Assembly: GCF_964204645.1 (NCBI RefSeq)
Contig: NC_134036.1
Span: 1,488,001-1,552,000 of the forward strand
Direction of reading: 5' to 3'
From: Tubulanus polymorphus
Lineage: Eukaryota > Nemertea > Palaeonemertea > Tubulaniformes > Tubulanidae
Length of the DNA: 64,000 nt
Positions within the stretch are counted from its first letter, which is position 1. Each line of letters begins with the position of its first letter. Below are positions 1 to 64,000 of the stretch, piece after piece. A program made the position numbers and the translations under genes. Under the pieces are notes generated by a model. It had not been told where the DNA came from and searched no databases. It saw only the letters and a program-made list of their open reading frames with translations.

Positions 1-105
1 TCCTATGGTTAACTTGTTCTTGTAATTTTGTAGTCATGCAGGTAGCCGCCAGATGTCACCGAAACTGATGCAAAGTACAGAATCATTGATTTCTGCCTAT
101 AAAAC

Positions 106-440
106 TTGAAACAAACACTCCCTCCCTCTAGATTCAGTCTCGACGTGGTGACGGTTTCTTTACCCAATCAGAGCTCGATGTTTACAGCAAATAATCAAAT
201 AGATACGTTAATTAGGTTTAGCGGCGCTTTACCCGAAATAGATCCCGTAACAAATAAATCGGTAATGAAATTTTCGATAATCAGTTACCTTAAATTCGTA
301 TCATCATCGTATCCGCTGTGATGGTGAACGATCGATACCAATTCGAAGACGACTTGTCTTTTAAATACTCGTTGCCCGACGACACGATAAAACGGTCGGT
401 ATTGTTGTATATGCCAAATGTCGGCGCGATCTATTTTTAG
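106..440 (+). CDS. Possible terminal exon of an unknown gene, with a frame break
   Basis: A pyrimidine-rich stretch ending in AG lies at about 113-130. It is followed by an open frame to the TGA at 319-321 whose product looks protein-like (mixed polar and hydrophobic residues, for example LDVVTVSLPNQSSMF). Directly after it another frame is open from the ATG at 321-323 to the TAG at 438-440 and is equally protein-like (MVNDRYQFEDDLSFKYSL). The two would join with a single-base shift near 310-320, so this may be a last exon carrying a one-base error or a decayed exon. I recognise no family. Both halves use varied codons, unlike the repeat-driven frames elsewhere in the window. The start is undefined because any upstream exons lie outside the window. 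Confidence 0.25.
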
Positions 441-460
441 CGATTCTAACCTTTGTCTCA

Positions 461-658
461 TTATAGTTTGATAAGATAATGTATATGTTTTTTCTTTACC
501 AACGTTTGGAATGTGGACCTTTTTCTTTTTGTCTGAACCGTCGTTTGATATTGATCGTCTGTTCCGAGACTGACGCAGACGACAGTTTTCTGTTGTTGTT
601 GTTCATCGCCGTTTTCTTTCTGTTTCTGTTTGTGACGTGGCGTTTTTCTTACGGCCAT
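461..658 (-). CDS. Possible small basic protein or exon, function unknown
   Basis: An ATG-initiated frame of 65 codons on the minus strand encodes a strongly basic, glutamine-rich peptide with a run of four Q and a KRKR cluster that could serve as a nuclear localisation signal. Codon usage is varied. The opposite strand is also open but reads as a phenylalanine/leucine-rich artefact of the same composition. The frame could continue upstream of the ATG as an exon. A GTAAGT donor on the minus strand at 1,609-1,614, next to a CpG-rich segment, could mark the first exon of the same transcription unit. No homologue is recognised. Confidence 0.2.
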   Translation of the reverse strand: MAVRKTPRHKQKQKENGDEQQQQKTVVCVSLGTDDQYQTTVQTKRKRSTFQTLVKKKHIHYLIKL

Positions 659-1235
659 TGTTTTTTCGTTTGCGGTTGCGGGGGTTGTCGGAAAATACGA
701 AACGCCGAAGTTTCGAATTTTTTTTTCGGAACAAACATCTTATCTACGAACTGTGTATCGAAAGTTGATCGCCTCGCTTGAATCAAACCCGAATGAGTTG
801 ATTATGTGAATATGACGTCATTGGGGGAACAAATAGGAAAGTTTGTTTTTACTTTACTTTTATACCATCAAATGCTTTTTAAAAATCGTTTCAGTGTTAG
901 TAAGAAGACGCTTAAGATAAGATAATAATATCTTGCATGGAATCCGAACTTTGACCAAGAGTTTAATTCGACGCCACATTGGGGGCAACGAATAAAGGCT
1001 TTCAACTCTAATTTCTTATAGCATCGAACGCTTTTTGAAAATCAGTTCGCAGTTTTTCGAAAGAAGACACTTCGGATTAGAGCATCAAAACTATCGGATA
1101 TTGCATGGAATTATGGTAACTTGACCCATTCAAAAGCTAAATGGATGTATAAAACTTCGAGCAGAGTCGAACGGAGATGGATATTGAAAATACGCAGTAG
1201 ATATTCTCTTGCAAGCATTAAAATGCTACAAATGA
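659..1235. other. AT-rich DNA without a recognised feature
   Basis: No frame with coding character, no clear repeat and no RNA gene is seen. Two stretches around 880-980 and 1,040-1,110 are weakly similar to each other (AGAAGAC and TTGCATGGAAT motifs), suggesting an old duplication. Confidence 0.4.
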
Positions 1236-1345
1236 CACCTTGTTTCTCCTAATCGGCCGGGTCATTTTTGTTATCAGCAATAATATTTATAATCAGTTAA
1301 TTTCTATTACCGCCGGGTCTGTTATTGTCAGCTTGATAGTGATTT
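1236..1345 (+). repeat. Dispersed repeat, copy 1 of 2
   Basis: This segment (TTTCTCCTAATCG, CAGTTAATTTCTAT, GGGTC then TTAT/TTAATGTTAGG-type sequence) recurs in the same orientation at 22,745-22,865 with scattered substitutions. Neither copy has a coding frame. It is probably part of an old mobile element that I cannot assign. Confidence 0.55.
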
Positions 1346-1407
1346 CAAAAAGAGTAATGTACAGGGTAATAAAATGCATCTGGAGAAACAGGTCCTGATG
1401 ACCTTTA

Positions 1408-1453
1408 CTGCACACGCACGCACGCACACACGCACTAACGCACGCACACAAAT
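1408..1453. repeat. CA/CGCA simple repeat
   Basis: Alternating CACG/CACA units form a purine-pyrimidine alternating microsatellite. Confidence 0.7.
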
Positions 1454-1608
1454 GACTCTCAGGCAGATGAGGTCCTACTAATAAAGAGACAATAACACCT
1501 AACGACCTATCGACAGACGACAGCCGTTTAAAGGGACTTGACTCGAATCTGTTTGTCTGCAGCGAGAGAGATTGAGCGAGAGGATGCATATAAACACGTG
1601 CGCGTTGT

Positions 1609-2000
1609 ACTTACCGTCGACTCTTTACGTAAACGTTACAAAAAACGCTTCTTCGTAACGTATCCAGCGTTCCGTTGAATTATACAAACGTATATACGTA
1701 ATAATGATATATACATATGATAATATATATAACGTTAATAACGTTGCGCGATAATTCAACAATACGTCATCGCACAGCTGATGCGCTCATTCATTTTTAC
1801 GTCGTTGTTATGCGCATCGTCGTTTTTACGTATCACTGTAAATTTGCGTATATATATACAGAAGCTAATATCGTTACGTTAACGTTTTCGTAGGCCTACG
1901 TTGTAGCGTTTGGTCGTAACGTTGTTGTTCGCGAAATCGTAAACGTTGCTTTATGACGTAATAATCGACGGTATTGTTGCTTATTTGTTGTAACAAGGTG
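1609..2000 (-). promoter_or_regulatory. CpG-rich segment with a minus-strand splice donor (candidate 5' exon/promoter)
   Basis: The segment is dense in ACGT and CGT motifs compared with the surrounding DNA. It ends on the minus strand in a canonical GTAAGT donor (1,614 to 1,609) preceded by GAGTCGACG. This layout would fit a non-coding first exon of a leftward gene. No TATA box or start codon ties it to a particular product, so it remains inference. Confidence 0.25.
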
Positions 2001-2139
2001 TTTTTAAATCTTATCATTTCAGTCGTGTGGCAGGTGCCCGTTGTTAGTTGCTTCGTCTGATTCAGGTAGGTAACGGCTTAACTCCGAAACTAATTTACTC
2101 GTGTCAAAACTATTCGCCTGTCATTATCTCTGTCCTTGC

Positions 2140-2335
2140 GCGCATCAGGTGTGAACGTCACCAGGACGTTGCAACCATAGCTGTAAGGGGTAGGGGAAGT
2201 TATTTGAAGGTAACGCCACTAAGGTGCTGCTCTTTTTCTCGATGTATTTAGAGGTAACGTCACTAAGGTGCTGCTACCATAGCTGTGAGGGGAAGGGTAA
2301 GTTATTTGAAGGTGATCCTCCCGCTATTAGAGGAG
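2140..2335 (+). repeat. 57-bp-type minisatellite, locus 1
   Basis: Degenerate tandem copies of a unit containing GGTAACGCCACTAAGGTGCT, ACCATAGCTGTGAGGGG and AAGTTATTTGAAGG. The same unit is repeated more cleanly at 12,985-13,290. Confidence 0.7.
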
Positions 2336-3970
2336 GTGCAGATGTTCTAAATGAGTCATTTGATTTCTAATTTTGATCCCGCCATGACGCGCGTAGATTC
2401 TGTCGGACGAGAGTCACTCGGAAATCCTTCCATCAATAGCTTCCCATCCATTGCAAATACCCTAGCTATCCAATAGACAGACGACATCTCTTTTAATTCC
2501 GTCTACTCCAGTTGCAAATACCCTTTTAACAACTCTGTACACCTTATAAATAGTGTGGGTAAAGTTCAAATACCAGCTTCAACAATACCGGTCGTTAATT
2601 ACCGACCATTCCCTCGCGCACCAGATTCAGTAAGTCTCGCGTTTTCTCGCAAACTCACGATGACACCACGCATAGAGTATAATATGACCACGCGTTGGAA
2701 AATCCAATTCAAGTAAAATGATTGGTTCCGCGACAAGTCTCGTGAATTCTATTTGAACCGGAAGTGACCCTGGAGAATGTGGATTAAAGGTCTTAAGCGC
2801 AAATCACGTCTAATAAAGTCTCGCTTGCTCTCGCGAGATTTGAAAGAACTATTCTTATTATCAAATTCAATTCAATGAGTATTTATTCCCGTGGCGAAGA
2901 ACAGAGTCGGGTAGGAATTCGACGCCGGGAATAAAAACCAGAAATAGAACGGAGACAAAACTCATATCCGATTATCAAAGGGTCTTAGAATAGAAATAGT
3001 CTTTCGTTTGGAGATCGTTTTTAGTTTCTACTCGTGTTCCTGTCTATATCTGAGTTGACTTAAGGGCACATCATGTGGCCTAGCTCAGTAATCAGTTTTA
3101 GTATTCAATACCTTATAAAAGTCTTAATGGAACCAGAAATGACTGGCAGTGGACTTAAAACATTGATTCTTTTCAAGCAAAATTTAAATAGACATTAGTA
3201 ATCATTTTATTCGAGTTAATTTTGTCAATTCCAAAATTCCTTCGCGAATAACTCACCAATAAAGGACTGTTATCGTTCTCTCGAGCAAATTCGAAACAGA
3301 CATTAACCGTCGTACCGCGTGTATCGCTATTCATCTTTTCTAACAATGAAAACGGTTGAGTTTAAAAAAGACAACCCGGAAGGAGATCGTTAGAGGACGA
3401 AGTCATAAAAAAAACGGATATCATGTGTTGTAAAGAGATAGTGGGCGATTTTGTCCCGTTTAGGAATTGTTTACCATCGATGGTTTTGACATTGATAAAA
3501 ATAAAACGGTGGAACCTGTTTTCTGGGTCATCGACCTACTTTTTTCATCGTACACAAAAGAAACATTAAAAAAAGAAATAATCTCGTGCAATCGTAGGGT
3601 CAAAAATAATTTCCTGGATTTTCGGTTAATTTTTTTCCCTTTTAGGAAACAAATCTATTATAAATAAAACATAAAGAAATCACATTTTCAATTGTCCCAA
3701 TAAACCCGCTTTAAATAACTTTAAATAACTTTTCTCTCCTTTGAAAACGAAGAAACCATTTGAGAAAAAAGAATAAAAGACCATATCTTGTTACAAAATC
3801 GTTACGGCATTTCCGAGTATATGATATATTTCATTCAGACGATAGACTGCGCACCCGCGAGTATCGGAATTTTACAATTTCGGGTCCAATAAATAATTAA
3901 GCTAATTTCACTAGTCGAAGAACGTCACCGGGTTCTTCTAAAAATAGCTGAACACGACTGATACCGGTGT
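2336..3970. other. Intergenic DNA, no supported feature
   Basis: Only short AT-rich frames occur here. I see no splice-flanked coding exon, RNA gene or tandem array. Homopolymer A and T runs occur around 3,400-3,700. Confidence 0.4.
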
Positions 3971-3972
3971 AT

Positions 3973-4019
3973 CTGCTGCTGCTGCGTAACTGCTGCTGCT
4001 GCTGCTGCTGCTGCTGCTT
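3973..4019 (+). repeat. (CTG)n microsatellite
   Basis: Two CTG runs separated by CGTAA. The second has about nine uninterrupted triplets. Confidence 0.85.
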
Positions 4020-4356
4020 AATTGTAATTTGCGTAGGCAGCAGATCAGACAGCTCTATAAATCAGAGAAAATATCTTCCTTTGTTATTTTGCTGGCGGTA
4101 ACACGAGAGATTTGTTTTTCTTTTTGTTTATGGAATTCTTTATTTATAACTCTAAATGTCAAGTTAATTATTCTCGTTCTCGGAAATTTCGAGAATTTGA
4201 GGAAGATAAATCAGGATTTCGTTTCCGGTTTCGTATTCAGAGAAAATCTGTTCACGACATTTTGTTGAAGCGTCTTCGGTGGTTCCGACATCGGTATACT
4301 TTATGATTCCCGTGACGTTCCATTGACACTCACCAGATGGCGTTACAATACACTAA

Positions 4357-4685
4357 GATTGGTTTTAAAACGAAAATGAGGTTAGACCGGTCTTAACTTG
4401 TTAGATTGATTATAGAACCAAAATGAGCTTAGACCGGTCTTAAGTTGTTAAATTGATTATAGAACCAAAATGAGCTTAGACTGGTGTTAAGTTGTTAGAT
4501 TGGTTATGGAACCAAAATGAGCTTAGACTGATGTTAAGTTGTTAGATTGGTTATAGAACCAAAATGAGCTTAGACTGGTCCTAAATTGTTAGATTGGTTA
4601 AAGAACCAAAATGAGCTGAGATTGGTCTTAATTTGTTAGATTGGTTATAGAACCAAAATGAACTTAGACTGGTCTTGAGTTGATG
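4357..4685 (+). repeat. 47-bp minisatellite, about 7 copies
   Basis: The unit contains TAGAACCAAAATGAGCTTAG, ACTGGTCTTAAGTTGTTAG and ATTGGT. Copies differ by a few substitutions and repeat every 47 bases. No coding frame is conserved. Confidence 0.85.
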
Positions 4686-5004
4686 GCCATAGAATCAAAT
4701 ATTTTTTCTGGGATCTGTTAAGGCTGTTGAAAACTATGTCTGTTTTTCCTATATCAAAAACATCGTAGAATTTGATACAACGATAAACAATTAATTCCAC
4801 ACCACGAGCATATCGCCTTATCTCTCCGAGCGTTTCCGGACGTGCCCGAACGGTCCCGAGTGACGCGATACGCAGTGTCTCGGTCACGTGACGGTACCTA
4901 TGAGATAAACGTCGTTAATTGGTCGGAACGTGACCAGAGTGAGATGTGTGGAAAAATACATTATTGTACACTGCCATTCCTGGAACCCGCACAACTCACA
5001 GTTC

Positions 5005-5572
5005 TTACTGAACACGCGTAAAGTGTGGAAGATCAGTTTTTGAAAATGTGCTGATAAAATGTCTAATGTCTGGTGTTTGTAGTTCATTTTCAATTAGAAA
5101 TGTCTCAGATGAAGCACTGAACACATGTGAAGTGTGGACGATCAGCTTTTGAAAGTGTGCTGATAAAATGTCTAATGTCTGGTGTTTGTAGTTCATTTTC
5201 AATTAGAAATGTCTCAGGTGAAGCACTGAACACATGTGAAGTGTGGACGATCAGCTTTTGAAAGTGTGCTGATAAAATGTCTAATGTCTGGAGTTTGTAG
5301 TTCATTTTCAACTAGAAATGTCTCAGGTGAAGCACTGAACACATGTGAAGTGTGGACGATCAGCTTTTGAAAGTGTGCTGATAAAATGTCTAATGTCTGG
5401 TGTTTGTAGTTCATTTTCAATTAGAAATGTCTCAGGTGAAGCACTGAACACATGTGAAGTGTGGACGATCAGCTTTTGAAAGTGTGCTGATAAAATGTCT
5501 AATGTCTGGTGTTTGTAGTTCATTTTCAATTAGAAATGTCTCAGATGAAGCACTGAACACATGTGAAATTGT
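5005..5572 (+). repeat. 109-bp tandem repeat, about 5 copies
   Basis: Copies spaced exactly 109 bases apart contain GAAGCACTGAACACATGTGA, GTGTGGACGATCAGCTTTTG and AATGTCTCAGGTG. They are nearly identical to each other, implying recent amplification. Short minus-strand frames repeat with the unit and are by-products. A single degenerate relative lies at 20,860-20,915. Confidence 0.9.
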
Positions 5573-6170
5573 AATTAGATAAAGTGTGTCTGACGGTACA
5601 GGGTTTTAGTGGCTGTTTCTTCAAAGAAAAAAATATTTTCAGCTGGTTTAAAATCACGATAAATGAAATTTCATTCTATGGTTCAGAATATCTGTTGTTT
5701 GTGACGTCTATTGTTTCGCTAATATAGATTTGCCTAGCAGCCAAAAAAACGACTGCCATTGTTGTGCGCGATGTCGATAGCGAAATTAATGAATGGAAAA
5801 AAAGAAAACGCTTTGTTTTGAAATTAAACGATTTCGACAATAAACGGTTTAACGATGGCTGATAAATTCTGATTATTGAATCGAGTTTGACAGGTTCAAA
5901 TATTTCGTCTGGTGATCGCCCGCGTTTTGGATAAAAAACAATAGGAGTAAAAGGCACAATATCGCCAATCTGTCACCGGCAGATCGATAAATACACTCGG
6001 GCACGTTTTGTTTAGGAGAATTAGCGCGCGGAATTTATTGGGTGTTAAGCAAGGCAGTTATTTGGCCCACGTTCTATAAACCTAAATTTATATCATTTAT
6101 CAATAGCTTGGAAGAAATTATTGATAAATCTTAATATTCATGATATGATTATACCACTAAACCCAGGTCT
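5573..6170. other. Intergenic DNA, no supported feature
   Basis: A minus-strand frame at 5,676-5,957 is open for 93 codons but has no splice or start context and an unremarkable composition. I do not call it a gene. Confidence 0.4.
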
Positions 6171-6175
6171 TGGCT

Positions 6176-6626
6176 TCTCCCTTCTCTCCCCCTCTCCCCT
6201 CTCCCCTCTCTCACTCTCTTCCTTGTCTTCCTATCTTCCCTTCTTTCTCCTATCTTCCCTTCTTTCTCCTATCTTCCCTTCTTTATCCTATCTTTCCGTC
6301 CTATCTCTCTCCCTTTCCTCTCCCATTCCTCTATTTCCCTCTGTCGGTCTCACTGGCTTTTCTCCCTTTCTCCCTCTCCATTCTCTCACCCCCTCCCTTC
6401 TCTTCCCCTCTCACTTTCTTTCCCCTTCACTCCCCTAGCTTTTCTCTTCTTTCACTCTTACTGTCCGTCCCTGTCTCTCTCACTCCGCCCTTTCTCTTCC
6501 CCTCTCCCTCTCTCTCTCCCTATCTCTTGCATTTATATCTCCTTTCTCCCACTCTTCCCCAGTCTCCGCCCCCTCTCTCCCACTCTCTCCGTCCCCCCCT
6601 CTCTCTCTCTCTCTTACTCACTCAGT
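6176..6626 (+). repeat. Polypyrimidine tract (CT-rich), about 450 bp
   Basis: Almost pure C/T sequence with CCCTCT and TCCTATCTTCCCTTCTT sub-repeats. It gives Ser/Pro/Leu-only open frames that are compositional artefacts. Long homopyrimidine mirror stretches of this kind can adopt triplex structures (general knowledge). Confidence 0.85.
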
Positions 6627-7850
6627 AGTTGGAATAATTTTAATTATTTATATCACGTTCCGTATAGAGTTTTCGATAATCGATAACTTGACCGAATTTA
6701 TATTGAAAAAAACCTAACATTTACCCCAGAATGAACCAACATACACCAACACACACACACACACAGACAAGAGTACCGATAAAACCGGTCTCTTTGTTGC
6801 CGCCGTCGTCGCCGACGCGGTTTCCATAGAATATATAATGCAACAGATATAACCGTTATAGCCCCCCGTTACCTTGTAATTCGCAAAATGATACGCTTTA
6901 AATTTCAAGATAGTATTTCGCGTTAAAGTACGCGAGGCCGATTTCAGAAATACCATATCTTAATATCAGTGATTTTATCCCAAATAGACACAAAACTCGG
7001 TTTGTCGATTTCGAATTCATTCTCAAAAGTTTTCGCTGGGTGAATAATGAATTCAACAATGATCTCGAAATCGAATCTTTCGTAAGGTTTGCATGAATTT
7101 TCTAAATATCGATTGTGTATTTTTTGGAAATTGGGACTGTTGGCATTCGGTTTGTCGATGAACTTTTGCGAACCGACGTAGCATCAACAGAAAGATTACA
7201 GCAGTTTTAATCGAAGTTTCAAAATTTAACGGTAATTTCTTTCTCTTTATCGCGAATCAAAATGAAAAATGAAAAAGATTTATCGTACAATTTCAGGGAC
7301 GATCTGAATCAGGTTTGCAGAAATGACATAAGAAGGGTATTAAGGGTATATAGAAGTGAAGATTAATTTACTGGACAAAACTCAATTAGTAATTCTTTAC
7401 GTAATGAATAAGTTTATACTTTGAAAGAATATACTATTTTACTGTGCGAAATATTATTATTTCATAAATATCATTATTTACTGACCAAAAATATATAAAA
7501 ATATAAATATATAAATTTAGTTAGTCTGATAAATTATTTAGTTAGATATAGTTTGTTTACCTTTCTGTTCTGTACTGTCGTCTGTGCCTCAATTCTCTGT
7601 AATCATAAATCCCGACTAGTTTCAGCAGACGACTCTATGTGTGTCTCCATTGGTGAGAGTTGATACTCGCCTGCCCCGTGCCGCTCGTGCTGCCCGTGCG
7701 CGCGCGCGTGCTCTAGTAGTTAACAGTAACTGACAGCAGCAGCAGCAGTAGCAGCTTGTTGCTCGCTGTACCTGCGACCATCGGAGGAGATAGACTCTCT
7801 CTCTTCGCACCGCGCGCTATCTGCAACTCTACACCGTCAGCAGCATCCAA
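6627..7850. other. Intergenic DNA with small simple repeats
   Basis: Contains a short (CA)n at about 6,748-6,765, a GC-rich CG/CGC block at about 7,676-7,712 and a short CAG run at 7,734-7,757. No coding exon is supported. Confidence 0.4.
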
Positions 7851-7854
7851 TATC

Positions 7855-8085
7855 TGAAAATACTCTACATGGCGACACCAGGGGGCGCTGTGTAACCGAT
7901 TATACTCTGCCTAGTGACATCAGGGGATACTGTCTACCACTCTGCCCGATAATTCTCTACTTGGCGACACCAGGGGCGCAGTTTGCCGCTTCCGTATCAC
8001 TGGACGACATTAGATGTCGCTACTCTGCCAGATATTACTATGCCTAGCGACACAAGGGGTCGCTGTCTGCCGCTTTTTTCCATTA
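7855..8085 (+). repeat. Degenerate repeat with CCAGGGG core, including a CTCF-like motif
   Basis: Four diverged copies of a roughly 55-60 bp unit carry TGGCGACACCAGGGG-type cores (about 7,870, 7,916, 7,962 and 8,048). The first holds ACACCAGGGGGCGCTG at 7,875-7,890, close to the CTCF consensus known in bilaterians. Whether it binds anything is unknown. Confidence 0.55.
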
Positions 8086-8460
8086 TTACTATCCTCACCA
8101 TTAATAATGATATCTTAAGTTAGAATAAACTCCAATGAAGACAATCAAGGTTTGGTTGAACTTTTTATTTCATATTTTATAATGACTCTGAATCAAGTAT
8201 GGCTTGATAAGTACGACTCCCGTATCTGTAGTTTATGGCTTAATCTCGGTAATTAGCAGGACAGCCGACAATTCATTTTCGTCATAATTCATCTACATAA
8301 AAAGGATTTCGATGATTTAGTACTTCCGGTGTGGATGAACGAGGTCACGGCTGTTGCTTTTACGTCGGCGTTGTTTAGTTCATTTATACGTCGGCAGATG
8401 GCGAATGATCTACGCCAACTTGCGGCGTGATGATTAAACAAAAAACTTATATCAATAAAT
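8086..8460. other. Intergenic DNA, no supported feature
   Basis: No coding frame, array or RNA gene is visible. Confidence 0.4.
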
Positions 8461-8464
8461 TTAG

Positions 8465-8665
8465 CATTTTGTCAGGATTCGAACCCTCAGTCCGTCGTTT
8501 GATAGCCACAAGGTTTAACCAACAAGCCAACAGTTATATATTGATAGCTCGACAACTTCTAGTTCATACCATGCCTTGTCATGATTTCACCGTTAGATGG
8601 CGACCTCAGTCCGTCGGTCGAGAAGCCCACTGGGCTAACCAACTGGCCAACGCATCTATGTTGAT
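8465..8665 (-). mobile_element. tRNA-derived SINE-like elements (two related pieces)
   Basis: On the minus strand 8,465-8,535 carries a B-box-like GGTTCGAATCC preceded at tRNA-like spacing by an A-box-like TGGCTTGTTGG. A second, diverged copy at 8,600-8,660 keeps the D-arm-like part (GGCCAGTTGGTTAGCCC) but lacks the B box. The acceptor stem is not conserved, so I call SINE rather than a functional tRNA. Confidence 0.5.
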
Positions 8666-8812
8666 AGGTCGTAATTAAACTTCTGGTTCATACCATGTTT
8701 TGTCATGATTGTTTGAAACAACATTTCGCCGTTAGATGGCGACCTAGATACCATCATTCTCAGGTTTCACCGTTAGATGGCGACCTAGATACCATCATTA
8801 TCAGGTTTATCC
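8590..8812 (+). repeat. Short tandem copies around GTTAGATGGCGACCT
   Basis: The segment with CCGTTAGATGGCGACCTAGA and ACCATCATT(C/A)TCAGGTTT occurs twice back to back at about 8,729-8,810, with a partial earlier copy at 8,590. Confidence 0.7.
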
Positions 8813-10880
8813 CACGTTCATTCCTTTGGTTTTTCTGAGTAACCACTGTGTCAGACAGTCAAGTTCACCGAGTTCAGTTGTGAGCCATCTTCCTGTATGG
8901 GATTTTTATGACCAGTATAGACTGATATTATTAATCTCGATATTCGGGGTTAACGATCCATCACATGAGATGAATCAATACCGTCTTCCAGATTATTTTA
9001 CAACATCGTTCCGTCTGCCAATCATGAATATCTGAACACTTTGCTCCACGTTATAATAGCAGAAAATTCCACCCTAAAATCTAAATATTATTGCGAGAAT
9101 AGATTCCATTGGCTAAATAGAAATATAATGTGTTTAGAAATGCGTCGGGACATTCAGAAGCTGCAGTTGCTCAAACGTTGGTTGATAACCGGGGGATAAA
9201 TAAGCTTTTCTTTAATTTTCACTATGTCAACTATCCACTGATTTACTCCAACCGTGTATTGAGCAACTGCAGCGCCCCTGACACCAGAATTGAAAGTTAT
9301 CAAAGCTCTTCTGAATTGTGGTAGTTCATTTAACGTATCGATTACGTTCTAAGTCATCTTCAGAAGGACAGCAGAGGTTATATCAGAATCTCCTGATACT
9401 GAACTGATAACTGACTGGGTTCATCATTCGACACAAGTCCGCTAGATGGCGCAAGTGTGAATGAAATCGAGGATGAGAATCAGGCGACACAGAGTGATGC
9501 TTGCTGTACCTTCAGGAACCCTTTAAGAATATTTCTCCCTAGAAATGTCTAGATTAATTTTTGTACTTTGAATTCTAGTAACCGGCATTTTAATTAGTTT
9601 ATCTACAGATAACACTTAAAACTAACTTATAAACTAATCTTTAAACAGAATTGGAATCAATATATACTTTTGAAATCAAAACCTTTCGAAACAAATCTCA
9701 TTGATTGGTAAGTGGTGCCATCTGACGGGATCTAGCCGAACTCCTTCCACAAGTTTTGACGTAATTTTAATGATAAATTGCCGGTCATCATCTCCGCAAA
9801 TAAACCGATCTTATCGCGTGTTTACAGTTGTCACGGAGCCAGTTATACTTAAATCAACAATCGAGTCAGTTCGGTCACAATGGCAACTGTCACCGGAGAT
9901 ACGTAGTGATCATCTAACGGATTAATCTATTGCTGCGGAGAATATCTTCGCACACAGAGAAAATCTATCGACCAAACAGGGCTTCGATACTTAATCTCCA
10001 AACAGTTAATCATTCTGGACCCCATTCTAGAAAATTCGTTCGTTTTTTTGCTGGTGGCAAATGGATTAGTTTTATAATGAAGTTTCTTCCGAACCAGGTC
10101 TCTCCTCAAAAACTCACCAACTCATTATTAGAATCGTCCCGTTTAAGTTTGAAGAGCTTTAAGAGGTTTAATGTTGACCCAGTGTTTGATTCTTCAAAAA
10201 CCAGTGTTTCGTCTTAGAACTGCTTTGGCCCCCAAAATCTGTTGAGCTCGTTTGGAATTGGTCGAAAGCTTTTCTATTTTTGGTTCAGTATTTGGTTCCT
10301 TTAACGTTTCATTCGAAGAATTCAATAGTAAAAGGAACCAATATGGTAAAATGATTAGGTACAAAAATGATGCTTTTTCAGTTTCCGTATTGTAAAAAAA
10401 GAAAAAAACTGCAAGACAAAAACATTCCGTGTAATTCTGTATTTTATTTAGAAACGTGGTTGGTGCTCTGTAGACCACGACCATCAGACGTGACCTTCGT
10501 AAATCTTATATGACCTAGAAAACTTTCGCGCATGCTCAGTTAAAACTATATATAAGTTTATCATAATCTAAAATTCCGATTTTATCGCTTCCTCGATGTG
10601 TTGTCACGCTCTGTTGGTGTTCTCCAACGCCGCTAGGTAGTGCTCACGTTCGTAAGATAAGCGCTACCTGTCGGTGGTTAGTGGTACTATTTGATCGCGA
10701 ACGTTTTAGTAAAGTCGCAGCAGCCAAACTGTAATTATAAAAACAAACATCGTCTTTTAAAAGTAGGATTTGAAATATAAATATAGCCGCAAAGCAGCGA
10801 TAATGGGTTTTCTATGCCACAGTGACATCTATATTGAAATTGAGGGTAATTATTGCTGGGATTCAGACCTGAAGTGCTGA
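8813..10880. other. Intergenic DNA, no supported gene
   Basis: Several 60-95 codon frames exist on both strands but overlap each other and have no start or splice context that separates them from chance. No array or RNA gene is seen. Confidence 0.4.
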
Positions 10881-10890
10881 CTGGCACTAC

Positions 10891-11135
10891 TTAGGCAATA
10901 AATGCTATGCTACTGCCCCCTGGTGGACCCTCGACTGCCACAGTAGCTTCGCCGAGAATACAGTACTTACTGCATGCCTTCTTACAGGATAGGAAACAGT
11001 CGCTGTCGTCTTCGATGTTGGAGGCGAACATTTTTCCCTGACACTGTCCGTACGGCCAGCTGTCCCCGTGTATACGGGGCAAACACGCGTAACTACACAG
11101 TGAAAACCCGATTGTAGAGGCGCCACCGTTCACTG
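10891..11135 (-). CDS. Cysteine-rich secreted-protein exon (phase 1-1), unknown family
   Basis: The minus strand has a TTTTGCAG acceptor with the exon starting at 11,135 (or 11,132), a strongly coding frame rich in CpG codons, and a GTAAGT donor at 10,970-10,965. The exon of 165 bases (11,135-10,971) starts and ends in phase 1, the typical arrangement of shuffled extracellular modules. Encoded cysteines follow C-x3-C-x13-C-x14-C-x3-C-x3-C, with acidic and aromatic residues between. If the donor is not used, the frame stays open to the TAA at 10,891. I do not recognise the fold. The partner exons are not visible nearby; the nearest minus-strand signal exon ending in phase 1 is at 29,535-29,586, far away. 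Real exon likely, gene assignment open. Confidence 0.55.
10910..10927 (-). promoter_or_regulatory. CTCF-like motif
   Basis: The minus strand reads TCCACCAGGGGGCAGTAG, a very close match to the CTCF core consensus. It lies just past the donor of the cysteine-rich exon. Sequence match only. Confidence 0.3.
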
Positions 11136-11329
11136 CTGCAAAATACAATCAATTCAAAATAATTCATTAGTCAATATAGAATATATATAGAAGAAAGCTT
11201 AATATTATCAGTGATAAAGAGGTCAAATTAATAACATAAGGCATTTATTTGGGTATCGGGTATGTCTGCACCCACAGAACCCTGTACCTTCTGTGCTTTC
11301 TACCCTGCACCCCCAGTATCCTGTATCCT

Positions 11330-11580
11330 GTACATGAAGCGATATCGGTGGAAGAGACTCCAATGTACACTATTGATACATTAATACATCATACACATCA
11401 GAGAAATACATTAATACAGTCAGCACTCAATCCAACAACATGATTACCCTGCACATGTGACATTAAGAGAAAGATGTACAATGTACATGATTATCATGTA
11501 CATATAATATCAATACATTGATATATCATGTACATTAGAGTATTATATTAATACAGTCAGCACTCAATCCAAGAACATGA
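11330..11580 (+). repeat. Imperfect direct duplication
   Basis: TTAATACAGTCAGCACTCAA followed by TCCAA(C/G)AACATGATT occurs at about 11,410 and 11,551, with ATTGATA-C/T-AT-rich flanks repeated in both copies. Confidence 0.6.
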
Positions 11581-12285
11581 TTTTGGCTCCACCTAGTGGC
11601 GGATAACTAAGAGTAACACTTGTATCTGTTTTCGTGTTAATCAAAATATTGGACATTCAGCTCGTTGAGAAAAACAACCACTTCAATTGTATAAATACAG
11701 AAAGAATATCGCTCCGATATCGATTTCCAATTAACTCGCTATCCGAATTTACTTAGAGCCTCTCGACTGAGGGTTCTTGTAAGTCAAGATACGCAGAAAT
11801 TGATGCATAATTCATATATTTCTGTATACGTATACGAGACTGGTCCTGCGACTCTTTGAAACTCTCGCTGAAATATGGAACTGAATTATAACGACGTTAA
11901 AATCCTTCAACTTCGACAAATGTTTGAAATTACAACTATATACAATTTTTTTTTCATAAAATTCTTGGTATCGATGGAAGCTTGAATAAAACGTTCGTGG
12001 CTGAAAAATGGGTTGATGATGTGGGAAAATTGCGTAACTGCAATGAAACACAAGTGTCCATTACATAATTAAATAGTTTCAGCAGAGACTAATCACATCG
12101 GACTGGTATTTGAAATTAATCCGCCAATATTGGACTGATTAGATTTTGCCTACATTACGCAATACAGCCGTACGGACAAACCGGTTTGCCAGCATGTAGC
12201 ATAGCCGAATTACCCCCTTTTTGATAATGTAACTTTGAGCGGGGCACTACTCCACGCTATGTTGGACTTACAGCACTCAAGAAGA
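11581..12285. other. Intergenic DNA, no supported feature
   Basis: AT-rich with no array, RNA gene or coding exon that I can support. Confidence 0.4.
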
Positions 12286-12480
12286 CTAAAGCCCAACGCA
12301 CACGGCACCGAAAAAACGAGGAAAAAACGTTTTCGATGTTTTTTGTCATGCCGTGTGCGGGGGAGGCAAAACACAAAACGCCGAACTGAAAAACGTTTTT
12401 CACGAGCAAAAAACGTTTTCTGAAAAACGTATTTTCTGTTTCGGCGAAACAAATGTTTTGCCGTGTGCGTTGGGCTTTAG
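12286..12480 (+). mobile_element. MITE-like DNA element with terminal inverted repeats
   Basis: Starts CTAAAGCCCAACGCACACGG and ends with its reverse complement (CCGTGTGCGTTGGGCTTTAG), 195 bp in total, giving inverted termini of at least 22 bp. The inside is rich in self-complementary AAAACGTTTT motifs and has no transposase frame. A TA lies just inside each end and could be a TA target duplication, as in Tc1/mariner-type MITEs, but the family is not certain. Confidence 0.8.
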
Positions 12481-12984
12481 ATTCAAAAATCTATAACGAA
12501 CATTTGCAGTTGTAAAATACTTTTTATCTTTCTCGACACACGCGGAAGAAATTAATTCTCGAATTAAAAATGTCTTCTACAATATGTTCAGTTCAGGTAC
12601 CGTGGGTTCAGTACGTTTTTGTATCTGTTTTGATGAACAGATTCGAATTCAAAAATCTACAACAATATTGTCGGTTGAATTCTTGAATAATTCGTGGTAT
12701 TTTTTTTTCAATCGTACTCATGGATGCGGAACAGAAAATCTAGCGACAGAACGAGTTATCGGCGATGAATTAGAACGATGACGTTTTGTAAAACGATGTC
12801 GTCTGCGCCTTCTGAATATCGTCTGCTTCACCACAGATGAGTTGTTTCTGTTCAGATACTGCGCTTCTCGAGCAGTTATTGCGCTTTCGATTAGAAACAT
12901 TACAAATTCATTCTCTCAACGAAAAAATGAAAATACGCTTCCCATTTGTGAAATTTTGTGACGTAACGAAGGCACCAACATCAG
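12481..12984. other. Intergenic DNA, no supported feature
   Basis: Overlapping 60-65 codon frames on both strands show no start, splice or family signal. Confidence 0.4.
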
Positions 12985-13290
12985 TAGGTTGCTGCTACCC
13001 TAGCTGTGAGGGGGAAGTTATTTGAAGGTAACACCACTAGGGTGCTGATACCATAGCTGTGAGGGGAGGGGAAGTTATTTGAAGGTGACACCACTAAGAT
13101 GCTGATACCATAGCTGTTAGGGGGAGGGGAAGTTACTTAAAGTAACCCCACTAGGGTGCTGATACGATAGCTGTGAGGGGAGGTAACCTCACTAGGATAC
13201 TGTGCTACCATTGCTGTGAGGAGAGGGGAAGTTATTTGGAGGTAACTCAGTATGGTGCTGCTAGCAATACCTGTCAGGGGCGGGGAAGAT
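12985..13290 (+). repeat. 57-bp minisatellite, locus 2, about 5 copies
   Basis: The unit has GGTAACACCACTAGGGTGCT, ATACCATAGCTGTGAGGGG and GGGGAAGTTATTTGAA, repeated with small indels. It matches 2,140-2,335 in the same orientation. Confidence 0.85.
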
Positions 13291-14177
13291 GTACTCTACA
13301 AAGCTCGCTCTTGAAATAATTTAGGTTATTATTTCTGTTTCACCCCAATCACTTGAATCTCAAATTTCAAATTGCCAGTTAAGTGTTCAGCGCTACTTGT
13401 AAATAATTCATCGGTTGTCGCACAGATACGAGTCTGGAATATTAAATTATAAATTGTTGAGAAGTTTAGAAATTTAGTTTTATGTCTCGAAAAGTTCGCT
13501 TCGATAAATTGCAGACAAATTAGCGAAAAGCTTTGAAATAATTATGTTGTTATGTTGCATCGTCGACGTTTAGCTGAATAATTGATTATGCAAATTACCT
13601 AGAAACAAATAGCTACATATTAAACGCAACAATATGAAAATAATCACCATTGACGACAGTCGCGACGGATATTAAGCGATGGCTATTTGTAAAAATCTAC
13701 CCAAAGGACTGCAAACAATTTTGTCTCAGTAAAGAATAGTTGATCTGATCATGTAGATGGCTTTCTGATATGTCCCACGAGGGCTTTCTGATATGTCTCA
13801 CGAGAGCTTTCTGATATGTCCCAGGAGGGAATGTCCTGGCAGTCATTTTACCGCCATCAATCCGCATTAAACACCCACACGCACCCGACAGGTATACGTC
13901 GCTAGCAGATTTGTAATAATGAGTTTTTTATTTACGAGTATTTGTCGCTCTGCGGAGTATATCTCCCTTCGTCAAATTCTATTCTCACCTCTTCCCTCCA
14001 CCTGCTCTCTCCATCGCAAACAAACGCGCATAAATACTTTATATTTATTTTCAGATTTGAAAAAAGTCTTAAATTTGTTCGTTATTATTATTATCATGGT
14101 TTCTAGTCATTGTTATCATTAGTATATTCGGAATTTGAATACTAATCATGGTCAGAAAATGGCGGTACAGCTTTTCA
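13291..14177. other. Intergenic DNA with a short 3-copy repeat
   Basis: GGCTTTCTGATATGTC(C/T)CA followed by (C/G)GAG is repeated three times at 13,758-13,830. Otherwise no supported feature. Confidence 0.45.
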
Positions 14178-15832
14178 TTAGGATGCATTCAACTTCTAAG
14201 GCTTGGCTTCATTCAACTTCTTAGGTTTAGCTGCATTCAACTTCTTAGGTTTAGCTGCATTCAACTTCTAAGGCTTGGCTTCATTCAACTTCTTAGGTTT
14301 AGCTGCATTCAACTTCTTAGGTTTAGCTGCATTCAACTTCTAAGGCTTGGCTGCATTCAACTTCTTAGGCTTGGCTGCATTCAACTTCTTAGGCTAGGCT
14401 TCATTCAACTTCTTAGGCTTTGCCTCATTAAACTTCTTAGGTTTGGCTGCATTCAACTTCTTAAGTTTGGCTACATTCAACTTCTTAGGTTTGGCTGCAT
14501 TCAACTTCTTAAGTTTGGCTACATTCAACTTCTTAAGTTTGGCTACATTCAACTTCTTAGGTTTGGCTGCATTCAACTTCTTAAGTTTGGCTACATTCAA
14601 CTTCTTAGGTTTGGCTGCATTCAACTTCTTAAGTTTGGCTACATTCAACTTCTTAAGTTTGGCTACATTCAACTTCTTAGGTTTGGCTACATTCAACTTC
14701 TTAAGTTTGGCTACATTCAACTTCTTAGGTTTGGCTGCATTCAACTTCTTAGGTTTGGCTGCATTCAACTTCTTAGGTTTGGCTGCATTCAACTTCTTAA
14801 GTTTGGCTACATTCAACTTCTTAAGTTTGGCTACATTCAACTTCTTAGGTTTGGCTGCATTCAACTTCTTAGGTTTGGCTGCATTCAACTTCTTAAGTTT
14901 GGCTACATTCAACTTCTTAAGTTTGGCTGCATTCAACTTCTTAGGTTTGGCTTCATTCAACTTCTTAGGTTTGGCTGCATTCAACTTCTTAAGTTTGGCT
15001 ACATTCAACTTCTTAAGTTTGGCTACATTCAACTTCTTAGGTTTGGCTGCATTCAACTTCTTAAGTTTGGCTGCATTCAACTTCTTAGGTTTGGCTGCAT
15101 TCAACTTCTTAGGTTTGGCTGCATTCAACTTCTTAGGTTTGGCTGCATTCAACTTCTTAGGTTTGGCTGCATTCAACTTCTTAAGTTTGGCTACATTCAA
15201 CTTCTTAAGTTTGGCTACATTCAACTTTTTAGGTTTGGCTGCATTCAACTTCTTAGGTTTGGCTGCATTCAACTTCTTAAGTTTGGCTGCATTCAACTTC
15301 TTAGGTTTGGCTTCATTCAACTTTTTAGGTTTGGCTGCATTCAACTTCTTAAGTTTGGCTACATTCAACTTCTTAAGTTTGGCTTCATTCAACTTCTTAA
15401 GTTTGGCTTCATTCAACTTCTTAAGTTTGGCTTCATTCAACTTTTTAGGTTTGGCTGCATTCAACTTCTTAGGTTTGGCTTCATTCAACTTCTTAGGTTT
15501 GGCTTCATTCAACTTCTTAGGCTTTGCTTCATTCAACTTCTTAGGCTTGGCTTCATTCAACTTCTTAGGTTTGGCTGCATTCAACTTCTTGGGTTTGGCT
15601 GCATTCAACTTCTTAGGTTTGGCTACATTCAACTTCTTAAGTTTGGCTACATTCAACTTCTTAAGTTTGGCTTCATTCAACTTCTTAGGCTTGAATTCAT
15701 TCAACTTCTTAGGTTTGGCTGCATTCAACTTCTTAGGCTTGACTTCATTCAACTTCTTAGGTTTGGCTGCATTCAACTTCTTGGGTTTGGCTGCATTCAA
15801 CTTCTTAGGCTTTGCTTCATTCAACTTTTCAG
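14178..15832 (+). repeat. 24-bp minisatellite, about 69 copies
   Basis: The unit is ATTCAACTTCTTAGGTTT followed by GGCTGC. Because 24 is a multiple of three and the unit lacks stops in several frames, three long frames are open (574 and 468 codons on plus, 476 on minus). The longest plus frame starts at an ATG at 14,148 and would encode repeats of FGCIQLLR. The minus frame would encode lysine-rich repeats of KPKKLNAA but contains no ATG. Unit variants are almost confined to two sites: GCA/ACA/TCA, and GG/AG after TTA. They change amino acids in every open frame. I therefore call it a non-coding satellite. Confidence 0.85.
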
Positions 15833-16330
15833 GGATCGAAGCTTCTTAAGTAAGCAGGATTCAGCTTCTTAGGTATGAAGTCCATACCCAAGAAATTTAA
15901 TGCTCGCATCTATGAACCATACTATACGTCCCCATACCTAAGAACCCTACCATACATCCCCGAAGCTGATGCTCCCACATCTTAGAAGCTGAATTATCAC
16001 TCATCTAAGGAGCAAAACGCTGCCGCACTTAAGAAGGTAATGCTTTTATACCATTCCTAAGTAACTAATTAATGTACCTGGAGGATTCAGCTTCTTGGGT
16101 ATGGAGCTATCAGATAGTATTGACTTTTTTTATTCTGGAGCAAACCTGTATTTCATAGGTATGGGGAGCATTAGCTTATTAGACCATCTAATCCACCAAA
16201 TCACTGCTGCCATCGAAGTCGAATCGAATTCCTAAGTAAAGAAGCTGAACGCTACCTGGAGGATTCAGCTTCTTGGGTGTGGAGCTATCAGATAGTATTG
16301 ACTTTTTATATAGGAGCATTAGCTTATTAG
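15833..16330 (+). repeat. Degenerate repeats related to the 24-bp array
   Basis: Copies of ATTCAGCTTCTTAGGTATG-like sequence scatter over this stretch. A longer duplicate containing CCTGGAGGATTCAGCTTCTT and GAGCTATCAGATAGTATTG occurs at about 16,077 and 16,255. It is probably an older part of the adjoining array. Confidence 0.6.
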
Positions 16331-16590
16331 ATATGGGAACATTTGCCAATGTTGTTCTCCTCTGATAGTTTTTGCAATCTCTCATGCCTTCCTCTGTCTC
16401 TCGCCTCATCATCACCTCTTTAAATACCTCTCCATCTAATCCGTGCACTGCTGCCATAGGAGGAGGTGAGCAGTGATACAAATAACGATGCTGATGTCGA
16501 TGATAGTCCGCGGGGTGAATTTGTCACCGCGACCTGGGACTCCGGTCTATATCAGTATTCGGCCGCGGCAATCAATATTGATATCCACAG

Positions 16591-16869
16591 CTGAATCTGG
16601 TGCCGATAGAGAGATGTGTATGGATGTATTTAGATGATAGTCTGATGAAGATATATGAAGAATCAGTTAGTGAGGTCCCGAAGGAGGAAGGCGGCAAAAC
16701 AAATGTCGAATATTTATACAGAAATATTATAGATAAGGCCGTTAAAGAAGGCCGATGCATTGCAGATGATAGTTCATGGTCGGCCAGAAAATGTGATCGT
16801 CTAGCTAAGAGGGGAGGGGGATGGGCGCGGGGTACAGACAGCAGATTGATTGCTGCTTTTAAACACTAG
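16591..16869 (+). CDS. Possible terminal exon, function unknown
   Basis: After a CCACAG acceptor-like site at 16,585-16,590 a frame is open for 92 codons to the TAG at 16,867-16,869. An in-frame stop lies just before the acceptor. The product is hydrophilic and protein-like (YLDDSLMKIYEESVSEV, then VEYLYRNIIDKAVKEG) with two cysteines and a basic C-terminal third. No family is recognised, and no pyrimidine tract supports the acceptor strongly. It could be the last exon of a plus-strand gene or chance. Confidence 0.28.
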   Translation: MNLVPIERCVWMYLDDSLMKIYEESVSEVPKEEGGKTNVEYLYRNIIDKAVKEGRCIADDSSWSARKCDRLAKRGGGWARGTDSRLIAAFKH

Positions 16870-17514
16870 GCTAATGTAACGAAGGTTCATTCGGTTTAAA
16901 CAAATTAAGAATTCACGCAATTCTAGTTACATTTTGATATAATCGGAACTGTGCTTAATTATTTATAACTTGTGAGAATATCAAGTTCGGCGTCCTTGAT
17001 CTCCCAGGGTTTGAAAGTCTCGTAAAATCTGGCTTCCATCCAAGACTGAATCGTAGTAAAAAAAGTTGATTAAAGCAATCTTAAAAATCTTATTAAGGAC
17101 GCCGTTTTCAACACTTAATTCTCGTCATGATTTCTGTAACACATAGCAACAAAAGTGTTTTTCAAATTGGCAATAACCGTGGCCGTTGAGATATAAACAT
17201 AGTGTTTTGGCCTTGCCAAGATCTTTTAGAGAAATGGGAGAGATTGGGATGGAGAGAGCGAGAGAGTGAGCGCCAACTAACCATTTTATGGGCTGACTAT
17301 GTACATGAGATCATGTAGATTTGGTCTCAAGACGCAAGAGGCCCATTTTCTTTAAGATAAAATCTTTTTAATTTAAGCCACGCGCAGGCGAGTAAGGCTG
17401 TAGAATTACTTATAGTGTTTTGACTATCTGCAGGACTTGCAGCAAAATTGTGCCTAGGCCTGTAAACAAATCAATACCTAAATGTTGCGATTTATGAGAG
17501 GCCAGTGAATGACT
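16870..17514. other. Intergenic DNA, no supported feature
   Basis: Contains a short GAGAGCGAGAGAGTGAGC stretch near 17,253. Otherwise nothing recognisable. Confidence 0.4.
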
Positions 17515-17752
17515 GACTGCTACCACCAGAAGTCGAACCCATGAACCCTGGATTGATGAGAGACCAGTGAAAGACTGACTGACTGCAACCACCAGGATTC
17601 AAACACATGAACCCTGGATTGATGAGAGACCAGTGAAAGACTGACTGACTGATTGCGACCACCAGGATTCAAACACATGAACCCTGGATTGATGAGAGAC
17701 CAGTGAAAGACTGACTGATTGACTGCTACCACCAGGAGTCGAACCCATGTCA
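17515..17752 (-). repeat. Tandem repeat of about 60-65 bp with a tRNA-like B box, about 4 copies
   Basis: Units carry ATGAACCCTGGATTGATGAG, AGACCAGTGAAAGACTGACT and CCACCAGGATTC. On the minus strand GGGTTCGACTCC (about 17,738-17,749) resembles a pol III B box, so the array may derive from a SINE fragment. Confidence 0.7.
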
Positions 17753-18967
17753 AACATTTCGAATAAATCTTGGTGGTGTGGCAGATTTTTGTCAGTGCGC
17801 GCATCAGCTATGAGAACTGATCGGTTGCTACCACACTTCGGTGAAGGACCAACCGACTGTTCTGTTGCGACGATTCGAAATTCATTGAGAATCGTTCCTA
17901 TTGTCGACGGATTGCTACTGATTGCCACCGCCGCCGCAGCCTCAGCTCTGAACGCAAAGTCGGTTAATTGAAAATATCAAATATCAACCAACTTTCGATT
18001 TTCTATTAACCTCATTATAACAGCATAGGTGTTACCGGATAAAAACAGTTCAACAGAACTACGAGATAATTGCAGATGGAAGTTTTTTACACGTGGTTTT
18101 GTATAGTATAAAATGACTGGGCCTCGGGTTCAATTGTGAACAAGTTTCAAAAATGTTAGAATGGCTAAATTTGAAATGAAATAATGTCGAGATTGAACAC
18201 ATGAAGTTATCGTTAACCCAAAAATTTGAGTTTAACTTTTTAACGCGGAACTGGATGGACCCGGATGTATAAACCAGCCTGGAACTGGGTTTAGAGGGTC
18301 AAATGTGAGTGTACATTCCTTCAAGTAGATGTCGCCTCTCAAACGGCTACATATCTCTCCTCTCCGATGTACCTGATGCACCTGTTGTTACATGCGGCAC
18401 CTGTCTAGTATACACAACGAACATGAATACCACGCCGAACCATCTCTCAAAAGACCGTCCACACACGTGGGCTCACTCTCAATACAGCGCCGCGATTCTT
18501 GATAATTACCAATTTGTAACCGCTGGTGCGCGACACCCTCTGTGTGACTTGAGTATCCAACTGAGGAGTGAGTGTCGTTAATAAAAAGAAAAACCACTCG
18601 TGCTGCAATCGGTTGCATTCGGTTCAAGGCTAAAGCCTTCATTTAGAAATTCTACTCAATCAATTCTAACAATTCATGTTTCCCCGGGTTTCCATGCCTA
18701 CTAGAAAGAATGATTTGAAAATAATTTCAGTTTGTAAGCATGGCAACGGAGTTTATTGTTAAATTCCTTCAAGTCAAGTTTTATTGTAGAATTGACAGTG
18801 ACCTCCACCAAAGATTTGTGCGAGCGAAAATATCTGGTATTACATTTTGTGTCATGCAAGACATGCTTCAATGAAAGTAGACCAGACGGCGTGGTCATCA
18901 GGATCGTGGCAACATCGGATGTTATCAAATTCCATCTACTCTCACTTATAATTGCGTTTTTGGATCT
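17753..18967. other. Intergenic DNA, no supported gene
   Basis: Frames at 18,309-18,581 (plus) and 18,388-18,642 (minus) overlap on opposite strands and neither has start or splice support. No array is visible. Confidence 0.35.
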
Positions 18968-19330
18968 GGTTCCATAGATACGAGTTGACTTTGCCTTTTA
19001 AGAGTTGAAGTAATTGAAAATGAACTAATTTCAACTCCTAGAAAGCAAAGTCAACTCGTAGATGTGGAACATGAGTCCTGGGTTTCGCGGTTCCAAAGTT
19101 TAGAATTGACTTCGCCTCTTGAGAGTTGAATTCATTGAAAATGAACTAATTTCAACTCCTAGAAAGCAAAGTCAACTCGTAGATGTGGAACATGAGTTCT
19201 GGGCTTCTCGGTTCTATAGTTTAGAGTTGACTTTGCCTCTTGAGAGTTGAAGTAATTGAAAATGAACTAATTTCAGCTCCTAGGATGCAAAGTCAACTCA
19301 TAGCAGAGGAACATTAGTCCTGGGCTTCAT
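18968..19330 (+). repeat. Tandem hairpin repeat, about 123 bp, 3 copies
   Basis: Each unit contains GAGTTGACTTTGCCT, then GAGTTGAA, a spacer, then TTCAACTC and GCAAAGTCAACTCGTAG. It is thus a near-perfect inverted repeat, followed by TGTGGAACATGAGTCCTGGG. The stem arms co-vary little among the copies. Confidence 0.8.
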
Positions 19331-19375
19331 TTTTAGAACTTTGACTATGTGCAGGCGAACGAGTTAATTGAGTAT

Positions 19376-19394
19376 GAATGAATGAATGAATTTA
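19376..19394 (+). repeat. (GAAT)n microsatellite
   Basis: Four to five consecutive GAAT units. Confidence 0.7.
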
Positions 19395-19974
19395 CTTTGC
19401 AATTCTCGTAGCAGGTAATTGACGGTTTATAGTTTATCACATTGGGGTGATAGTCTTATCGGTCATTGCACTGGGAGGAGCGTGGCGTAAAGATCACGTC
19501 ACCAGTATAAGTATAGGCTTAAGTATAATAATGGGGTATCGACGTCGTGACGAAGAGATTCGATGCGCTAATCCGGATTCTCTTTTTTTCGTATTCCCAT
19601 TTAGGAGCTGGGGTTGATGGCCAGGTTAGGTCAGTGAGAGTGTAAAATTGTGGAAATAAATCGACATCAAAGATTTTCAAGAGTAAATCCCACAACTGGT
19701 AGAATTGAAAAAAAAAGATTTAAACTTTATTGAAACCTCCGTGTAAACCTATGAACAAGTCGAAAGGATAGTAAATAGTAGCATTTATTGGCTGACTTTC
19801 TCTTGACAGCGAGAAACCTGGTTAAGAGATTATTATGGACTAAACTAAAAATCGTTACACTTAGTAAATTGAATTTAAGAACTGAACATTAGGACTCGAA
19901 GGGCAGTAAATATGATGAAAATTGAAAAGTTTTTCGACGTAAAAACATTTCCGGCACTTATTGACTGTTTTCTA
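19395..19974. other. Intergenic DNA, no supported feature
   Basis: No coding frame or array beyond short ones is visible. Confidence 0.35.
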
Positions 19975-20370
19975 TCTGTTTCAAGAGTTCTGGTTGAAGA
20001 GGGCGGGGATGGCAGTAAAACTAAGAATATAAATCTCACTGCATTGTGTTTCGGCCACGAACATACAGTTTTCTGCCTAGAGAGGATGGAGATGGATAGG
20101 AATAGAATGAAATCAGTTGTTGCATTGTGTTTCGGCCAACAGCAGACAGTTAGACAGTTTTCTGTCTAGTCGAAGGGGAGGGCGGGGGATGGAGTAATAC
20201 TAAAATTAGAAATCTCACTTTAGTTTCTGTCTAGTTCAGAGAAGAGGACGGGGGGATGGGAGTGATACTAAAATCGGAAATCTCATTGTGTTTCGGTCAC
20301 CAGCAGCCGACAGTTTTCTGTCTAGTTAAAGGGCAGGGTGGAGTTGGATTAGGGAGTAAAATGAACTGCT
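19975..20370 (+). repeat. Degenerate tandem repeat, about 4 copies
   Basis: Copies share GCATTGTGTTTCGGCCA, ACAGTTTTCTGTCTAGT, a G-rich GGGGATGG stretch and ACTAAAATTAGAAATCTCAC. Unit length is about 100 bp with indels. Confidence 0.7.
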
Positions 20371-20859
20371 CATTAGTCGCTTGTAGCATTGTGTAGCCTC
20401 GCACATCAAACCCCGACATTTGATAGATACTTAATTCAGTTAGAGAAGTAGCGGCTGCAAATTGGTCGTGACCTCTTCGTCAACTTCTTAGTAATATAAG
20501 AAAGTGTCGAAAACAGCCTAATTGTCTGTGTGTTTGGGCAATAACGACTGTCGTTTGATGGATGATATCTTGACAACTTTCCGTAATTGGTTTGAAATGT
20601 AATATCGTTCGTCGACGCGTTGACCTCAACATAAACCGTCGTCGTTCAGTATCACTTCTTTCTGATTGGCTTCAATCGTCGGGTTAATCGTCGTCAGTGG
20701 TCAATTTATTTATCTTTGGACATATATCTTTATCAGATTCCAACCGGTGAACTTTCACATTAGTCGAAGAAAACAACCTCGACTGTTAAGCTAATTGAAA
20801 CCAGTCACTGAAGTTGGGAGCTCGACACCTGCCTTTTGATGGTGGGTTGGACAATTTGG
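20371..20859. other. Intergenic DNA, no supported feature
   Basis: No coding exon or repeat is recognised. Confidence 0.35.
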
Positions 20860-20915
20860 AAATGTCGCAGGTGAATTACTTGACACATTGTGAAGTGTGG
20901 TGTGGACGATCACAG
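20860..20915 (+). repeat. Single degenerate relative of the 109-bp repeat
   Basis: ATGTCGCAGGTGAATTACTT, GACACATTGTGAAGTGTGG and TGTGGACGATCA parallel the core of the 5.0-5.6 kb array. Confidence 0.5.
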
Positions 20916-22195
20916 ATTTGAAGAAAAGCGATGTAACGCATCGGATATCGAGCAGGCTAACATGGTCCAGGGTCCCAGCTGACGAGGTGCAGGGTCCAGG
21001 CTGTCCAGGGTCCAAGCCGCAGATTACTATAGATCATACGCGTTGGCGTCGTTACTTTTCAAATTTTGCCGTTAATGACATTTCGCCATGACGAGTACCA
21101 CTGTGGTTGCTGTTGCTACTGGTGAATATAAAGACAATTAACGTATTGAAGTGTTGCAATTTAACTGTATATAACTTCAAACTACTCGAACCCCCGTCGG
21201 TTCCCAGAGGGCCAATTATTGAGGAGCGTATGCTCTTTTCCTGGCGTTACAAGCTTCCCAAACATACTCGACATGTTTGACGACAGAATTTATGAAGCTA
21301 TCTATAATTATTGCTTGCCAAAACAACCCTCTCGATTGTATTAATTGACAACGGGGCGTATGAACTTTACCGGGAGCTGCGCGCGCTATCCCAGCCGAGG
21401 CGGCGTATTCCGGAAGTGACATCAAATGTCATCTTACCGGATGTGAATATTTGACTGGTAACATCGACCGGAAGTGGATCAGATTAAGGCCGAACGAAAG
21501 ATCACCACGTTGATAAGTGCAACAATAAGTGCCGTTTGTATTTATCATTATTGTTATTATTAATTCAAAATACCATTAGCAACGTTCAAAATATCGATCG
21601 TGCGCTAATTATGAAATATGCTCGGAGCACAAGGATCGAGGCCCCGAGTACGCAACTCGCCAGAGGACAAAATCGAATTTAACGCCGAGTTTTATGGCCA
21701 GCAGTGGTACATTTATAACACAAATGATTTCAACGATCCAGTGAAATTATGATTAATTATTAATGGCGACCTTCGTATCCCGAATGACGTCAATAGAATT
21801 ATGGTTACTTATTAATGGTGACCTTTTCATTCTTGATTACTTCAACGATAGGCAAATCAATGAGTTCAAGCATTGTTTTTACTATTGGAATTGCTGCAAT
21901 GTCATCCACTCGTAGGGTTCAGGATTGCAGTATGAGCCTATACTTTCCAAAACAAATCGTATTGTTCTGTTGCTAAGCGATGTTTAAATTATCCATAACA
22001 GGTGCGATTGTTGCAACGGCTGTACGAATTGGAGTTTTATTGGCCCCATTAATGAAACATCGCCATACGTTGTTCTACAATGTTCTACAATGTGTTCTCA
22101 CAGCAGAAATCGTTGCCTTCTTCGGAATAATGAAACCGATATCATCATTCACGGTGTCGTATGTAAAGCAAATCTCAAATAAACAAATATTCGGA
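20916..22195. other. Intergenic DNA, no supported feature
   Basis: AGGGTCC is repeated around 20,965-21,010. Frames on either strand are short and unsupported. Confidence 0.35.
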
Positions 22196-22225
22196 TGGTG
22201 CTGCTGCTGCTGCTGTTGCTGCTGC

Positions 22226-22256
<31 letters not shown>

Positions 22257-22262
22257 GGTGCT
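22196..22262 (+). repeat. Compound (CTG)n(GTG)n microsatellite
   Basis: CTG triplets run into about nine GGT triplets. The open frame across it (poly-C then poly-W) is an artefact. Confidence 0.85.
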
Positions 22263-22744
22263 AGGTAAACTTTATCAATAAGATATGGATGAGTTGCACA
22301 ATCACGTGGGGTGGACTATGAGGGAGTTATTCAATATGGCATAGTTCATGACTTTTGGGCAAATCTCAAATAAACAAGCATTGAGATTGGCTGTAGTGAA
22401 ACCATATCAATAATATATTTGACTAGTTTAGCACCATCGAACACAGAGCGGGGCGAAGGGCGGAATTTGTGTGGGGAGGGGGAATGGGAAGGCGTAACGG
22501 ATATGGAATCATAAACTTTGTAAATAAAGCATTATCCACGAAGTGTTGTCTGACCACAAACACAACTGCATGGTCATATATTATTCAAATGTTTTGATTT
22601 CGTCCTGTTATAAACTGAGACCGGAAGTACGCAAACCCGTTCATACACATCCGGTCAGTGTATTTGGCTGTTCGTATTTATAAACATCCGGTCAGTGCGT
22701 TCTAGTAAATTGCTTCAAGACCTAGTAATTCGGCCAAGGTATAA
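22263..22744. other. Intergenic DNA, no supported feature
   Basis: AAATCTCAAATAAACAA occurs at about 22,170 and 22,361, suggesting a small duplication. ACATCCGGTCAGTG is repeated at about 22,647 and 22,685. Confidence 0.4.
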
Positions 22745-22865
22745 AATGGCGCCTTTGTTTCTCCTAATCGTCCGGGGATCACTTTTGTAAACTGCAATAA
22801 CATTTTCAATCAGTTAATTTCTATAACTGTTGGGTCAGTTAATGTTAGGATGATCATGATTTTTT
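22745..22865 (+). repeat. Dispersed repeat, copy 2 of 2
   Basis: Same orientation as 1,236-1,345. Shared blocks are TTTGTTTCTCCTAATCG, CCGGG, CAGTTAATTTCTAT and GGGTC. Confidence 0.55.
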
Positions 22866-24739
22866 AAGGAGGGTAGACAGGCGGTCGGCCGGGTCAACTT
22901 TTAAACTCAACAGAAACAATTTAGGTAATCATTTTTTAGTCATCTCTTAAGGGATGGTGTTCAGTTGAATTTTAGTTCGACACCAAATTCGTAGGTTTTA
23001 GCTACTGAAAATCATTTATTCTCAACTATTTACAACTTTGACTTGAATTCGTCGACCCAAAATTATCCGGTTCGGGTGTCAACTATAACCCATTCTACAT
23101 GAGGAGGCTGTTGTCATATTTTTTTTTCGTGAATGACGGACATTTTTTCAATTAAAGGAAATCGTTACTGTGTGAGCGCCGATCCCGAGGGCATCTTCCG
23201 TTTCCGCCTCACCCGAAACCTGCCCTGAATACTAATTTGCTGTTGTATCAGTTGGGTCTGGATCTGTATCGTTTTAATTAAGGTATGAGTCAGCGTCTTG
23301 TTCGTTATACGTATGGTCTAGGTATGGACTAAATCCCAATCGGCCGAGACTGCTTCCGGTTTCGAGTTTGGTATCCTATATAAGGTAATCGGCTACGATA
23401 TACAATTCGTATGTATATAACATAGACATTTATGACCTTGGTGCAAGTTTATGACCTTGGTGCAAGTTTTACTCAAAGATTTATGAAGTGAGCGTTTAAT
23501 AGAGTGAGAGTAGAGAGAGAGAGAGAGAGGGAGAGAGAGAGAGGGGGGAGCGTAGAGTGACAGTAAGATACGGTGAATAAAATATTATTGAATGAATTAT
23601 TCATAAAAAAAACTAGAACATACTCAGGCATGCGAGTAATCAATCGTAGGACCCGAAGAGTAATAAAAGTGCTACTACACATCTAGGTACAAAGCACTTT
23701 ACTGATTTATATATCCTAAACAACCGTATGTAGGGCATCCCCCTATCCCCCCCCCTTTCACCCATAGCTCCACCTTCCCATGGTGTCTGTAAGGATGTAA
23801 GGATATATATCTTCAGATTTCAAGACAATCAATGATTTGAATTAAAACTTAGATATTCGTCGACTTTACAAAATCGTTCGATACTATTGCACGAATAATA
23901 ACGTAAAAGTACTTTTATTCGCGGCGTCGATGTCAAATGTTTGACAGTTCATTCCGTTTGAATCGATCGAGATTCGAATTTCAAATTTCCGCCGCTTGTA
24001 TTGTTGAAATAAAACGACGTGTATAGTAGTGTATGGCCATTATGCTTTACATCCGGCAACAACGAAGAAACATTTCTTATCTTGATTCTTAAAGTCTGGC
24101 ATCGTTCGACTTGTTAAAAAATGAACGGTTGTACAGTATTAGTAACAGTCGAATGTTGGTTAAGTTGTAATTTGAATAAGTCGTCACATTAGCGAAATCG
24201 TCTATATTCTCAATTCTAAATTTTGTATTTCTTGTTCTACCAATGTTTAATGGATAAGTCGTCACATCACTTCAAACTAACAACATTTTTATATCCATAA
24301 CTTGTTCATTGTAACAGTGTATGTGACAGTGTAAAGGGGACCCAAATGATGTTACGTGGGCACCTATTGGACATTGGCCGCGGAAATTTAGGATCGTCCC
24401 TCGCGGAATATAAAGTGCCCTTCGAAATCTGGAATTAGTGAAAAATGAGTGCAGTATCTGCTGCCCGGAGATTCGACGAGATTCTACGGGATTCGGCGAG
24501 ATATCACGCAAGAGAGACGAACTAATCATCCTCGCACGTCAAGCTGCGTTGTTGCCTTTTTTTTCGGGAAAAAAGATACATTCATCAAAGAAGATGCATA
24601 TGCTTGCATCATTTCAGTAGCCGCAGTAGCCGCAGCAGCAGCAGCAGCGTCCTCCAGTTTCATTTGATCATTCAATTAATTCAGCCAATTAGCGTTGTAC
24701 GTTTCTAACCCCCCACGATGATTTATTTTACGAAAATAA
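22866..24739. other. Intergenic DNA with a (GA)n microsatellite
   Basis: A GA-rich run lies at 23,510-23,551, a direct repeat TTTATGACCTTGGTGCAAG at about 23,428-23,467, and a short GCAGCA run at about 24,626-24,648. No coding exon is supported. Confidence 0.45.
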
Positions 24740-24743
24740 ATCA

Positions 24744-26175
24744 AGTTAAGGGTTCAACTCCAGAATAGGTCAATATAGTTCCATCGTGGAGGATTTTCTT
24801 TAATGAAGTGAGTGGTTCGGTTTCTAATTGCCGACCTATTTTACTCGTCGACAATTCCGACGATTTAGAATTGCCGACCTATTTTACTCGTCGACAATTC
24901 CGACGATTTAGAATTGCCGACCTATTTTACTCGTCGACAATTCCGACGATTTAGAATTGCCGACCTATTTTACTCGTCGACAATTCCGACGATTTTAAAT
25001 TGCCGACCTATTTTACTCGTAGACAATTCCGACGATTTAGAATTGTTGAAGGGAAGATAAATTTTCAAGCAACGACACGGCCACTTGATGCCGATTGCAG
25101 TTTGTATCTATAAAGGGTAATCTACACACGGTCCTTCATTCCAGCCATTTTATATCAGGGTAATCCACACAAACACCCAGCCCCTCGATCCCAGCCACCT
25201 TATTCAAGGGTAATCCACGCAAACACACAGCCCCTCGATCCCAGCCACCTTATTCAAGGGTAAACCACGCAAACACACAACCCCTCGATCCCAGCCACTT
25301 TATATCAGGGTAATCCGCGCACACACACAGCCCCTCGATCCCAGCCACTTTATGTCAGGGGTAATCCACGCAAAAACACAGCCCCTCAATCCCAGCCACC
25401 TTATTCAAGGGTAATCCACGCAAACACGCAGCCCCTCGATCCCAGCCACTTATTCAAGGGTAATCCACGCAAACACACAGCCCTCGATCCCAGCCACATT
25501 ATATCAGGGTAATCCACGCACACACACAGCCCCTCGATCCCAGCCACATTATATCAGGGTAATCCACGCACACACGCAGCCCCTCGATCCCAGCCACATT
25601 ATATCAGGGTAATCCACGCACACACGCAGCCCCTCGATCCCAGCCACATTATATCAGGGTAATCCACGCACACACGCAGCCCCTCGATCCCAGCCACATT
25701 ATATCAGGGTAATCCACGCAAACACACAGCCCCTCGATCCCAGCCACTTTATGTCAGGGTAATCCGCGCAAACACGCAGCCCCTCGATCCCAGCCACTTT
25801 ATATCAGGGGATATTATTATATAAAAGATATTGCAATTCTAAATCGTCGGAATTGTCGACGAGTAAAATAGGTCGGCAATTCTAAATCGTCGGAATTGTC
25901 GACGAGTAAAATAGGTCGGCAATTTAAAATCGTCGGAATTGTCGACGAGTAAAATAGGTCGGCAATTCTAAATCGTCGGAATTGTCTACGAGTAATATAG
26001 GTTGGCAATTCTAAATCGTCGGAATTATCGACGAGTATAATAGGTGGGCAATTCTAAATCGTCGGAATTGTCGACGAGTAAAACAGGTCGGCTACCTGGC
26101 TCGCGGAAGAATACGTGCTATGTACTCAGCCTGGGCAGATCTACTTTTACCTGTTCTGGAGTTGAGCCAAGTTAA
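24744..26175. mobile_element. Foldback-like element: inverted 43-bp arrays around a 50-bp array
   Basis: The left arm (24,826-25,048) has about five copies of a 43-bp unit containing TTGCCGACCTATTTTACTCG, TCGACAATTCCGACGATTTA and GA. The right arm (25,833-26,092) has about six copies of the same unit in reverse complement. The inverted homology extends outwards into GTTCAACTCCAGAA(T/C)AGGT (left about 24,761; right about 26,150). Between the arms lies an unrelated array. The architecture matches Drosophila FB and Galileo foldback elements, whose long inverted termini consist of tandem short repeats. No transposase is present, so it would be non-autonomous. Within the unit CGTCG...CGACG is itself a small stem. 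Confidence 0.75.
25100..25812 (+). repeat. 50-bp satellite inside the foldback-like element, about 14 copies
   Basis: The unit has CAGGGTAATCCACGCAAACA, CACAGCCCCTCGATCCCAGC and CACATTATAT. Neighbouring copies in the second half are nearly identical; the first half is more varied. Confidence 0.9.
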
Positions 26176-27260
26176 GTATAGAAAAATTACGTAAATGCAA
26201 ACGTTGTATTCGATGGCGGCATCAGCGGCAGCGTTAACGTAACGTTAAAAAACGTCAATTGACGTTAATCAATAACGTGTTTCAGATGACGTAGACTTGA
26301 TTACGCCAACGCTTGCGGATATTAACAACGGCGTTTATCAACGTTTTGGAGAGCGTTAATTAGTTAATTTGTCGTCAGTTTATGGGAGAAAAAAAACGAT
26401 AAATTTCAGAAACTTTAGGAACTGTAATGAAAGTCCGTTATAACGTTATAACCCGTATCGCATGTTTACATTGTAATTACAATACAATTTACACTGAAAA
26501 ATGCAGCTACTGTCTAAGTCAGTTATAAAACTACCATCCTTTTTAATGCCACTATTCCGAGAAGAATTTAAAACCCTGGAAAATGCAAATACTGACAAAG
26601 TACGTCATAACACTGCTAAATTGTTGTTAAATCTTAACGCCTCAATTCTTTAACTCTCTTAACATTTTTCAGGAAACACAATTCAACTCTTCCATACGAC
26701 CATTCTTTATAACGCGGCCAAATTTGCCACGTTTTTTGTTTTTCACTTATTCCTGCACAGAGGACAGTATAGGTAACTTTTAGTGTGAATGAGAAAAAAA
26801 TAATTCGGATGACCAGTTGCGTTTTAAACTACTTTAACATTATCTAAAAGAGCAAACGTAATTAGTAATTATGTTAAAAACTTGGAAACAGATTTAAAAT
26901 AGGTTATGCAAAATGGTGAAAGGTGAACACCGCTTTTTAAAATGTGCCAACAATAAGCGACCGTTGTTGCTGGTTGTTTAGGCTACGAACATTTTTCGCG
27001 GCAATATAAATATTTCAGACGTCAAAAATATCGATATCATTTGTAGAGAGAGAGACGATTTTATGAAATATATGTTTGCACAGTAAACGATGCATTACAC
27101 ACTGTATGAATATATCTGCAATGTCATAAATCACGATTTAACTAATAATGCGCCTGTCGTCTGCGACGTGTTATAAATAGGCCTCGAACTGTCGCGCATA
27201 AAGCTTGAAATAGATATCTGTTTGTATCGTAGGAACATAAGGAAAAATTTAAAAAAAAAC
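26176..27260. other. Intergenic DNA, no supported feature
   Basis: AACGTTA-type motifs are frequent at 26,220-26,460. No coding exon, array or RNA gene is recognised. Confidence 0.35.
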
Positions 27261-27372
27261 AGGGTCGGTCTTATAGACCGGTATAACCTTTTATCGAGGG
27301 GCTAACTTAATTGAAAATGAATTGAGTTAGCCCCGGGGTTAAAGGTAATACCAGTCTGTAAAACCAGTCCCA
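27261..27372. repeat. Long imperfect hairpin
   Basis: The inner perfect stem is GGGGCTAACT (27,298-27,307) with AGTTAGCCCC (27,325-27,334). The outer arms, GGGTCGGTCTTATAGACCGG and the complement of ACCAGTCTGTAAAACCAGTC, also pair with some mismatches. It could be a small foldback MITE or a structured RNA. Confidence 0.7.
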
Positions 27373-27699
27373 GTGGCTGCAGTTTCTGGCATTCAGCCCG
27401 CGGTTCTCTGTCTGGTCCATTCCCGTAAAACTGTGGAACATCCAATAATTGTTACATGGATGGGTTTTTATTGGCGTAAATCTTTTGCGGAACGATAAAA
27501 CTGTATCGTACAAACATATCGTAGATCTTGTATTAAACGTCGTGTTATCGTCTGCTGACATGCGCTTTCTATAATTCATGAGTCGCGCAGCCCTGGTAAA
27601 TATTTTCGCCCGAACGACGACGGTGACAACGTTCTCTAATCGACGTTGCAGTAACAAGTAAGGTGCCAATAGCGTACCTGCTGAAACTGGTACCGACAT
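27307..27699 (-). CDS. Unassigned 130-codon ATG-started frame
   Basis: This is the longest ATG-started frame outside repeats. It begins at 27,699 and ends with TAA at 27,307. The N-terminal half has varied codons and CpG; it is basic, with two hydrophobic patches near residues 1-20 and 24-31. The last 20 or so codons run through the right arm of the hairpin at 27,261-27,372, so at least the C-terminus is not classical coding sequence. No family is recognised. It may be a chance frame or an exon read past its donor. Confidence 0.2.
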   Translation of the reverse strand: MSVPVSAGTLLAPYLLLQRRLENVVTVVVRAKIFTRAARLMNYRKRMSADDNTTFNTRSTICLYDTVLSFRKRFTPIKTHPCNNYWMFHSFTGMDQTENRGLNARNCSHWDWFYRLVLPLTPGLTQFIFN

Positions 27700-27954
27700 A
27701 ACCGCTGGTCCCAGGTGCGTTTGTAAACTCTGGTTTATTGTCTCGTGTCGTCTATTATGCGATGTTTGACACTGTTAAAGACGGATATACTCGCAGCATT
27801 ATTTTAACAACTCGCAGGTTTAACGCATGCAAGCGTGTCTGGATGCACTAGGTTACGTTTGGTAAGGTGGCCCATCAAAATTTGCATTCATTGTTGCACG
27901 AGTGGATGGAGATTCATGTGCAGTTTGACTTTTAGTAGAAAGAAGGAGATTTGA

Positions 27955-28256
27955 GACGTAGATGAGAGGAAGAGGGGAGGGGGAGAAAAGAAGAGATAAG
28001 AAAGGAAAAAGAGGGGGAGGAGAAGACAGGGAACAGCAGAGAAAGAGAGAGGGAGAGATGACAGATGATAGAGAGCGGAGGAGAGAGGAGGAGAGGGAAA
28101 TGGTGGATGGGTTAAAGTGAATGATGAAGAATGATGTTGGAAGAACTTGGAGATATGTAAAGAGGGAGAGAGTGGAGGAGACAAAGGGGAAGAGGGAGGA
28201 GGCGAGGAGAGAGAGGGGGAGGGAAAGAGAGAAGGATGCATGAGGAGGAGAGAAGG
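27955..28256 (-). repeat. GA-rich (purine) tract, about 300 bp
   Basis: Almost pure A/G on the plus strand with GGGAGGAGGA-type units. The Ser/Pro/Leu frame on the minus strand is compositional. Confidence 0.8.
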
Positions 28257-29534
28257 ATTTTGATGGATGACGCCATTATAACATTTATACAAAACCCATT
28301 CTGTTTCAGTTGGGTTTTTTTCTAACATTGCTCTCGACACGTTTCTAAGCCTAACGAATTATATCGTATCATCAACAACCAGTGACGATGCATTAATAAT
28401 TACAACAACAACAAAAACCAACGCGGAAACATTTTACCGGCGATATTTTTACTTGTCATTGTCACAAAGTGAGTAATCAATTTCATGATCTGAACACCGA
28501 TATTTTTAGTCGTCCTGATTAGGATTGATTTATTAATACATCTCATCGCGAGGGATGATTTCGAATTAGCGGACAATAATTTTGACGTCGATGTTCGGAG
28601 AATTTATCGGATGCGGAATTACGAAGGACAACAACAGTTCGTCTGCACTTCAAGTGCTCGCTATGCTAAAAACACGGCGTGAAATATGGGATTTTTTTTG
28701 GTATTTTGTTAAAAGCGTATATTCTCTTCATGAAAAAGATGAACATTGTCAAATTGAGAAGAAAATATTTGAAATCTCAAAAATGGGCATCCGTACTTGT
28801 AACCTGCGGTGTTCCGATGAACTTTTCAAGAAAAAAACGTTTTTCGTATGAAATAAATTAGATATTTCTAATATAGTTTTTATAGAAAAACAAAACTGCT
28901 GAAGAATCCAAAAAAATTCAGGCACGATTTCGGACAGGCTTAAGGCCAAGTAAAGGTTGAGTAGTTAACTTAAATATAATCTATTTAATTTCCATAAGAC
29001 TCAATCTTAAGGTAGGTCAATCTATAATCCTTAAACGATATACAAAAGCCTGTAGTTATTGAGATTATCAATTCTAAAGTGATAAATAATTCACAAGGAA
29101 TTTGATCCCATTTTGGTAGAATCGATCTGGTTCCCATTTTCTATTTACATGCTTTATCAAATGTAATAAGTAATATTACATTTTCAGATTTTTCACTGAG
29201 ACTTAAAGGCAGTTTCTTTGAGTGTTCAGCATCTTTTTAACTCCATCGACCAGCGACATGAATAAGTTTATTCAAAACAATGAAGTACGAATTTGTGTCC
29301 CATTCAAAACGTCAAGTTCAAACAATAGCAATAAAACCAAAAGCCATAGATTAAGTCGTGAAGTTCCTTTCTAAATCGATGATATCCAAGTTAAGGTTAC
29401 ATAAACTTTATGATAAAACAGTTTCGAGAAAATGAAAAAATAGGCTACCAAAAAAGAAGTTATTTTGCAGAAAAATTTACGACGTGGATGAAACCCAATA
29501 TGATTTTATTATTTCACAACACCATCCAACTTAC
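28257..29534. other. Intergenic or intronic DNA, no supported feature
   Basis: AT-rich with several short frames. It lies downstream of the signal-peptide exon at 29,535-29,586 and could be the first intron of that gene. Confidence 0.35.
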
Positions 29535-29586
29535 CAAAAGCCAACAAGGCCAAAGCGACAATGGCGAATTTAACTCCTTGTCTCAT
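29535..29586 (-). CDS. First coding exon: signal peptide of a secreted protein
   Basis: On the minus strand ATG at 29,586 opens MRQGVKFAIVALALLAF and then one base (G) before a canonical GTAAGT donor at 29,534-29,529, so the intron is phase 1. The peptide is a textbook signal sequence: basic start, hydrophobic core, small residues at the end. A frame-independent 5' leader of about 140 bases runs back to a TATATATA box at 29,748-29,755. No second exon could be matched nearby. The cysteine-rich phase 1-1 exon at 10,971-11,135 is compatible in phase and strand but 18 kb away. The mature product is therefore unknown. Confidence 0.6.
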
Positions 29587-29747
29587 GTTCGCTGCGAAAT
29601 TCCTGAATAAATTCTAAGATGACGAAAATATACGACAGTTTTCGAATTATCAAACTTCTCTTCGCTTCAACGGTCGTGATTGTTGAGAGTTGGTTACTGA
29701 GGATACGGAGCGCGTGCGTTTGTGCGTGGGCGACGGAATCTACCGAG

Positions 29748-29755
29748 TATATATA
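29748..29755 (-). promoter_or_regulatory. TATA box of the signal-peptide gene
   Basis: TATATATA on the minus strand in a GC-richer context (GCCTATATATACTCGG). Transcription would begin about 30 bases downstream, near 29,720. A TCAGT initiator-like site lies further on at 29,696-29,700. Confidence 0.45.
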
Positions 29756-29859
29756 GGCGGAAATTGCCGAAGTGTTTGTAGTCTGCGTCTCGAGTCGAGT
29801 CTGTTTCGGAATCGATCTAACTTTCTCCTGAAATACGCGCCAACCCGTCACACGTCCAC

Positions 29860-30384
29860 GTAACGCGTCACGGTCGCGTAGTCATCGTTACCGAGCGACA
29901 AGTCACTGACCACACAATCCGCGACTTCATTTGCATACATTGTTGATTCGTTCGGCCAATCGACGGTCTTCTTCGTTTCAAGGCTTGCCGACAATCAAGG
30001 GTCGAATTTTGATTGGAATTTGTGAACTGGTGGCTACGTCGAAATAACCACTTCGTTTGGCCACACTGAATATAAGCTACACAATTAAGGCTTAATAAGA
30101 CTTTTATTTTAGGCTAACGTTCGCTGAGATTGGGAAATAAATTCACTTGTATTAATTAGTGACTTGCTAATGAACTAATTAACCATGTAGATTAAAAGTA
30201 ATTAGTTGGAGAATTGCCACTATCAGAGAGAAATAGCTGAGAGGGGAATGCATTAATCACTGAAGATTGTTTGAGGTGTCAAAATTAAAATGCGACACAA
30301 ATCTGTTGATACATTTTTAGCTTATAGGAACTTTCCCTGAATTCTCGACTGTGCAATATACCATGGCTTAAGGGTGCAGAAAAT
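29860..30384. other. Intergenic DNA, no supported feature
   Basis: The first part (29,860-29,950) is CpG-richer and could belong to the promoter of the 29.5 kb gene. Nothing else is recognised. Confidence 0.35.
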
Positions 30385-30717
30385 TGGGAGGATAGAGAAT
30401 GAGAGAGAATGGAGGCTAGAGAAGGGAAGAGAAGGGAGGATAGAGAAGGGAAGAGAAGGGAGGATAGAGAAGGGAAGAGAAGGGAGGATAGAGAAGGAAG
30501 GGGGTGGAGTGGGATAGAGATTGTAGCCTGTGTAGAAAAGATGAGGAGATAGTGTAAGAGGGTGGAAAGAGGGATTGGGAGAGGGAGAGGCAGAGGGAGA
30601 GGGAGAGGCAGAGGGAGATGGAGAGGCGGGAGTGGAAAAGGGTGAGGCAGAGGCGGGAGTGGGAGAGGCAGAGGCAGAGGCAGAGGCAGAGGCAGAGGCA
30701 GAGGCAGATACTATGAT
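30385..30717 (+). repeat. Purine-rich minisatellite
   Basis: GAGAAGGGAAGAGAAGGGAG and GATA repeat first, then GGGAGAGGCAGA units ending in seven AGGCAG hexamers. Confidence 0.85.
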
Positions 30718-31055
30718 GAATATATATTGTAAAGACAGTTGACGTTTACGAACTGTGATAAAAATGTTACTAAATTACATTTACTACTAGATGAGCGACA
30801 GCATAAGGTCGTTTATTCCGTTCTCCGGGCGCTACTACTGCCGGCAACACCACACACACCGAGCTCTGATACTCGCATACTCGAGTCATCTGCCTTAATT
30901 AGCTTTAATAAGCTTTAGTTACTGGGCTGTAATTGCCCTCACACAAACCATTCACTACTCTACTTCCCTTTAATGTCACTATTAGCGAAATTATTATTTG
31001 CTTCATCACAAGTTTGACAGATGCGCCATATCTAAATGAATTACAACAAATAAAC
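30718..31055. other. Intergenic DNA, no supported feature
   Basis: Contains TTAATTAGCTTTAATAAGCT and similar AT-rich sequence. No gene. Confidence 0.35.
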
Positions 31056-31482
31056 TCCACTCACAAGTCGGATCTTTTGACTTGAGAGTGATATCTGAGT
31101 TGGATGATAGAGTAGACTCCGCTCAAGTTGGATCTTCTGACTTGAGAGTGATATCTGAGTTGGATGATACAGTAGACTCCGCTCAAGTCGGATCTTTCGA
31201 CTTGAGAGTGATATCTGAGTTGGATGATACAGTAGACTCCGCTCAAGTTGGATCTACTGACTTGAGAGTGATATCTGAGTTGGATGGTACAGTAGACTCC
31301 GCTCAAGTCGGACTTTTTTTACTTACGAGTGATATCTGAGTTGGATGGTACAGTAGACTCAGCTCAAGTCTGATCTTTTGACTTGAGAGTGATATCTGAG
31401 TTGGATGGTACAGTAGACTCCACTCAAGTCGGACTTTTTTACTTACGAGTGATATCTGAGTTGGATGGTACAGTAGACTACT
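31056..31482 (+). repeat. 60-bp tandem repeat, about 7 copies
   Basis: The unit has CTTGAGAGTGATATCTGAGT, TGGATGATACAGTAGACTCC and GCTCAAGTCGGATCTTTCGA. Copies follow an exact 60-base period, so frames on both strands stay open for about 80 codons as a by-product. Confidence 0.9.
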
Positions 31483-31504
31483 TTTTATGTGTTTGTGATT
31501 ATTC

Positions 31505-31625
31505 ATTTATTTAGCCTGATGACGGGGCGACGGCCTTTATTGCCCGCACTGTAGGCAGCCGGTAGGACTCGAACCCAGTTATCTCAGCGCGGACTTGTGA
31601 ATGTTACACATCGAGCTTTATACAA
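31505..31625 (-). mobile_element. tRNA-derived SINE, family 1 (copy 1)
   Basis: The minus strand has a B box GGTTCGAGTCC (31,575-31,565) followed by GGCTGCCTACAGTGCGGGCA and GCCCCGTCATCAGG. The same order recurs at 49,468-49,575 and 61,165-61,268. Confidence 0.7.
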
Positions 31626-32240
31626 CTAAAAATCCTACACTGGCAACATTCCATTCCAGTCGGATCTTTCGATTTTAGAACAAAAAATACCAGTTCAATA
31701 TCGACATCGCATCATTAGCGTGAAACTAGTGGCAAAAAATCGAGAAAAGAGGTGGCAGCACTGTATGGAAAACATATTCAATGCAAATACACTATATTGA
31801 AAACGACAGCGGTTGATAATTCGCTATAGTTGCTGGAAAGCCTAAGGATGTTGAATAGTTGATGGATATTTATTGGGTATCACCAATGCCTGGGATGTCG
31901 GGGATGCATGCCTAGTCTGGAAGAGCCTATTGGGGTTGCAAAAAAGTAATTGATAAGTCTTTTTGAGATCTCATTTACTGGAAATATCTGATATGTTTAT
32001 ATCATACTGTCGAATTTGGAACTATAAAACAGGTCAGATAGATATTATCTCACTTACTATAGTTTTGTCACTGTCCGTTGAAAATGGCTAAAGCATTGAA
32101 CCGATTTATACGGTAACACATTGTCCTCGGTGTTTGTAGGGAATAATCAATAATACACCGATTTGAATTGAACCCTCTCTAGCCGAAGACTATCTCTTGC
32201 TAATAGGTTGAAATAAATGTTTTAATTGTTTTATTTTCAG

Positions 32241-32827
32241 ATGGTCCCCTTCAGCATTGAACTCATCAGTACCTAATTGCAGCCAGCACGCGCTGACTAA
32301 ACTAAAACATCGACAGTAGCTTCAACAGACCTTCTAACGATGAATGGAGCCCATCATCAAGATGTGCGTTACTGCTGTATGGACCTCCCAAATAACTTAT
32401 TGCAGCTGCAAACACGAATTGGTAAGTAGATGTTTTAGTAAGTTTTGTATGTGAAACTTAAGTTAGGTCGGGTTTTACCTAATCTGATTCATGAAACAGA
32501 AAACCAAGTCTTCATTAGCATTTGTACTTGAAATATAAATAGCCTCTGGTTGAGTGAATTTGATGGTGAGGTTAAATGGTTGTGATCACCTTTTTTTCAG
32601 GTGAGCACTTTTTCCCCAGGACCTCGGCTGTTTCCTATTTGTTGAACCAACATTTGGTAGATTCCTGATCTTCCTCGTCTCATCAGGACCTGATATCCAA
32701 TGGGTGCTGACTAAACCAACCTGGCCCGATCGATGGTTACTGTGAGCGGACTGCTGTAGTTTGGATGTGACTTTTCTCGACAAGGAAAATATAAACCAAG
32801 AAGATGCACAAACAAACACATCAATTT
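32241..32827 (+). CDS. Two-exon gene-like unit in the left arm (small unknown protein)
   Basis: Exon 1 (32,241-32,421) follows TTATTTTCAG and ends before GTAAGT. Exon 2 (32,601-32,827) follows TTTTTTTCAG and ends before GTAAGT. An ATG at 32,340 opens 27 codons plus one base in exon 1. The frame continues over the junction in exon 2 to a TGA at 32,666-32,668, giving 49 residues. The peptide begins MNGAHHQDVRYCCMDLPNN and is of no family I know. The inverted copy at 47,969-48,525 keeps both splice sites and the frame. It reads 13 codons further because the left copy has TGA where the right has GGA. Coding or long non-coding RNA both remain possible. Confidence 0.45.
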
Positions 32828-33139
32828 GTAAGTTGAGATTTTATATTTTTGATGGTCAGGAAGGATAGGTCTCGTTAGGCAAGGTGAGAGGTGAGGCGTG
32901 TGGTGTGGATAAGGTTAGGTTCGGTAAAAACTCAATGGTTTAAATATTCTCAATTCTAATTCAGAAACTTAGATTCGAACGCAAACTTTTTCTTTTCGGT
33001 TCAGATCAGAAACGACCGCCAGACGTTTTTTTTTACAATTGAGCTTTGAGCTATTGAGACCCTGACATAAAGAGCAACTCCAAAGTGTCTAGTGCTGGAA
33101 TTATTTTTGTGGGTTAAAATTAAAAAATGAGTCATAGAT

Positions 33140-34737
33140 AAGTCATTTTCTAATCATTGTTTAGGCTTTGAATCTATGAATTTAGTTATTATCTTCAATT
33201 AGACTCATTGTTTAAGCTTTGGATCTATGAAATTAGTGATTGTCTTCAATTAAACTCATTGTTTAGGCTTTGGATCTATGAAATTAGTTATTATCTTCAA
33301 TTAAACTCATTGTTTAGGCTTTGGATCTATGAATTTAGTTATTATCTTCAATTAAACCCATTGTTGAGGTTTGGAACCTTTGAAATAAGTTATTGTCTTT
33401 AATCAAACTCATTGTTTAGGCTTTGAATCTATGAATTTAGTTATTATCTTCAATTAAACTCATTGTTTAGGCTTTGAATCTATGAATTTAGTTATTATCT
33501 TCAATTAAACTCATTGTTGAGGTTTGGAACCTTTGAAATTAGTTATTGTCTTTAATCAAACTCATTGTTTAGGCTTTGGATCTATGAAATTAGTTATTGT
33601 CTACAATTAAACTCATTGTTTAGGCTTTGGATCTATGAAATTAGTGATTGTCTTCAATTAAACCCATTGTTGAGGTTTGGAACCTTTGAAATTAGTTATT
33701 GTCTTTAATCAAACTCATTGTTTAGGCTTTGGATCTATGAAATTAGTTATTGTCTACAATTAAACACATTGTTTAGGTTTGGAACCTTTAAAATTAGTTA
33801 TTGTCTTTAATCAAACTCATTGTTTAGGCTTTAGCTCTTTGAAATTAGTTATTGTCTGCAATCAGACTCATTGTTTGGGCTTTGAATCTTTGAAATTAGT
33901 TATTGTCTTCAATCAGACTCATTGTTTAGGCTTTGAATCTTTGAAATTAATTATTGTCTTCAATTAGACTCATTGTTTAGGCTTTGAATCTTTGAAATTA
34001 GTTATTGTCTTCAATCAGACTCATTGTTTAGGCTTTGAATCTTTGAAATTAGTTATTGTCTTCAATCAGACTCATTGTTTAGGCTTTGAATCTTTGAAAT
34101 TTTTTATTATCTTCAATTAAACTCATTGTTTGGGCTTTGGCTCTTTGAAATAAGTTATTGTCTTCAATCAGACTCATTGTTAAGGCTTTGAATATTTGAA
34201 ATTAATTATTGTCTTCAATTAGACTAGGCTTTGAATCTTTGAAATTAGTTATTGTCTTCAATCAGACTCATTGTTTAGGGTTTGAATCTTTGAAATTAAT
34301 TATTGTCTTCAATGAGACTCATTTTTTAGGCTTTGAATCTTTGATATTAGCTATTGTCTTCAATCAGACTCATTGTTTAGGCTTTGAATCTTTGAAATTA
34401 GTTATTTTCTTCAATTAAACTCATTGTTTAGGCTTTGAATCTTTGAAATTAGTTATTTTCTTCAATTAAACCCATTGTTTAGGCTTTTAATCTTTGAAAT
34501 TTGTTATTATCTTCAATTAAACTCATTGTTTGGGCTTTGGCTCTTTGAAATTAGTTATTGTCTTCAATCAGACACATTGTTTAGGCTTTGGCTCTTTGAA
34601 ATTAGTTATTGTCTTCAATCAGACACATTGTTTAGGCTTTGAATCTTTGAAATTAGTTATTGTCTTCAATCAGACTCATTGTTTAGGCTTTGAATCTTTG
34701 AAATTAGTTATTGTCTTCAATTAAACTCATTGAACGT
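33140..34737 (+). repeat. 51-bp satellite, left array, about 31 copies
   Basis: The unit reads CTCATTGTTTAGGCTTTGAA, TCTTTGAAATTAGTTATTGT and CTTCAATTAGA. It sits directly downstream of the donor of exon 2, that is, inside the putative second intron. 51 is divisible by three, so short frames are open by chance. Confidence 0.95.
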
Positions 34738-34924
34738 CAGTTTTTTGCGGGTTCAGTTTAGAAACGACTGTGACAGGAAATATCGTTATTTCCAATTGAT
34801 GTCTTAATTGTGTCTTAACGTATTAAAGATTGCTAGGAAAAATATCATTATCATTTAATCAATGAAGAAATTAAATGCCTGGTTGCGTGTTTGTCAAACT
34901 CTACATTACACCATAAAAACCACT

Positions 34925-34995
34925 TCTCCGCTGGAATAATCGGGACTCGAACCCAATGGCGTTTATATCAACTCGTCGATCCAAATTGGTGTATG
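34925..34995 (-). mobile_element. tRNA-like/SINE fragment in the left arm
   Basis: The minus strand reads GATCGACGAGTTGATATAAA then CGCCATTGGGTTCGAGTCCC, with a B-box-like GGTTCGAGTCC. The inverted partner is at 41,640-41,715 on the plus strand. Confidence 0.5.
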
Positions 34996-35162
34996 TGTTA
35001 ACAGTAAAAGTGTATTTTTTGGTGAATTTATTTCCTAATCACGGTTTGTCTTTCTAAATATTTTTTCAGTTTCCTAACGTCTCCTTGATACCATGAAAAC
35101 TCCTTCCAAAATGGAAAATGCTTTCGAAGGTGATTGAAACTCCTTTGATTTGAGCAAAAACG

Positions 35163-35992
35163 TTTTAACTATATCCTAATGACATCTTACAGGAATATTG
35201 TATTCCTTGAGCTACTGTAGTTTATTCAACGTTTCGACTATATCCTAATAGTCATCTTCAGGAATACTGTATTCCTTGAGCTAGTGTAGTTTATTCAACG
35301 ATTAGACTATATCCTAATAGTTATCTTCAGGAATACTGTATTCCTTGAGCTAGTGTAGTTTATTCAACGATTAGACTATATCCTAATAGTTATCTTCAGG
35401 AATACTTCCTTGAGCTAGTGTAGTTTATTCAACGTTTCGACTATATCCTAATAGTCATCTTCAGGAATACTGTATTCCTTTAGCTAGTGTAGTTTATTCA
35501 ACGATTAGACTATATCCTAATAGTTATCTTCAGGAATACTGTATTCCTTGAGCTAGTGTAGTTTATTCAACGATTAGACTATATCCTAATAGTTATCTTC
35601 AGGAATACTGTATTCCTTGAGCTAGTGTAGTTTATTCAACGATTAGACTATATCCTAATAGTTATCTTCAGGAATACTTCCTTGAGCTAGTGTAGTTTAT
35701 TCAACGATTAGACTATATCCTAATAGTTATCTTCAGGAATACTTCCTTGAGCTAGTGTAGTTTATTCAACGATTAGACTTTATCCTAATAGTTATCTTCA
35801 GGAATACTTCCTTGAGCTTGTGTAGTTTATTCAACGATTAGCCTTTATCCTAATAGATTTCTTCAGGAATACTTCGTTGAGCTAGTGTAGTTTATTCAAC
35901 GATTAGACCATATCCTAATAGTTATCTTCAGGAATACTTCCTTGAGCTAGTGTAGTTTATTCAACGATTAGACCATCCTAATCGTCATCTCC
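35163..35992 (+). repeat. 69/64-bp tandem repeat, about 12 copies
   Basis: The unit has TATCCTAATAGTTATCTTCA, GGAATACTGTATTCCTTGAG, CTAGTGTAGTTTATTCAACG and ATTAGACTA. Long units carry the palindrome GGAATACTGTATTCC; short units lack TGTAT inside it. A degenerate outlier is at about 36,120-36,175. Confidence 0.9.
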
Positions 35993-36258
35993 AAGAATAG
36001 TGATGTCTTCATTATAACCACTGATGAAACGCTCTGAGTCCATGTTGTAAAGATAATGTAAATCCCTGTACATCAAAAGAAATGGAAAAAACAAAAAGAG
36101 TCTGAAATGTTTCCTTGAATTATAAGATAGTAATCTTCAGGAATACTCTATTCATTGGGCTAGTGTAGTGTTTAGTATCATAATAGTCAATTGAGGAGGC
36201 GGTGCTCGGGCCCACTGACAGTGTTTAATTTTACTGACTCGTTGTGAAGTTACTGAAA

Positions 36259-36383
36259 ATGAGAATTTTAAGTCGACTTTCATTGCTGTTCATTGCCTTT
36301 CACAACCGTGACGTCACGGTCTTTTGTCCGAATGTGAATTGTCGGCGAATTTGTGCGAATGTTTACCGGCTACAATCGGGCGG
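36259..36383 (+). pseudogene. Signal-peptide-like frame with Cys motif, cut by a SINE
   Basis: ATG at 36,259 opens MRILSRLSLLFIAFHNRDV, a possible signal peptide, followed by CPNVNCRRICANVYRLQ. The C-x4-C-x3-C spacing with an R after the second Cys resembles the start of an antistasin-type domain. At about 36,384 the frame runs into a tRNA-derived SINE, so no complete domain follows. A perfect TGACGTCA (CRE-type) palindrome lies inside at 36,309-36,316. This could be a broken exon or chance; the family resemblance is weak. Confidence 0.22.
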
Positions 36384-36620
36384 ACCGGATGGCTTAGTCG
36401 GTCGGCGACTAGCGTGTCACCGCTGTGGCCCAGGTTCGAGTCTCGGAGGAGGCGGGTCAGGATGTGGCAAATGATCTCCGGTAAGCGGGCGAGTCGAGAG
36501 TACTGTCCTCCCTGGAATGAGGTTGCTAATGCGTGAGTCCTACAGAATATCTGGCGTGGGGTAAATTATGTTTAATTCAGTCGTTTCTGGCTGAATTATT
36601 TATTTATCCCACAATGCCGG
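36384..36620 (+). mobile_element. tRNA-derived SINE, family 2
   Basis: The A box TGGCTTAGTCGG (36,390-36,401) and B box GGTTCGAGTCT (36,433-36,443) are at tRNA-like spacing. They are followed by a non-tRNA body with CGAGAGTACTGTCCTCCCTG and an AT-rich tail near 36,595-36,605. The right boundary is approximate. Confidence 0.7.
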
Positions 36621-38205
36621 TCCAGGTTGCGGAGTAATTCCCCCAGGGACCTTCGACTTTTTTACAATATTAGTTTGTTATTTTAAGTTGAGTGGTGAGG
36701 GTTTGGGAAATTTTTATATATTTATTTAATTCCTCGAACTGAAGAAATCCAAGCGAGAATTCGGTGGTATCTGCATGCAACGCGGACGGTGATCAATCAC
36801 AGGTCTTTCTCAACTGATGACAAAATTTCGATGATTTTTTAACGTCAGCAAATTCCAATCAGAGTAGATGTGCACGCGGCAATGTTTGGTGAACGTGTGT
36901 ATAAATTCGGCTTCAAAACGACTCAATAGAGAATAACTCACTGGAGACCTGGCATACGCTCTACTACACAATAGTGCCGCATGACTGCACAAACCCTTAA
37001 GCAAACTTCAATATCCTAAAGCAAAACTCGAAAATAGTAAAATTGAGCCGGTATTATAGTTCAAAACCAGACGTAAATAGAAGGGAAATCTACACTAAAG
37101 TTTGTTGGATAGTTTAGATAAAATGTCAGCATACAATTTTAGGCTAAAATCGTAGCATTCGATATTTCTATCTTTAACAATATGTGTCTCTATGAATAGT
37201 CGAATTAAACTCGATGACCTGTAAGCCCCATTGAAAACGTTTGGCACGAATTGAATGGTTCTCGAGGATTAGCGTCACGGACTCGGGTCTGTCACAGGAA
37301 TGCGCGATCGAGCTTTCTGATTGATCCATTCCGGTCGCATCGATGATGCACCGTCGCTGATTGGTCGACGTAGGTATTAGAAGCGCGGTTCGAGCCTCTC
37401 GACGCCAGTCCGAGAACCGATGTCCAGTGATGAAGGTCAACCTATAAGAGCTCTGCAACAAGGCGTGAAGAACGTGTGGCTTCAAGCAAACAACCTACTA
37501 ATTAGCGGCTGATGATGTTAGGAGAGACTGGAACGTGAAGGAATTTGTGACGCCTAGCGATTGAGAACACAATTTGGTGGCTGTTGGAGCTGATGATTGC
37601 AGAGGAGATCCCGATCTGCTGCTGCTGCTGTTGACGGTTCAACTACAAACAGATGACGGCTCACTTGCTGATGAGGACGAGTTGCTGTTGTTGCCGATTT
37701 CCGATGTTCTATTTAAAGTTACACACATTTTGATCAGGTTAGATATTTCATATAGAATTCAAATCTCGGAATCGAATCTTTCGAAAATTATCGCGTTTTG
37801 ATTGTTGAACCCAATTCGGCTTAATTTGAATCGTAATTGTATTTTGCAATTCAACGCTTTTGATTTTTTGATCTCAAATTCTAGTTCAGTTTTGGTTTTT
37901 GTCATAGATTTATTTCTGGAATTCCTCTGGGTTATTTTAGTCGCATTTTTATACGTTATGAATATTATGTCTTTTTAGGGTTAAACCGAAACCAGTTCGC
38001 TACTACTGACAACTACATGTACACGACTCGTTTGTCGCAACGTCCTGAACTAGTTTGCTGCTGCTGCATCAGGAACCGCATCAACCCACATCTTGCTGTT
38101 TCGGTATCTTTACATTAAGAGAAGGTAATTATATTAAACTACACCCATCCGGAATCGTTTTTCAGTTCATCCGATTTCTTTTTCAGCCGGCAAAATTTGA
38201 GTTAC
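36621..38205. other. Intergenic DNA, no supported gene
   Basis: A short CTG run lies at 37,616-37,631. Frames at 37,174-37,485 (minus) and 37,574-37,801 (plus) have no ATG or splice support. Confidence 0.35.
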
Positions 38206-38803
38206 AAACCTCGAGACGCACACTCTACTCCTACTACAGCACCATCTTCAAACTCCGAGACGCAGACTCTACTCCGACTACAGCACCATCTTCAAACCCC
38301 GAGATGCAGACTCTACTCCGACTACAGAACCGTCTTCAAACCCCGAGACGCAGACTCTACTCCGACTACAGAACCGTCTTCAAACCTCGAGACGCGGACT
38401 CTACTCCGACTCCAGCACCATCTTCAAACCTCGAGACGCGGACTCTACTCCGACTACAGCACCATCTTCAAACCTCGAGACGCAGACTACTCCGACTACA
38501 GCACCATCTTCAAACCTCGAGACGCGGACTCTACTCCGACTACAGCACCATCTTCAAACCTCGAGACGCGGACTCTACTCCGACTACAGCACCATCTTCA
38601 AACCTCGAGACGCGGACTCTACTCCGACTACAGCACCATCTTCAAACCTCGAGACGCGGACTCTACTCCGACTACAGCACCATCTTCAAACCTCGAGACG
38701 CGGACTCTACTCCGACTACAGCACCATCTTCAAACCTCGAGACGCAGACTCTACTCCGACTACAGCACCATCTTCAAACCTCGAGACGCAGACTCTACTC
38801 CGA
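38206..38803 (+). repeat. 44-bp minisatellite, about 13.5 copies, open in all three plus frames
   Basis: The unit has CGGACTCTACTCCGACTACA, GCACCATCTTCAAACCTCGA and GACG. Because 44 is not a multiple of three, a ribosome would cycle through all three frames every 132 bases, and none contains a stop. A two-base deletion near 38,489 therefore leaves the frames open. Frames of 261 and 212 codons span the array but begin in unrelated sequence without an ATG context. Confidence 0.9.
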
Positions 38804-38869
38804 CATTTTTCGTTTTGCCGCATGTTATAAAGTAACGTAAATAAATAAACGTCCATCTATATATAAAAT

Positions 38870-39030
38870 GCTCGTCTTCAATAAAATCTCTGTCTCTGGC
38901 ACTTTGCCCCGGAAAGGACTCTTCCCCTCACAACTCCATACTCGGAAAAGGACTCATTGAAAGGACAGGACTCTTCCACTTCCGCTTACAACTTCTCACG
39001 TTTAAGGAAAGGACAAAGTCGGAAAGGAAA
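38870..39030 (+). repeat. Degenerate GGAAAGGAC repeats
   Basis: GGAAAGGAC or a close variant recurs around 38,911, 38,944, 39,005 and 39,020. Confidence 0.45.
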
Positions 39031-39134
39031 GGACAAACGCAAAGTACAAATCAAAGCATTTATTCCAAATTCAAAGTAGGAATTTCTTACAGCTTGTTTG
39101 CAAAAGTAAAATTCAACATAAAAATTCAACAACC

Positions 39135-39203
39135 AATAAATGGGATTTGAACCACCAACCATTCGGCTAGCAGTCCAGCACCCTACCAACTACGCTATAG
39201 GGG
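39135..39203 (-). mobile_element. tRNA-like sequence (SINE head), serine-like loop
   Basis: The minus strand has an A-box-like TAGTTGGTAGG (39,192-39,182) and a B box GGTTCAAATCC (39,153-39,143) with a GGACTGCTA loop between, reminiscent of tRNA-Ser(GCT). The acceptor and T stems do not pair well, so it is unlikely to be a working tRNA. Confidence 0.45.
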
Positions 39204-39273
39204 ACGTACTGACAGCACACAGAGGAACTCCTATTTATCCATTGCTTAAGCAAAATTTATCAAAAAAATAATG

Positions 39274-39326
39274 CCATCTACCGGGTGAGACAGGAACTAG
39301 AGTTCCTATCTCAACCCGGTAGATGG
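39274..39326. repeat. Near-perfect 25-bp hairpin
   Basis: Left arm 39,274-39,298 (CCATCTACCGGGT, GAGACAGGAACT) pairs with right arm 39,301-39,326 with a two-base loop and one or two mismatches. It is flanked by GA-rich sequence. Confidence 0.85.
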
Positions 39327-39700
39327 TAGAATGAGAGACAAAGTAAGGAGAGAGGAGAGAGAAGGATAGGTAGAGGGTAGAATGAGACAGAGTAAGGAGA
39401 GAGGAGAATGAGAGTGTAAGGAGAATGAGGAGAATGAGAGAGGATAGAAAGAGATGATGACATATCACCTGAACTTCTATGTTCCTCGCTGTTTTCTATC
39501 TAGGTGATGCGGTGATGCGGTAGATGGTATGACAAGAGTGAGTGAGAGATGAGAATGAGAGAGTAAGGAGAGAGATGAGAATGAACAAAGTGAGATGAGA
39601 GATAAGGACGAAAGAGGATAGAAAGAGATAGAGAGAGGATAGGATGGCATATCACCTGAACTTCTATGTTCCTCTTGTTTTCTATTTAGGATGCTGTCAG
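39327..39700 (+). repeat. GA-rich degenerate duplication
   Basis: ATATCACCTGAACTTCTATG and TTCCTC plus TGTTTTCTAT occur at about 39,462 and 39,647 with GAGAATGAGAG-rich sequence between. Confidence 0.65.
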
Positions 39701-40014
39701 CAGTTTTACAGTTTCTAGTTCAAACAGATATTTATCCCATCAGTAGCAATGTTATTATTTCGTCCTCGTGGACTTAAGAGTTCACTGTAACTGAAGTCAA
39801 GTTCTCCCAATATTTGTTCGTTTGTTTGTTTATCCTCTCGGTGAGTTCGAACACTGCCACACGTATTTATCCAGTTCATCTGATCAACAAACACAAACGT
39901 CAATGGTTCCACCGCATCGATGACAAATGTCCTAAAATTATACATGAAACTTCATAGATTTAACGCCCTCAATCAAACATACAGAGTTAAGGTTAAGTCT
40001 AGTTACCGTTGTAT
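39701..40014. other. Intergenic DNA, no supported feature
   Basis: A minus frame at 39,715-39,945 is unsupported. Confidence 0.3.
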
Positions 40015-40715
40015 CAGAGAAATGGCAATCTAAGGTACCCCCAAAATGAGGGACAGGGGTCAAATATTTTTGTCTCCGATTTCGATGAAATTTAGTATAG
40101 ACCTGTATTCTGGGGTGCCAATCAGAAATCTGAAATAATTTTTCGGATCCGAGGCCCAGAAAATGAGAAATTCGAACTTTTTGGGGCACCCCCTAAATTT
40201 TCAAAAGGCCTTGGACCCCAGGATTTTTGAGATATTCAAAATCTGATTGCAGATTTGGAATCAGCACCCCTGAAAATAGTAAGGACTAAAATCTTAAGCA
40301 AATCGAAGAGATTCGATTTTTTGGCCAAAAACGGCAAAAATCTAAGGTGTCCAGGAGTTTTTTTTCGGCGAAAAATTTTTTTTCTCTGATTCCTTTGAAA
40401 CTTAGTAGGAACATGTATTCTGAGGTGTAGATTCCGGATCTGCAATTAGATTTTGAATCCGAATTCATCTTCATAGGTAAATAAGGGTTCTAAAGCCCAA
40501 AATATGCACCCCAAAAATGGGGTACAAAGTCAAAATTTTTTTTTGGCCCAATTATAATAAAATTTAGTACACACATGTTTTTTATGGTGCTGAACACGAA
40601 TATGAAGTTAGTTTTTGGATCGAAAGCCCCGAAAATGAGATTTCAGGATTTTGTGTTTTGACCCCTAATTTTTGTCACTAATTTTGAAGAAATTTGGTCC
40701 AGAAATACGTTTTTT
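40015..40715 (+). repeat. Old degenerate tandem repeat, about 3-4 copies of roughly 200 bp
   Basis: Copies share AAATTTAGTA followed by ACACATGT/ACCTGTATTCT, a GGTGC segment, TTTTTGGATC and GAAAATGAGA. They are strongly diverged, with many T and A runs. Confidence 0.6.
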
Positions 40716-41382
40716 ATTTAACCGGAAGATGGCATAGAACAAACATGGAGAAGGAGAGTGAGAAACGCTAATGTGTCAAATCTGGTACCTGGCTACAGGT
40801 AATATAATACTGTATTATCAAATAAGGTATGATCAAGGTCCAATGTTTACACATTCAATACAATAAGGAGAAGGATATATTCACCTGTCACTGTTTGGCT
40901 GAATCCGAATTAGGTGCCGGAAATCTTCCAATGTTTTTGTTGTAAATCCATTAATGCTTTCAGGTTTTAGTTTATAGTTCCAACACATTTTACATAATCT
41001 GTTGACAGCATCGCGCAACTATTTAAGTCCATATTATTGGACGGTATGGTGAATCCTCGAGAGAGTTTTTAACGTTATGATGCATTCCTTTGGTCACCGA
41101 GTGTTCCGTGAATGTCATGTCATGATAGGTCGTTTAGCGTGAGACTGCTGGTAAATTCTAGAATTCGCCGGTTGAAGTTCCGTGTAGAGACGAAATCAAT
41201 GAAATGATATTCACGATGTCACCAATGATTCTGAAATTAAAAATCAGTAAAGAATGAAGCAGTGCCAGTGGCAATAAAACCTCGTAGTAGGCAGGGCACA
41301 GTTGAACTATTGTAACTCAAGTCAAAAAAAGAAGTTTTAGAATCTTTAATACAGGTTTTTCCTGAATAGATTTAATGTATTT
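40716..41382. other. Intergenic DNA, no supported feature
   Basis: No array, RNA gene or coding exon is recognised. Confidence 0.35.
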
Positions 41383-41639
41383 TCCTTTTCAACATTTTGG
41401 CTTAAATCAAAACAGTTTCAAGCACTTTCAAAAGTTTTTAAGGTATCAAGGAGTCGTAAGGAAACTGATAAATATCTAGAATATTCCCTGATTAAAGAAA
41501 TAGATTCACCAAAACACACTGTTACTTTATGGGTACATTGACAATTGTGCTATAAACCGGTGAGCGACAATGTAAGATCAACGAACCGAATCTAAAACGA
41601 ACTTGGGTAGAACTCTTTCGATATCAATACATACAACAG

Positions 41640-41715
41640 TTTAGATCAACGAGTTGATATAGATGCCATTGGGTTCGAGCCCCAATTATTCCAGTGGTTC
41701 AGAGGTTTCATGGTG
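41640..41715 (+). mobile_element. tRNA-like/SINE fragment in the right arm
   Basis: GATCAACGAGTTGATATAGA, TGCCATTGGGTTCGAGCCCC. It pairs with the fragment at 34,925-34,995 in inverted orientation. Confidence 0.5.
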
Positions 41716-41889
41716 TAATGTAAAATTGGTCAAACTTACAACGAAGCATTTACTTTCTCCATTGATTAAACGATTATGATTTAATATCATTAAGACACCC
41801 GATTAAGAATACAGATATTTTCCTTAGTTAACATAATTGATTTCACATAGTCGTTTCTAAACTGAACCTGCAAAAACTGACGTTCAATG

Positions 41890-44800
41890 AGCAACAATTA
41901 ATTTCAAAGATTCAAAGCCTAAAGAAAGGGTCTAATTGAAGACAATAACTAATTTCATAGATTCAAAGCCTAAACAATGAGTTTGATTGGAAACAATAAC
42001 TAGTTTCATAGATTAAAATCGTAAACAATGAGTGAGACTGAAAATAATAACTAATTTCATAGATTCAACGCCTAAACAATGAGTTTAATTCGAAACAATA
42101 ACTAATTTCATAGATTCAAAGCCTAAACAATGAGTCTAATTGAAAACAATAACTTATTTCATAGATTCAAAGCCTAAACAATGAGTCTAATTGAAGACAA
42201 TAACTTTTTTCATAGATTCAAAGCCTAAACAAAGAGTCTAATTGGAAACAATAACTAATTTCATAGATTCAAAGCCCAAACAATGAGTTTAATTCGAAAC
42301 AATAACTAATTTCATAGATTCAAAGCCCAAACAATGAGTTTAATTCGAAACAATAACTAATTTCATAGATTCAATGCCTAAACAATGAGTGTAACTGAAG
42401 ATAATAACTAATTTCATAGATTCAAAGCCTAAACAATGAGTTTGATTGGAAACAATAACTAGTTTCATAGATTAAAATCCAAAAAAATGAGTGTAACTGA
42501 AGATAATAACTAATTTCATAGATTCAACGCCAAAATAATGAGTTTAATTGAAGACAATAACTAATTTCATGCGTTCAAAGCCTAAACAATGAGTCTTATT
42601 GCAGACAATAACTTATTTCATAGATTCAAAGCCTAAACAATAAGTTTAATTCGAAACAATAACTAATTTCATAGATTCAAAGCCTAACAATGAGTCTAAT
42701 TGAAGACAATAACTAATTTCAAAGATTAAAAGCCTAAACAATGAGTCTAATTGGAAACAATAACTAATTTCATAGATTCAACGCCTAAACAATGAGTTTA
42801 ATTCGAAACAATAACTAATTTCATAGATTCAAAGCCTAAACAATGAGTCTAAGTGAAGACAATAACTTATTTCATAGATTCAAAGCCTAAACAATGAGTT
42901 TGATTGGAAACAATAACTAGTTTCATAGATTAAAATCCTAAACAATGAGTGAGACTGAAAATAATAACTAATTTCATAGATTCAACGCCTAAACAATGAG
43001 TTTAATTCGAAACAATAACTAATTTCATAGATTCAAAGCCTAAACAATGAGTCTAATTGAAAACAATAACTTATTTCATAGATTCAAAGCCTAAACAAAG
43101 AGTCTAATTGGAAACAATAACTAATTTCATAGATTCAAAGCCCAAACAATGAGTTTAATTCGAAACAATAACTAATTTCATAGATTCAAAGCCCAAACAA
43201 TGAGTTTAATTCGAAACAATAACTAATTTCATAGATTCAATGCCTAAACAATGAGTGTAACTGAAGATAATAACTAATTTCATAGATTCAAAGCCTAAAC
43301 AATGAGTTTGATTGGAAACAATAACTAGTTTCATAGATTAAAATCCTAAACAATGAGTGTAACTGAAGATAATAACTAATTTTATAGATTCAACGCCAAA
43401 ATAATGAGTTTAATTGAAGACAATAACTAATTTCATGCGTTCAAAGCCTAAACAATGAGTCTTATTGAAGACAATAACTTATTTCATAGATTCAAAGCCT
43501 AAACAATGAGTCTAATTGGAAAAAATAACTAATTTCATAGATTCAAAGCCTAAACAATGAGTCTAATTGGAAACAATAACTAATTTCATAGATTCAAAGC
43601 CCAAACAATGAGTTTAATTGAAGACAATAACTTATTTCATAGATTCATAGCCTAAACAATGAGTTTAATTGAAGACAATAACTTATTTCATAGATTCAAA
43701 GCCTAAACAATGAGTTTAATTCGTAACAATAACTAATTTCATAGATTCAAAGCCGAAACAATGAGTCTAATTGAAGACAATAACTAATTTCATAGATCCA
43801 AAGCCTAAACAATGAGTCTAATTGAAGACAATAACTAATTTCATAGATTCAAAGCCTAAACAATGAGTCTAATTGAAGACAATAACTTATTTCATAGATT
43901 CAAAGCCTAAACAATGAGTCTAATTGGAAACAATAAGTAATTTCATAGATTCAAAGCCCAAACAATGAGTTTAATTCGAAACAATAACTAATTTCATAGA
44001 TTCAAAGCCTAAACAATGAGTCTAATTGAAGACAATAACTTATTTCATAGATTCAAAGCCTAAACAATGAGTTTAATTCGAAACAATAACTAATTTCATA
44101 GATTCAATGCCTAAACAATGAGTCTAATTGAAGACAATAACTTATTTCATCGATTCAAAGCCTAAACAATGAGTCTAATTGGAAACAATAACTAATTTCA
44201 TAGATTCAAAGCCCAAACAATGAGTTTAATTCGAAACAATAACTAATTTCATAGATTCAATGCCTAAACAATGAGTGTAACTGAAGATAATAACTAATTT
44301 CATAGATTCAAAGCCTAAACAATGAGTCTAATTGAAGACAATAACTTATTTCATAGATTCAAAGCCTAAACAATGAGTCTAATTGAAGACAATAACTTAT
44401 TTCATAGATTCAAAGCCTAAACAATGAGTTTAATTCGAAACAATAACTAATTTCATAGATTCAAAGCCTAAACAATGAGTCTAATTGAAGACAATAACTT
44501 ATTTCATAGATTCAAAGCCTAAACAATGAGTTTAATTGGAAACAATAACTGATTTCATAGATTCAAAGCCCAAACAATGAGTTTAATTCGAAACAATAAC
44601 TAATTTCAAAGATTAAAAGCCTAAACAATGAGTCTAATTGAAGACAATAACTTATTTCATAGATTCAAAGCCTAAACAATGAGTCTAATTGAAGATAATA
44701 ACTAACTTCATAGATTCAAAGCCTAAACAATGAGTCTAATTGAAGACAATAACTTATTTCATAGATTCAAAGCCTAAACAATGAGTTTAATCGAAGACAA

Positions 44801-47800
44801 TAACTTATTTCATAGATTCAAAGCCTAAACAATGAGTCTAATTGGAAACAATAACTAATTTCATAGATTCAACGCCTAAACAATGAGTTTAATTCGAAAC
44901 AATAACTAATTTCATAGATTCAAAGCCTAAACAATGAGTCTAAGTGAAGACAATAACTAATTTCATAGATTCAAAGTCTAAGCAATGAGTCTAATTGAAG
45001 ACAATAACTTTTTTCATAGATTCAAAGCCTAAACAATGAGTTTAATCGAAGACAATAACTTATTTCATAGATTCAAAGCCTAAACAATGAGTCTAATTGG
45101 AAACAATAACTAATTTCATAGATTCAACGCCTAAACAATGAGTTTAATTCGAAACAATAACTAATTTCATAGATTCAAAGCCTAAACAATGAGTCTAAGT
45201 GAAGACAATAACTTATTTCATAGATTCAAAGCCTAAACAATGAGTTTGATTGGAAACAATAACTAGTTTCATAGATTAAAATCCTAAACAATGAGTGAGA
45301 CTGAAAATAATAACTAATTTCATAGATTCAACGCCTAAACAATGAGTTTAATTCGAAACAATAACTAATTTCATAGATTCAAAGCCTAAACAATGAGTCT
45401 AATTGAAAACAATAACTTATTTCATAGATTCAAAGCCTAAACAAAGAGTCTAATTGGAAACAATAACTAATTTCATAGATTCAAAGCCCAAACAATGAGT
45501 TTAATTCGAAACAATAACTAATTTCATAGATTCAAAGCCCAAACAATGAGTTTAATTCGAAACAATAACTAATTTCATAGATTCAATGCCTAAACAATGA
45601 GTGTAACTGAAGATAATAACTAATTTCATAGATTCAAAGCCTAAACAATGAGTTTGATTGGAAACAATAATTAGTTTCATAGATTAAAATCCTAAACAAT
45701 GAGTGTAACTGAAGATAATAACTAATTTCATAGATTCAACGCCAAAATAATGAGTTTAATTGAAGACAATAACTAATTTCATGCGTTCAAAGCCTAAACA
45801 ATGAGTCTTATTGAAGACAATAACTTATTTCATAGATTCAAAGCCTAAACAATGAGTCTAATTGGAAACAATAACTAATTTCATAGATTCAAAGCCTAAA
45901 CAATGAGTCTAATTGGAAACAATAACTAATTTCATAGATTCAAAGCCCAAACAATGAGTTTAATTGAAGACAATAACTTATTTCATAGATTCATAGCCTA
46001 AACAATGAGTTTAATTGAAGACAATAACTTATTTCATAGATTCAAAGCCTAAACAATGAGTTTAATTCGAAACAATAACTAATTTCATAGATTCAAAGCC
46101 TAAACAATGAGTCTAATTGAAGACAATAACTAATTTCATAGATCCAAAGCCTAAACAATGAGTCTAATTGAAGACAATAACTAATTTCATAGATTCAAAG
46201 CCTAAACAATGAGTTTAATTCAAAACAATAACTAATTTCATAGATTCATAGCCTAAACAATGAGTTTAATTGAAGACAATAACTTATTTCATAGATTCAA
46301 AGCCTAAACAATGAGTTTAATTCGAAACAATAACTAATTTCATAGATTCAAAGCCGAAACAATGAGTCTAATTGAAGACAATAACTAATTTCATAGATCC
46401 AAAGCCTAAACAATGAGTCTAATTGAAGACAATAACTAATTTCATAGATTCAAAGCCTAAACAATGAGTCTAATTGAAGACAATAACTTATTTCATAGAT
46501 TCAAAGCCTAAACAATGAGTCTAATTGAAGACAATAACTTATTCAATAGATTCAAAGCCTAAACAATGAGTCTAATTGAAGACAATAACTTATTTCATAG
46601 ATTCAAAGCCTAAACAATGAGTTTAATTCGAAACAATAACTAATTTCATAGATTCAAAGCCTAAACAATGAGTCTAATTGAAGACAATAACTTATTTCAT
46701 AGATTCAAAGCCTAAACAATGAGTTTAATTGGAAACAATAACTGATTTCATAGATTCAAAGCCCAAACAATCAGTTTAATTCGAAACAATAACTAATTTC
46801 AAAGTTTAAAAGCCTAAACAATGAGTCTAATTGAAGACAATAACTTATTTCATAGATTCAAAGCCTAAACAATGAGTCTAATTGAAGATAATAACTAATT
46901 TCATAGATTCAAAGCCTAAACAATGAGTCTAATTGAAGACAATAACTTATTTCATAGATTCAAAGTCTAAGCAATGAGTCTAATTGAAGACAATAACTTA
47001 TTTCATAGATTCAAAGCCTAAACAATGAGTTTAATCGAAGACAATAACTTATTTCATAGATTCAAAGCCTAAACAATGAGTTTAATTCGAAACAATAACT
47101 AATTTCATAGAATCAATGCCTAAACAATGAGTTTAATTGAAGACAATTACTTATTTCATAGATTCAAAGCCTAAACAATGAGTTTAATTGGAAACAATAA
47201 CTAATTTCATAGATTCAATGCCTAAACAATGAGTCTAATTGAAGACAATAACTTATTTCATAGATTCAAAGCCTAAACAATGAGTTTAATTGGAAACAAT
47301 AACTAATTTTATAGATTCAAAGCCTAAACAATGAGTCTAATTGAAGACAATAACTTATTTCATAGATTCAAAGCCTAAACAATGAGTCTAATTGAAGACA
47401 ATAACTTATTTCATAGATTCAAAGCCCAAACAATGAGTTTAATTCGAAACAATAACTAATTTTATAGATTCAAAGCCTAAACAATGAGTCTAATTGAAGA
47501 CAATAACTTATTTCATAGATTCAAAGCCTAAACAATGAGTCTAAATGATGACAATAACTAATTTCATAGAGTTAAAGCCCAAACAATGAGTCTAATTGAA
47601 AACAATAACTAATTTGATAGATTCAAAGCTTGAACAATGAGTTTAATTGAAGACAATAACTCATTTCATAGATTCCAAGCCTAAACGATGAGTCTGATTG
47701 AAGACATAACCAATCATAAAGATTTAAAGCCTGAACAATGAGTTTAATTGAAACAATAACTCATTCATAGACTCCAAGCCTAAACAAAGAGTCTGATTGA

Positions 47801-47930
47801 AGACAATAACTCATTGCATAGATTCAAAGCCTAAACAATGAATTTAATTGAAGACAAAAACTAATTTCAGAGATTCAAAGCCTAAACAATGAGTTTAATT
47901 GGAAACATTAACTAATTTCATAGAACCTAT
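41890..47930 (-). repeat. 51-bp satellite, right array, about 118 copies with higher-order structure
   Basis: On the plus strand units read CAAAGCCTAAACAATGAGTC, TAATTGAAGACAATAACTTA and TTTCATAGATT. Diagnostic variants recur at fixed distances. AGTCTAAG at 42,846 and 45,192, ATGCGTTCAAAG at 43,435 and 45,781, and AGATTCATAG at 43,641 and 45,987 are all 2,346 bases apart, exactly 46 units. The GTTTGATTGG variant recurs after 917 bases (41,981 and 42,898), about 18 units. Confidence 0.95.
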
Positions 47931-47968
47931 GTTTCCTAAACAACAAGAAAAATAAAATCTCAACTTAC

Positions 47969-48525
47969 GAATTTAGTGTGTGTGTCTGTGAGCATTTTCT
48001 TGGTTTATATTTTTCTTGTTGAGAGAAGTGACATCCAAACTACAGCAGACAGCTCAGAGAGCAGGTTGGTTTAGTCAGCACCCATTGGAAATCAGGTCCT
48101 GTTGAGACGAAGGTCCGGAATCTACCAAATGTTGGTTCAACAAACTCGCATCAGCCGAGGTCCTGGGGAAAAAGTGCTCACCTGAAAAAATTGATAACCT
48201 CACCATCAAATTCACTCAACCAGAGGCTATTTATATTTTGAAGTAAAAATGCTAATGAGGACTTTTCTGTTTCATGACTCAGATTAGCTAAATCCCACCC
48301 TAACATAAGTTTCACATACGAAACTTGCTTAAACATCTACTTACCAATTCGTGTTTGCAGCTGCAATAAGTTATTTGGGAGGTCCATACAGTAGTAACGT
48401 ACATCTTGATGATGGGCTCCATTCATCGTTAGAAGGTCTGTTGAAGCTACTGTCGATGTTTTAGTTTAGTCAGCGCGTGCTGGCTGCAATTAGGTACTGA
48501 TGAGTTCAATGCTGAAGGGCACCAT
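47969..48525 (-). CDS. Two-exon gene-like unit in the right arm (inverted copy)
   Basis: Exon 1 is 48,525-48,345 (acceptor TATTTTCAG, donor GTAAGT). Exon 2 is 48,181-47,969 (acceptor TTTTTTCAG, donor GTAAGT). ATG at 48,426 opens 27 codons plus one base, continuing in exon 2 to a TGA at 48,077-48,075, giving 62 residues. Exon 1 differs from the left copy at about 3 of 181 positions. One coding change is silent (valine) and one turns Cys into Tyr. The introns and flanks are clearly more diverged. No family is recognised. The TATTTTCAG acceptor implies an upstream exon that was not found. Confidence 0.45.
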
Positions 48526-48835
48526 CTGAAAATAAAACCATCAAAACATTTAATTCAACCTATTAGCAAGAGATAGTCTTCAGCTAGAAAGGGTTCAATT
48601 CAAATCGATGTATTATTGATTACTCCCTTCAAACACCGAGGACAATGTGTTACCGTATAAACCGGTTTATCACAAAGCTTTGAACATTTTCAACGGACAG
48701 TGACAATGCGGGTCACCGTCGTACTACAGTTAGATAATATCTATCTGACCTTGAAAGCAGTTTATACTTCAAAATTCTACAGTATGATATAGATATATCA
48801 GATATTTTTACAACTCCCAGTAAAATGAGATTTAA

Positions 48836-49467
48836 ATATCGTCGACGTTTCCTAATTTGAAATTCCTTTAGTCGAATTAAGACTTGAACACAAATATCAA
48901 AACCGTTTCGATAGAATATCAATTTCATTTCCATTTTGTAAAACCTGACATGTTCTCCATGTTTGTACCTCAGCTAGGACTTGTAAAATTACACAAAATT
49001 CAGCCGATTGAATGACTAATTCAACGTTTAAAACCCTAATATTTCAAATTGGGATTCTTAATAGAATAGAATAGCCCGACGTATCAGGACTATTTTCTAG
49101 CCCCGAATTCCTAAGTTTATTAAGCAGTATTTCTAAATGAATTCCTCAGTGAGGGAGCCTTGTTGCACGTCCATGTTTAGTAACGTTAATAGCAAAAGGT
49201 GTCGGGGGAATTGAAATGACTTACTGCAGAAAAGCTCGAGAGCAAATTTCTCAACCGCCATCACTCGCTGCCATGTTCAATATAGTGTATTCGCGTTGAA
49301 TTTTATTTACCATACTGTGCTGCCACCTGTTTTTCTTATAGATTTTTTGCAGCACGATTATTACGAAAATGATGCAATGCCCCATCATTGAAATGATACT
49401 TTTTTCTGTCAGGTCGAAAGATTCGACTTGAATCAGTCTTAATGTATTCAGAGGATTAAGATGATGT
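48836..49467. other. Intergenic DNA, no supported feature
   Basis: AT-rich. The minus frames at 48,713-48,934 and 49,251-49,472 have no supporting signals. Confidence 0.35.
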
Positions 49468-49575
49468 GACATTCGCTAGCAATGCTGGGTGAGAGACTAG
49501 CGGGTTCGAGTCCTGCTGGATGAATTACTGCGCGCGCGGGAAACCCTTCAAAGGCCGTGGCTCCGTCGTGAGATT
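49468..49575 (+). mobile_element. tRNA-derived SINE, family 1 (copy 2)
   Basis: The B box GGTTCGAGTCC (49,503-49,513) is followed by TGCTGGATG, a CGCGCGCGGG stretch, CAAAGGCCGTGG and CTCCGTCGTGAGA. It abuts the relic promoter at 49,588. Confidence 0.7.
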
Positions 49576-49587
49576 AGATGAACAATA

Positions 49588-49856
49588 CTTTTGATTGGAA
49601 AATTATATGATCAGACCAAATATACCATTTGGGCTTCCAATGAATCCGTATTACATTATCTGGATTTTGGTGGTGGTGGTATCAGATAAACCATAATTCA
49701 TAATTAATTTATATTTTCGACTATTACAAATAAAATGAATTAATTAAAACAAAATGAATTAATCAAAAACAAATGAATCAATCAAATACACAATAAACGT
49801 TATGAACACTTTCAATATATTTTTCAATTTTCGTCAAACGAATTGATATAACATTG
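49588..49856 (-). pseudogene. Relic promoter and upstream region of a lost Ly6-like copy
   Basis: Plus-strand TTTGATTGGAAAATTATATG, then ATCAGACCAAATATACCATT, parallels the region just upstream of genes B and C (GATTGGAGATTTATATAG, TTAGACCGAGGATACCGTTT). Downstream blocks also match 62,520-62,650, for example CGTATTACATTATCTGGAT and TATTACAAATAAAATGAATT. The TATA box is altered and the gene body that should lie to the left is missing, replaced by a SINE. Confidence 0.6.
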
Positions 49857-50138
49857 TTTGGAGGCACCAAACACAATCATCAGGAGGCACCAAACACAAT
49901 TATCAGGAGGTACCAAATACAATCTTCAGCAGGCACCAAACACAATCATCAGGAGGCACCAAATACAATCATCAGGAGGCACCAAACACAATCATCAGGA
50001 GGCATCAAACACAATCATCAGGAGGCACCAAACGCGATCCTGGGGAGGCACAAAACACAATCCTCAGGAGGCACCAATCACAATCATCAGGAGGCACCAA
50101 ACATACTCCTCAGGAGGTACCAAACACAATCCTCAAGA
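49857..50138 (+). repeat. 23-bp minisatellite, about 12 copies
   Basis: The unit is AGGAGGCACCAAACACAATC plus ATC. Two overlapping frames of nearly 100 codons are by-products. Confidence 0.9.
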
Positions 50139-51160
50139 ACCTCATGACGTTCAATGAAACTACTTCTACGTTCTATAATTGCTATCGTGCAGGTTTTCAT
50201 ATAACTACACGTGCTATATTTACTGGACTAATCCCTCGGTTTGGGTCGGGTTGATGAGATGCAGCAGAACTCGGGTAGAAATACATCCAGAATGATTGAT
50301 GTAGAATTGTGTTAGAGGAGTTTCATCCAGGAAGATCAAGGTTAGAACAAAATCAACCAAAAGAAATAAAACAAAAACTGAAATAATTCTTATGCATTTA
50401 ATTAAGCGATTACTATTACTCTATAAAATGAATCTAAACATTTCAAATAAAACGAAACAAAACAATTTTAATAAAGATTATTTCAATCAATTGATTATTG
50501 TAATTAAGAAAATTAAAAAAGAAAAAAGATTATAATTTAGACAAAATGAAAGACATATGAAATAAAGCGCTGGTAACAATAATGTATGTAAATCTATTGA
50601 AATCTGAGCCTATGCAAAACTGAATTTAAAAAAAATTGAAATAAGAAAGTCAAACATGTCAAAATTAGTTACATTTACGCAATAAAATTGAATTGATTGC
50701 ATTCGAATCATAATTTTAAACAAATCAAATAAACGACAATGTAATCTTTAAAGCAAACTCAACTGGGCCTGAGTTACTTTTGATAACTGAAAAAGAAAAT
50801 ACTCGTTCGATAGAATGATATTCGCTGCCGTGCACGTAAGCATCTAATGTGAAGCTCGAATCGGAACAGAATCTAAAGCAATCAATATTTAGCACTATGG
50901 ATGATTGGAAATTCATAAATTTTTTAAGCATGAAAACAAATTGATTAAATATTTCTAGAATGAAATTCTTTGCCGTGTACGTAATAAGTATCTAATATGA
51001 AACTCGAATCAGACAGATTCTAAAGCTATCAATATTTACTTCTAAGATGAAAAACAATCTTCCAAAATATAAATCCGATCATTAATTTAATCATTCGTTT
51101 AACACTAAGCCTAAAAAGCAAAATATGTTTCAAATTCCGGTAGGGGGCGTGTGAGTCGAA
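50139..51160. repeat. Duplicated intergenic DNA of the Ly6-like cluster
   Basis: 50,165-50,400 matches 54,545-54,775 (AATTGCTATCGTGCAGGTTT, GGACTAATCCCTCGGTTTGG). 50,735-51,160 matches 59,430-59,880 (TTTGATAACTGAAAAAGAAA, TTTGCCGTGTACGTAA). The gene copies were therefore duplicated together with their downstream DNA. Confidence 0.75.
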
Positions 51161-51239
51161 TTAACAGAATCGATTATTTAAACAAAATGAAATAAGAGAA
51201 AAGCAGAGAACCGCGGAGTAAATCATTGTATTCATCCTT
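51161..51239 (-). pseudogene. Relic of a Ly6-like terminal exon (C-terminal tail only)
   Basis: The minus strand encodes RMNTMIYSAVLCFSLISF and ends at a TAA at 51,163-51,161, matching the hydrophobic tail of genes A-C. Upstream of it (higher coordinates) the CC...CN part is missing and the sequence changes, so only the tail survives. It lies just downstream of the stop of gene A. Confidence 0.7.
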
Positions 51240-51465
51240 AAGTAAAGAAATCAATTTTAGTCCTAAAATGAGAAAAAAATCTTCTAAAAAATATAAATCA
51301 GATCATTAATTCAATCATATTAGTCTTAAGATGAAAAAACACGAATCATCTAAAATCCGCATTTGGTTTGAAATATTAATTAAATCATTCGTTTAAAGTG
51401 AGATGAAATTCAGATATATGAGATATAATCTCCGGTAGGTGGCGTGCGAGTCGAATTTAAAAGAA

Positions 51466-53657
51466 TCATCCAAAACGGAATAACAGAAAAACCGCGGAGT
51501 AAATCATCAGGTTCATCCTGTAGGTGGCAGCACTGTTGCACATTTTGTCTTCGTTACAGCACAGCACATTGATCCTGTCTTTGCCATTTATCGACCACTC
51601 GCCTTGACATTTATCAGGATTCTCGGGCATACAACCTCGAATAACCGCCACTTTTTTGTACTTGAATTCCTGAATAAGAACGAAAAAATACAAATTAGCC
51701 AAAACCAATGAATGTCAGCTATATGTTTTCATCTAAAAGCATGGATGATTTTTCCAGTTGGGATATGGAGTATTCTGAAAACACACAGTCTCACATGCCA
51801 CAGGCGGTGTCGTCGAGAAAACTTAATTCAGTATGATCGTACCTGAGGTCGAGGAAATAATGAAAACGGTTTGCGATGGAGATTTAAAATACGTCCCGAT
51901 ATCCTTCCCAGGACAGAGGGAGAGGGAGAGCCAGGAGAGGGAGAGCAAGGAGAGGGAGAGGGAGAGCCAGGAGAGGGAGAGGGAGAGGGAGAGGGAGAGG
52001 GAGAGGGAGGAGAGGGAGAGTTAGGAGAGGGAGAGGGAGAGCCAGGAGAGGGAGAGGGAGAGGGAGAGGGAGAGGGAGAGGGAGAGGGAGAGGGAGAGGG
52101 AGAGGGAGAGGGAGAGTTAGAGAGAGAGCCCCTTGTGTTTGGTCCTACACTTACCACGCATTCGTGTTTTTCGGGGCAATCGATACCGATAATGTTTTCC
52201 AGGTAGAACTGATAATCTTCATCAACGCGTACCAATGGTCCATTGTCACCCTTGATAACCAATACACGGCGCATGCATTCCTTGGTGAAATAAGGCAGTT
52301 TACCAGTTCCGTTTGCGGTATTCGGATCAAGCATTCCAACTGAAGTTAAGTGAAATAAAGTTGTTAGACCCGTGCAGGGGGACTAGTAGGGGACTCGTGC
52401 TGGGGAGTAGGAGGGGGCTTATGCTGGGGACTAGTGATGGTTGAGTCTCGTGATGGTCGTGTTCTGTAAGGGAGTATGACCACTGGATGCGGTCTCGTGG
52501 CAATGGCGTGGTCCCGCGTGATAGTTCGGATCTCGTGGAGGTGGCACTAGGGGGCGTTCTCTGACACAGGATCCCTGCCAACACGCGATCATTATTATAA
52601 CTAGAGTAGGGTTGCGTGTGAATTTCAAAGCTATAAATCCAACCATCGATGTGGAATGAAAAGAGGTTCTTCTTCTTTATCTATGACATCGCCAACGCCG
52701 CTGCGTCACGATGTGATGTACAAGGCACCTCCAATTATTACGGTCTACAGTAAATTCCTCCAGGAAAGTTAACGTTTCGCTTGGTGATGTGAATCAATAA
52801 CTGATAACATTAAACAGGCCTCATCCTTGGCCTTGAATTGCGATTTACTTAATACAAATTCAACTTACGTTTATCGGCAAAGTTTTTCATATCATCATAG
52901 ATAGCCTTATCACCATAGTGCGCACAACTGGCACAAGTCAAACTCGTAACGACTGTGACTAAAAATAAGATTCCAAGGTATCAGAATTGATGATAGCTGA
53001 TCCCTTTCTAAATTAGTAAGTCATCGAATCGTTGCAGTTGTCGCTTTTTGTGAGTCACAATTTTAATTTACAATTCAATTTCAAGTCGTCATTTCAATAA
53101 ATCGTTTAAGGCTGGCTGTCGACAAGCAACGCGACGCCTTCCGACTCCTTCCGACGCAACTGAGAGCAACCGCGATCGCAGCCCAGCTTATGTCGACTGC
53201 GCTCCGATTCGCAGCAACTGAGGTCCTCGATCCTCCTAGTTGCTTCCCTGCTTAATGTCGGTTACGATTACTGACAACTGCAACGGCTCAGATGGTCACG
53301 TGATAAGCATTTTGAGGATAAATTTACATGAACCTGTCCCGGCAAAGTTTTTCAGATCATCATAGATAGCCTTATCTCCGCCATGGCAAGCACACATGGC
53401 ACAAATCAGTTTATCAGGACGAGCTGCAGTGCCTGAAGAGACAGCCACACTGCCAGGACTGGGTGGACATTTCAATAAATCGTTAACGTCCTCGCTATGA
53501 TGACTTGAACGAAGTCAACTGTATGTATTGATTACACAAATCATAAATAGAAGCTTTGATAAAACTTTTTTGAGAACTTTTTATAAAATAGAAACTTACC
53601 CTGAACTAACAGAACCAGCAGAACTGTTGTAACAGAAATAAACTGTATCAGTTTCAT
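51466..53657 (-). CDS. Gene A: Ly6/uPAR-like GPI-anchored protein, four coding exons
   Basis: Exons on the minus strand are 53,657-53,600 (signal peptide [19 protein letters not shown]), 52,958-52,869, 52,339-52,155 and 51,669-51,466. All have AG acceptors and GTAAGT donors, and phases 1, 1, 0 join to 177 residues. Ten cysteines are seen: LTCASC at the start, one in KEC, IDC and HEC in the central exon, then RGC, DKC, LCC and MCN at the end. The CC-x5-CN ending followed by NSAAT and a hydrophobic tail is the hallmark of Ly6/uPAR (three-finger) domains with a GPI-anchor signal. The first half is longer than in typical family members. A second possible exon 2 is at 53,334-53,432. The product probably sits on the outer plasma membrane; its ligand is unknown. 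Confidence 0.75.
51905..52117 (+). repeat. (GGGAGA)n hexamer array in intron 3 of gene A
   Basis: Nearly pure GGGAGA units with occasional GCCAGGA interruptions. On the gene strand this is TCTCCC, beginning about 40 bases after the donor. It keeps the frame open as Ser-Pro repeats if intron 3 is retained. Confidence 0.9.
53105..53295. other. GC-rich insertion between the two exon-2 versions of gene A
   Basis: A compositionally distinct block with GTCGACAAGCAACGCGACG and CAGCTTATGTCGACTGCG partly inverted to each other. It is absent from the corresponding introns of B and C, so it may be a short DNA element. Confidence 0.35.
53334..53432 (-). CDS. Alternative or duplicated exon 2 of gene A (2b)
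   Basis: Acceptor CTCTTCAG, 99 bases with phases 1-1, encoding [20 protein letters not shown] and then a stretch like exon 2a and like exon 2 of gene C ([10 protein letters not shown]). It has the same length and phase as exon 2 of gene C and keeps the CxxC motif. Its donor is GTTCAT instead of GTAAGT, so splicing may be weak or lost. Inclusion of 2a, 2b or both would keep the frame (90 and 99 bases). Confidence 0.6.
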
Positions 53658-53745
53658 TCTGTCGTCTTTTGAAGTTTCAGCAATTCCACTGACGATTGGT
53701 TGGGTAATCTTTGTAGCGACTGTTACCACGAGAGTTTGAACCACA

Positions 53746-53775
53746 AACTGATCAGTCGGACTGGAGATTTATATA
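53746..53775 (-). promoter_or_regulatory. Core promoter of gene A (TATA plus initiator)
   Basis: The minus strand has TATATAAATC (53,775-53,766) and a TCAGTT initiator (53,751-53,746), with the TATA starting about 26 bases before the initiator A. The same pair is conserved at genes B and C. Confidence 0.7.
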
Positions 53776-55283
53776 TTTTGACTGAAGATACCGTTTAGGC
53801 TTCTAAAGAATTTATCAGGACACTGGCGGTAACGGCTTCACGAGATAAAGAATTCATTTACATTTGTTAAATCAGTATGATCAGCCGGTCCAGTTACTGT
53901 TTGGGCTTCCGAAGAATTCGTGTTTTATCTGAATCGGTACAGGTTTGTCATGAAATGATTCATTTATTTGTATCCAAAACAATAAAGGTTATGGTTACTT
54001 TCCTTATATTTTTTCCAGTCTCGTAGGCGTTGAAAAAAAGAAAACTTTCGATTCGAAATAATTCAAATTAACGGACAAAAATTGAAATTCTCAGAGCGAT
54101 GACGCTACAATTGTTGTGAGTTAACGGTAACGGTTTGTCGAGATAAAGAATTTCATTAATAACAGCAAGACGTATATTGGAGATTGACGAAAAGTTGTTT
54201 TTTTTAAACTGATAGAAACGCTGAAATTAACGGACATTTTTTTATCATAAGTTGGATAACAGATTTGACGGAGTTCAAAATGATTGCCGAGGTGGGAAAA
54301 ATATTTTTCGAAAATAATTTTTTTCCTCAAAACATAGTAATTCAGTGAACGAGGAATTCAAAAGATAAATGAACAACTTGTCTTGGAGGTTGTTTCGGGA
54401 TAGTTATATCCGAATGTAGTCTATTTACTGCTTACAGTCAACTGACGCCGCCATTTTTGCAAGTGACGCTATTTACCGAACGAAACCGACAAATAAATCA
54501 TCCTGATAGTCCATGCTCATTTCGATCAAAAAAGTTATGCTGTTTTACTTCTACAATTGCTATCGTGCAGGTTTTCATATAACTACACGTGCTATATTTA
54601 CTGGACTAATCCCTCGGTTTGGGTCGGGTTGATGAGATGCAGCACTCGGGTAGAAATACATCGAGAATGGAGAATTTTGTTGGAGAAGTTTCATCCAGGA
54701 AGGTCAAGGTTAGAACAAAATCAACAAAAAGAAATAAAAGAAAAACTGAAATAATTCTCGTGCATTTAAGCGATTACTTTTACTTTATCGCGTAAAAATG
54801 AATTTAAAAATTTCAAATAAAACGAAACAAAACATAAAATTTGAATAGAAATATTAATTAATTGATAAATATAATTGAGAAAATTACAAGATTATGATTT
54901 GTACATTGAAAAATGAAACGAAATTCTTGAAATATTAAATATGAATTAAAATCGATTAATATGAATTATTTAGATAAAAAAAATCGCTAATCAAGATAAA
55001 TTCGACATAGAATGAAAGTGATATGAAATAAAGCGCTGGTAACAATAGTGTGTGTAAATCTATTGAAATCTGAGCATATGCAAAACTGAATGGCACAAAA
55101 ACTGAAATGAGAAAGTCAAACATGTCGATTTTGTCAGAATTTTCAACAAGTGAAATAAACGACAATGTTATCTATAGCAAACTCGGGTTGAGTTACTTTT
55201 GATAACCTAAAACTAAGCCTAAAAAGCAAAATATATGTTTCAATTTCCGGTAGGCGGCGTGCGAGTCGAATTTACAGAATCGA
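53776..55283. repeat. Intergenic DNA between genes A and B (duplicated blocks)
   Basis: 53,800-54,010 resembles 57,250-57,470 (ACACTGGCGGTAACGGCTTC). 54,170-54,310 resembles 58,140-58,265. 54,425-54,500 resembles 58,260-58,320 (GCCATTTTTGCAAGTGACGC). 54,545-54,775 resembles 50,165-50,400. No further gene is seen. Confidence 0.7.
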
Positions 55284-55802
55284 TTATATAAACAAAATGA
55301 AATAACAGAAAAACAGAGAAACCGCGGAGTAAATCATCATATTCATCGTAAAGGTGGCAGCACTGTTACACATGTTGAAATCTTCACAGCAGAGCACCTT
55401 GACCTTCTTGTCACCGACCAGCCACTCCTCTTGGCATTTACCAGGATTCTGAGGCATACAACCTTTGATAACCAGACTTTTTTTGTACATGAATTCCTGA
55501 AAATTGAAAACAAACCAAATCTGTAAAAAAAACATAGTTATAATAGCGATGTGAGTTATGAATCTTTAAGTGCATTTTCTCTCATGATTCTGTTGAGGAC
55601 CACATGGGCCACATGGGCAAAACGCAGTGAGACTTGGTCCAAACCATTTGACAATGCTGGAAGTCACCATTTTGATAGGATAACATTTTTCGGTATGGCC
55701 GTTTTTTATCATTAATTTTCTCATATATCTATGAGGCTTATTTCGACATATTTCACCGGTCCATGGAATTCTGCTTGATTCTTGGAGATTTGTCTCATCT
55801 CG

Positions 55803-55985
55803 GACACTCCTCTCAGGAGAGAGGCCTTCACCCTAGATACCCCTCTCAGGAGAGAGGCCTCCACCCCGACACGCCTCTCAGGAGAGGGGCCTCACTCCGG
55901 ATACCCCTCTCAGGAGAGGGGCTCCAACCGGGACACACTTTTCCTGGAGAGGGGCCTCACCCCGGAATCCCTTCCCTGGCGAGAC
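55803..55985 (+). repeat. About 32-bp minisatellite in intron 3 of gene B
   Basis: Five copies carry the palindromic core CCTCTCAGGAGAG(A/G)GGCCT followed by CACCC-type sequence. The gene-strand frame stays open through it from exon 3. Confidence 0.8.
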
Positions 55986-56239
55986 ACGACCCTCCCAGAC
56001 GGAACCGTAATGCTCTACACTTACCACGCATTCATGTTTTTTGGGGCAATCGATCCCGATTATGTTATCCATAAAGAACTGGTACCTATCATTGTTAAGT
56101 TCCATGGAGTCAGACTTTCGATCATCATCGTCCCATATAGTGCGCGTGCATTCCTTGGTGAAATATGGCTGTTTACCAGTTCCGTTTGCGGTTTTCGGAT
56201 CAAGCATTCCAACTGAGGTAAAAATAAATAAATTGGTTA

Positions 56240-56420
56240 GACTCGTACTAGGGAGTATAAAGGGACTAGTAGGGGACTCGTGATGAGTAGTATAAAGGGA
56301 CCAGTAGGGGACTCGTGATGAGTAGTATAAAGGGACTAGTAGGGGACTCGTGATGAGTAGTATAAAGGAACTAGTAGGGGACTCGTGCTTGGGACTAGTA
56401 GGAGACTCGTGATAGGAGTA
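56240..56420 (+). repeat. About 44-bp repeat in intron 2 of gene B
   Basis: AGTATAAAGGGACTAGTAGG and GGACTCGTGATG repeat about four times. A related GGACTAGTAGGGGACTCGTG piece occurs in intron 2 of gene A near 52,380. Confidence 0.75.
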
Positions 56421-57062
56421 TGACCTCTGGGCACGGTTCTGCGGCAGTGTCCCGCGTGATGGTTCTAATCCCCGTAAGGCTGTGGGGCAGGGGATCTTCA
56501 CTGACACAGGATCTTTGCTATCACGCGCGATCCTAACTAAGTGCGGGATTTCCTATAAAAACTAATCCCATTATCGACATGGAATAAGAAGATGTTGAAT
56601 TTCTCGCTGCTGACCGACACAATGAATAAATAATCAAAATATAGTAAAAACAACTTACGTCCATTTGCAAATGTGTCCATAAGATCATAGAATGCCTCAT
56701 ATTTTCTGTCACTAAATCTGTCAGTAAATACAAGCGGCACAGGTGAGATTAGCAGGACGACCTGCAGTGCCTGAAAATTAGATTACAACGTTGTATCAGA
56801 ATTGAGGGAATGTGATTTTCCTGATCGAAACCTCTTAGGGTTAATTAAATTACGAACAATTGCTTCGATAAAATGTTTTGTAAGGGACTGCAAAATATGT
56901 AAAATACAAACTTACCCTGAGCTAACAGAACCAACAGAACTGCTGTAACCGTAATAAACTGTATCAGTTCCATCCTGTCGTCTTTTGAAGTTTCAGCAAT
57001 TCCACTGCTTTGATAGCTTTGATAAAACCTTTTTGAGAACTGTTTATAAAATACAAACTTAC

Positions 57063-57120
57063 CCTGAGCTAACAGAACCAACAGAACTGCTGTAACCATA
57101 ATAAACTGTATCAGTTCCAC
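57063..57120 (-). pseudogene. Promoter-proximal duplicate of exon 1 of gene B, start codon lost
   Basis: A 58-base copy of exon 1 including the GTAAGT donor lies between the TATA box and the working exon 1. Its first codon is GTG where the other copies have ATG. Transcripts from the TATA box at 57,221 would pass through this copy before the ATG at 56,973. Confidence 0.7.
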
Positions 57121-57200
57121 CCCCTCGTCTTCCTAAGTTCAGTGACAAAACCGTTTAGATGATCTCTGTAGCGACTGTTACCACAAGAGTTTGAACCACA

Positions 57201-57230
57201 AACTGATCAGTCGGATTGGAGATTTATATA
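57201..57230 (-). promoter_or_regulatory. Core promoter of gene B
   Basis: TATATAAATC (57,230-57,221) and TCAGTT (57,206-57,201) on the minus strand, spaced as at genes A and C. Confidence 0.7.
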
Positions 57231-59874
57231 GTTAGACCGAGGATACCGTTTAGGCTGCTAACGAATTTATCAGGACACTGGCGGTAACGGCTTCACGAGA
57301 TAAAGAATTCATTTACATTTGTTAAATCAATAGATCAGCTGGTCCAGTTACTGTTTTGGCTTCCGAAGAATTCGTGTTCTATCTGAACCGGTACAGGTTT
57401 GTCATGAAATAATTCATTTATTTATATCCAAAACAATAAACGTTATGGTTACTTGCCTTAGATTTTTCCAGTCTCGAAAGCGATGCTAAAAGAAAACGTT
57501 CGATTCAAAATTCAAATTAACGGTAACAGTTTGTCGAGATAAAGAATTCATTTATATAATTTATATATTTTACAGATATTTAAAAGGAAGCTTCGTATAC
57601 TAAAGATATCTTGACATTAGTGACACAAAAATAGTTAACCTAATGTTTAAGTTTAGATGCGACAGTCACAATCTTAGGATTGAAACAGGTAGATGGAAAC
57701 GCCGAGAGAAAACCGCACTTGTACAACTTGCTCCACTGACGAAATTGAGGACTAACATCACGTTCTCACGTCCTGCCCCTCATACAACTCGCTTCGAAGT
57801 AATCTCGTTATTTTAGAACGCATCCTAGCATGGCAAAATTCATTCAACTTCTAACTACTAATTCGATATGAAAACTTAGAGATATGCTTAAGAGATATTT
57901 AAAGAGATATGTTGGAAGATATTTGATTTCAATGCTCAGAAGACGGAGAACGCTTCGAGGCGACGAAACCGAGTAAATACAGCTACCCAATCAACTTGAT
58001 ATTTCCGTTTTTTTTCAACATGTAATTTTGTATTAAATTATTTTGTTGAAATTTGTAATTTTGATTATCCGTCATACAAGTGTACACACTTTGATGAAGA
58101 ATAAACTATATTAAATATAAAAAGACGTGAAATTCCGTTATTGGAGATTGACAAAAAAGTTGCTTTTTCAACTGATGAAAACGTTGTAATAAACGGACAT
58201 TTTTTATCATAAGTTGGATAACAGATTTGATGGAGTTTGAAATGATTGCCGAGGTGGGAAAGATAGTTCCCACCGCCATTTTTGCAAGTGACGCTATTTT
58301 CTGAACGGAACCGACAAATATATCCAGTAGAACAGCCATTGGCCACCGCAAGTTTTTGTTAGTGAAGTCGCAGTGGAAAATATGCTTTAATCACCATGTA
58401 TCTGAACTTAAAAATAAGAGGGCGGCGGGATTATTGATGGAGAATTTCGGGTAGGGGTTCATCCAGGAAGGTCAAGGTTTGAACAAAATCAACTAAAAGG
58501 AATTAAACAAAAACAGGAAATAATTTTCGTGCATTTAATTAAGCAATAACTTTTACTCTATCGCGTGAAAATGGATTTAAACGCTTTATTCATAACGAAA
58601 CACTTCAAAACAAAAAATCTGAACTAAAAATTGATTAATTTGAATGAAAAATATTAATCTGAATCAATAGAATTGAGACGATTACAAGATTGAGGAATAA
58701 ACACATTCAAAATGAAACTCAAATCTTCAAAACTTTAATATTTGTTTTAGAAATTTAATTATTTGAATCTCTTAACACAAAATAAATCAATAATCAAGAT
58801 ATAATTTTACATTGAAATGAAAGAGATATGAAATAAAGAGCTTATAACAATAATGTGTGTTCATCTATTGATATCTGAGCATATGCAAAACTGAATTAAA
58901 CAAAAATCGAAATGAGCAAGTCAAACATGTTTGAATGTGTTGAAATATCTATGTAAAATCCCAAAGAATGAATCATAATTTTCTTTTAACGAGTTTGAAT
59001 ATATAAAACATTAACAGACTCTAATTAATTGAATTAGAATCAGAATTTTAACGCATACAGAATAAACGACAATTGATCTATCGCAAACACATTGCGAGCT
59101 GATTCACTTTTGATATTTGTAAACAGATTTAAAATGTTGTACTTGTACTTCAACAAACAGATTGTCAGAACAAATTCAAAAATTAAGACAATTACAAGAT
59201 TAACACTACGTGCAATATTAAATATAGAGAGATATTAAATAAAATGCCTGCAACAATAATGTGTGTAAATCGATTGATATCTGAACAAATGCAAAACTGA
59301 ATTAAACAAAAATCAAACATGTCAACATAAATTAAATTTGCGAAACAAAATCATATTTGATTGAATTCGAATCGGAATTTTTACCCTATGAAATAAACGA
59401 AAATGTAATCTGTAACAAACCCAACTCGGGCTGAGTTACTTTTGATAACTGAAAAAGAAAATACTCAACAGATTTGAACCGTCAGTCAGAACGAATTCGT
59501 TCGATATTTCTAGAATGGCATTCTTTGCCGTGTACGTAAGAATCTAATGTGAAACTCGAATCAGAACAGAATCTAAAGCAATCAATATTTAGCACTATGG
59601 ATGATTATAAATTCGTAAATTTCTAAGCATGAAAACAAATTGATTAAATATTTCTAGAATGACATTCTTTGCCGTGTATATAATAAGTATATAATATGAA
59701 ACTCGAATCGGAACAGAATCTAAAGCAATAAATATTTACTTCTAAGATTAAAAAAATCTTCCAAAATATAAATCCGATCATTAATTTAATCATTCGTTTT
59801 ACACTAAGCCTAAAAAGCGAAATATATGTTTCAATTTCCGGTAGGGGGCGTGCGAGTCGAATTTACAGAATCAA
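57231..59874. repeat. Intergenic DNA between genes B and C (duplicated blocks)
   Basis: Parts match the A-B interval and the region below gene A. 59,430-59,640 and 59,640-59,790 are two tandem versions of the same downstream block (GAATG(G/A)CATTCTTTGCCGT). 57,590-58,080 has no match in the window. No gene is seen. Confidence 0.65.
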
Positions 59875-61625
59875 TTATGTAAACAAAATGAAATAACAGA
59901 AAAACAGAGAAACCGCGGAGTAAATCATCATATTCATCCTAAAGGTGGCAGCACTGTTGCACATGTTGATTTCGTCACAGCAGAGCACCTTGAAGTCCCT
60001 GCCATTGATCTCCACAGTAGATTGACATTTACCAGATAGCTCGGGCATACAACCTCGAATGACCGCATCATTTCTGTACTGGATTTCCTGAAAATAGTAA
60101 AGAAAACTTACAAATTAGCTTAAAGCCTCAGCCCGGACCCCCCTCCCAGTAGAGATGCGAATTGTACACCTTTCAGTGATGTTTTTCATACGATTATTTG
60201 TGGAGGGTCACGTGAGAATTTTATGCAAAACAAGTTGAAAGTTGCAAGACGCCATTTTGTTCGGCTCATTTTACCCGGTATCGTCGTATTTTCCAATTCC
60301 ATTTTCCAGAGGCTGATTTTATCATATTATATATATTATGCTCATTCGATCATGGATATCTTAAATCCGTTCTCCTAGAAGAGAGAGGCCTCATCCCGGG
60401 AAACCCCAGGAGATTGGTTTCACCGCAACACTCTTCCCAGGAGGGGATTTTCCATCCCGGAAACCCCAGGGCCTGGTTTCATAGACTGAGTATCAAAGTT
60501 ATCCCCAGGGGTAAATCCTCAATCTGGGTGACAACCACCATGGTTACAATGAGAAACCATGGTAATAACTGACAAATTTCAAAATGTTCCCAGGGACTAT
60601 TTTTCTTCCACATCTATGAAACCCAGCCCAGGAGATTGGTTTCACCGCAACACTCTTCCCAGGAGGGGATTTCCCATCCCGAGCACCCCAGGAGATTGGT
60701 ATCACCGCAACACCCTCCCCAGGAGAGAGGTCTCACTACAGACACCCCCTCCAGGGTCAGAAATAGACCCTCCGCGGAGTTGCTATGTATTGTCCTATAC
60801 TCACCATGCATTCGTGGTTTACGGGGCAATCGATACCGGTTATGTTATTCAAGAAGAACTGATACTCTTTTTCAACGCGTTCCAGATCGTCTTGATCTTT
60901 AGGGTCATTCCACATATTTCGCATGCATTCCTTTGTGTTATAAGGCGTTTTAGCAGTCGTCCAGTCAATAACATCCTGATCAAGCATTCCAACTGTAACA
61001 AGAAAACCGACTTGAAAGTTTATTGACGCCTTGATAAACTAACATACATATACCGCTTAATATCGTCGACAATAAATGTCATAATATAATGAAATGATAT
61101 TAAGGATCGACAAATTTAATGTGGATTTGAATTACACATTAGTTCAGTGAGACAAGGCGCGATGCTGTATCATCCACTAACAGCGCTGAGTGTGACAAGT
61201 GGGTTCGAGTCCTGCTGGCTACCTACAGCGCGCGGGCAGCACTTTCAAAGGTCGAGGTCCCGTCGTATCAGGCGCGGATCCAGAGGGGGGTTTCAGGGGT
61301 CGTCACCCCCCCCCCCCTGCTCAGCTACCAAAAAAAATTTTGTAATCATTTTCTTGAAGGAATGTACGCATGTCCTCTGAGACAAAGCGAACAGTATCAC
61401 ATAATCGATACCATATCATCTTATGTTTGGCCAAACAATATGCCGTAGGCCCCCCCCTATCAGAGATTTTTAGTCGGCGGATTTACATTAACATTTTGTT
61501 TGGCCAAACAATATGCCGTAGGCCCCCCCTATCAGAGATTTTTAGTCGGCGGTTTAACATTAACATTTTGTTTGGCCAAACAATATGCCGTATAATAATA
61601 ATGATAAAAATAATAATAATAATAA

Positions 61626-61656
<31 letters not shown>

Positions 61657-62382
61657 AATAATAGGCATTTAAAGAACGCACTACATTACGCATCTCAGTG
61701 CGATTTACAATAAGAAAAGGGAGTAAAAAAACAAGTAAAAATGCAAAAAAAATGTTCTTTATGTTTTATGTTTAGATTTAAAATCAATGTTATTACAGTA
61801 ATTCCGAAGATTAAGAGTCGTATTATTGTCGACAGTTAAGGTGAACGGGGCGCGGGGTTTCCGCTGACACAGGAACCTTGTTATAGTCTCACGATCTTTA
61901 TACTTCTATTTTAACTAAAAAAGGGTTTCGTATTAATTTCATAGAAACCTAGAAACAACTTACGTTCATTGGCAAAGTCTCTCATATCATCATAGATAGC
62001 CTTATCTCCATCATAGTAAATACAAATGGCACAAATCAGTTTATCGGGACGCACTGCATTGCCTGAAAATTAGATTACAACCTATCACAGAATTGAAGAT
62101 GATTGATCCCTGTTAAAATTAGTAAGTCATCGAATTGTTGCAGTTGTCACAATTTTTGAGTCACAAATTTGTAAGTCGTCATTTTAATAAGTCGTTTCAA
62201 CTCGATCCCGGCCTCGCTATGAGACTTGACCGAATTCGAATTTATATATGTAATAAACAAATGATAAATAGCTTTGATAGCTTTGATAAAGTTTTTGAGA
62301 ACTATTTATAAAATACAAACTTACCCTGAGCTACCAAAACCAACAGAACTGCTGTAACCGTAATAAACTGTATCAGTTCCAT
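59875..62382 (-). CDS. Gene C: intact Ly6/uPAR-like GPI-anchored protein
   Basis: Exons on the minus strand are 62,382-62,325 (signal peptide MELIQFITVTAVLLVLVAQ), 62,062-61,964, 60,992-60,805 and 60,087-59,875. Donors are GTAAGT or GTGAGT and acceptors are AG after pyrimidines. Phases 1, 1, 0 give 185 residues. Cysteines: KLICAIC, KEC, IDC, HEC, RGC, GKC, LCC, MCN, ten in all, then NSAATF and a 20-residue hydrophobic tail. The terminal exon is only 70 codons, so it is easy to miss. The central exon is acidic and lysine-rich and differs most from A and B, whereas the terminal exon is well conserved. Predicted extracellular GPI-linked protein of unknown ligand. Confidence 0.78.
60360..60780 (+). 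repeat. Minisatellite in intron 3 of gene C
   Basis: CCCAGGAGATTGGTTTCACC, GCAACACTCTTCCCAGGAGG and GGATTT(T/C)CCATCCCG repeat with indels. CCATGGTT and AACCATGG at about 60,538-60,561 form a small palindrome. Confidence 0.75.
61165..61268 (+). mobile_element. tRNA-derived SINE, family 1 (copy 3), in intron 2 of gene C
   Basis: The B box GGTTCGAGTCC (61,202-61,212) is followed by TGCTGGCTACCTACAGCGCG and CAAAGGTCGAGGTCCCGTCG. Confidence 0.7.
61269..61592 (+). repeat. GC-rich element end and 77-bp tandem repeat in intron 2 of gene C
   Basis: GGCGCGGATCCAGAGGGGGG and a run of 11 C look like the end of a DNA element. From 61,420 a unit with TTGTTTGGCCAAACAATATG, CCGTAGGCCCCCCC and ATCAGAGATTTTTAGTCGGC repeats about 2.5 times. 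Confidence 0.7.
61593..61664 (+). repeat. (TAA)n microsatellite
   Basis: About 20 ATA/TAA triplets with few interruptions, in intron 2 of gene C. Confidence 0.9.
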
Positions 62383-62462
62383 CCTGTCGTCTTCCTAAGT
62401 CCAGTGACGAAACCGTTTAGATGATCTCTGTAGCGACTGTTACCACAAGAGTTCGAACCACA

Positions 62463-62492
62463 AACTGATCAGTCGGATTGGAGATTTATATA
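62463..62492 (-). promoter_or_regulatory. Core promoter of gene C
   Basis: TATATAAATC (62,492-62,483) and TCAGTT (62,468-62,463) on the minus strand, followed by a leader of about 84 bases to the ATG at 62,382. Confidence 0.7.
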
Positions 62493-62519
62493 GTTAGACC
62501 GAGGATACCGTTTAGGCTG

Positions 62520-63420
62520 ATGAAGAATTCGTATTATATTATCTGGATATTGGTGGTAACGGCTTCGCGAGATAAAGAATTCATTTATGCATCTGATTAT
62601 TACAAATAAAATGAATTAATCAAGAACACAATAAACTTTATGATAATTTTCGATATATTTCTCAACTTTCATCACACGAATTGAGTGATATTACATAGTT
62701 TGGAGATTGGTAACGGTTTTAACGAGATTATGACTTAAATTTATATCCATTATTACAATTAAAATGAATTAATGGAAAATTCAATTCTAGTCTAGATAAC
62801 TTTTATTATATTTTCAATTTTCTTTGTTGCATTCTGTTTGTAGGATAAAAGGCGTTGCTAACGGAAAAAAAACCCAAATTAACGGACAAAAATTAAAATT
62901 TTCAGAGCGAAGGAGCTGTAATTGTTGAGAGTCAACGGTTACAATTCGTCGAGTTAAAGAATTCATTTTTATAAGCAACAAGACTTAAAATCCTATGAAT
63001 CGACATTGAATCGACATTGCCTGAGTGTAGGGGGCGTATGTTATAGAGATATATTGTGAAATATTGGAATTCGTTTTAAATCTGTTTGTGTCGGCGGCAC
63101 TAGTCGTTTTCTCAATCCGGTGCTTGTCCATCGCGGGTTGTGCGAATATAAAAAAAAAACAAATTTAGCCAAAACCCAGCTATAGCGATGTGAGTTATGA
63201 ATCTGTAAGTGCATTTGCTGTCATGATTCTGTTGAAGACCACATGGGCCACATGGACACCACGCAGTGAGACTTGGTCCAAAACTATTTGACAATAGTCT
63301 ATGCTGCTCACTGATAATTGACGCCGCCATTTTTGCAAGTGACACTATTTACATCGGTTAGAACACCCATTGTCTACCACGAGATTTTCTTTTTTTTTTG
63401 ATGTTGCAGTGGAAAAAAAT
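62520..63420 (-). pseudogene. Upstream DNA of gene C and relics of a further Ly6-like copy
   Basis: 63,175-63,300 closely matches intron 3 of gene B at 55,545-55,670 (ATGTGAGTTATGAATCT, CCACATGGGCCACATGG, GTGAGACTTGGTCCAAA) but has no terminal exon beside it. 63,320-63,420 matches the intergenic block at 58,265-58,395. 62,520-62,710 matches the relic at 49,640-49,860. Confidence 0.6.
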
Positions 63421-63621
63421 GTTTTAATCATCATTTGTATCTATTGTTAAACCGGTCACAATCATCTCCTTATCGGTCCCTGGCGAGAGAACAAGTCCGC
63501 GCACAAACCCAAATAATTAACTATAAATACCGGAATTCTGATTGATGATGATAATATAAATGAAGTTTATTTACCTTAAACGGTTTGTTATGATCGTCCA
63601 GCCAAAAAATACTATCCATGA

Positions 63622-63765
63622 CTAAGAGTAAGAAATATTAAAAAGATACGTCTTAAGTTGAGATCTAAAAGAATCTAGACCTGGACTAAAATGTAAATAT
63701 GGTGGTAATTTATTCCAAAGATATGGAGCACAGTAATAAGAGGCCCTATGACCAGCGGATAAAAG
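63622..63765 (-). mobile_element. C-terminal end of a LINE reverse transcriptase ORF
   Basis: The minus strand encodes 47 codons ending in TAG at 63,624-63,622, with RASYYCAPYLWNKLPPYL and SFRSQLKTYLF. The APxLWNxLP...SFxxxLKTxLF pattern is typical of the C-terminus of non-LTR retrotransposon ORF2 (CR1/L2/Jockey-like). Upstream, an in-frame TAA shows decay. A (TCA)-like tail near 63,540-63,555 would be the 3' end. Confidence 0.75.
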
Positions 63766-64000
63766 TTATAAAAAGATTCTGAATGTTTGCCAGATAATGC
63801 AGCAGAAGAACCGAGAAAGGATTATTCTTACACCAGGCTGATTTATGGTCAGCGCCGATAGATTAAATCATCAAACAACAACTTGCTTACTACCATCGTT
63901 TGTTGTATGACACCCATTAATAACCACCAACGCATACAGGAAATTAACATTATTACAAACATTTTTAGTTCCTACGAAATCTTGCTGCGGATCACTGCTT
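63766..64000. other. Right edge, probable continuation of the decayed LINE
   Basis: No open frame continues the reverse transcriptase. The sequence may be the degraded 5' part of the same element. Confidence 0.3.

Follow-up and report, generated by a model that had tools for sequence, protein, structure and literature searches.

What kind of protein is encoded by a run of neighbouring gene copies whose cysteines follow the order of the LU (Ly6/uPAR) domain but whose N-terminal half is too long for it? The window, a stretch of 64,000 nucleotides from the nemertean Tubulanus polymorphus, holds such a run on its minus strand: three copies (C, B and A) at 51466-62382, each with four coding exons (Table 1). 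The original prediction, a tandem cluster of three paralogous genes with common exon phases, signal peptide, ten cysteines and tail, is partly confirmed: the observation is real, yet partly mis-stated. The tandem arrangement stands, but ‘three genes’ overstates the case because copy B is broken in this assembly, its second exon losing the frame after cysteines 1-2, and ten cysteines are hence not found in all three copies. The exon phases 1,1,0 are seen in copies C and A, and the signal-peptide exon is common to the copies (peptide identity to B is 95% for C and 80% for A). The distance from cysteine 1 to cysteine 10 does exceed 100 residues (129 in C; 128 in A with exon 2a), and exon 3 is, as claimed, more variable than exon 4, with identities to C of 49% (B) and 52% (A) as against 64% and 62%.

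Table 1. Features of the gene cluster, in window positions
Feature	Positions	Strand	Remarks
Copy C TATA-box element	62480..62492	-	TATATAAATCTCC
Copy C exon 1	62325..62382	-	signal peptide, phase 1 donor
Copy C exon 2	61964..62062	-	cysteines 1-2 (LICAIC), first part of long loop
Copy C exon 3	60805..60992	-	remainder of long loop 1, cysteines 3-5; variable exon
Copy C exon 4	59875..60087	-	cysteines 6-10, CC-x5-CN, GPI-type tail, stop
Copy B TATA-box element	57218..57230	-	
Copy B extra exon-1 copy, without ATG	57063..57120	-	
Copy B exon 1, with ATG	56916..56973	-	
Copy B exon 2	56659..56770	-	frame broken after cysteines 1-2
Copy B exon 3	56025..56212	-	open
Copy B exon 4	55284..55496	-	open
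Copy A TATA-box element	53763..53775	-	
Copy A exon 1	53600..53657	-	signal peptide
Copy A exon 2b	53334..53432	-	alternative or relict second exon; donor gttcat; eleven cysteines
Copy A exon 2a	52869..52958	-	LTCASC; donor gtaagt; ten cysteines
Copy A exon 3	52155..52339	-	cysteines 3-5
Copy A exon 4	51466..51669	-	cysteines 6-10, short GPI-type tail, stop
Relict exon-4 tail downstream of copy A	51180..51241	-	RMNTMIYSAV / SLLFSYFILF
Six 94-97% blocks common with inverted sister cluster (C12:1984743-1999522)	50811..62863	.	order rearranged

Copy C is an intact gene, with an eleventh cysteine in its hydrophobic tail. Copy A, also intact, offers two candidates for its second exon, of which exon 2a is likely the one used; exon 2b, which shows 0/99 differences from exon 2b of the sister cluster described below, was rejected as the main second exon for its poor donor and odd cysteine number. 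The break in exon 2 of copy B likely marks a pseudogene or an assembly error, and the copy is probably dead: skipping of exon 2 would preserve the frame, but was rejected as a route to function since cysteines 1-2 would be missing. An identical TATA-box element lies 110-118 bases upstream of exon 1 in copies C, B and A and is also found in the sister copies A' and C', whereas it was not found in the other copies examined (B', D, E, G, H, I and those on contigs C4 and C61). A piece resembling the relict exon-4 tail downstream of copy A is present in the sister cluster as well.

A cluster of three is also too small a frame, as the genome contains at least 22 exon-4 matches (E ≤0.1) on six contigs. 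GT-AG introns are found throughout the intact gene models, ten of which, on contigs C12, C9, C4 and C61, could be assembled with the four-exon, ten-cysteine layout; this repetition makes chance very unlikely, and chance open reading frames were rejected in view of the conserved splice sites of the ten models. The prediction of an expanded subfamily of Ly6-like proteins, long in their N-terminal half, is supported. Approximately 0.43 Mb from the window cluster lies an inverted sister cluster, in which the shared blocks are rearranged and copy C' is broken. Further damaged copies include C2b and C1, with stops or frame breaks, K1, whose exon 2 contains an in-frame stop, and J, which is split between frames.

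All ten intact models have the LU order of ten cysteines, with a CC-x5-CN pattern within it (A and A' being counted with exon 2a, since they have eleven cysteines with 2b), and in all of them an Asn directly follows the tenth cysteine. An N-terminal LxCxxC motif was read by eye in eight of the ten; in the copies on contigs C4 and C61 the sequence reads MRCYDC and lacks the Leu. The excess length is confined to cysteines 2-4, and the cysteine 4-10 part is normal. In the six intact copies on contig C12, 39-44 residues separate cysteines 2 and 3 and 27-39 separate cysteines 3 and 4. When the spacing of copy C (2,41,32,5,13,7,14,0,5) is set against that of CD59 (2,6,5,6,12,5,17,0,4, as worked out from the disulfide positions given in PMC4839075), only the second and third intervals differ strongly. 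The cysteine 2-3 loop, corresponding to finger 1, exceeds that of CD59 by 27-38 residues in 10/10 intact copies, and the cysteine 3-4 stretch does so by 22-34 residues in 8/10. The span from cysteine 1 to 10 is 126-138 residues in the contig C12 and C9 copies and 106 in those of contigs C4 and C61; the LU consensus domain length is given as 60-90 residues in PMC6600238, with about 100 allowed by PMC3058042, and since the intact copies (106-138) fall outside this range we regard the family as an LU variant rather than a plain member.

The gene structure agrees with this placement in part. The LU layout has three exons, with a phase-1 donor on the signal exon and a single intron within the domain, in loop 2. 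The signal exon found here fits that layout, and the last intron, in phase 0 and one residue past cysteine 5, has the same position in a canonical LU gene elsewhere in this genome (on contig C10, Pfam UPAR_LY6 E 3e-7, spliced by eye). An additional phase-1 intron inside loop 1 gives four coding exons compared with the three of LU single-domain genes. In the intact models, SAA (or SAV, SAP or SAS) directly follows CN and is itself followed by 19-23 residues, the last 16 of which include 0-1 charged residues; there is no cytoplasmic tail, and this GPI-subclass pattern, judged by hydropathy only, suggests GPI attachment.

Profile searches gave weak matches. In Pfam scans of five full-length or mature proteins (C mature, A, D, E and G) no cut-off was reached: the best score against PF00021 (UPAR_LY6) was 12.8 bits for protein D, with a cut-off of 24.8, protein E scored 10.1 bits, and UPAR_LY6 was not listed for C (mature part), A and G. 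The full-length products of the window likewise gave no result when scanned against Pfam and NCBIfam. An exon-4 profile built from 12 sequences (C, B, A, C', D, E, F, G, H, I, K1 and K2, leaving aside A', B', J and the copies on contigs C1, C4 and C61 and at C2:19.65 Mb) had only two matches in the PDB at E ≤10, the ectodomains of BMPR1B (0.65) and BMPR1A (0.77), and both alignments rest on the same cysteines. A profile of the full-length alignment found no LU protein in the PDB; its four matches (PRDM9 with E 0.012, an ATPase, a zinc finger and a photosystem subunit) were read as chance. From the LU order of the cysteines, the intron position shared with an ordinary LU gene and the weak profile matches to BMP-receptor ectodomains and UPAR_LY6 we infer LU ancestry, and a three-finger fold with the corresponding disulfide pairs (1-5, 2-3, 4-6, 7-8 and 9-10) would then be expected.

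How fast do these copies change, and where? We ran site models with our own code on six paralogous copies of this one genome, omitting G, H and the contig C4 and C61 copies as too divergent, as well as the incomplete or broken F, I, J, K1, K2, C2b, C1, B and C' and three contig C4 copies. M2a was preferred over M1a for the whole protein (2dlnL 29.8, p 3e-7) and for exon 3 alone (2dlnL 16.9), and weakly for exon 4 (2dlnL 4.5-6.9, p 0.03-0.11). The p value was 1e-5 after masking columns within 3 of gaps and 7e-4 within 5, the largest 2dlnL in 80 null simulations was 6.3, and a site class with omega 6-8 was preferred over omega = 1. For these six paralogues the site models thus speak for diversifying selection, chiefly in exon 3, although their exon trees disagree, and gene conversion may therefore inflate the test. 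Pairwise omega was 0.56-0.90 for the mature part in 14/15 pairs and 0.11-0.51 for the tail in the 12/15 pairs where it was computable; for the signal exon, which is too short to judge, it was 0.08-2.42. An excess of amino-acid change is also seen in the pair G/H on another contig, with coding differences at 39/476 positions compared with 30/874 in introns (p 2.5e-4); of its codon changes, 31 are replacements and 2 are silent, the silent-versus-replacement test alone giving p 0.07; the exon-versus-intron difference of A/A' was not significant (p 0.33). The predicted diversification is upheld, with the strongest signal in the central exon.

We think it probable, with considerable room for doubt, that these genes form a multi-copy family of GPI-anchored surface proteins derived from the LU domain, a rapidly diversifying LU variant. 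In the proposed model, the ordinary LU core (cysteines 4-10) would be retained and finger 1 lengthened, the signal peptide and C-terminal signal would bring the protein to the outer leaflet, and the disulfide core would hold the loops, with the long exon-2/exon-3 loop and finger 3 as the contact surface. New copies would arise by duplication, both tandem and inverted; gene conversion or unequal exchange would mix them and positive selection, acting on binding, would diversify them, so that together they would yield a changing set of displayed binding surfaces; the cell would show these against a changing partner, be it a microbe, the other gamete or a variable self ligand. The fast-changing and presumably exposed parts point to a possible role in surface recognition. 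A more specific version, possible but on the whole doubtful, is a dedicated and rapidly diversifying system of surface recognition in an invertebrate. Its three-finger domain would have been remodelled, with the variable contact loop carried by exon 3, and gene conversion, duplicated second exons and inverted clusters would create new combinations; its logic would be comparable to that of other expanded recognition families.

Other functions and histories have to be weighed. The proteins might be lynx-like, GPI-anchored LU neuromodulators that tune Cys-loop (nicotinic-type) receptors and multiplied alongside a large receptor family; an action of LU proteins on nicotinic receptors has been described for mammals and is proposed for starfish (PMC11595613). 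Exons of Cys-loop receptors are indeed numerous in the genome (111 Neur_chan_LBD matches at E ≤1e-5, counting exons, not genes), but partners of receptors are usually conserved, and neither omega >1 nor exons outpacing introns is predicted by such a role. We also know of no counterpart of the long loop among lynx proteins, which counts further against this explanation, and we consider it unlikely. Rather more unlikely is a decaying cluster in which relaxed constraint after duplication, together with pseudogenes, accounts for the high amino-acid change. It would explain the broken B and C', the defects of C2b, C1, K1 and J and the mature-part omega of 0.56-0.90 in 14/15 pairs, yet the ten intact models keep all ten cysteines and their tails, tail omega is low, the omega 6-8 class beats omega = 1, and neutral drift would not push coding change past that of introns, as in G/H.

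With regard to the domain itself, convergence of an unrelated ten-cysteine domain on CxxC...CCx5CN would fit the Pfam cut-offs never reached and the domain length, but the cysteine 4-10 spacing, the Asn after cysteine 10, the phase and place of the intron and the two PDB matches of the exon-4 profile, its only ones, speak for LU, and we regard a non-LU fold as very improbable. Equally little weight is given to the sister cluster being an unremoved haplotype, which would make the family smaller than it appears: despite the 94-97% identity of the six blocks, this was rejected since similarity ends at the cluster edges, repeats aside, in a comparison covering approximately 1.7 and 3.5 kb of flanking sequence of the sister cluster. 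Moreover, the blocks are rearranged and inverted, B and B' differ at 26/102 positions in exon 2 but only 5/188 in exon 3, and the question does not touch D, E or the copies on other contigs.

The preferred reading, an LU variant at the cell surface, can be set beside several known systems. GPI-anchored single-domain LU proteins such as CD59, lynx and the starfish Lystars (compared using the LU definitions in PMC6600238 and PMC4839075) have the same cysteine order and Asn after cysteine 10, and likewise a signal-peptide exon with a phase-1 intron, a GPI-type tail in the last exon and gene clusters. In contrast, loop 1 and the cysteine 3-4 segment of CD59 are 5-8 times shorter than in the contig C12 and C9 copies, and the family proteins scanned, unlike ordinary LU proteins, reach no Pfam cut-off. 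Among the activin/BMP receptor ectodomains, members of the LU superfamily, those of BMPR1A and BMPR1B align with the exon-4 profile on the GC...CC...CN cysteines, whereas the cluster products lack a kinase and end in a short hydrophobic stretch. The nematode Ly-6-related (ODR-2/HOT) family PF06579 is likewise long, GPI-linked and Ly6-related, but was unlisted at E ≤10 for C (mature), A, D, E and G in scans whose HMMER filters drop most matches above approximately 0.1. Fish Bouncer and SPACA4 have loops of ordinary length, unlike the long-loop products described here. They are single-domain three-finger proteins, as proposed for the cluster products, and were recruited to gamete recognition according to PMC8830517, which also reports loop-length change plus positive selection in salamander PMF proteins. 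Together with snake three-finger toxins, multi-copy genes described in PMC2474615 as having exon segments that evolve faster than introns, the PMF proteins are evolutionary analogues; the cluster products keep a GPI-type tail, and surface rather than secreted proteins are therefore expected.

If the fold is confirmed, the three-finger scaffold would tolerate a several-fold longer first finger, and a single genome would have kept it in many gene copies. The conserved cysteines and tail, set against the fast-changing loops, offer concrete positions for binding tests, and the family would be a candidate system for recognition in an animal possibly without antibodies.

The window corresponds to C12:1488001-1552000 of a genome (267.8 Mb, 77 contigs) whose gene content is that of an animal. 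Its three tandem minus-strand Ly6-like gene copies (A, B and C; see table) were rebuilt one exon at a time, and the genome was searched for relatives. The original prediction of three paralogues with ten cysteines holds for copy C and for copy A spliced to its candidate second exon 2a, and fails for copy B, in which exon 2 is broken. Copy A is also open with the alternative exon 2b (181 residues, one additional cysteine, donor gttcat). In the intact models all introns are GT-AG, with the predicted phases (1,1,0), and the expected contrast between a variable central and a conserved terminal exon is borne out: identity to C is 49 and 52% in exon 3 and 64 and 62% in exon 4. The element TATATAAATCTCC is present in A, B and C, with its TATA starting 110-118 bases 5' of the exon-1 start (in copy B, measured to an ATG-less exon-1 copy). 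It also precedes A' and C', two copies of an inverted sister cluster, and was not found before the third, B', or before the family members D, E, G, H and I and the copies on contigs C4 and C61.

Coordinates of the features discussed (window positions unless a contig is named)
Feature	Coordinates	Description
Copy A	51466-53657	intact with exon 2a, 178 residues
Copy B	55284-56973	exons 1, 3 and 4 open; exon 2 frame lost past the first two cysteines
Copy C	59875-62382	intact, 185 residues
L001	C10:5503041-5503169	canonical short LU gene (UPAR_LY6 E 3e-7, above cut-off; product spliced by eye); intron-position reference
Sister cluster	C12:1984743-1999522	inverted; order C', B', A'
GGAGAG-rich array	51915-52128	inside last intron of copy A
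23-base tandem repeat	49860-50135; C12:1999797-2000133	adjoins both clusters; about 85% alike
24-base tandem array	14184-15827	68.5 copies
51-base satellite	41892-47924; 33154-34732	118 copies; 31 copies
43-base arrays	24826-25045; 25833-26092	on either side of a 50-base array
Cys-loop receptor ligand-binding exon clusters	C5:1.32-1.40 Mb; C7:17.12-17.16 Mb	

Comparison of the inter-cysteine gaps of copy C (2,41,32,5,13,7,14,0,5) with those of CD59 (2,6,5,6,12,5,17,0,4, derived from disulfide positions in excerpts of PMC4839075) places the extra length solely between the second and fourth cysteines, where both stretches of copy C are longer (41 and 32 against 6 and 5). In the C4 and C61 copies the C2-C3 loop is likewise long (41), but only 10 residues separate C3 from C4; what the family has in common is thus the extension of loop 1, and that of C3-C4 varies. 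The family has the ten cysteines and invariant Asn of the Ly6/uPAR (LU) consensus; its domains measure 106-138 residues, against 60-90 in excerpts of PMC6600238 or about 100 in those of PMC3058042, in agreement with the predicted first-to-last cysteine distance beyond the usual Ly6 range. Immediately C-terminal to the CN, an SA plus a small or hydrophobic residue is followed by a hydrophobic terminus, an arrangement compatible with a putative GPI signal.

In profile searches none of five proteins (A, D, E, G and C, the last without its signal peptide and tail region counted, as mature part) reaches a Pfam cut-off, the top match being UPAR_LY6 at 12.8 bits (protein D), and a full-length profile retrieves no LU protein from the PDB. 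A 12-sequence exon-4 profile run against 177,635 PDB sequences (E up to 10) finds only the BMPR1B and BMPR1A ectodomains (E 0.65 and 0.77). Submitted singly to Pfam, the 12 exon-4 sequences match best to ET (0.019), UPAR_LY6 (0.03) and Activin_recp (0.044); the next four families, at 0.09-0.3, are unrelated. The inner intron of L001, in phase 0 and one residue past the fifth cysteine, occupies the same position as in this family. Descent from an LU domain is, on these sequence features, very probable, and we class the family as an LU variant, since it passes neither the length test nor the profile test.

The expansion that had been proposed is evident genome-wide, where match counts are lower bounds. 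Protein searches of the genome (E up to 1) place exon-4 relatives at at least 15 sites and exon-3 relatives at at least 11, and an exon 4 of the C9 type (E up to 0.1) finds at least 22 on six contigs (C12 8, C9 5, C4 4, C2 3, C1 1, C61 1). Ten intact models were built: C, A, A', B', D and E on C12, G and H on C9, and one each on C4 and C61. Among other members, no exon 1 was found for F in the search for it, the exon-4 acceptor of I was not located, J has an exon-4-like piece divided between frames, exon 2 of K1 contains an in-frame stop, K2 is exon 4 alone, and stops or frame breaks occur in C2b, the C1 copy and C' of the sister cluster.

The sister cluster, about 0.43 Mb away, matches the window in six blocks of 94-97% identity and rearranged order. 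Window sequence below 50500 matches it 31 times, with the eight longest matches confined to the tandem repeat region 49859-50433, and sequence above 62900 twice, over 113-114 bases; the 23-base repeat is possibly linked to the inverted duplication. A' has the same double exon 2 as A, with no differences in exon 2b (0/99), none in exon 2a (0/90) apart from a 6-base gap, and 10/894 in two measured introns. B and B' differ at 26/102 positions in exon 2 and only 5/188 in exon 3, and the exon 2 and exon 4 trees conflict (bootstrap 92 and 95). Gene conversion or unequal exchange would most simply account for this mosaic and conflict. Elsewhere in the window, the 24-base array can be read through over long distances in either direction (IQLLRFGC-type and KPKKLNAA-type frames), though these frames are unlikely to be genes; compared by eye, the two large 51-base satellite arrays have similar units in opposite orientation, and the 43-base array units are reverse complements of each other.

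Pairwise omega for the mature part is 0.56-0.90 in all but one of 15 pairs, the exception being the near-identical A/A' with 1.22 on six changes; it is 0.11-0.51 in the tail (12 of 15 pairs computable) and noisy in the signal exon (0.08-2.42), where dN is lower than in the mature part (0.02-0.19 against 0.29-0.45, the latter with A/A' excluded). Codon site models for the six C12 paralogues, fitted with purpose-written code unvalidated against a standard program, favour positive selection over the whole protein (2dlnL 29.8 for M1a vs M2a, p 3e-7; 32.5 for M7 vs M8; 29.9 for M8a vs M8), with a similar outcome under a second topology or for the mature part alone. With columns within three or five of a gap masked, the value is still 22.8 and 14.6, and the maximum of 80 null simulations is 6.3. 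The suggested diversification is supported, and among single exons exon 3 scores highest (16.9, 10.9 masked; exon 2 7.5; exon 4 4.5, 6.9 masked; exon-4 ectodomain part 5.9). The selected sites (C numbering) include 138, 140 and 141 in finger 3 besides 58, 78, 83, 87 and 88 in exon 3, of which those at 83-88 lie close to indels. The independent pair G/H differs at 39/476 coding and 30/874 intron positions (Fisher p 2.5e-4), and 31 of its 33 aligned changed codons are replacements and two silent; the silent-versus-replacement rate test by itself gives p 0.07, and exons against introns in A/A' p 0.33. In exon 4 of L033/L034, eleven consecutive codons (G residues 106-116), adjoining the last intron, are replaced in otherwise similar copies, a run that resembles, as a likeness only, the exon segment switching reported for three-finger toxins in excerpts of PMC2474615.

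Neur_chan_LBD matches number 111 in the genome, counted by exon and not by gene, and receptor partners for a lynx-like role therefore exist. No LU family with a comparably long first finger is named among the open-access titles and abstract beginnings listed, which is weak evidence that the family is new. Judged from the genome sequence, the LU-derived family is real, expanded and fast-evolving, and one of its three window copies is broken.
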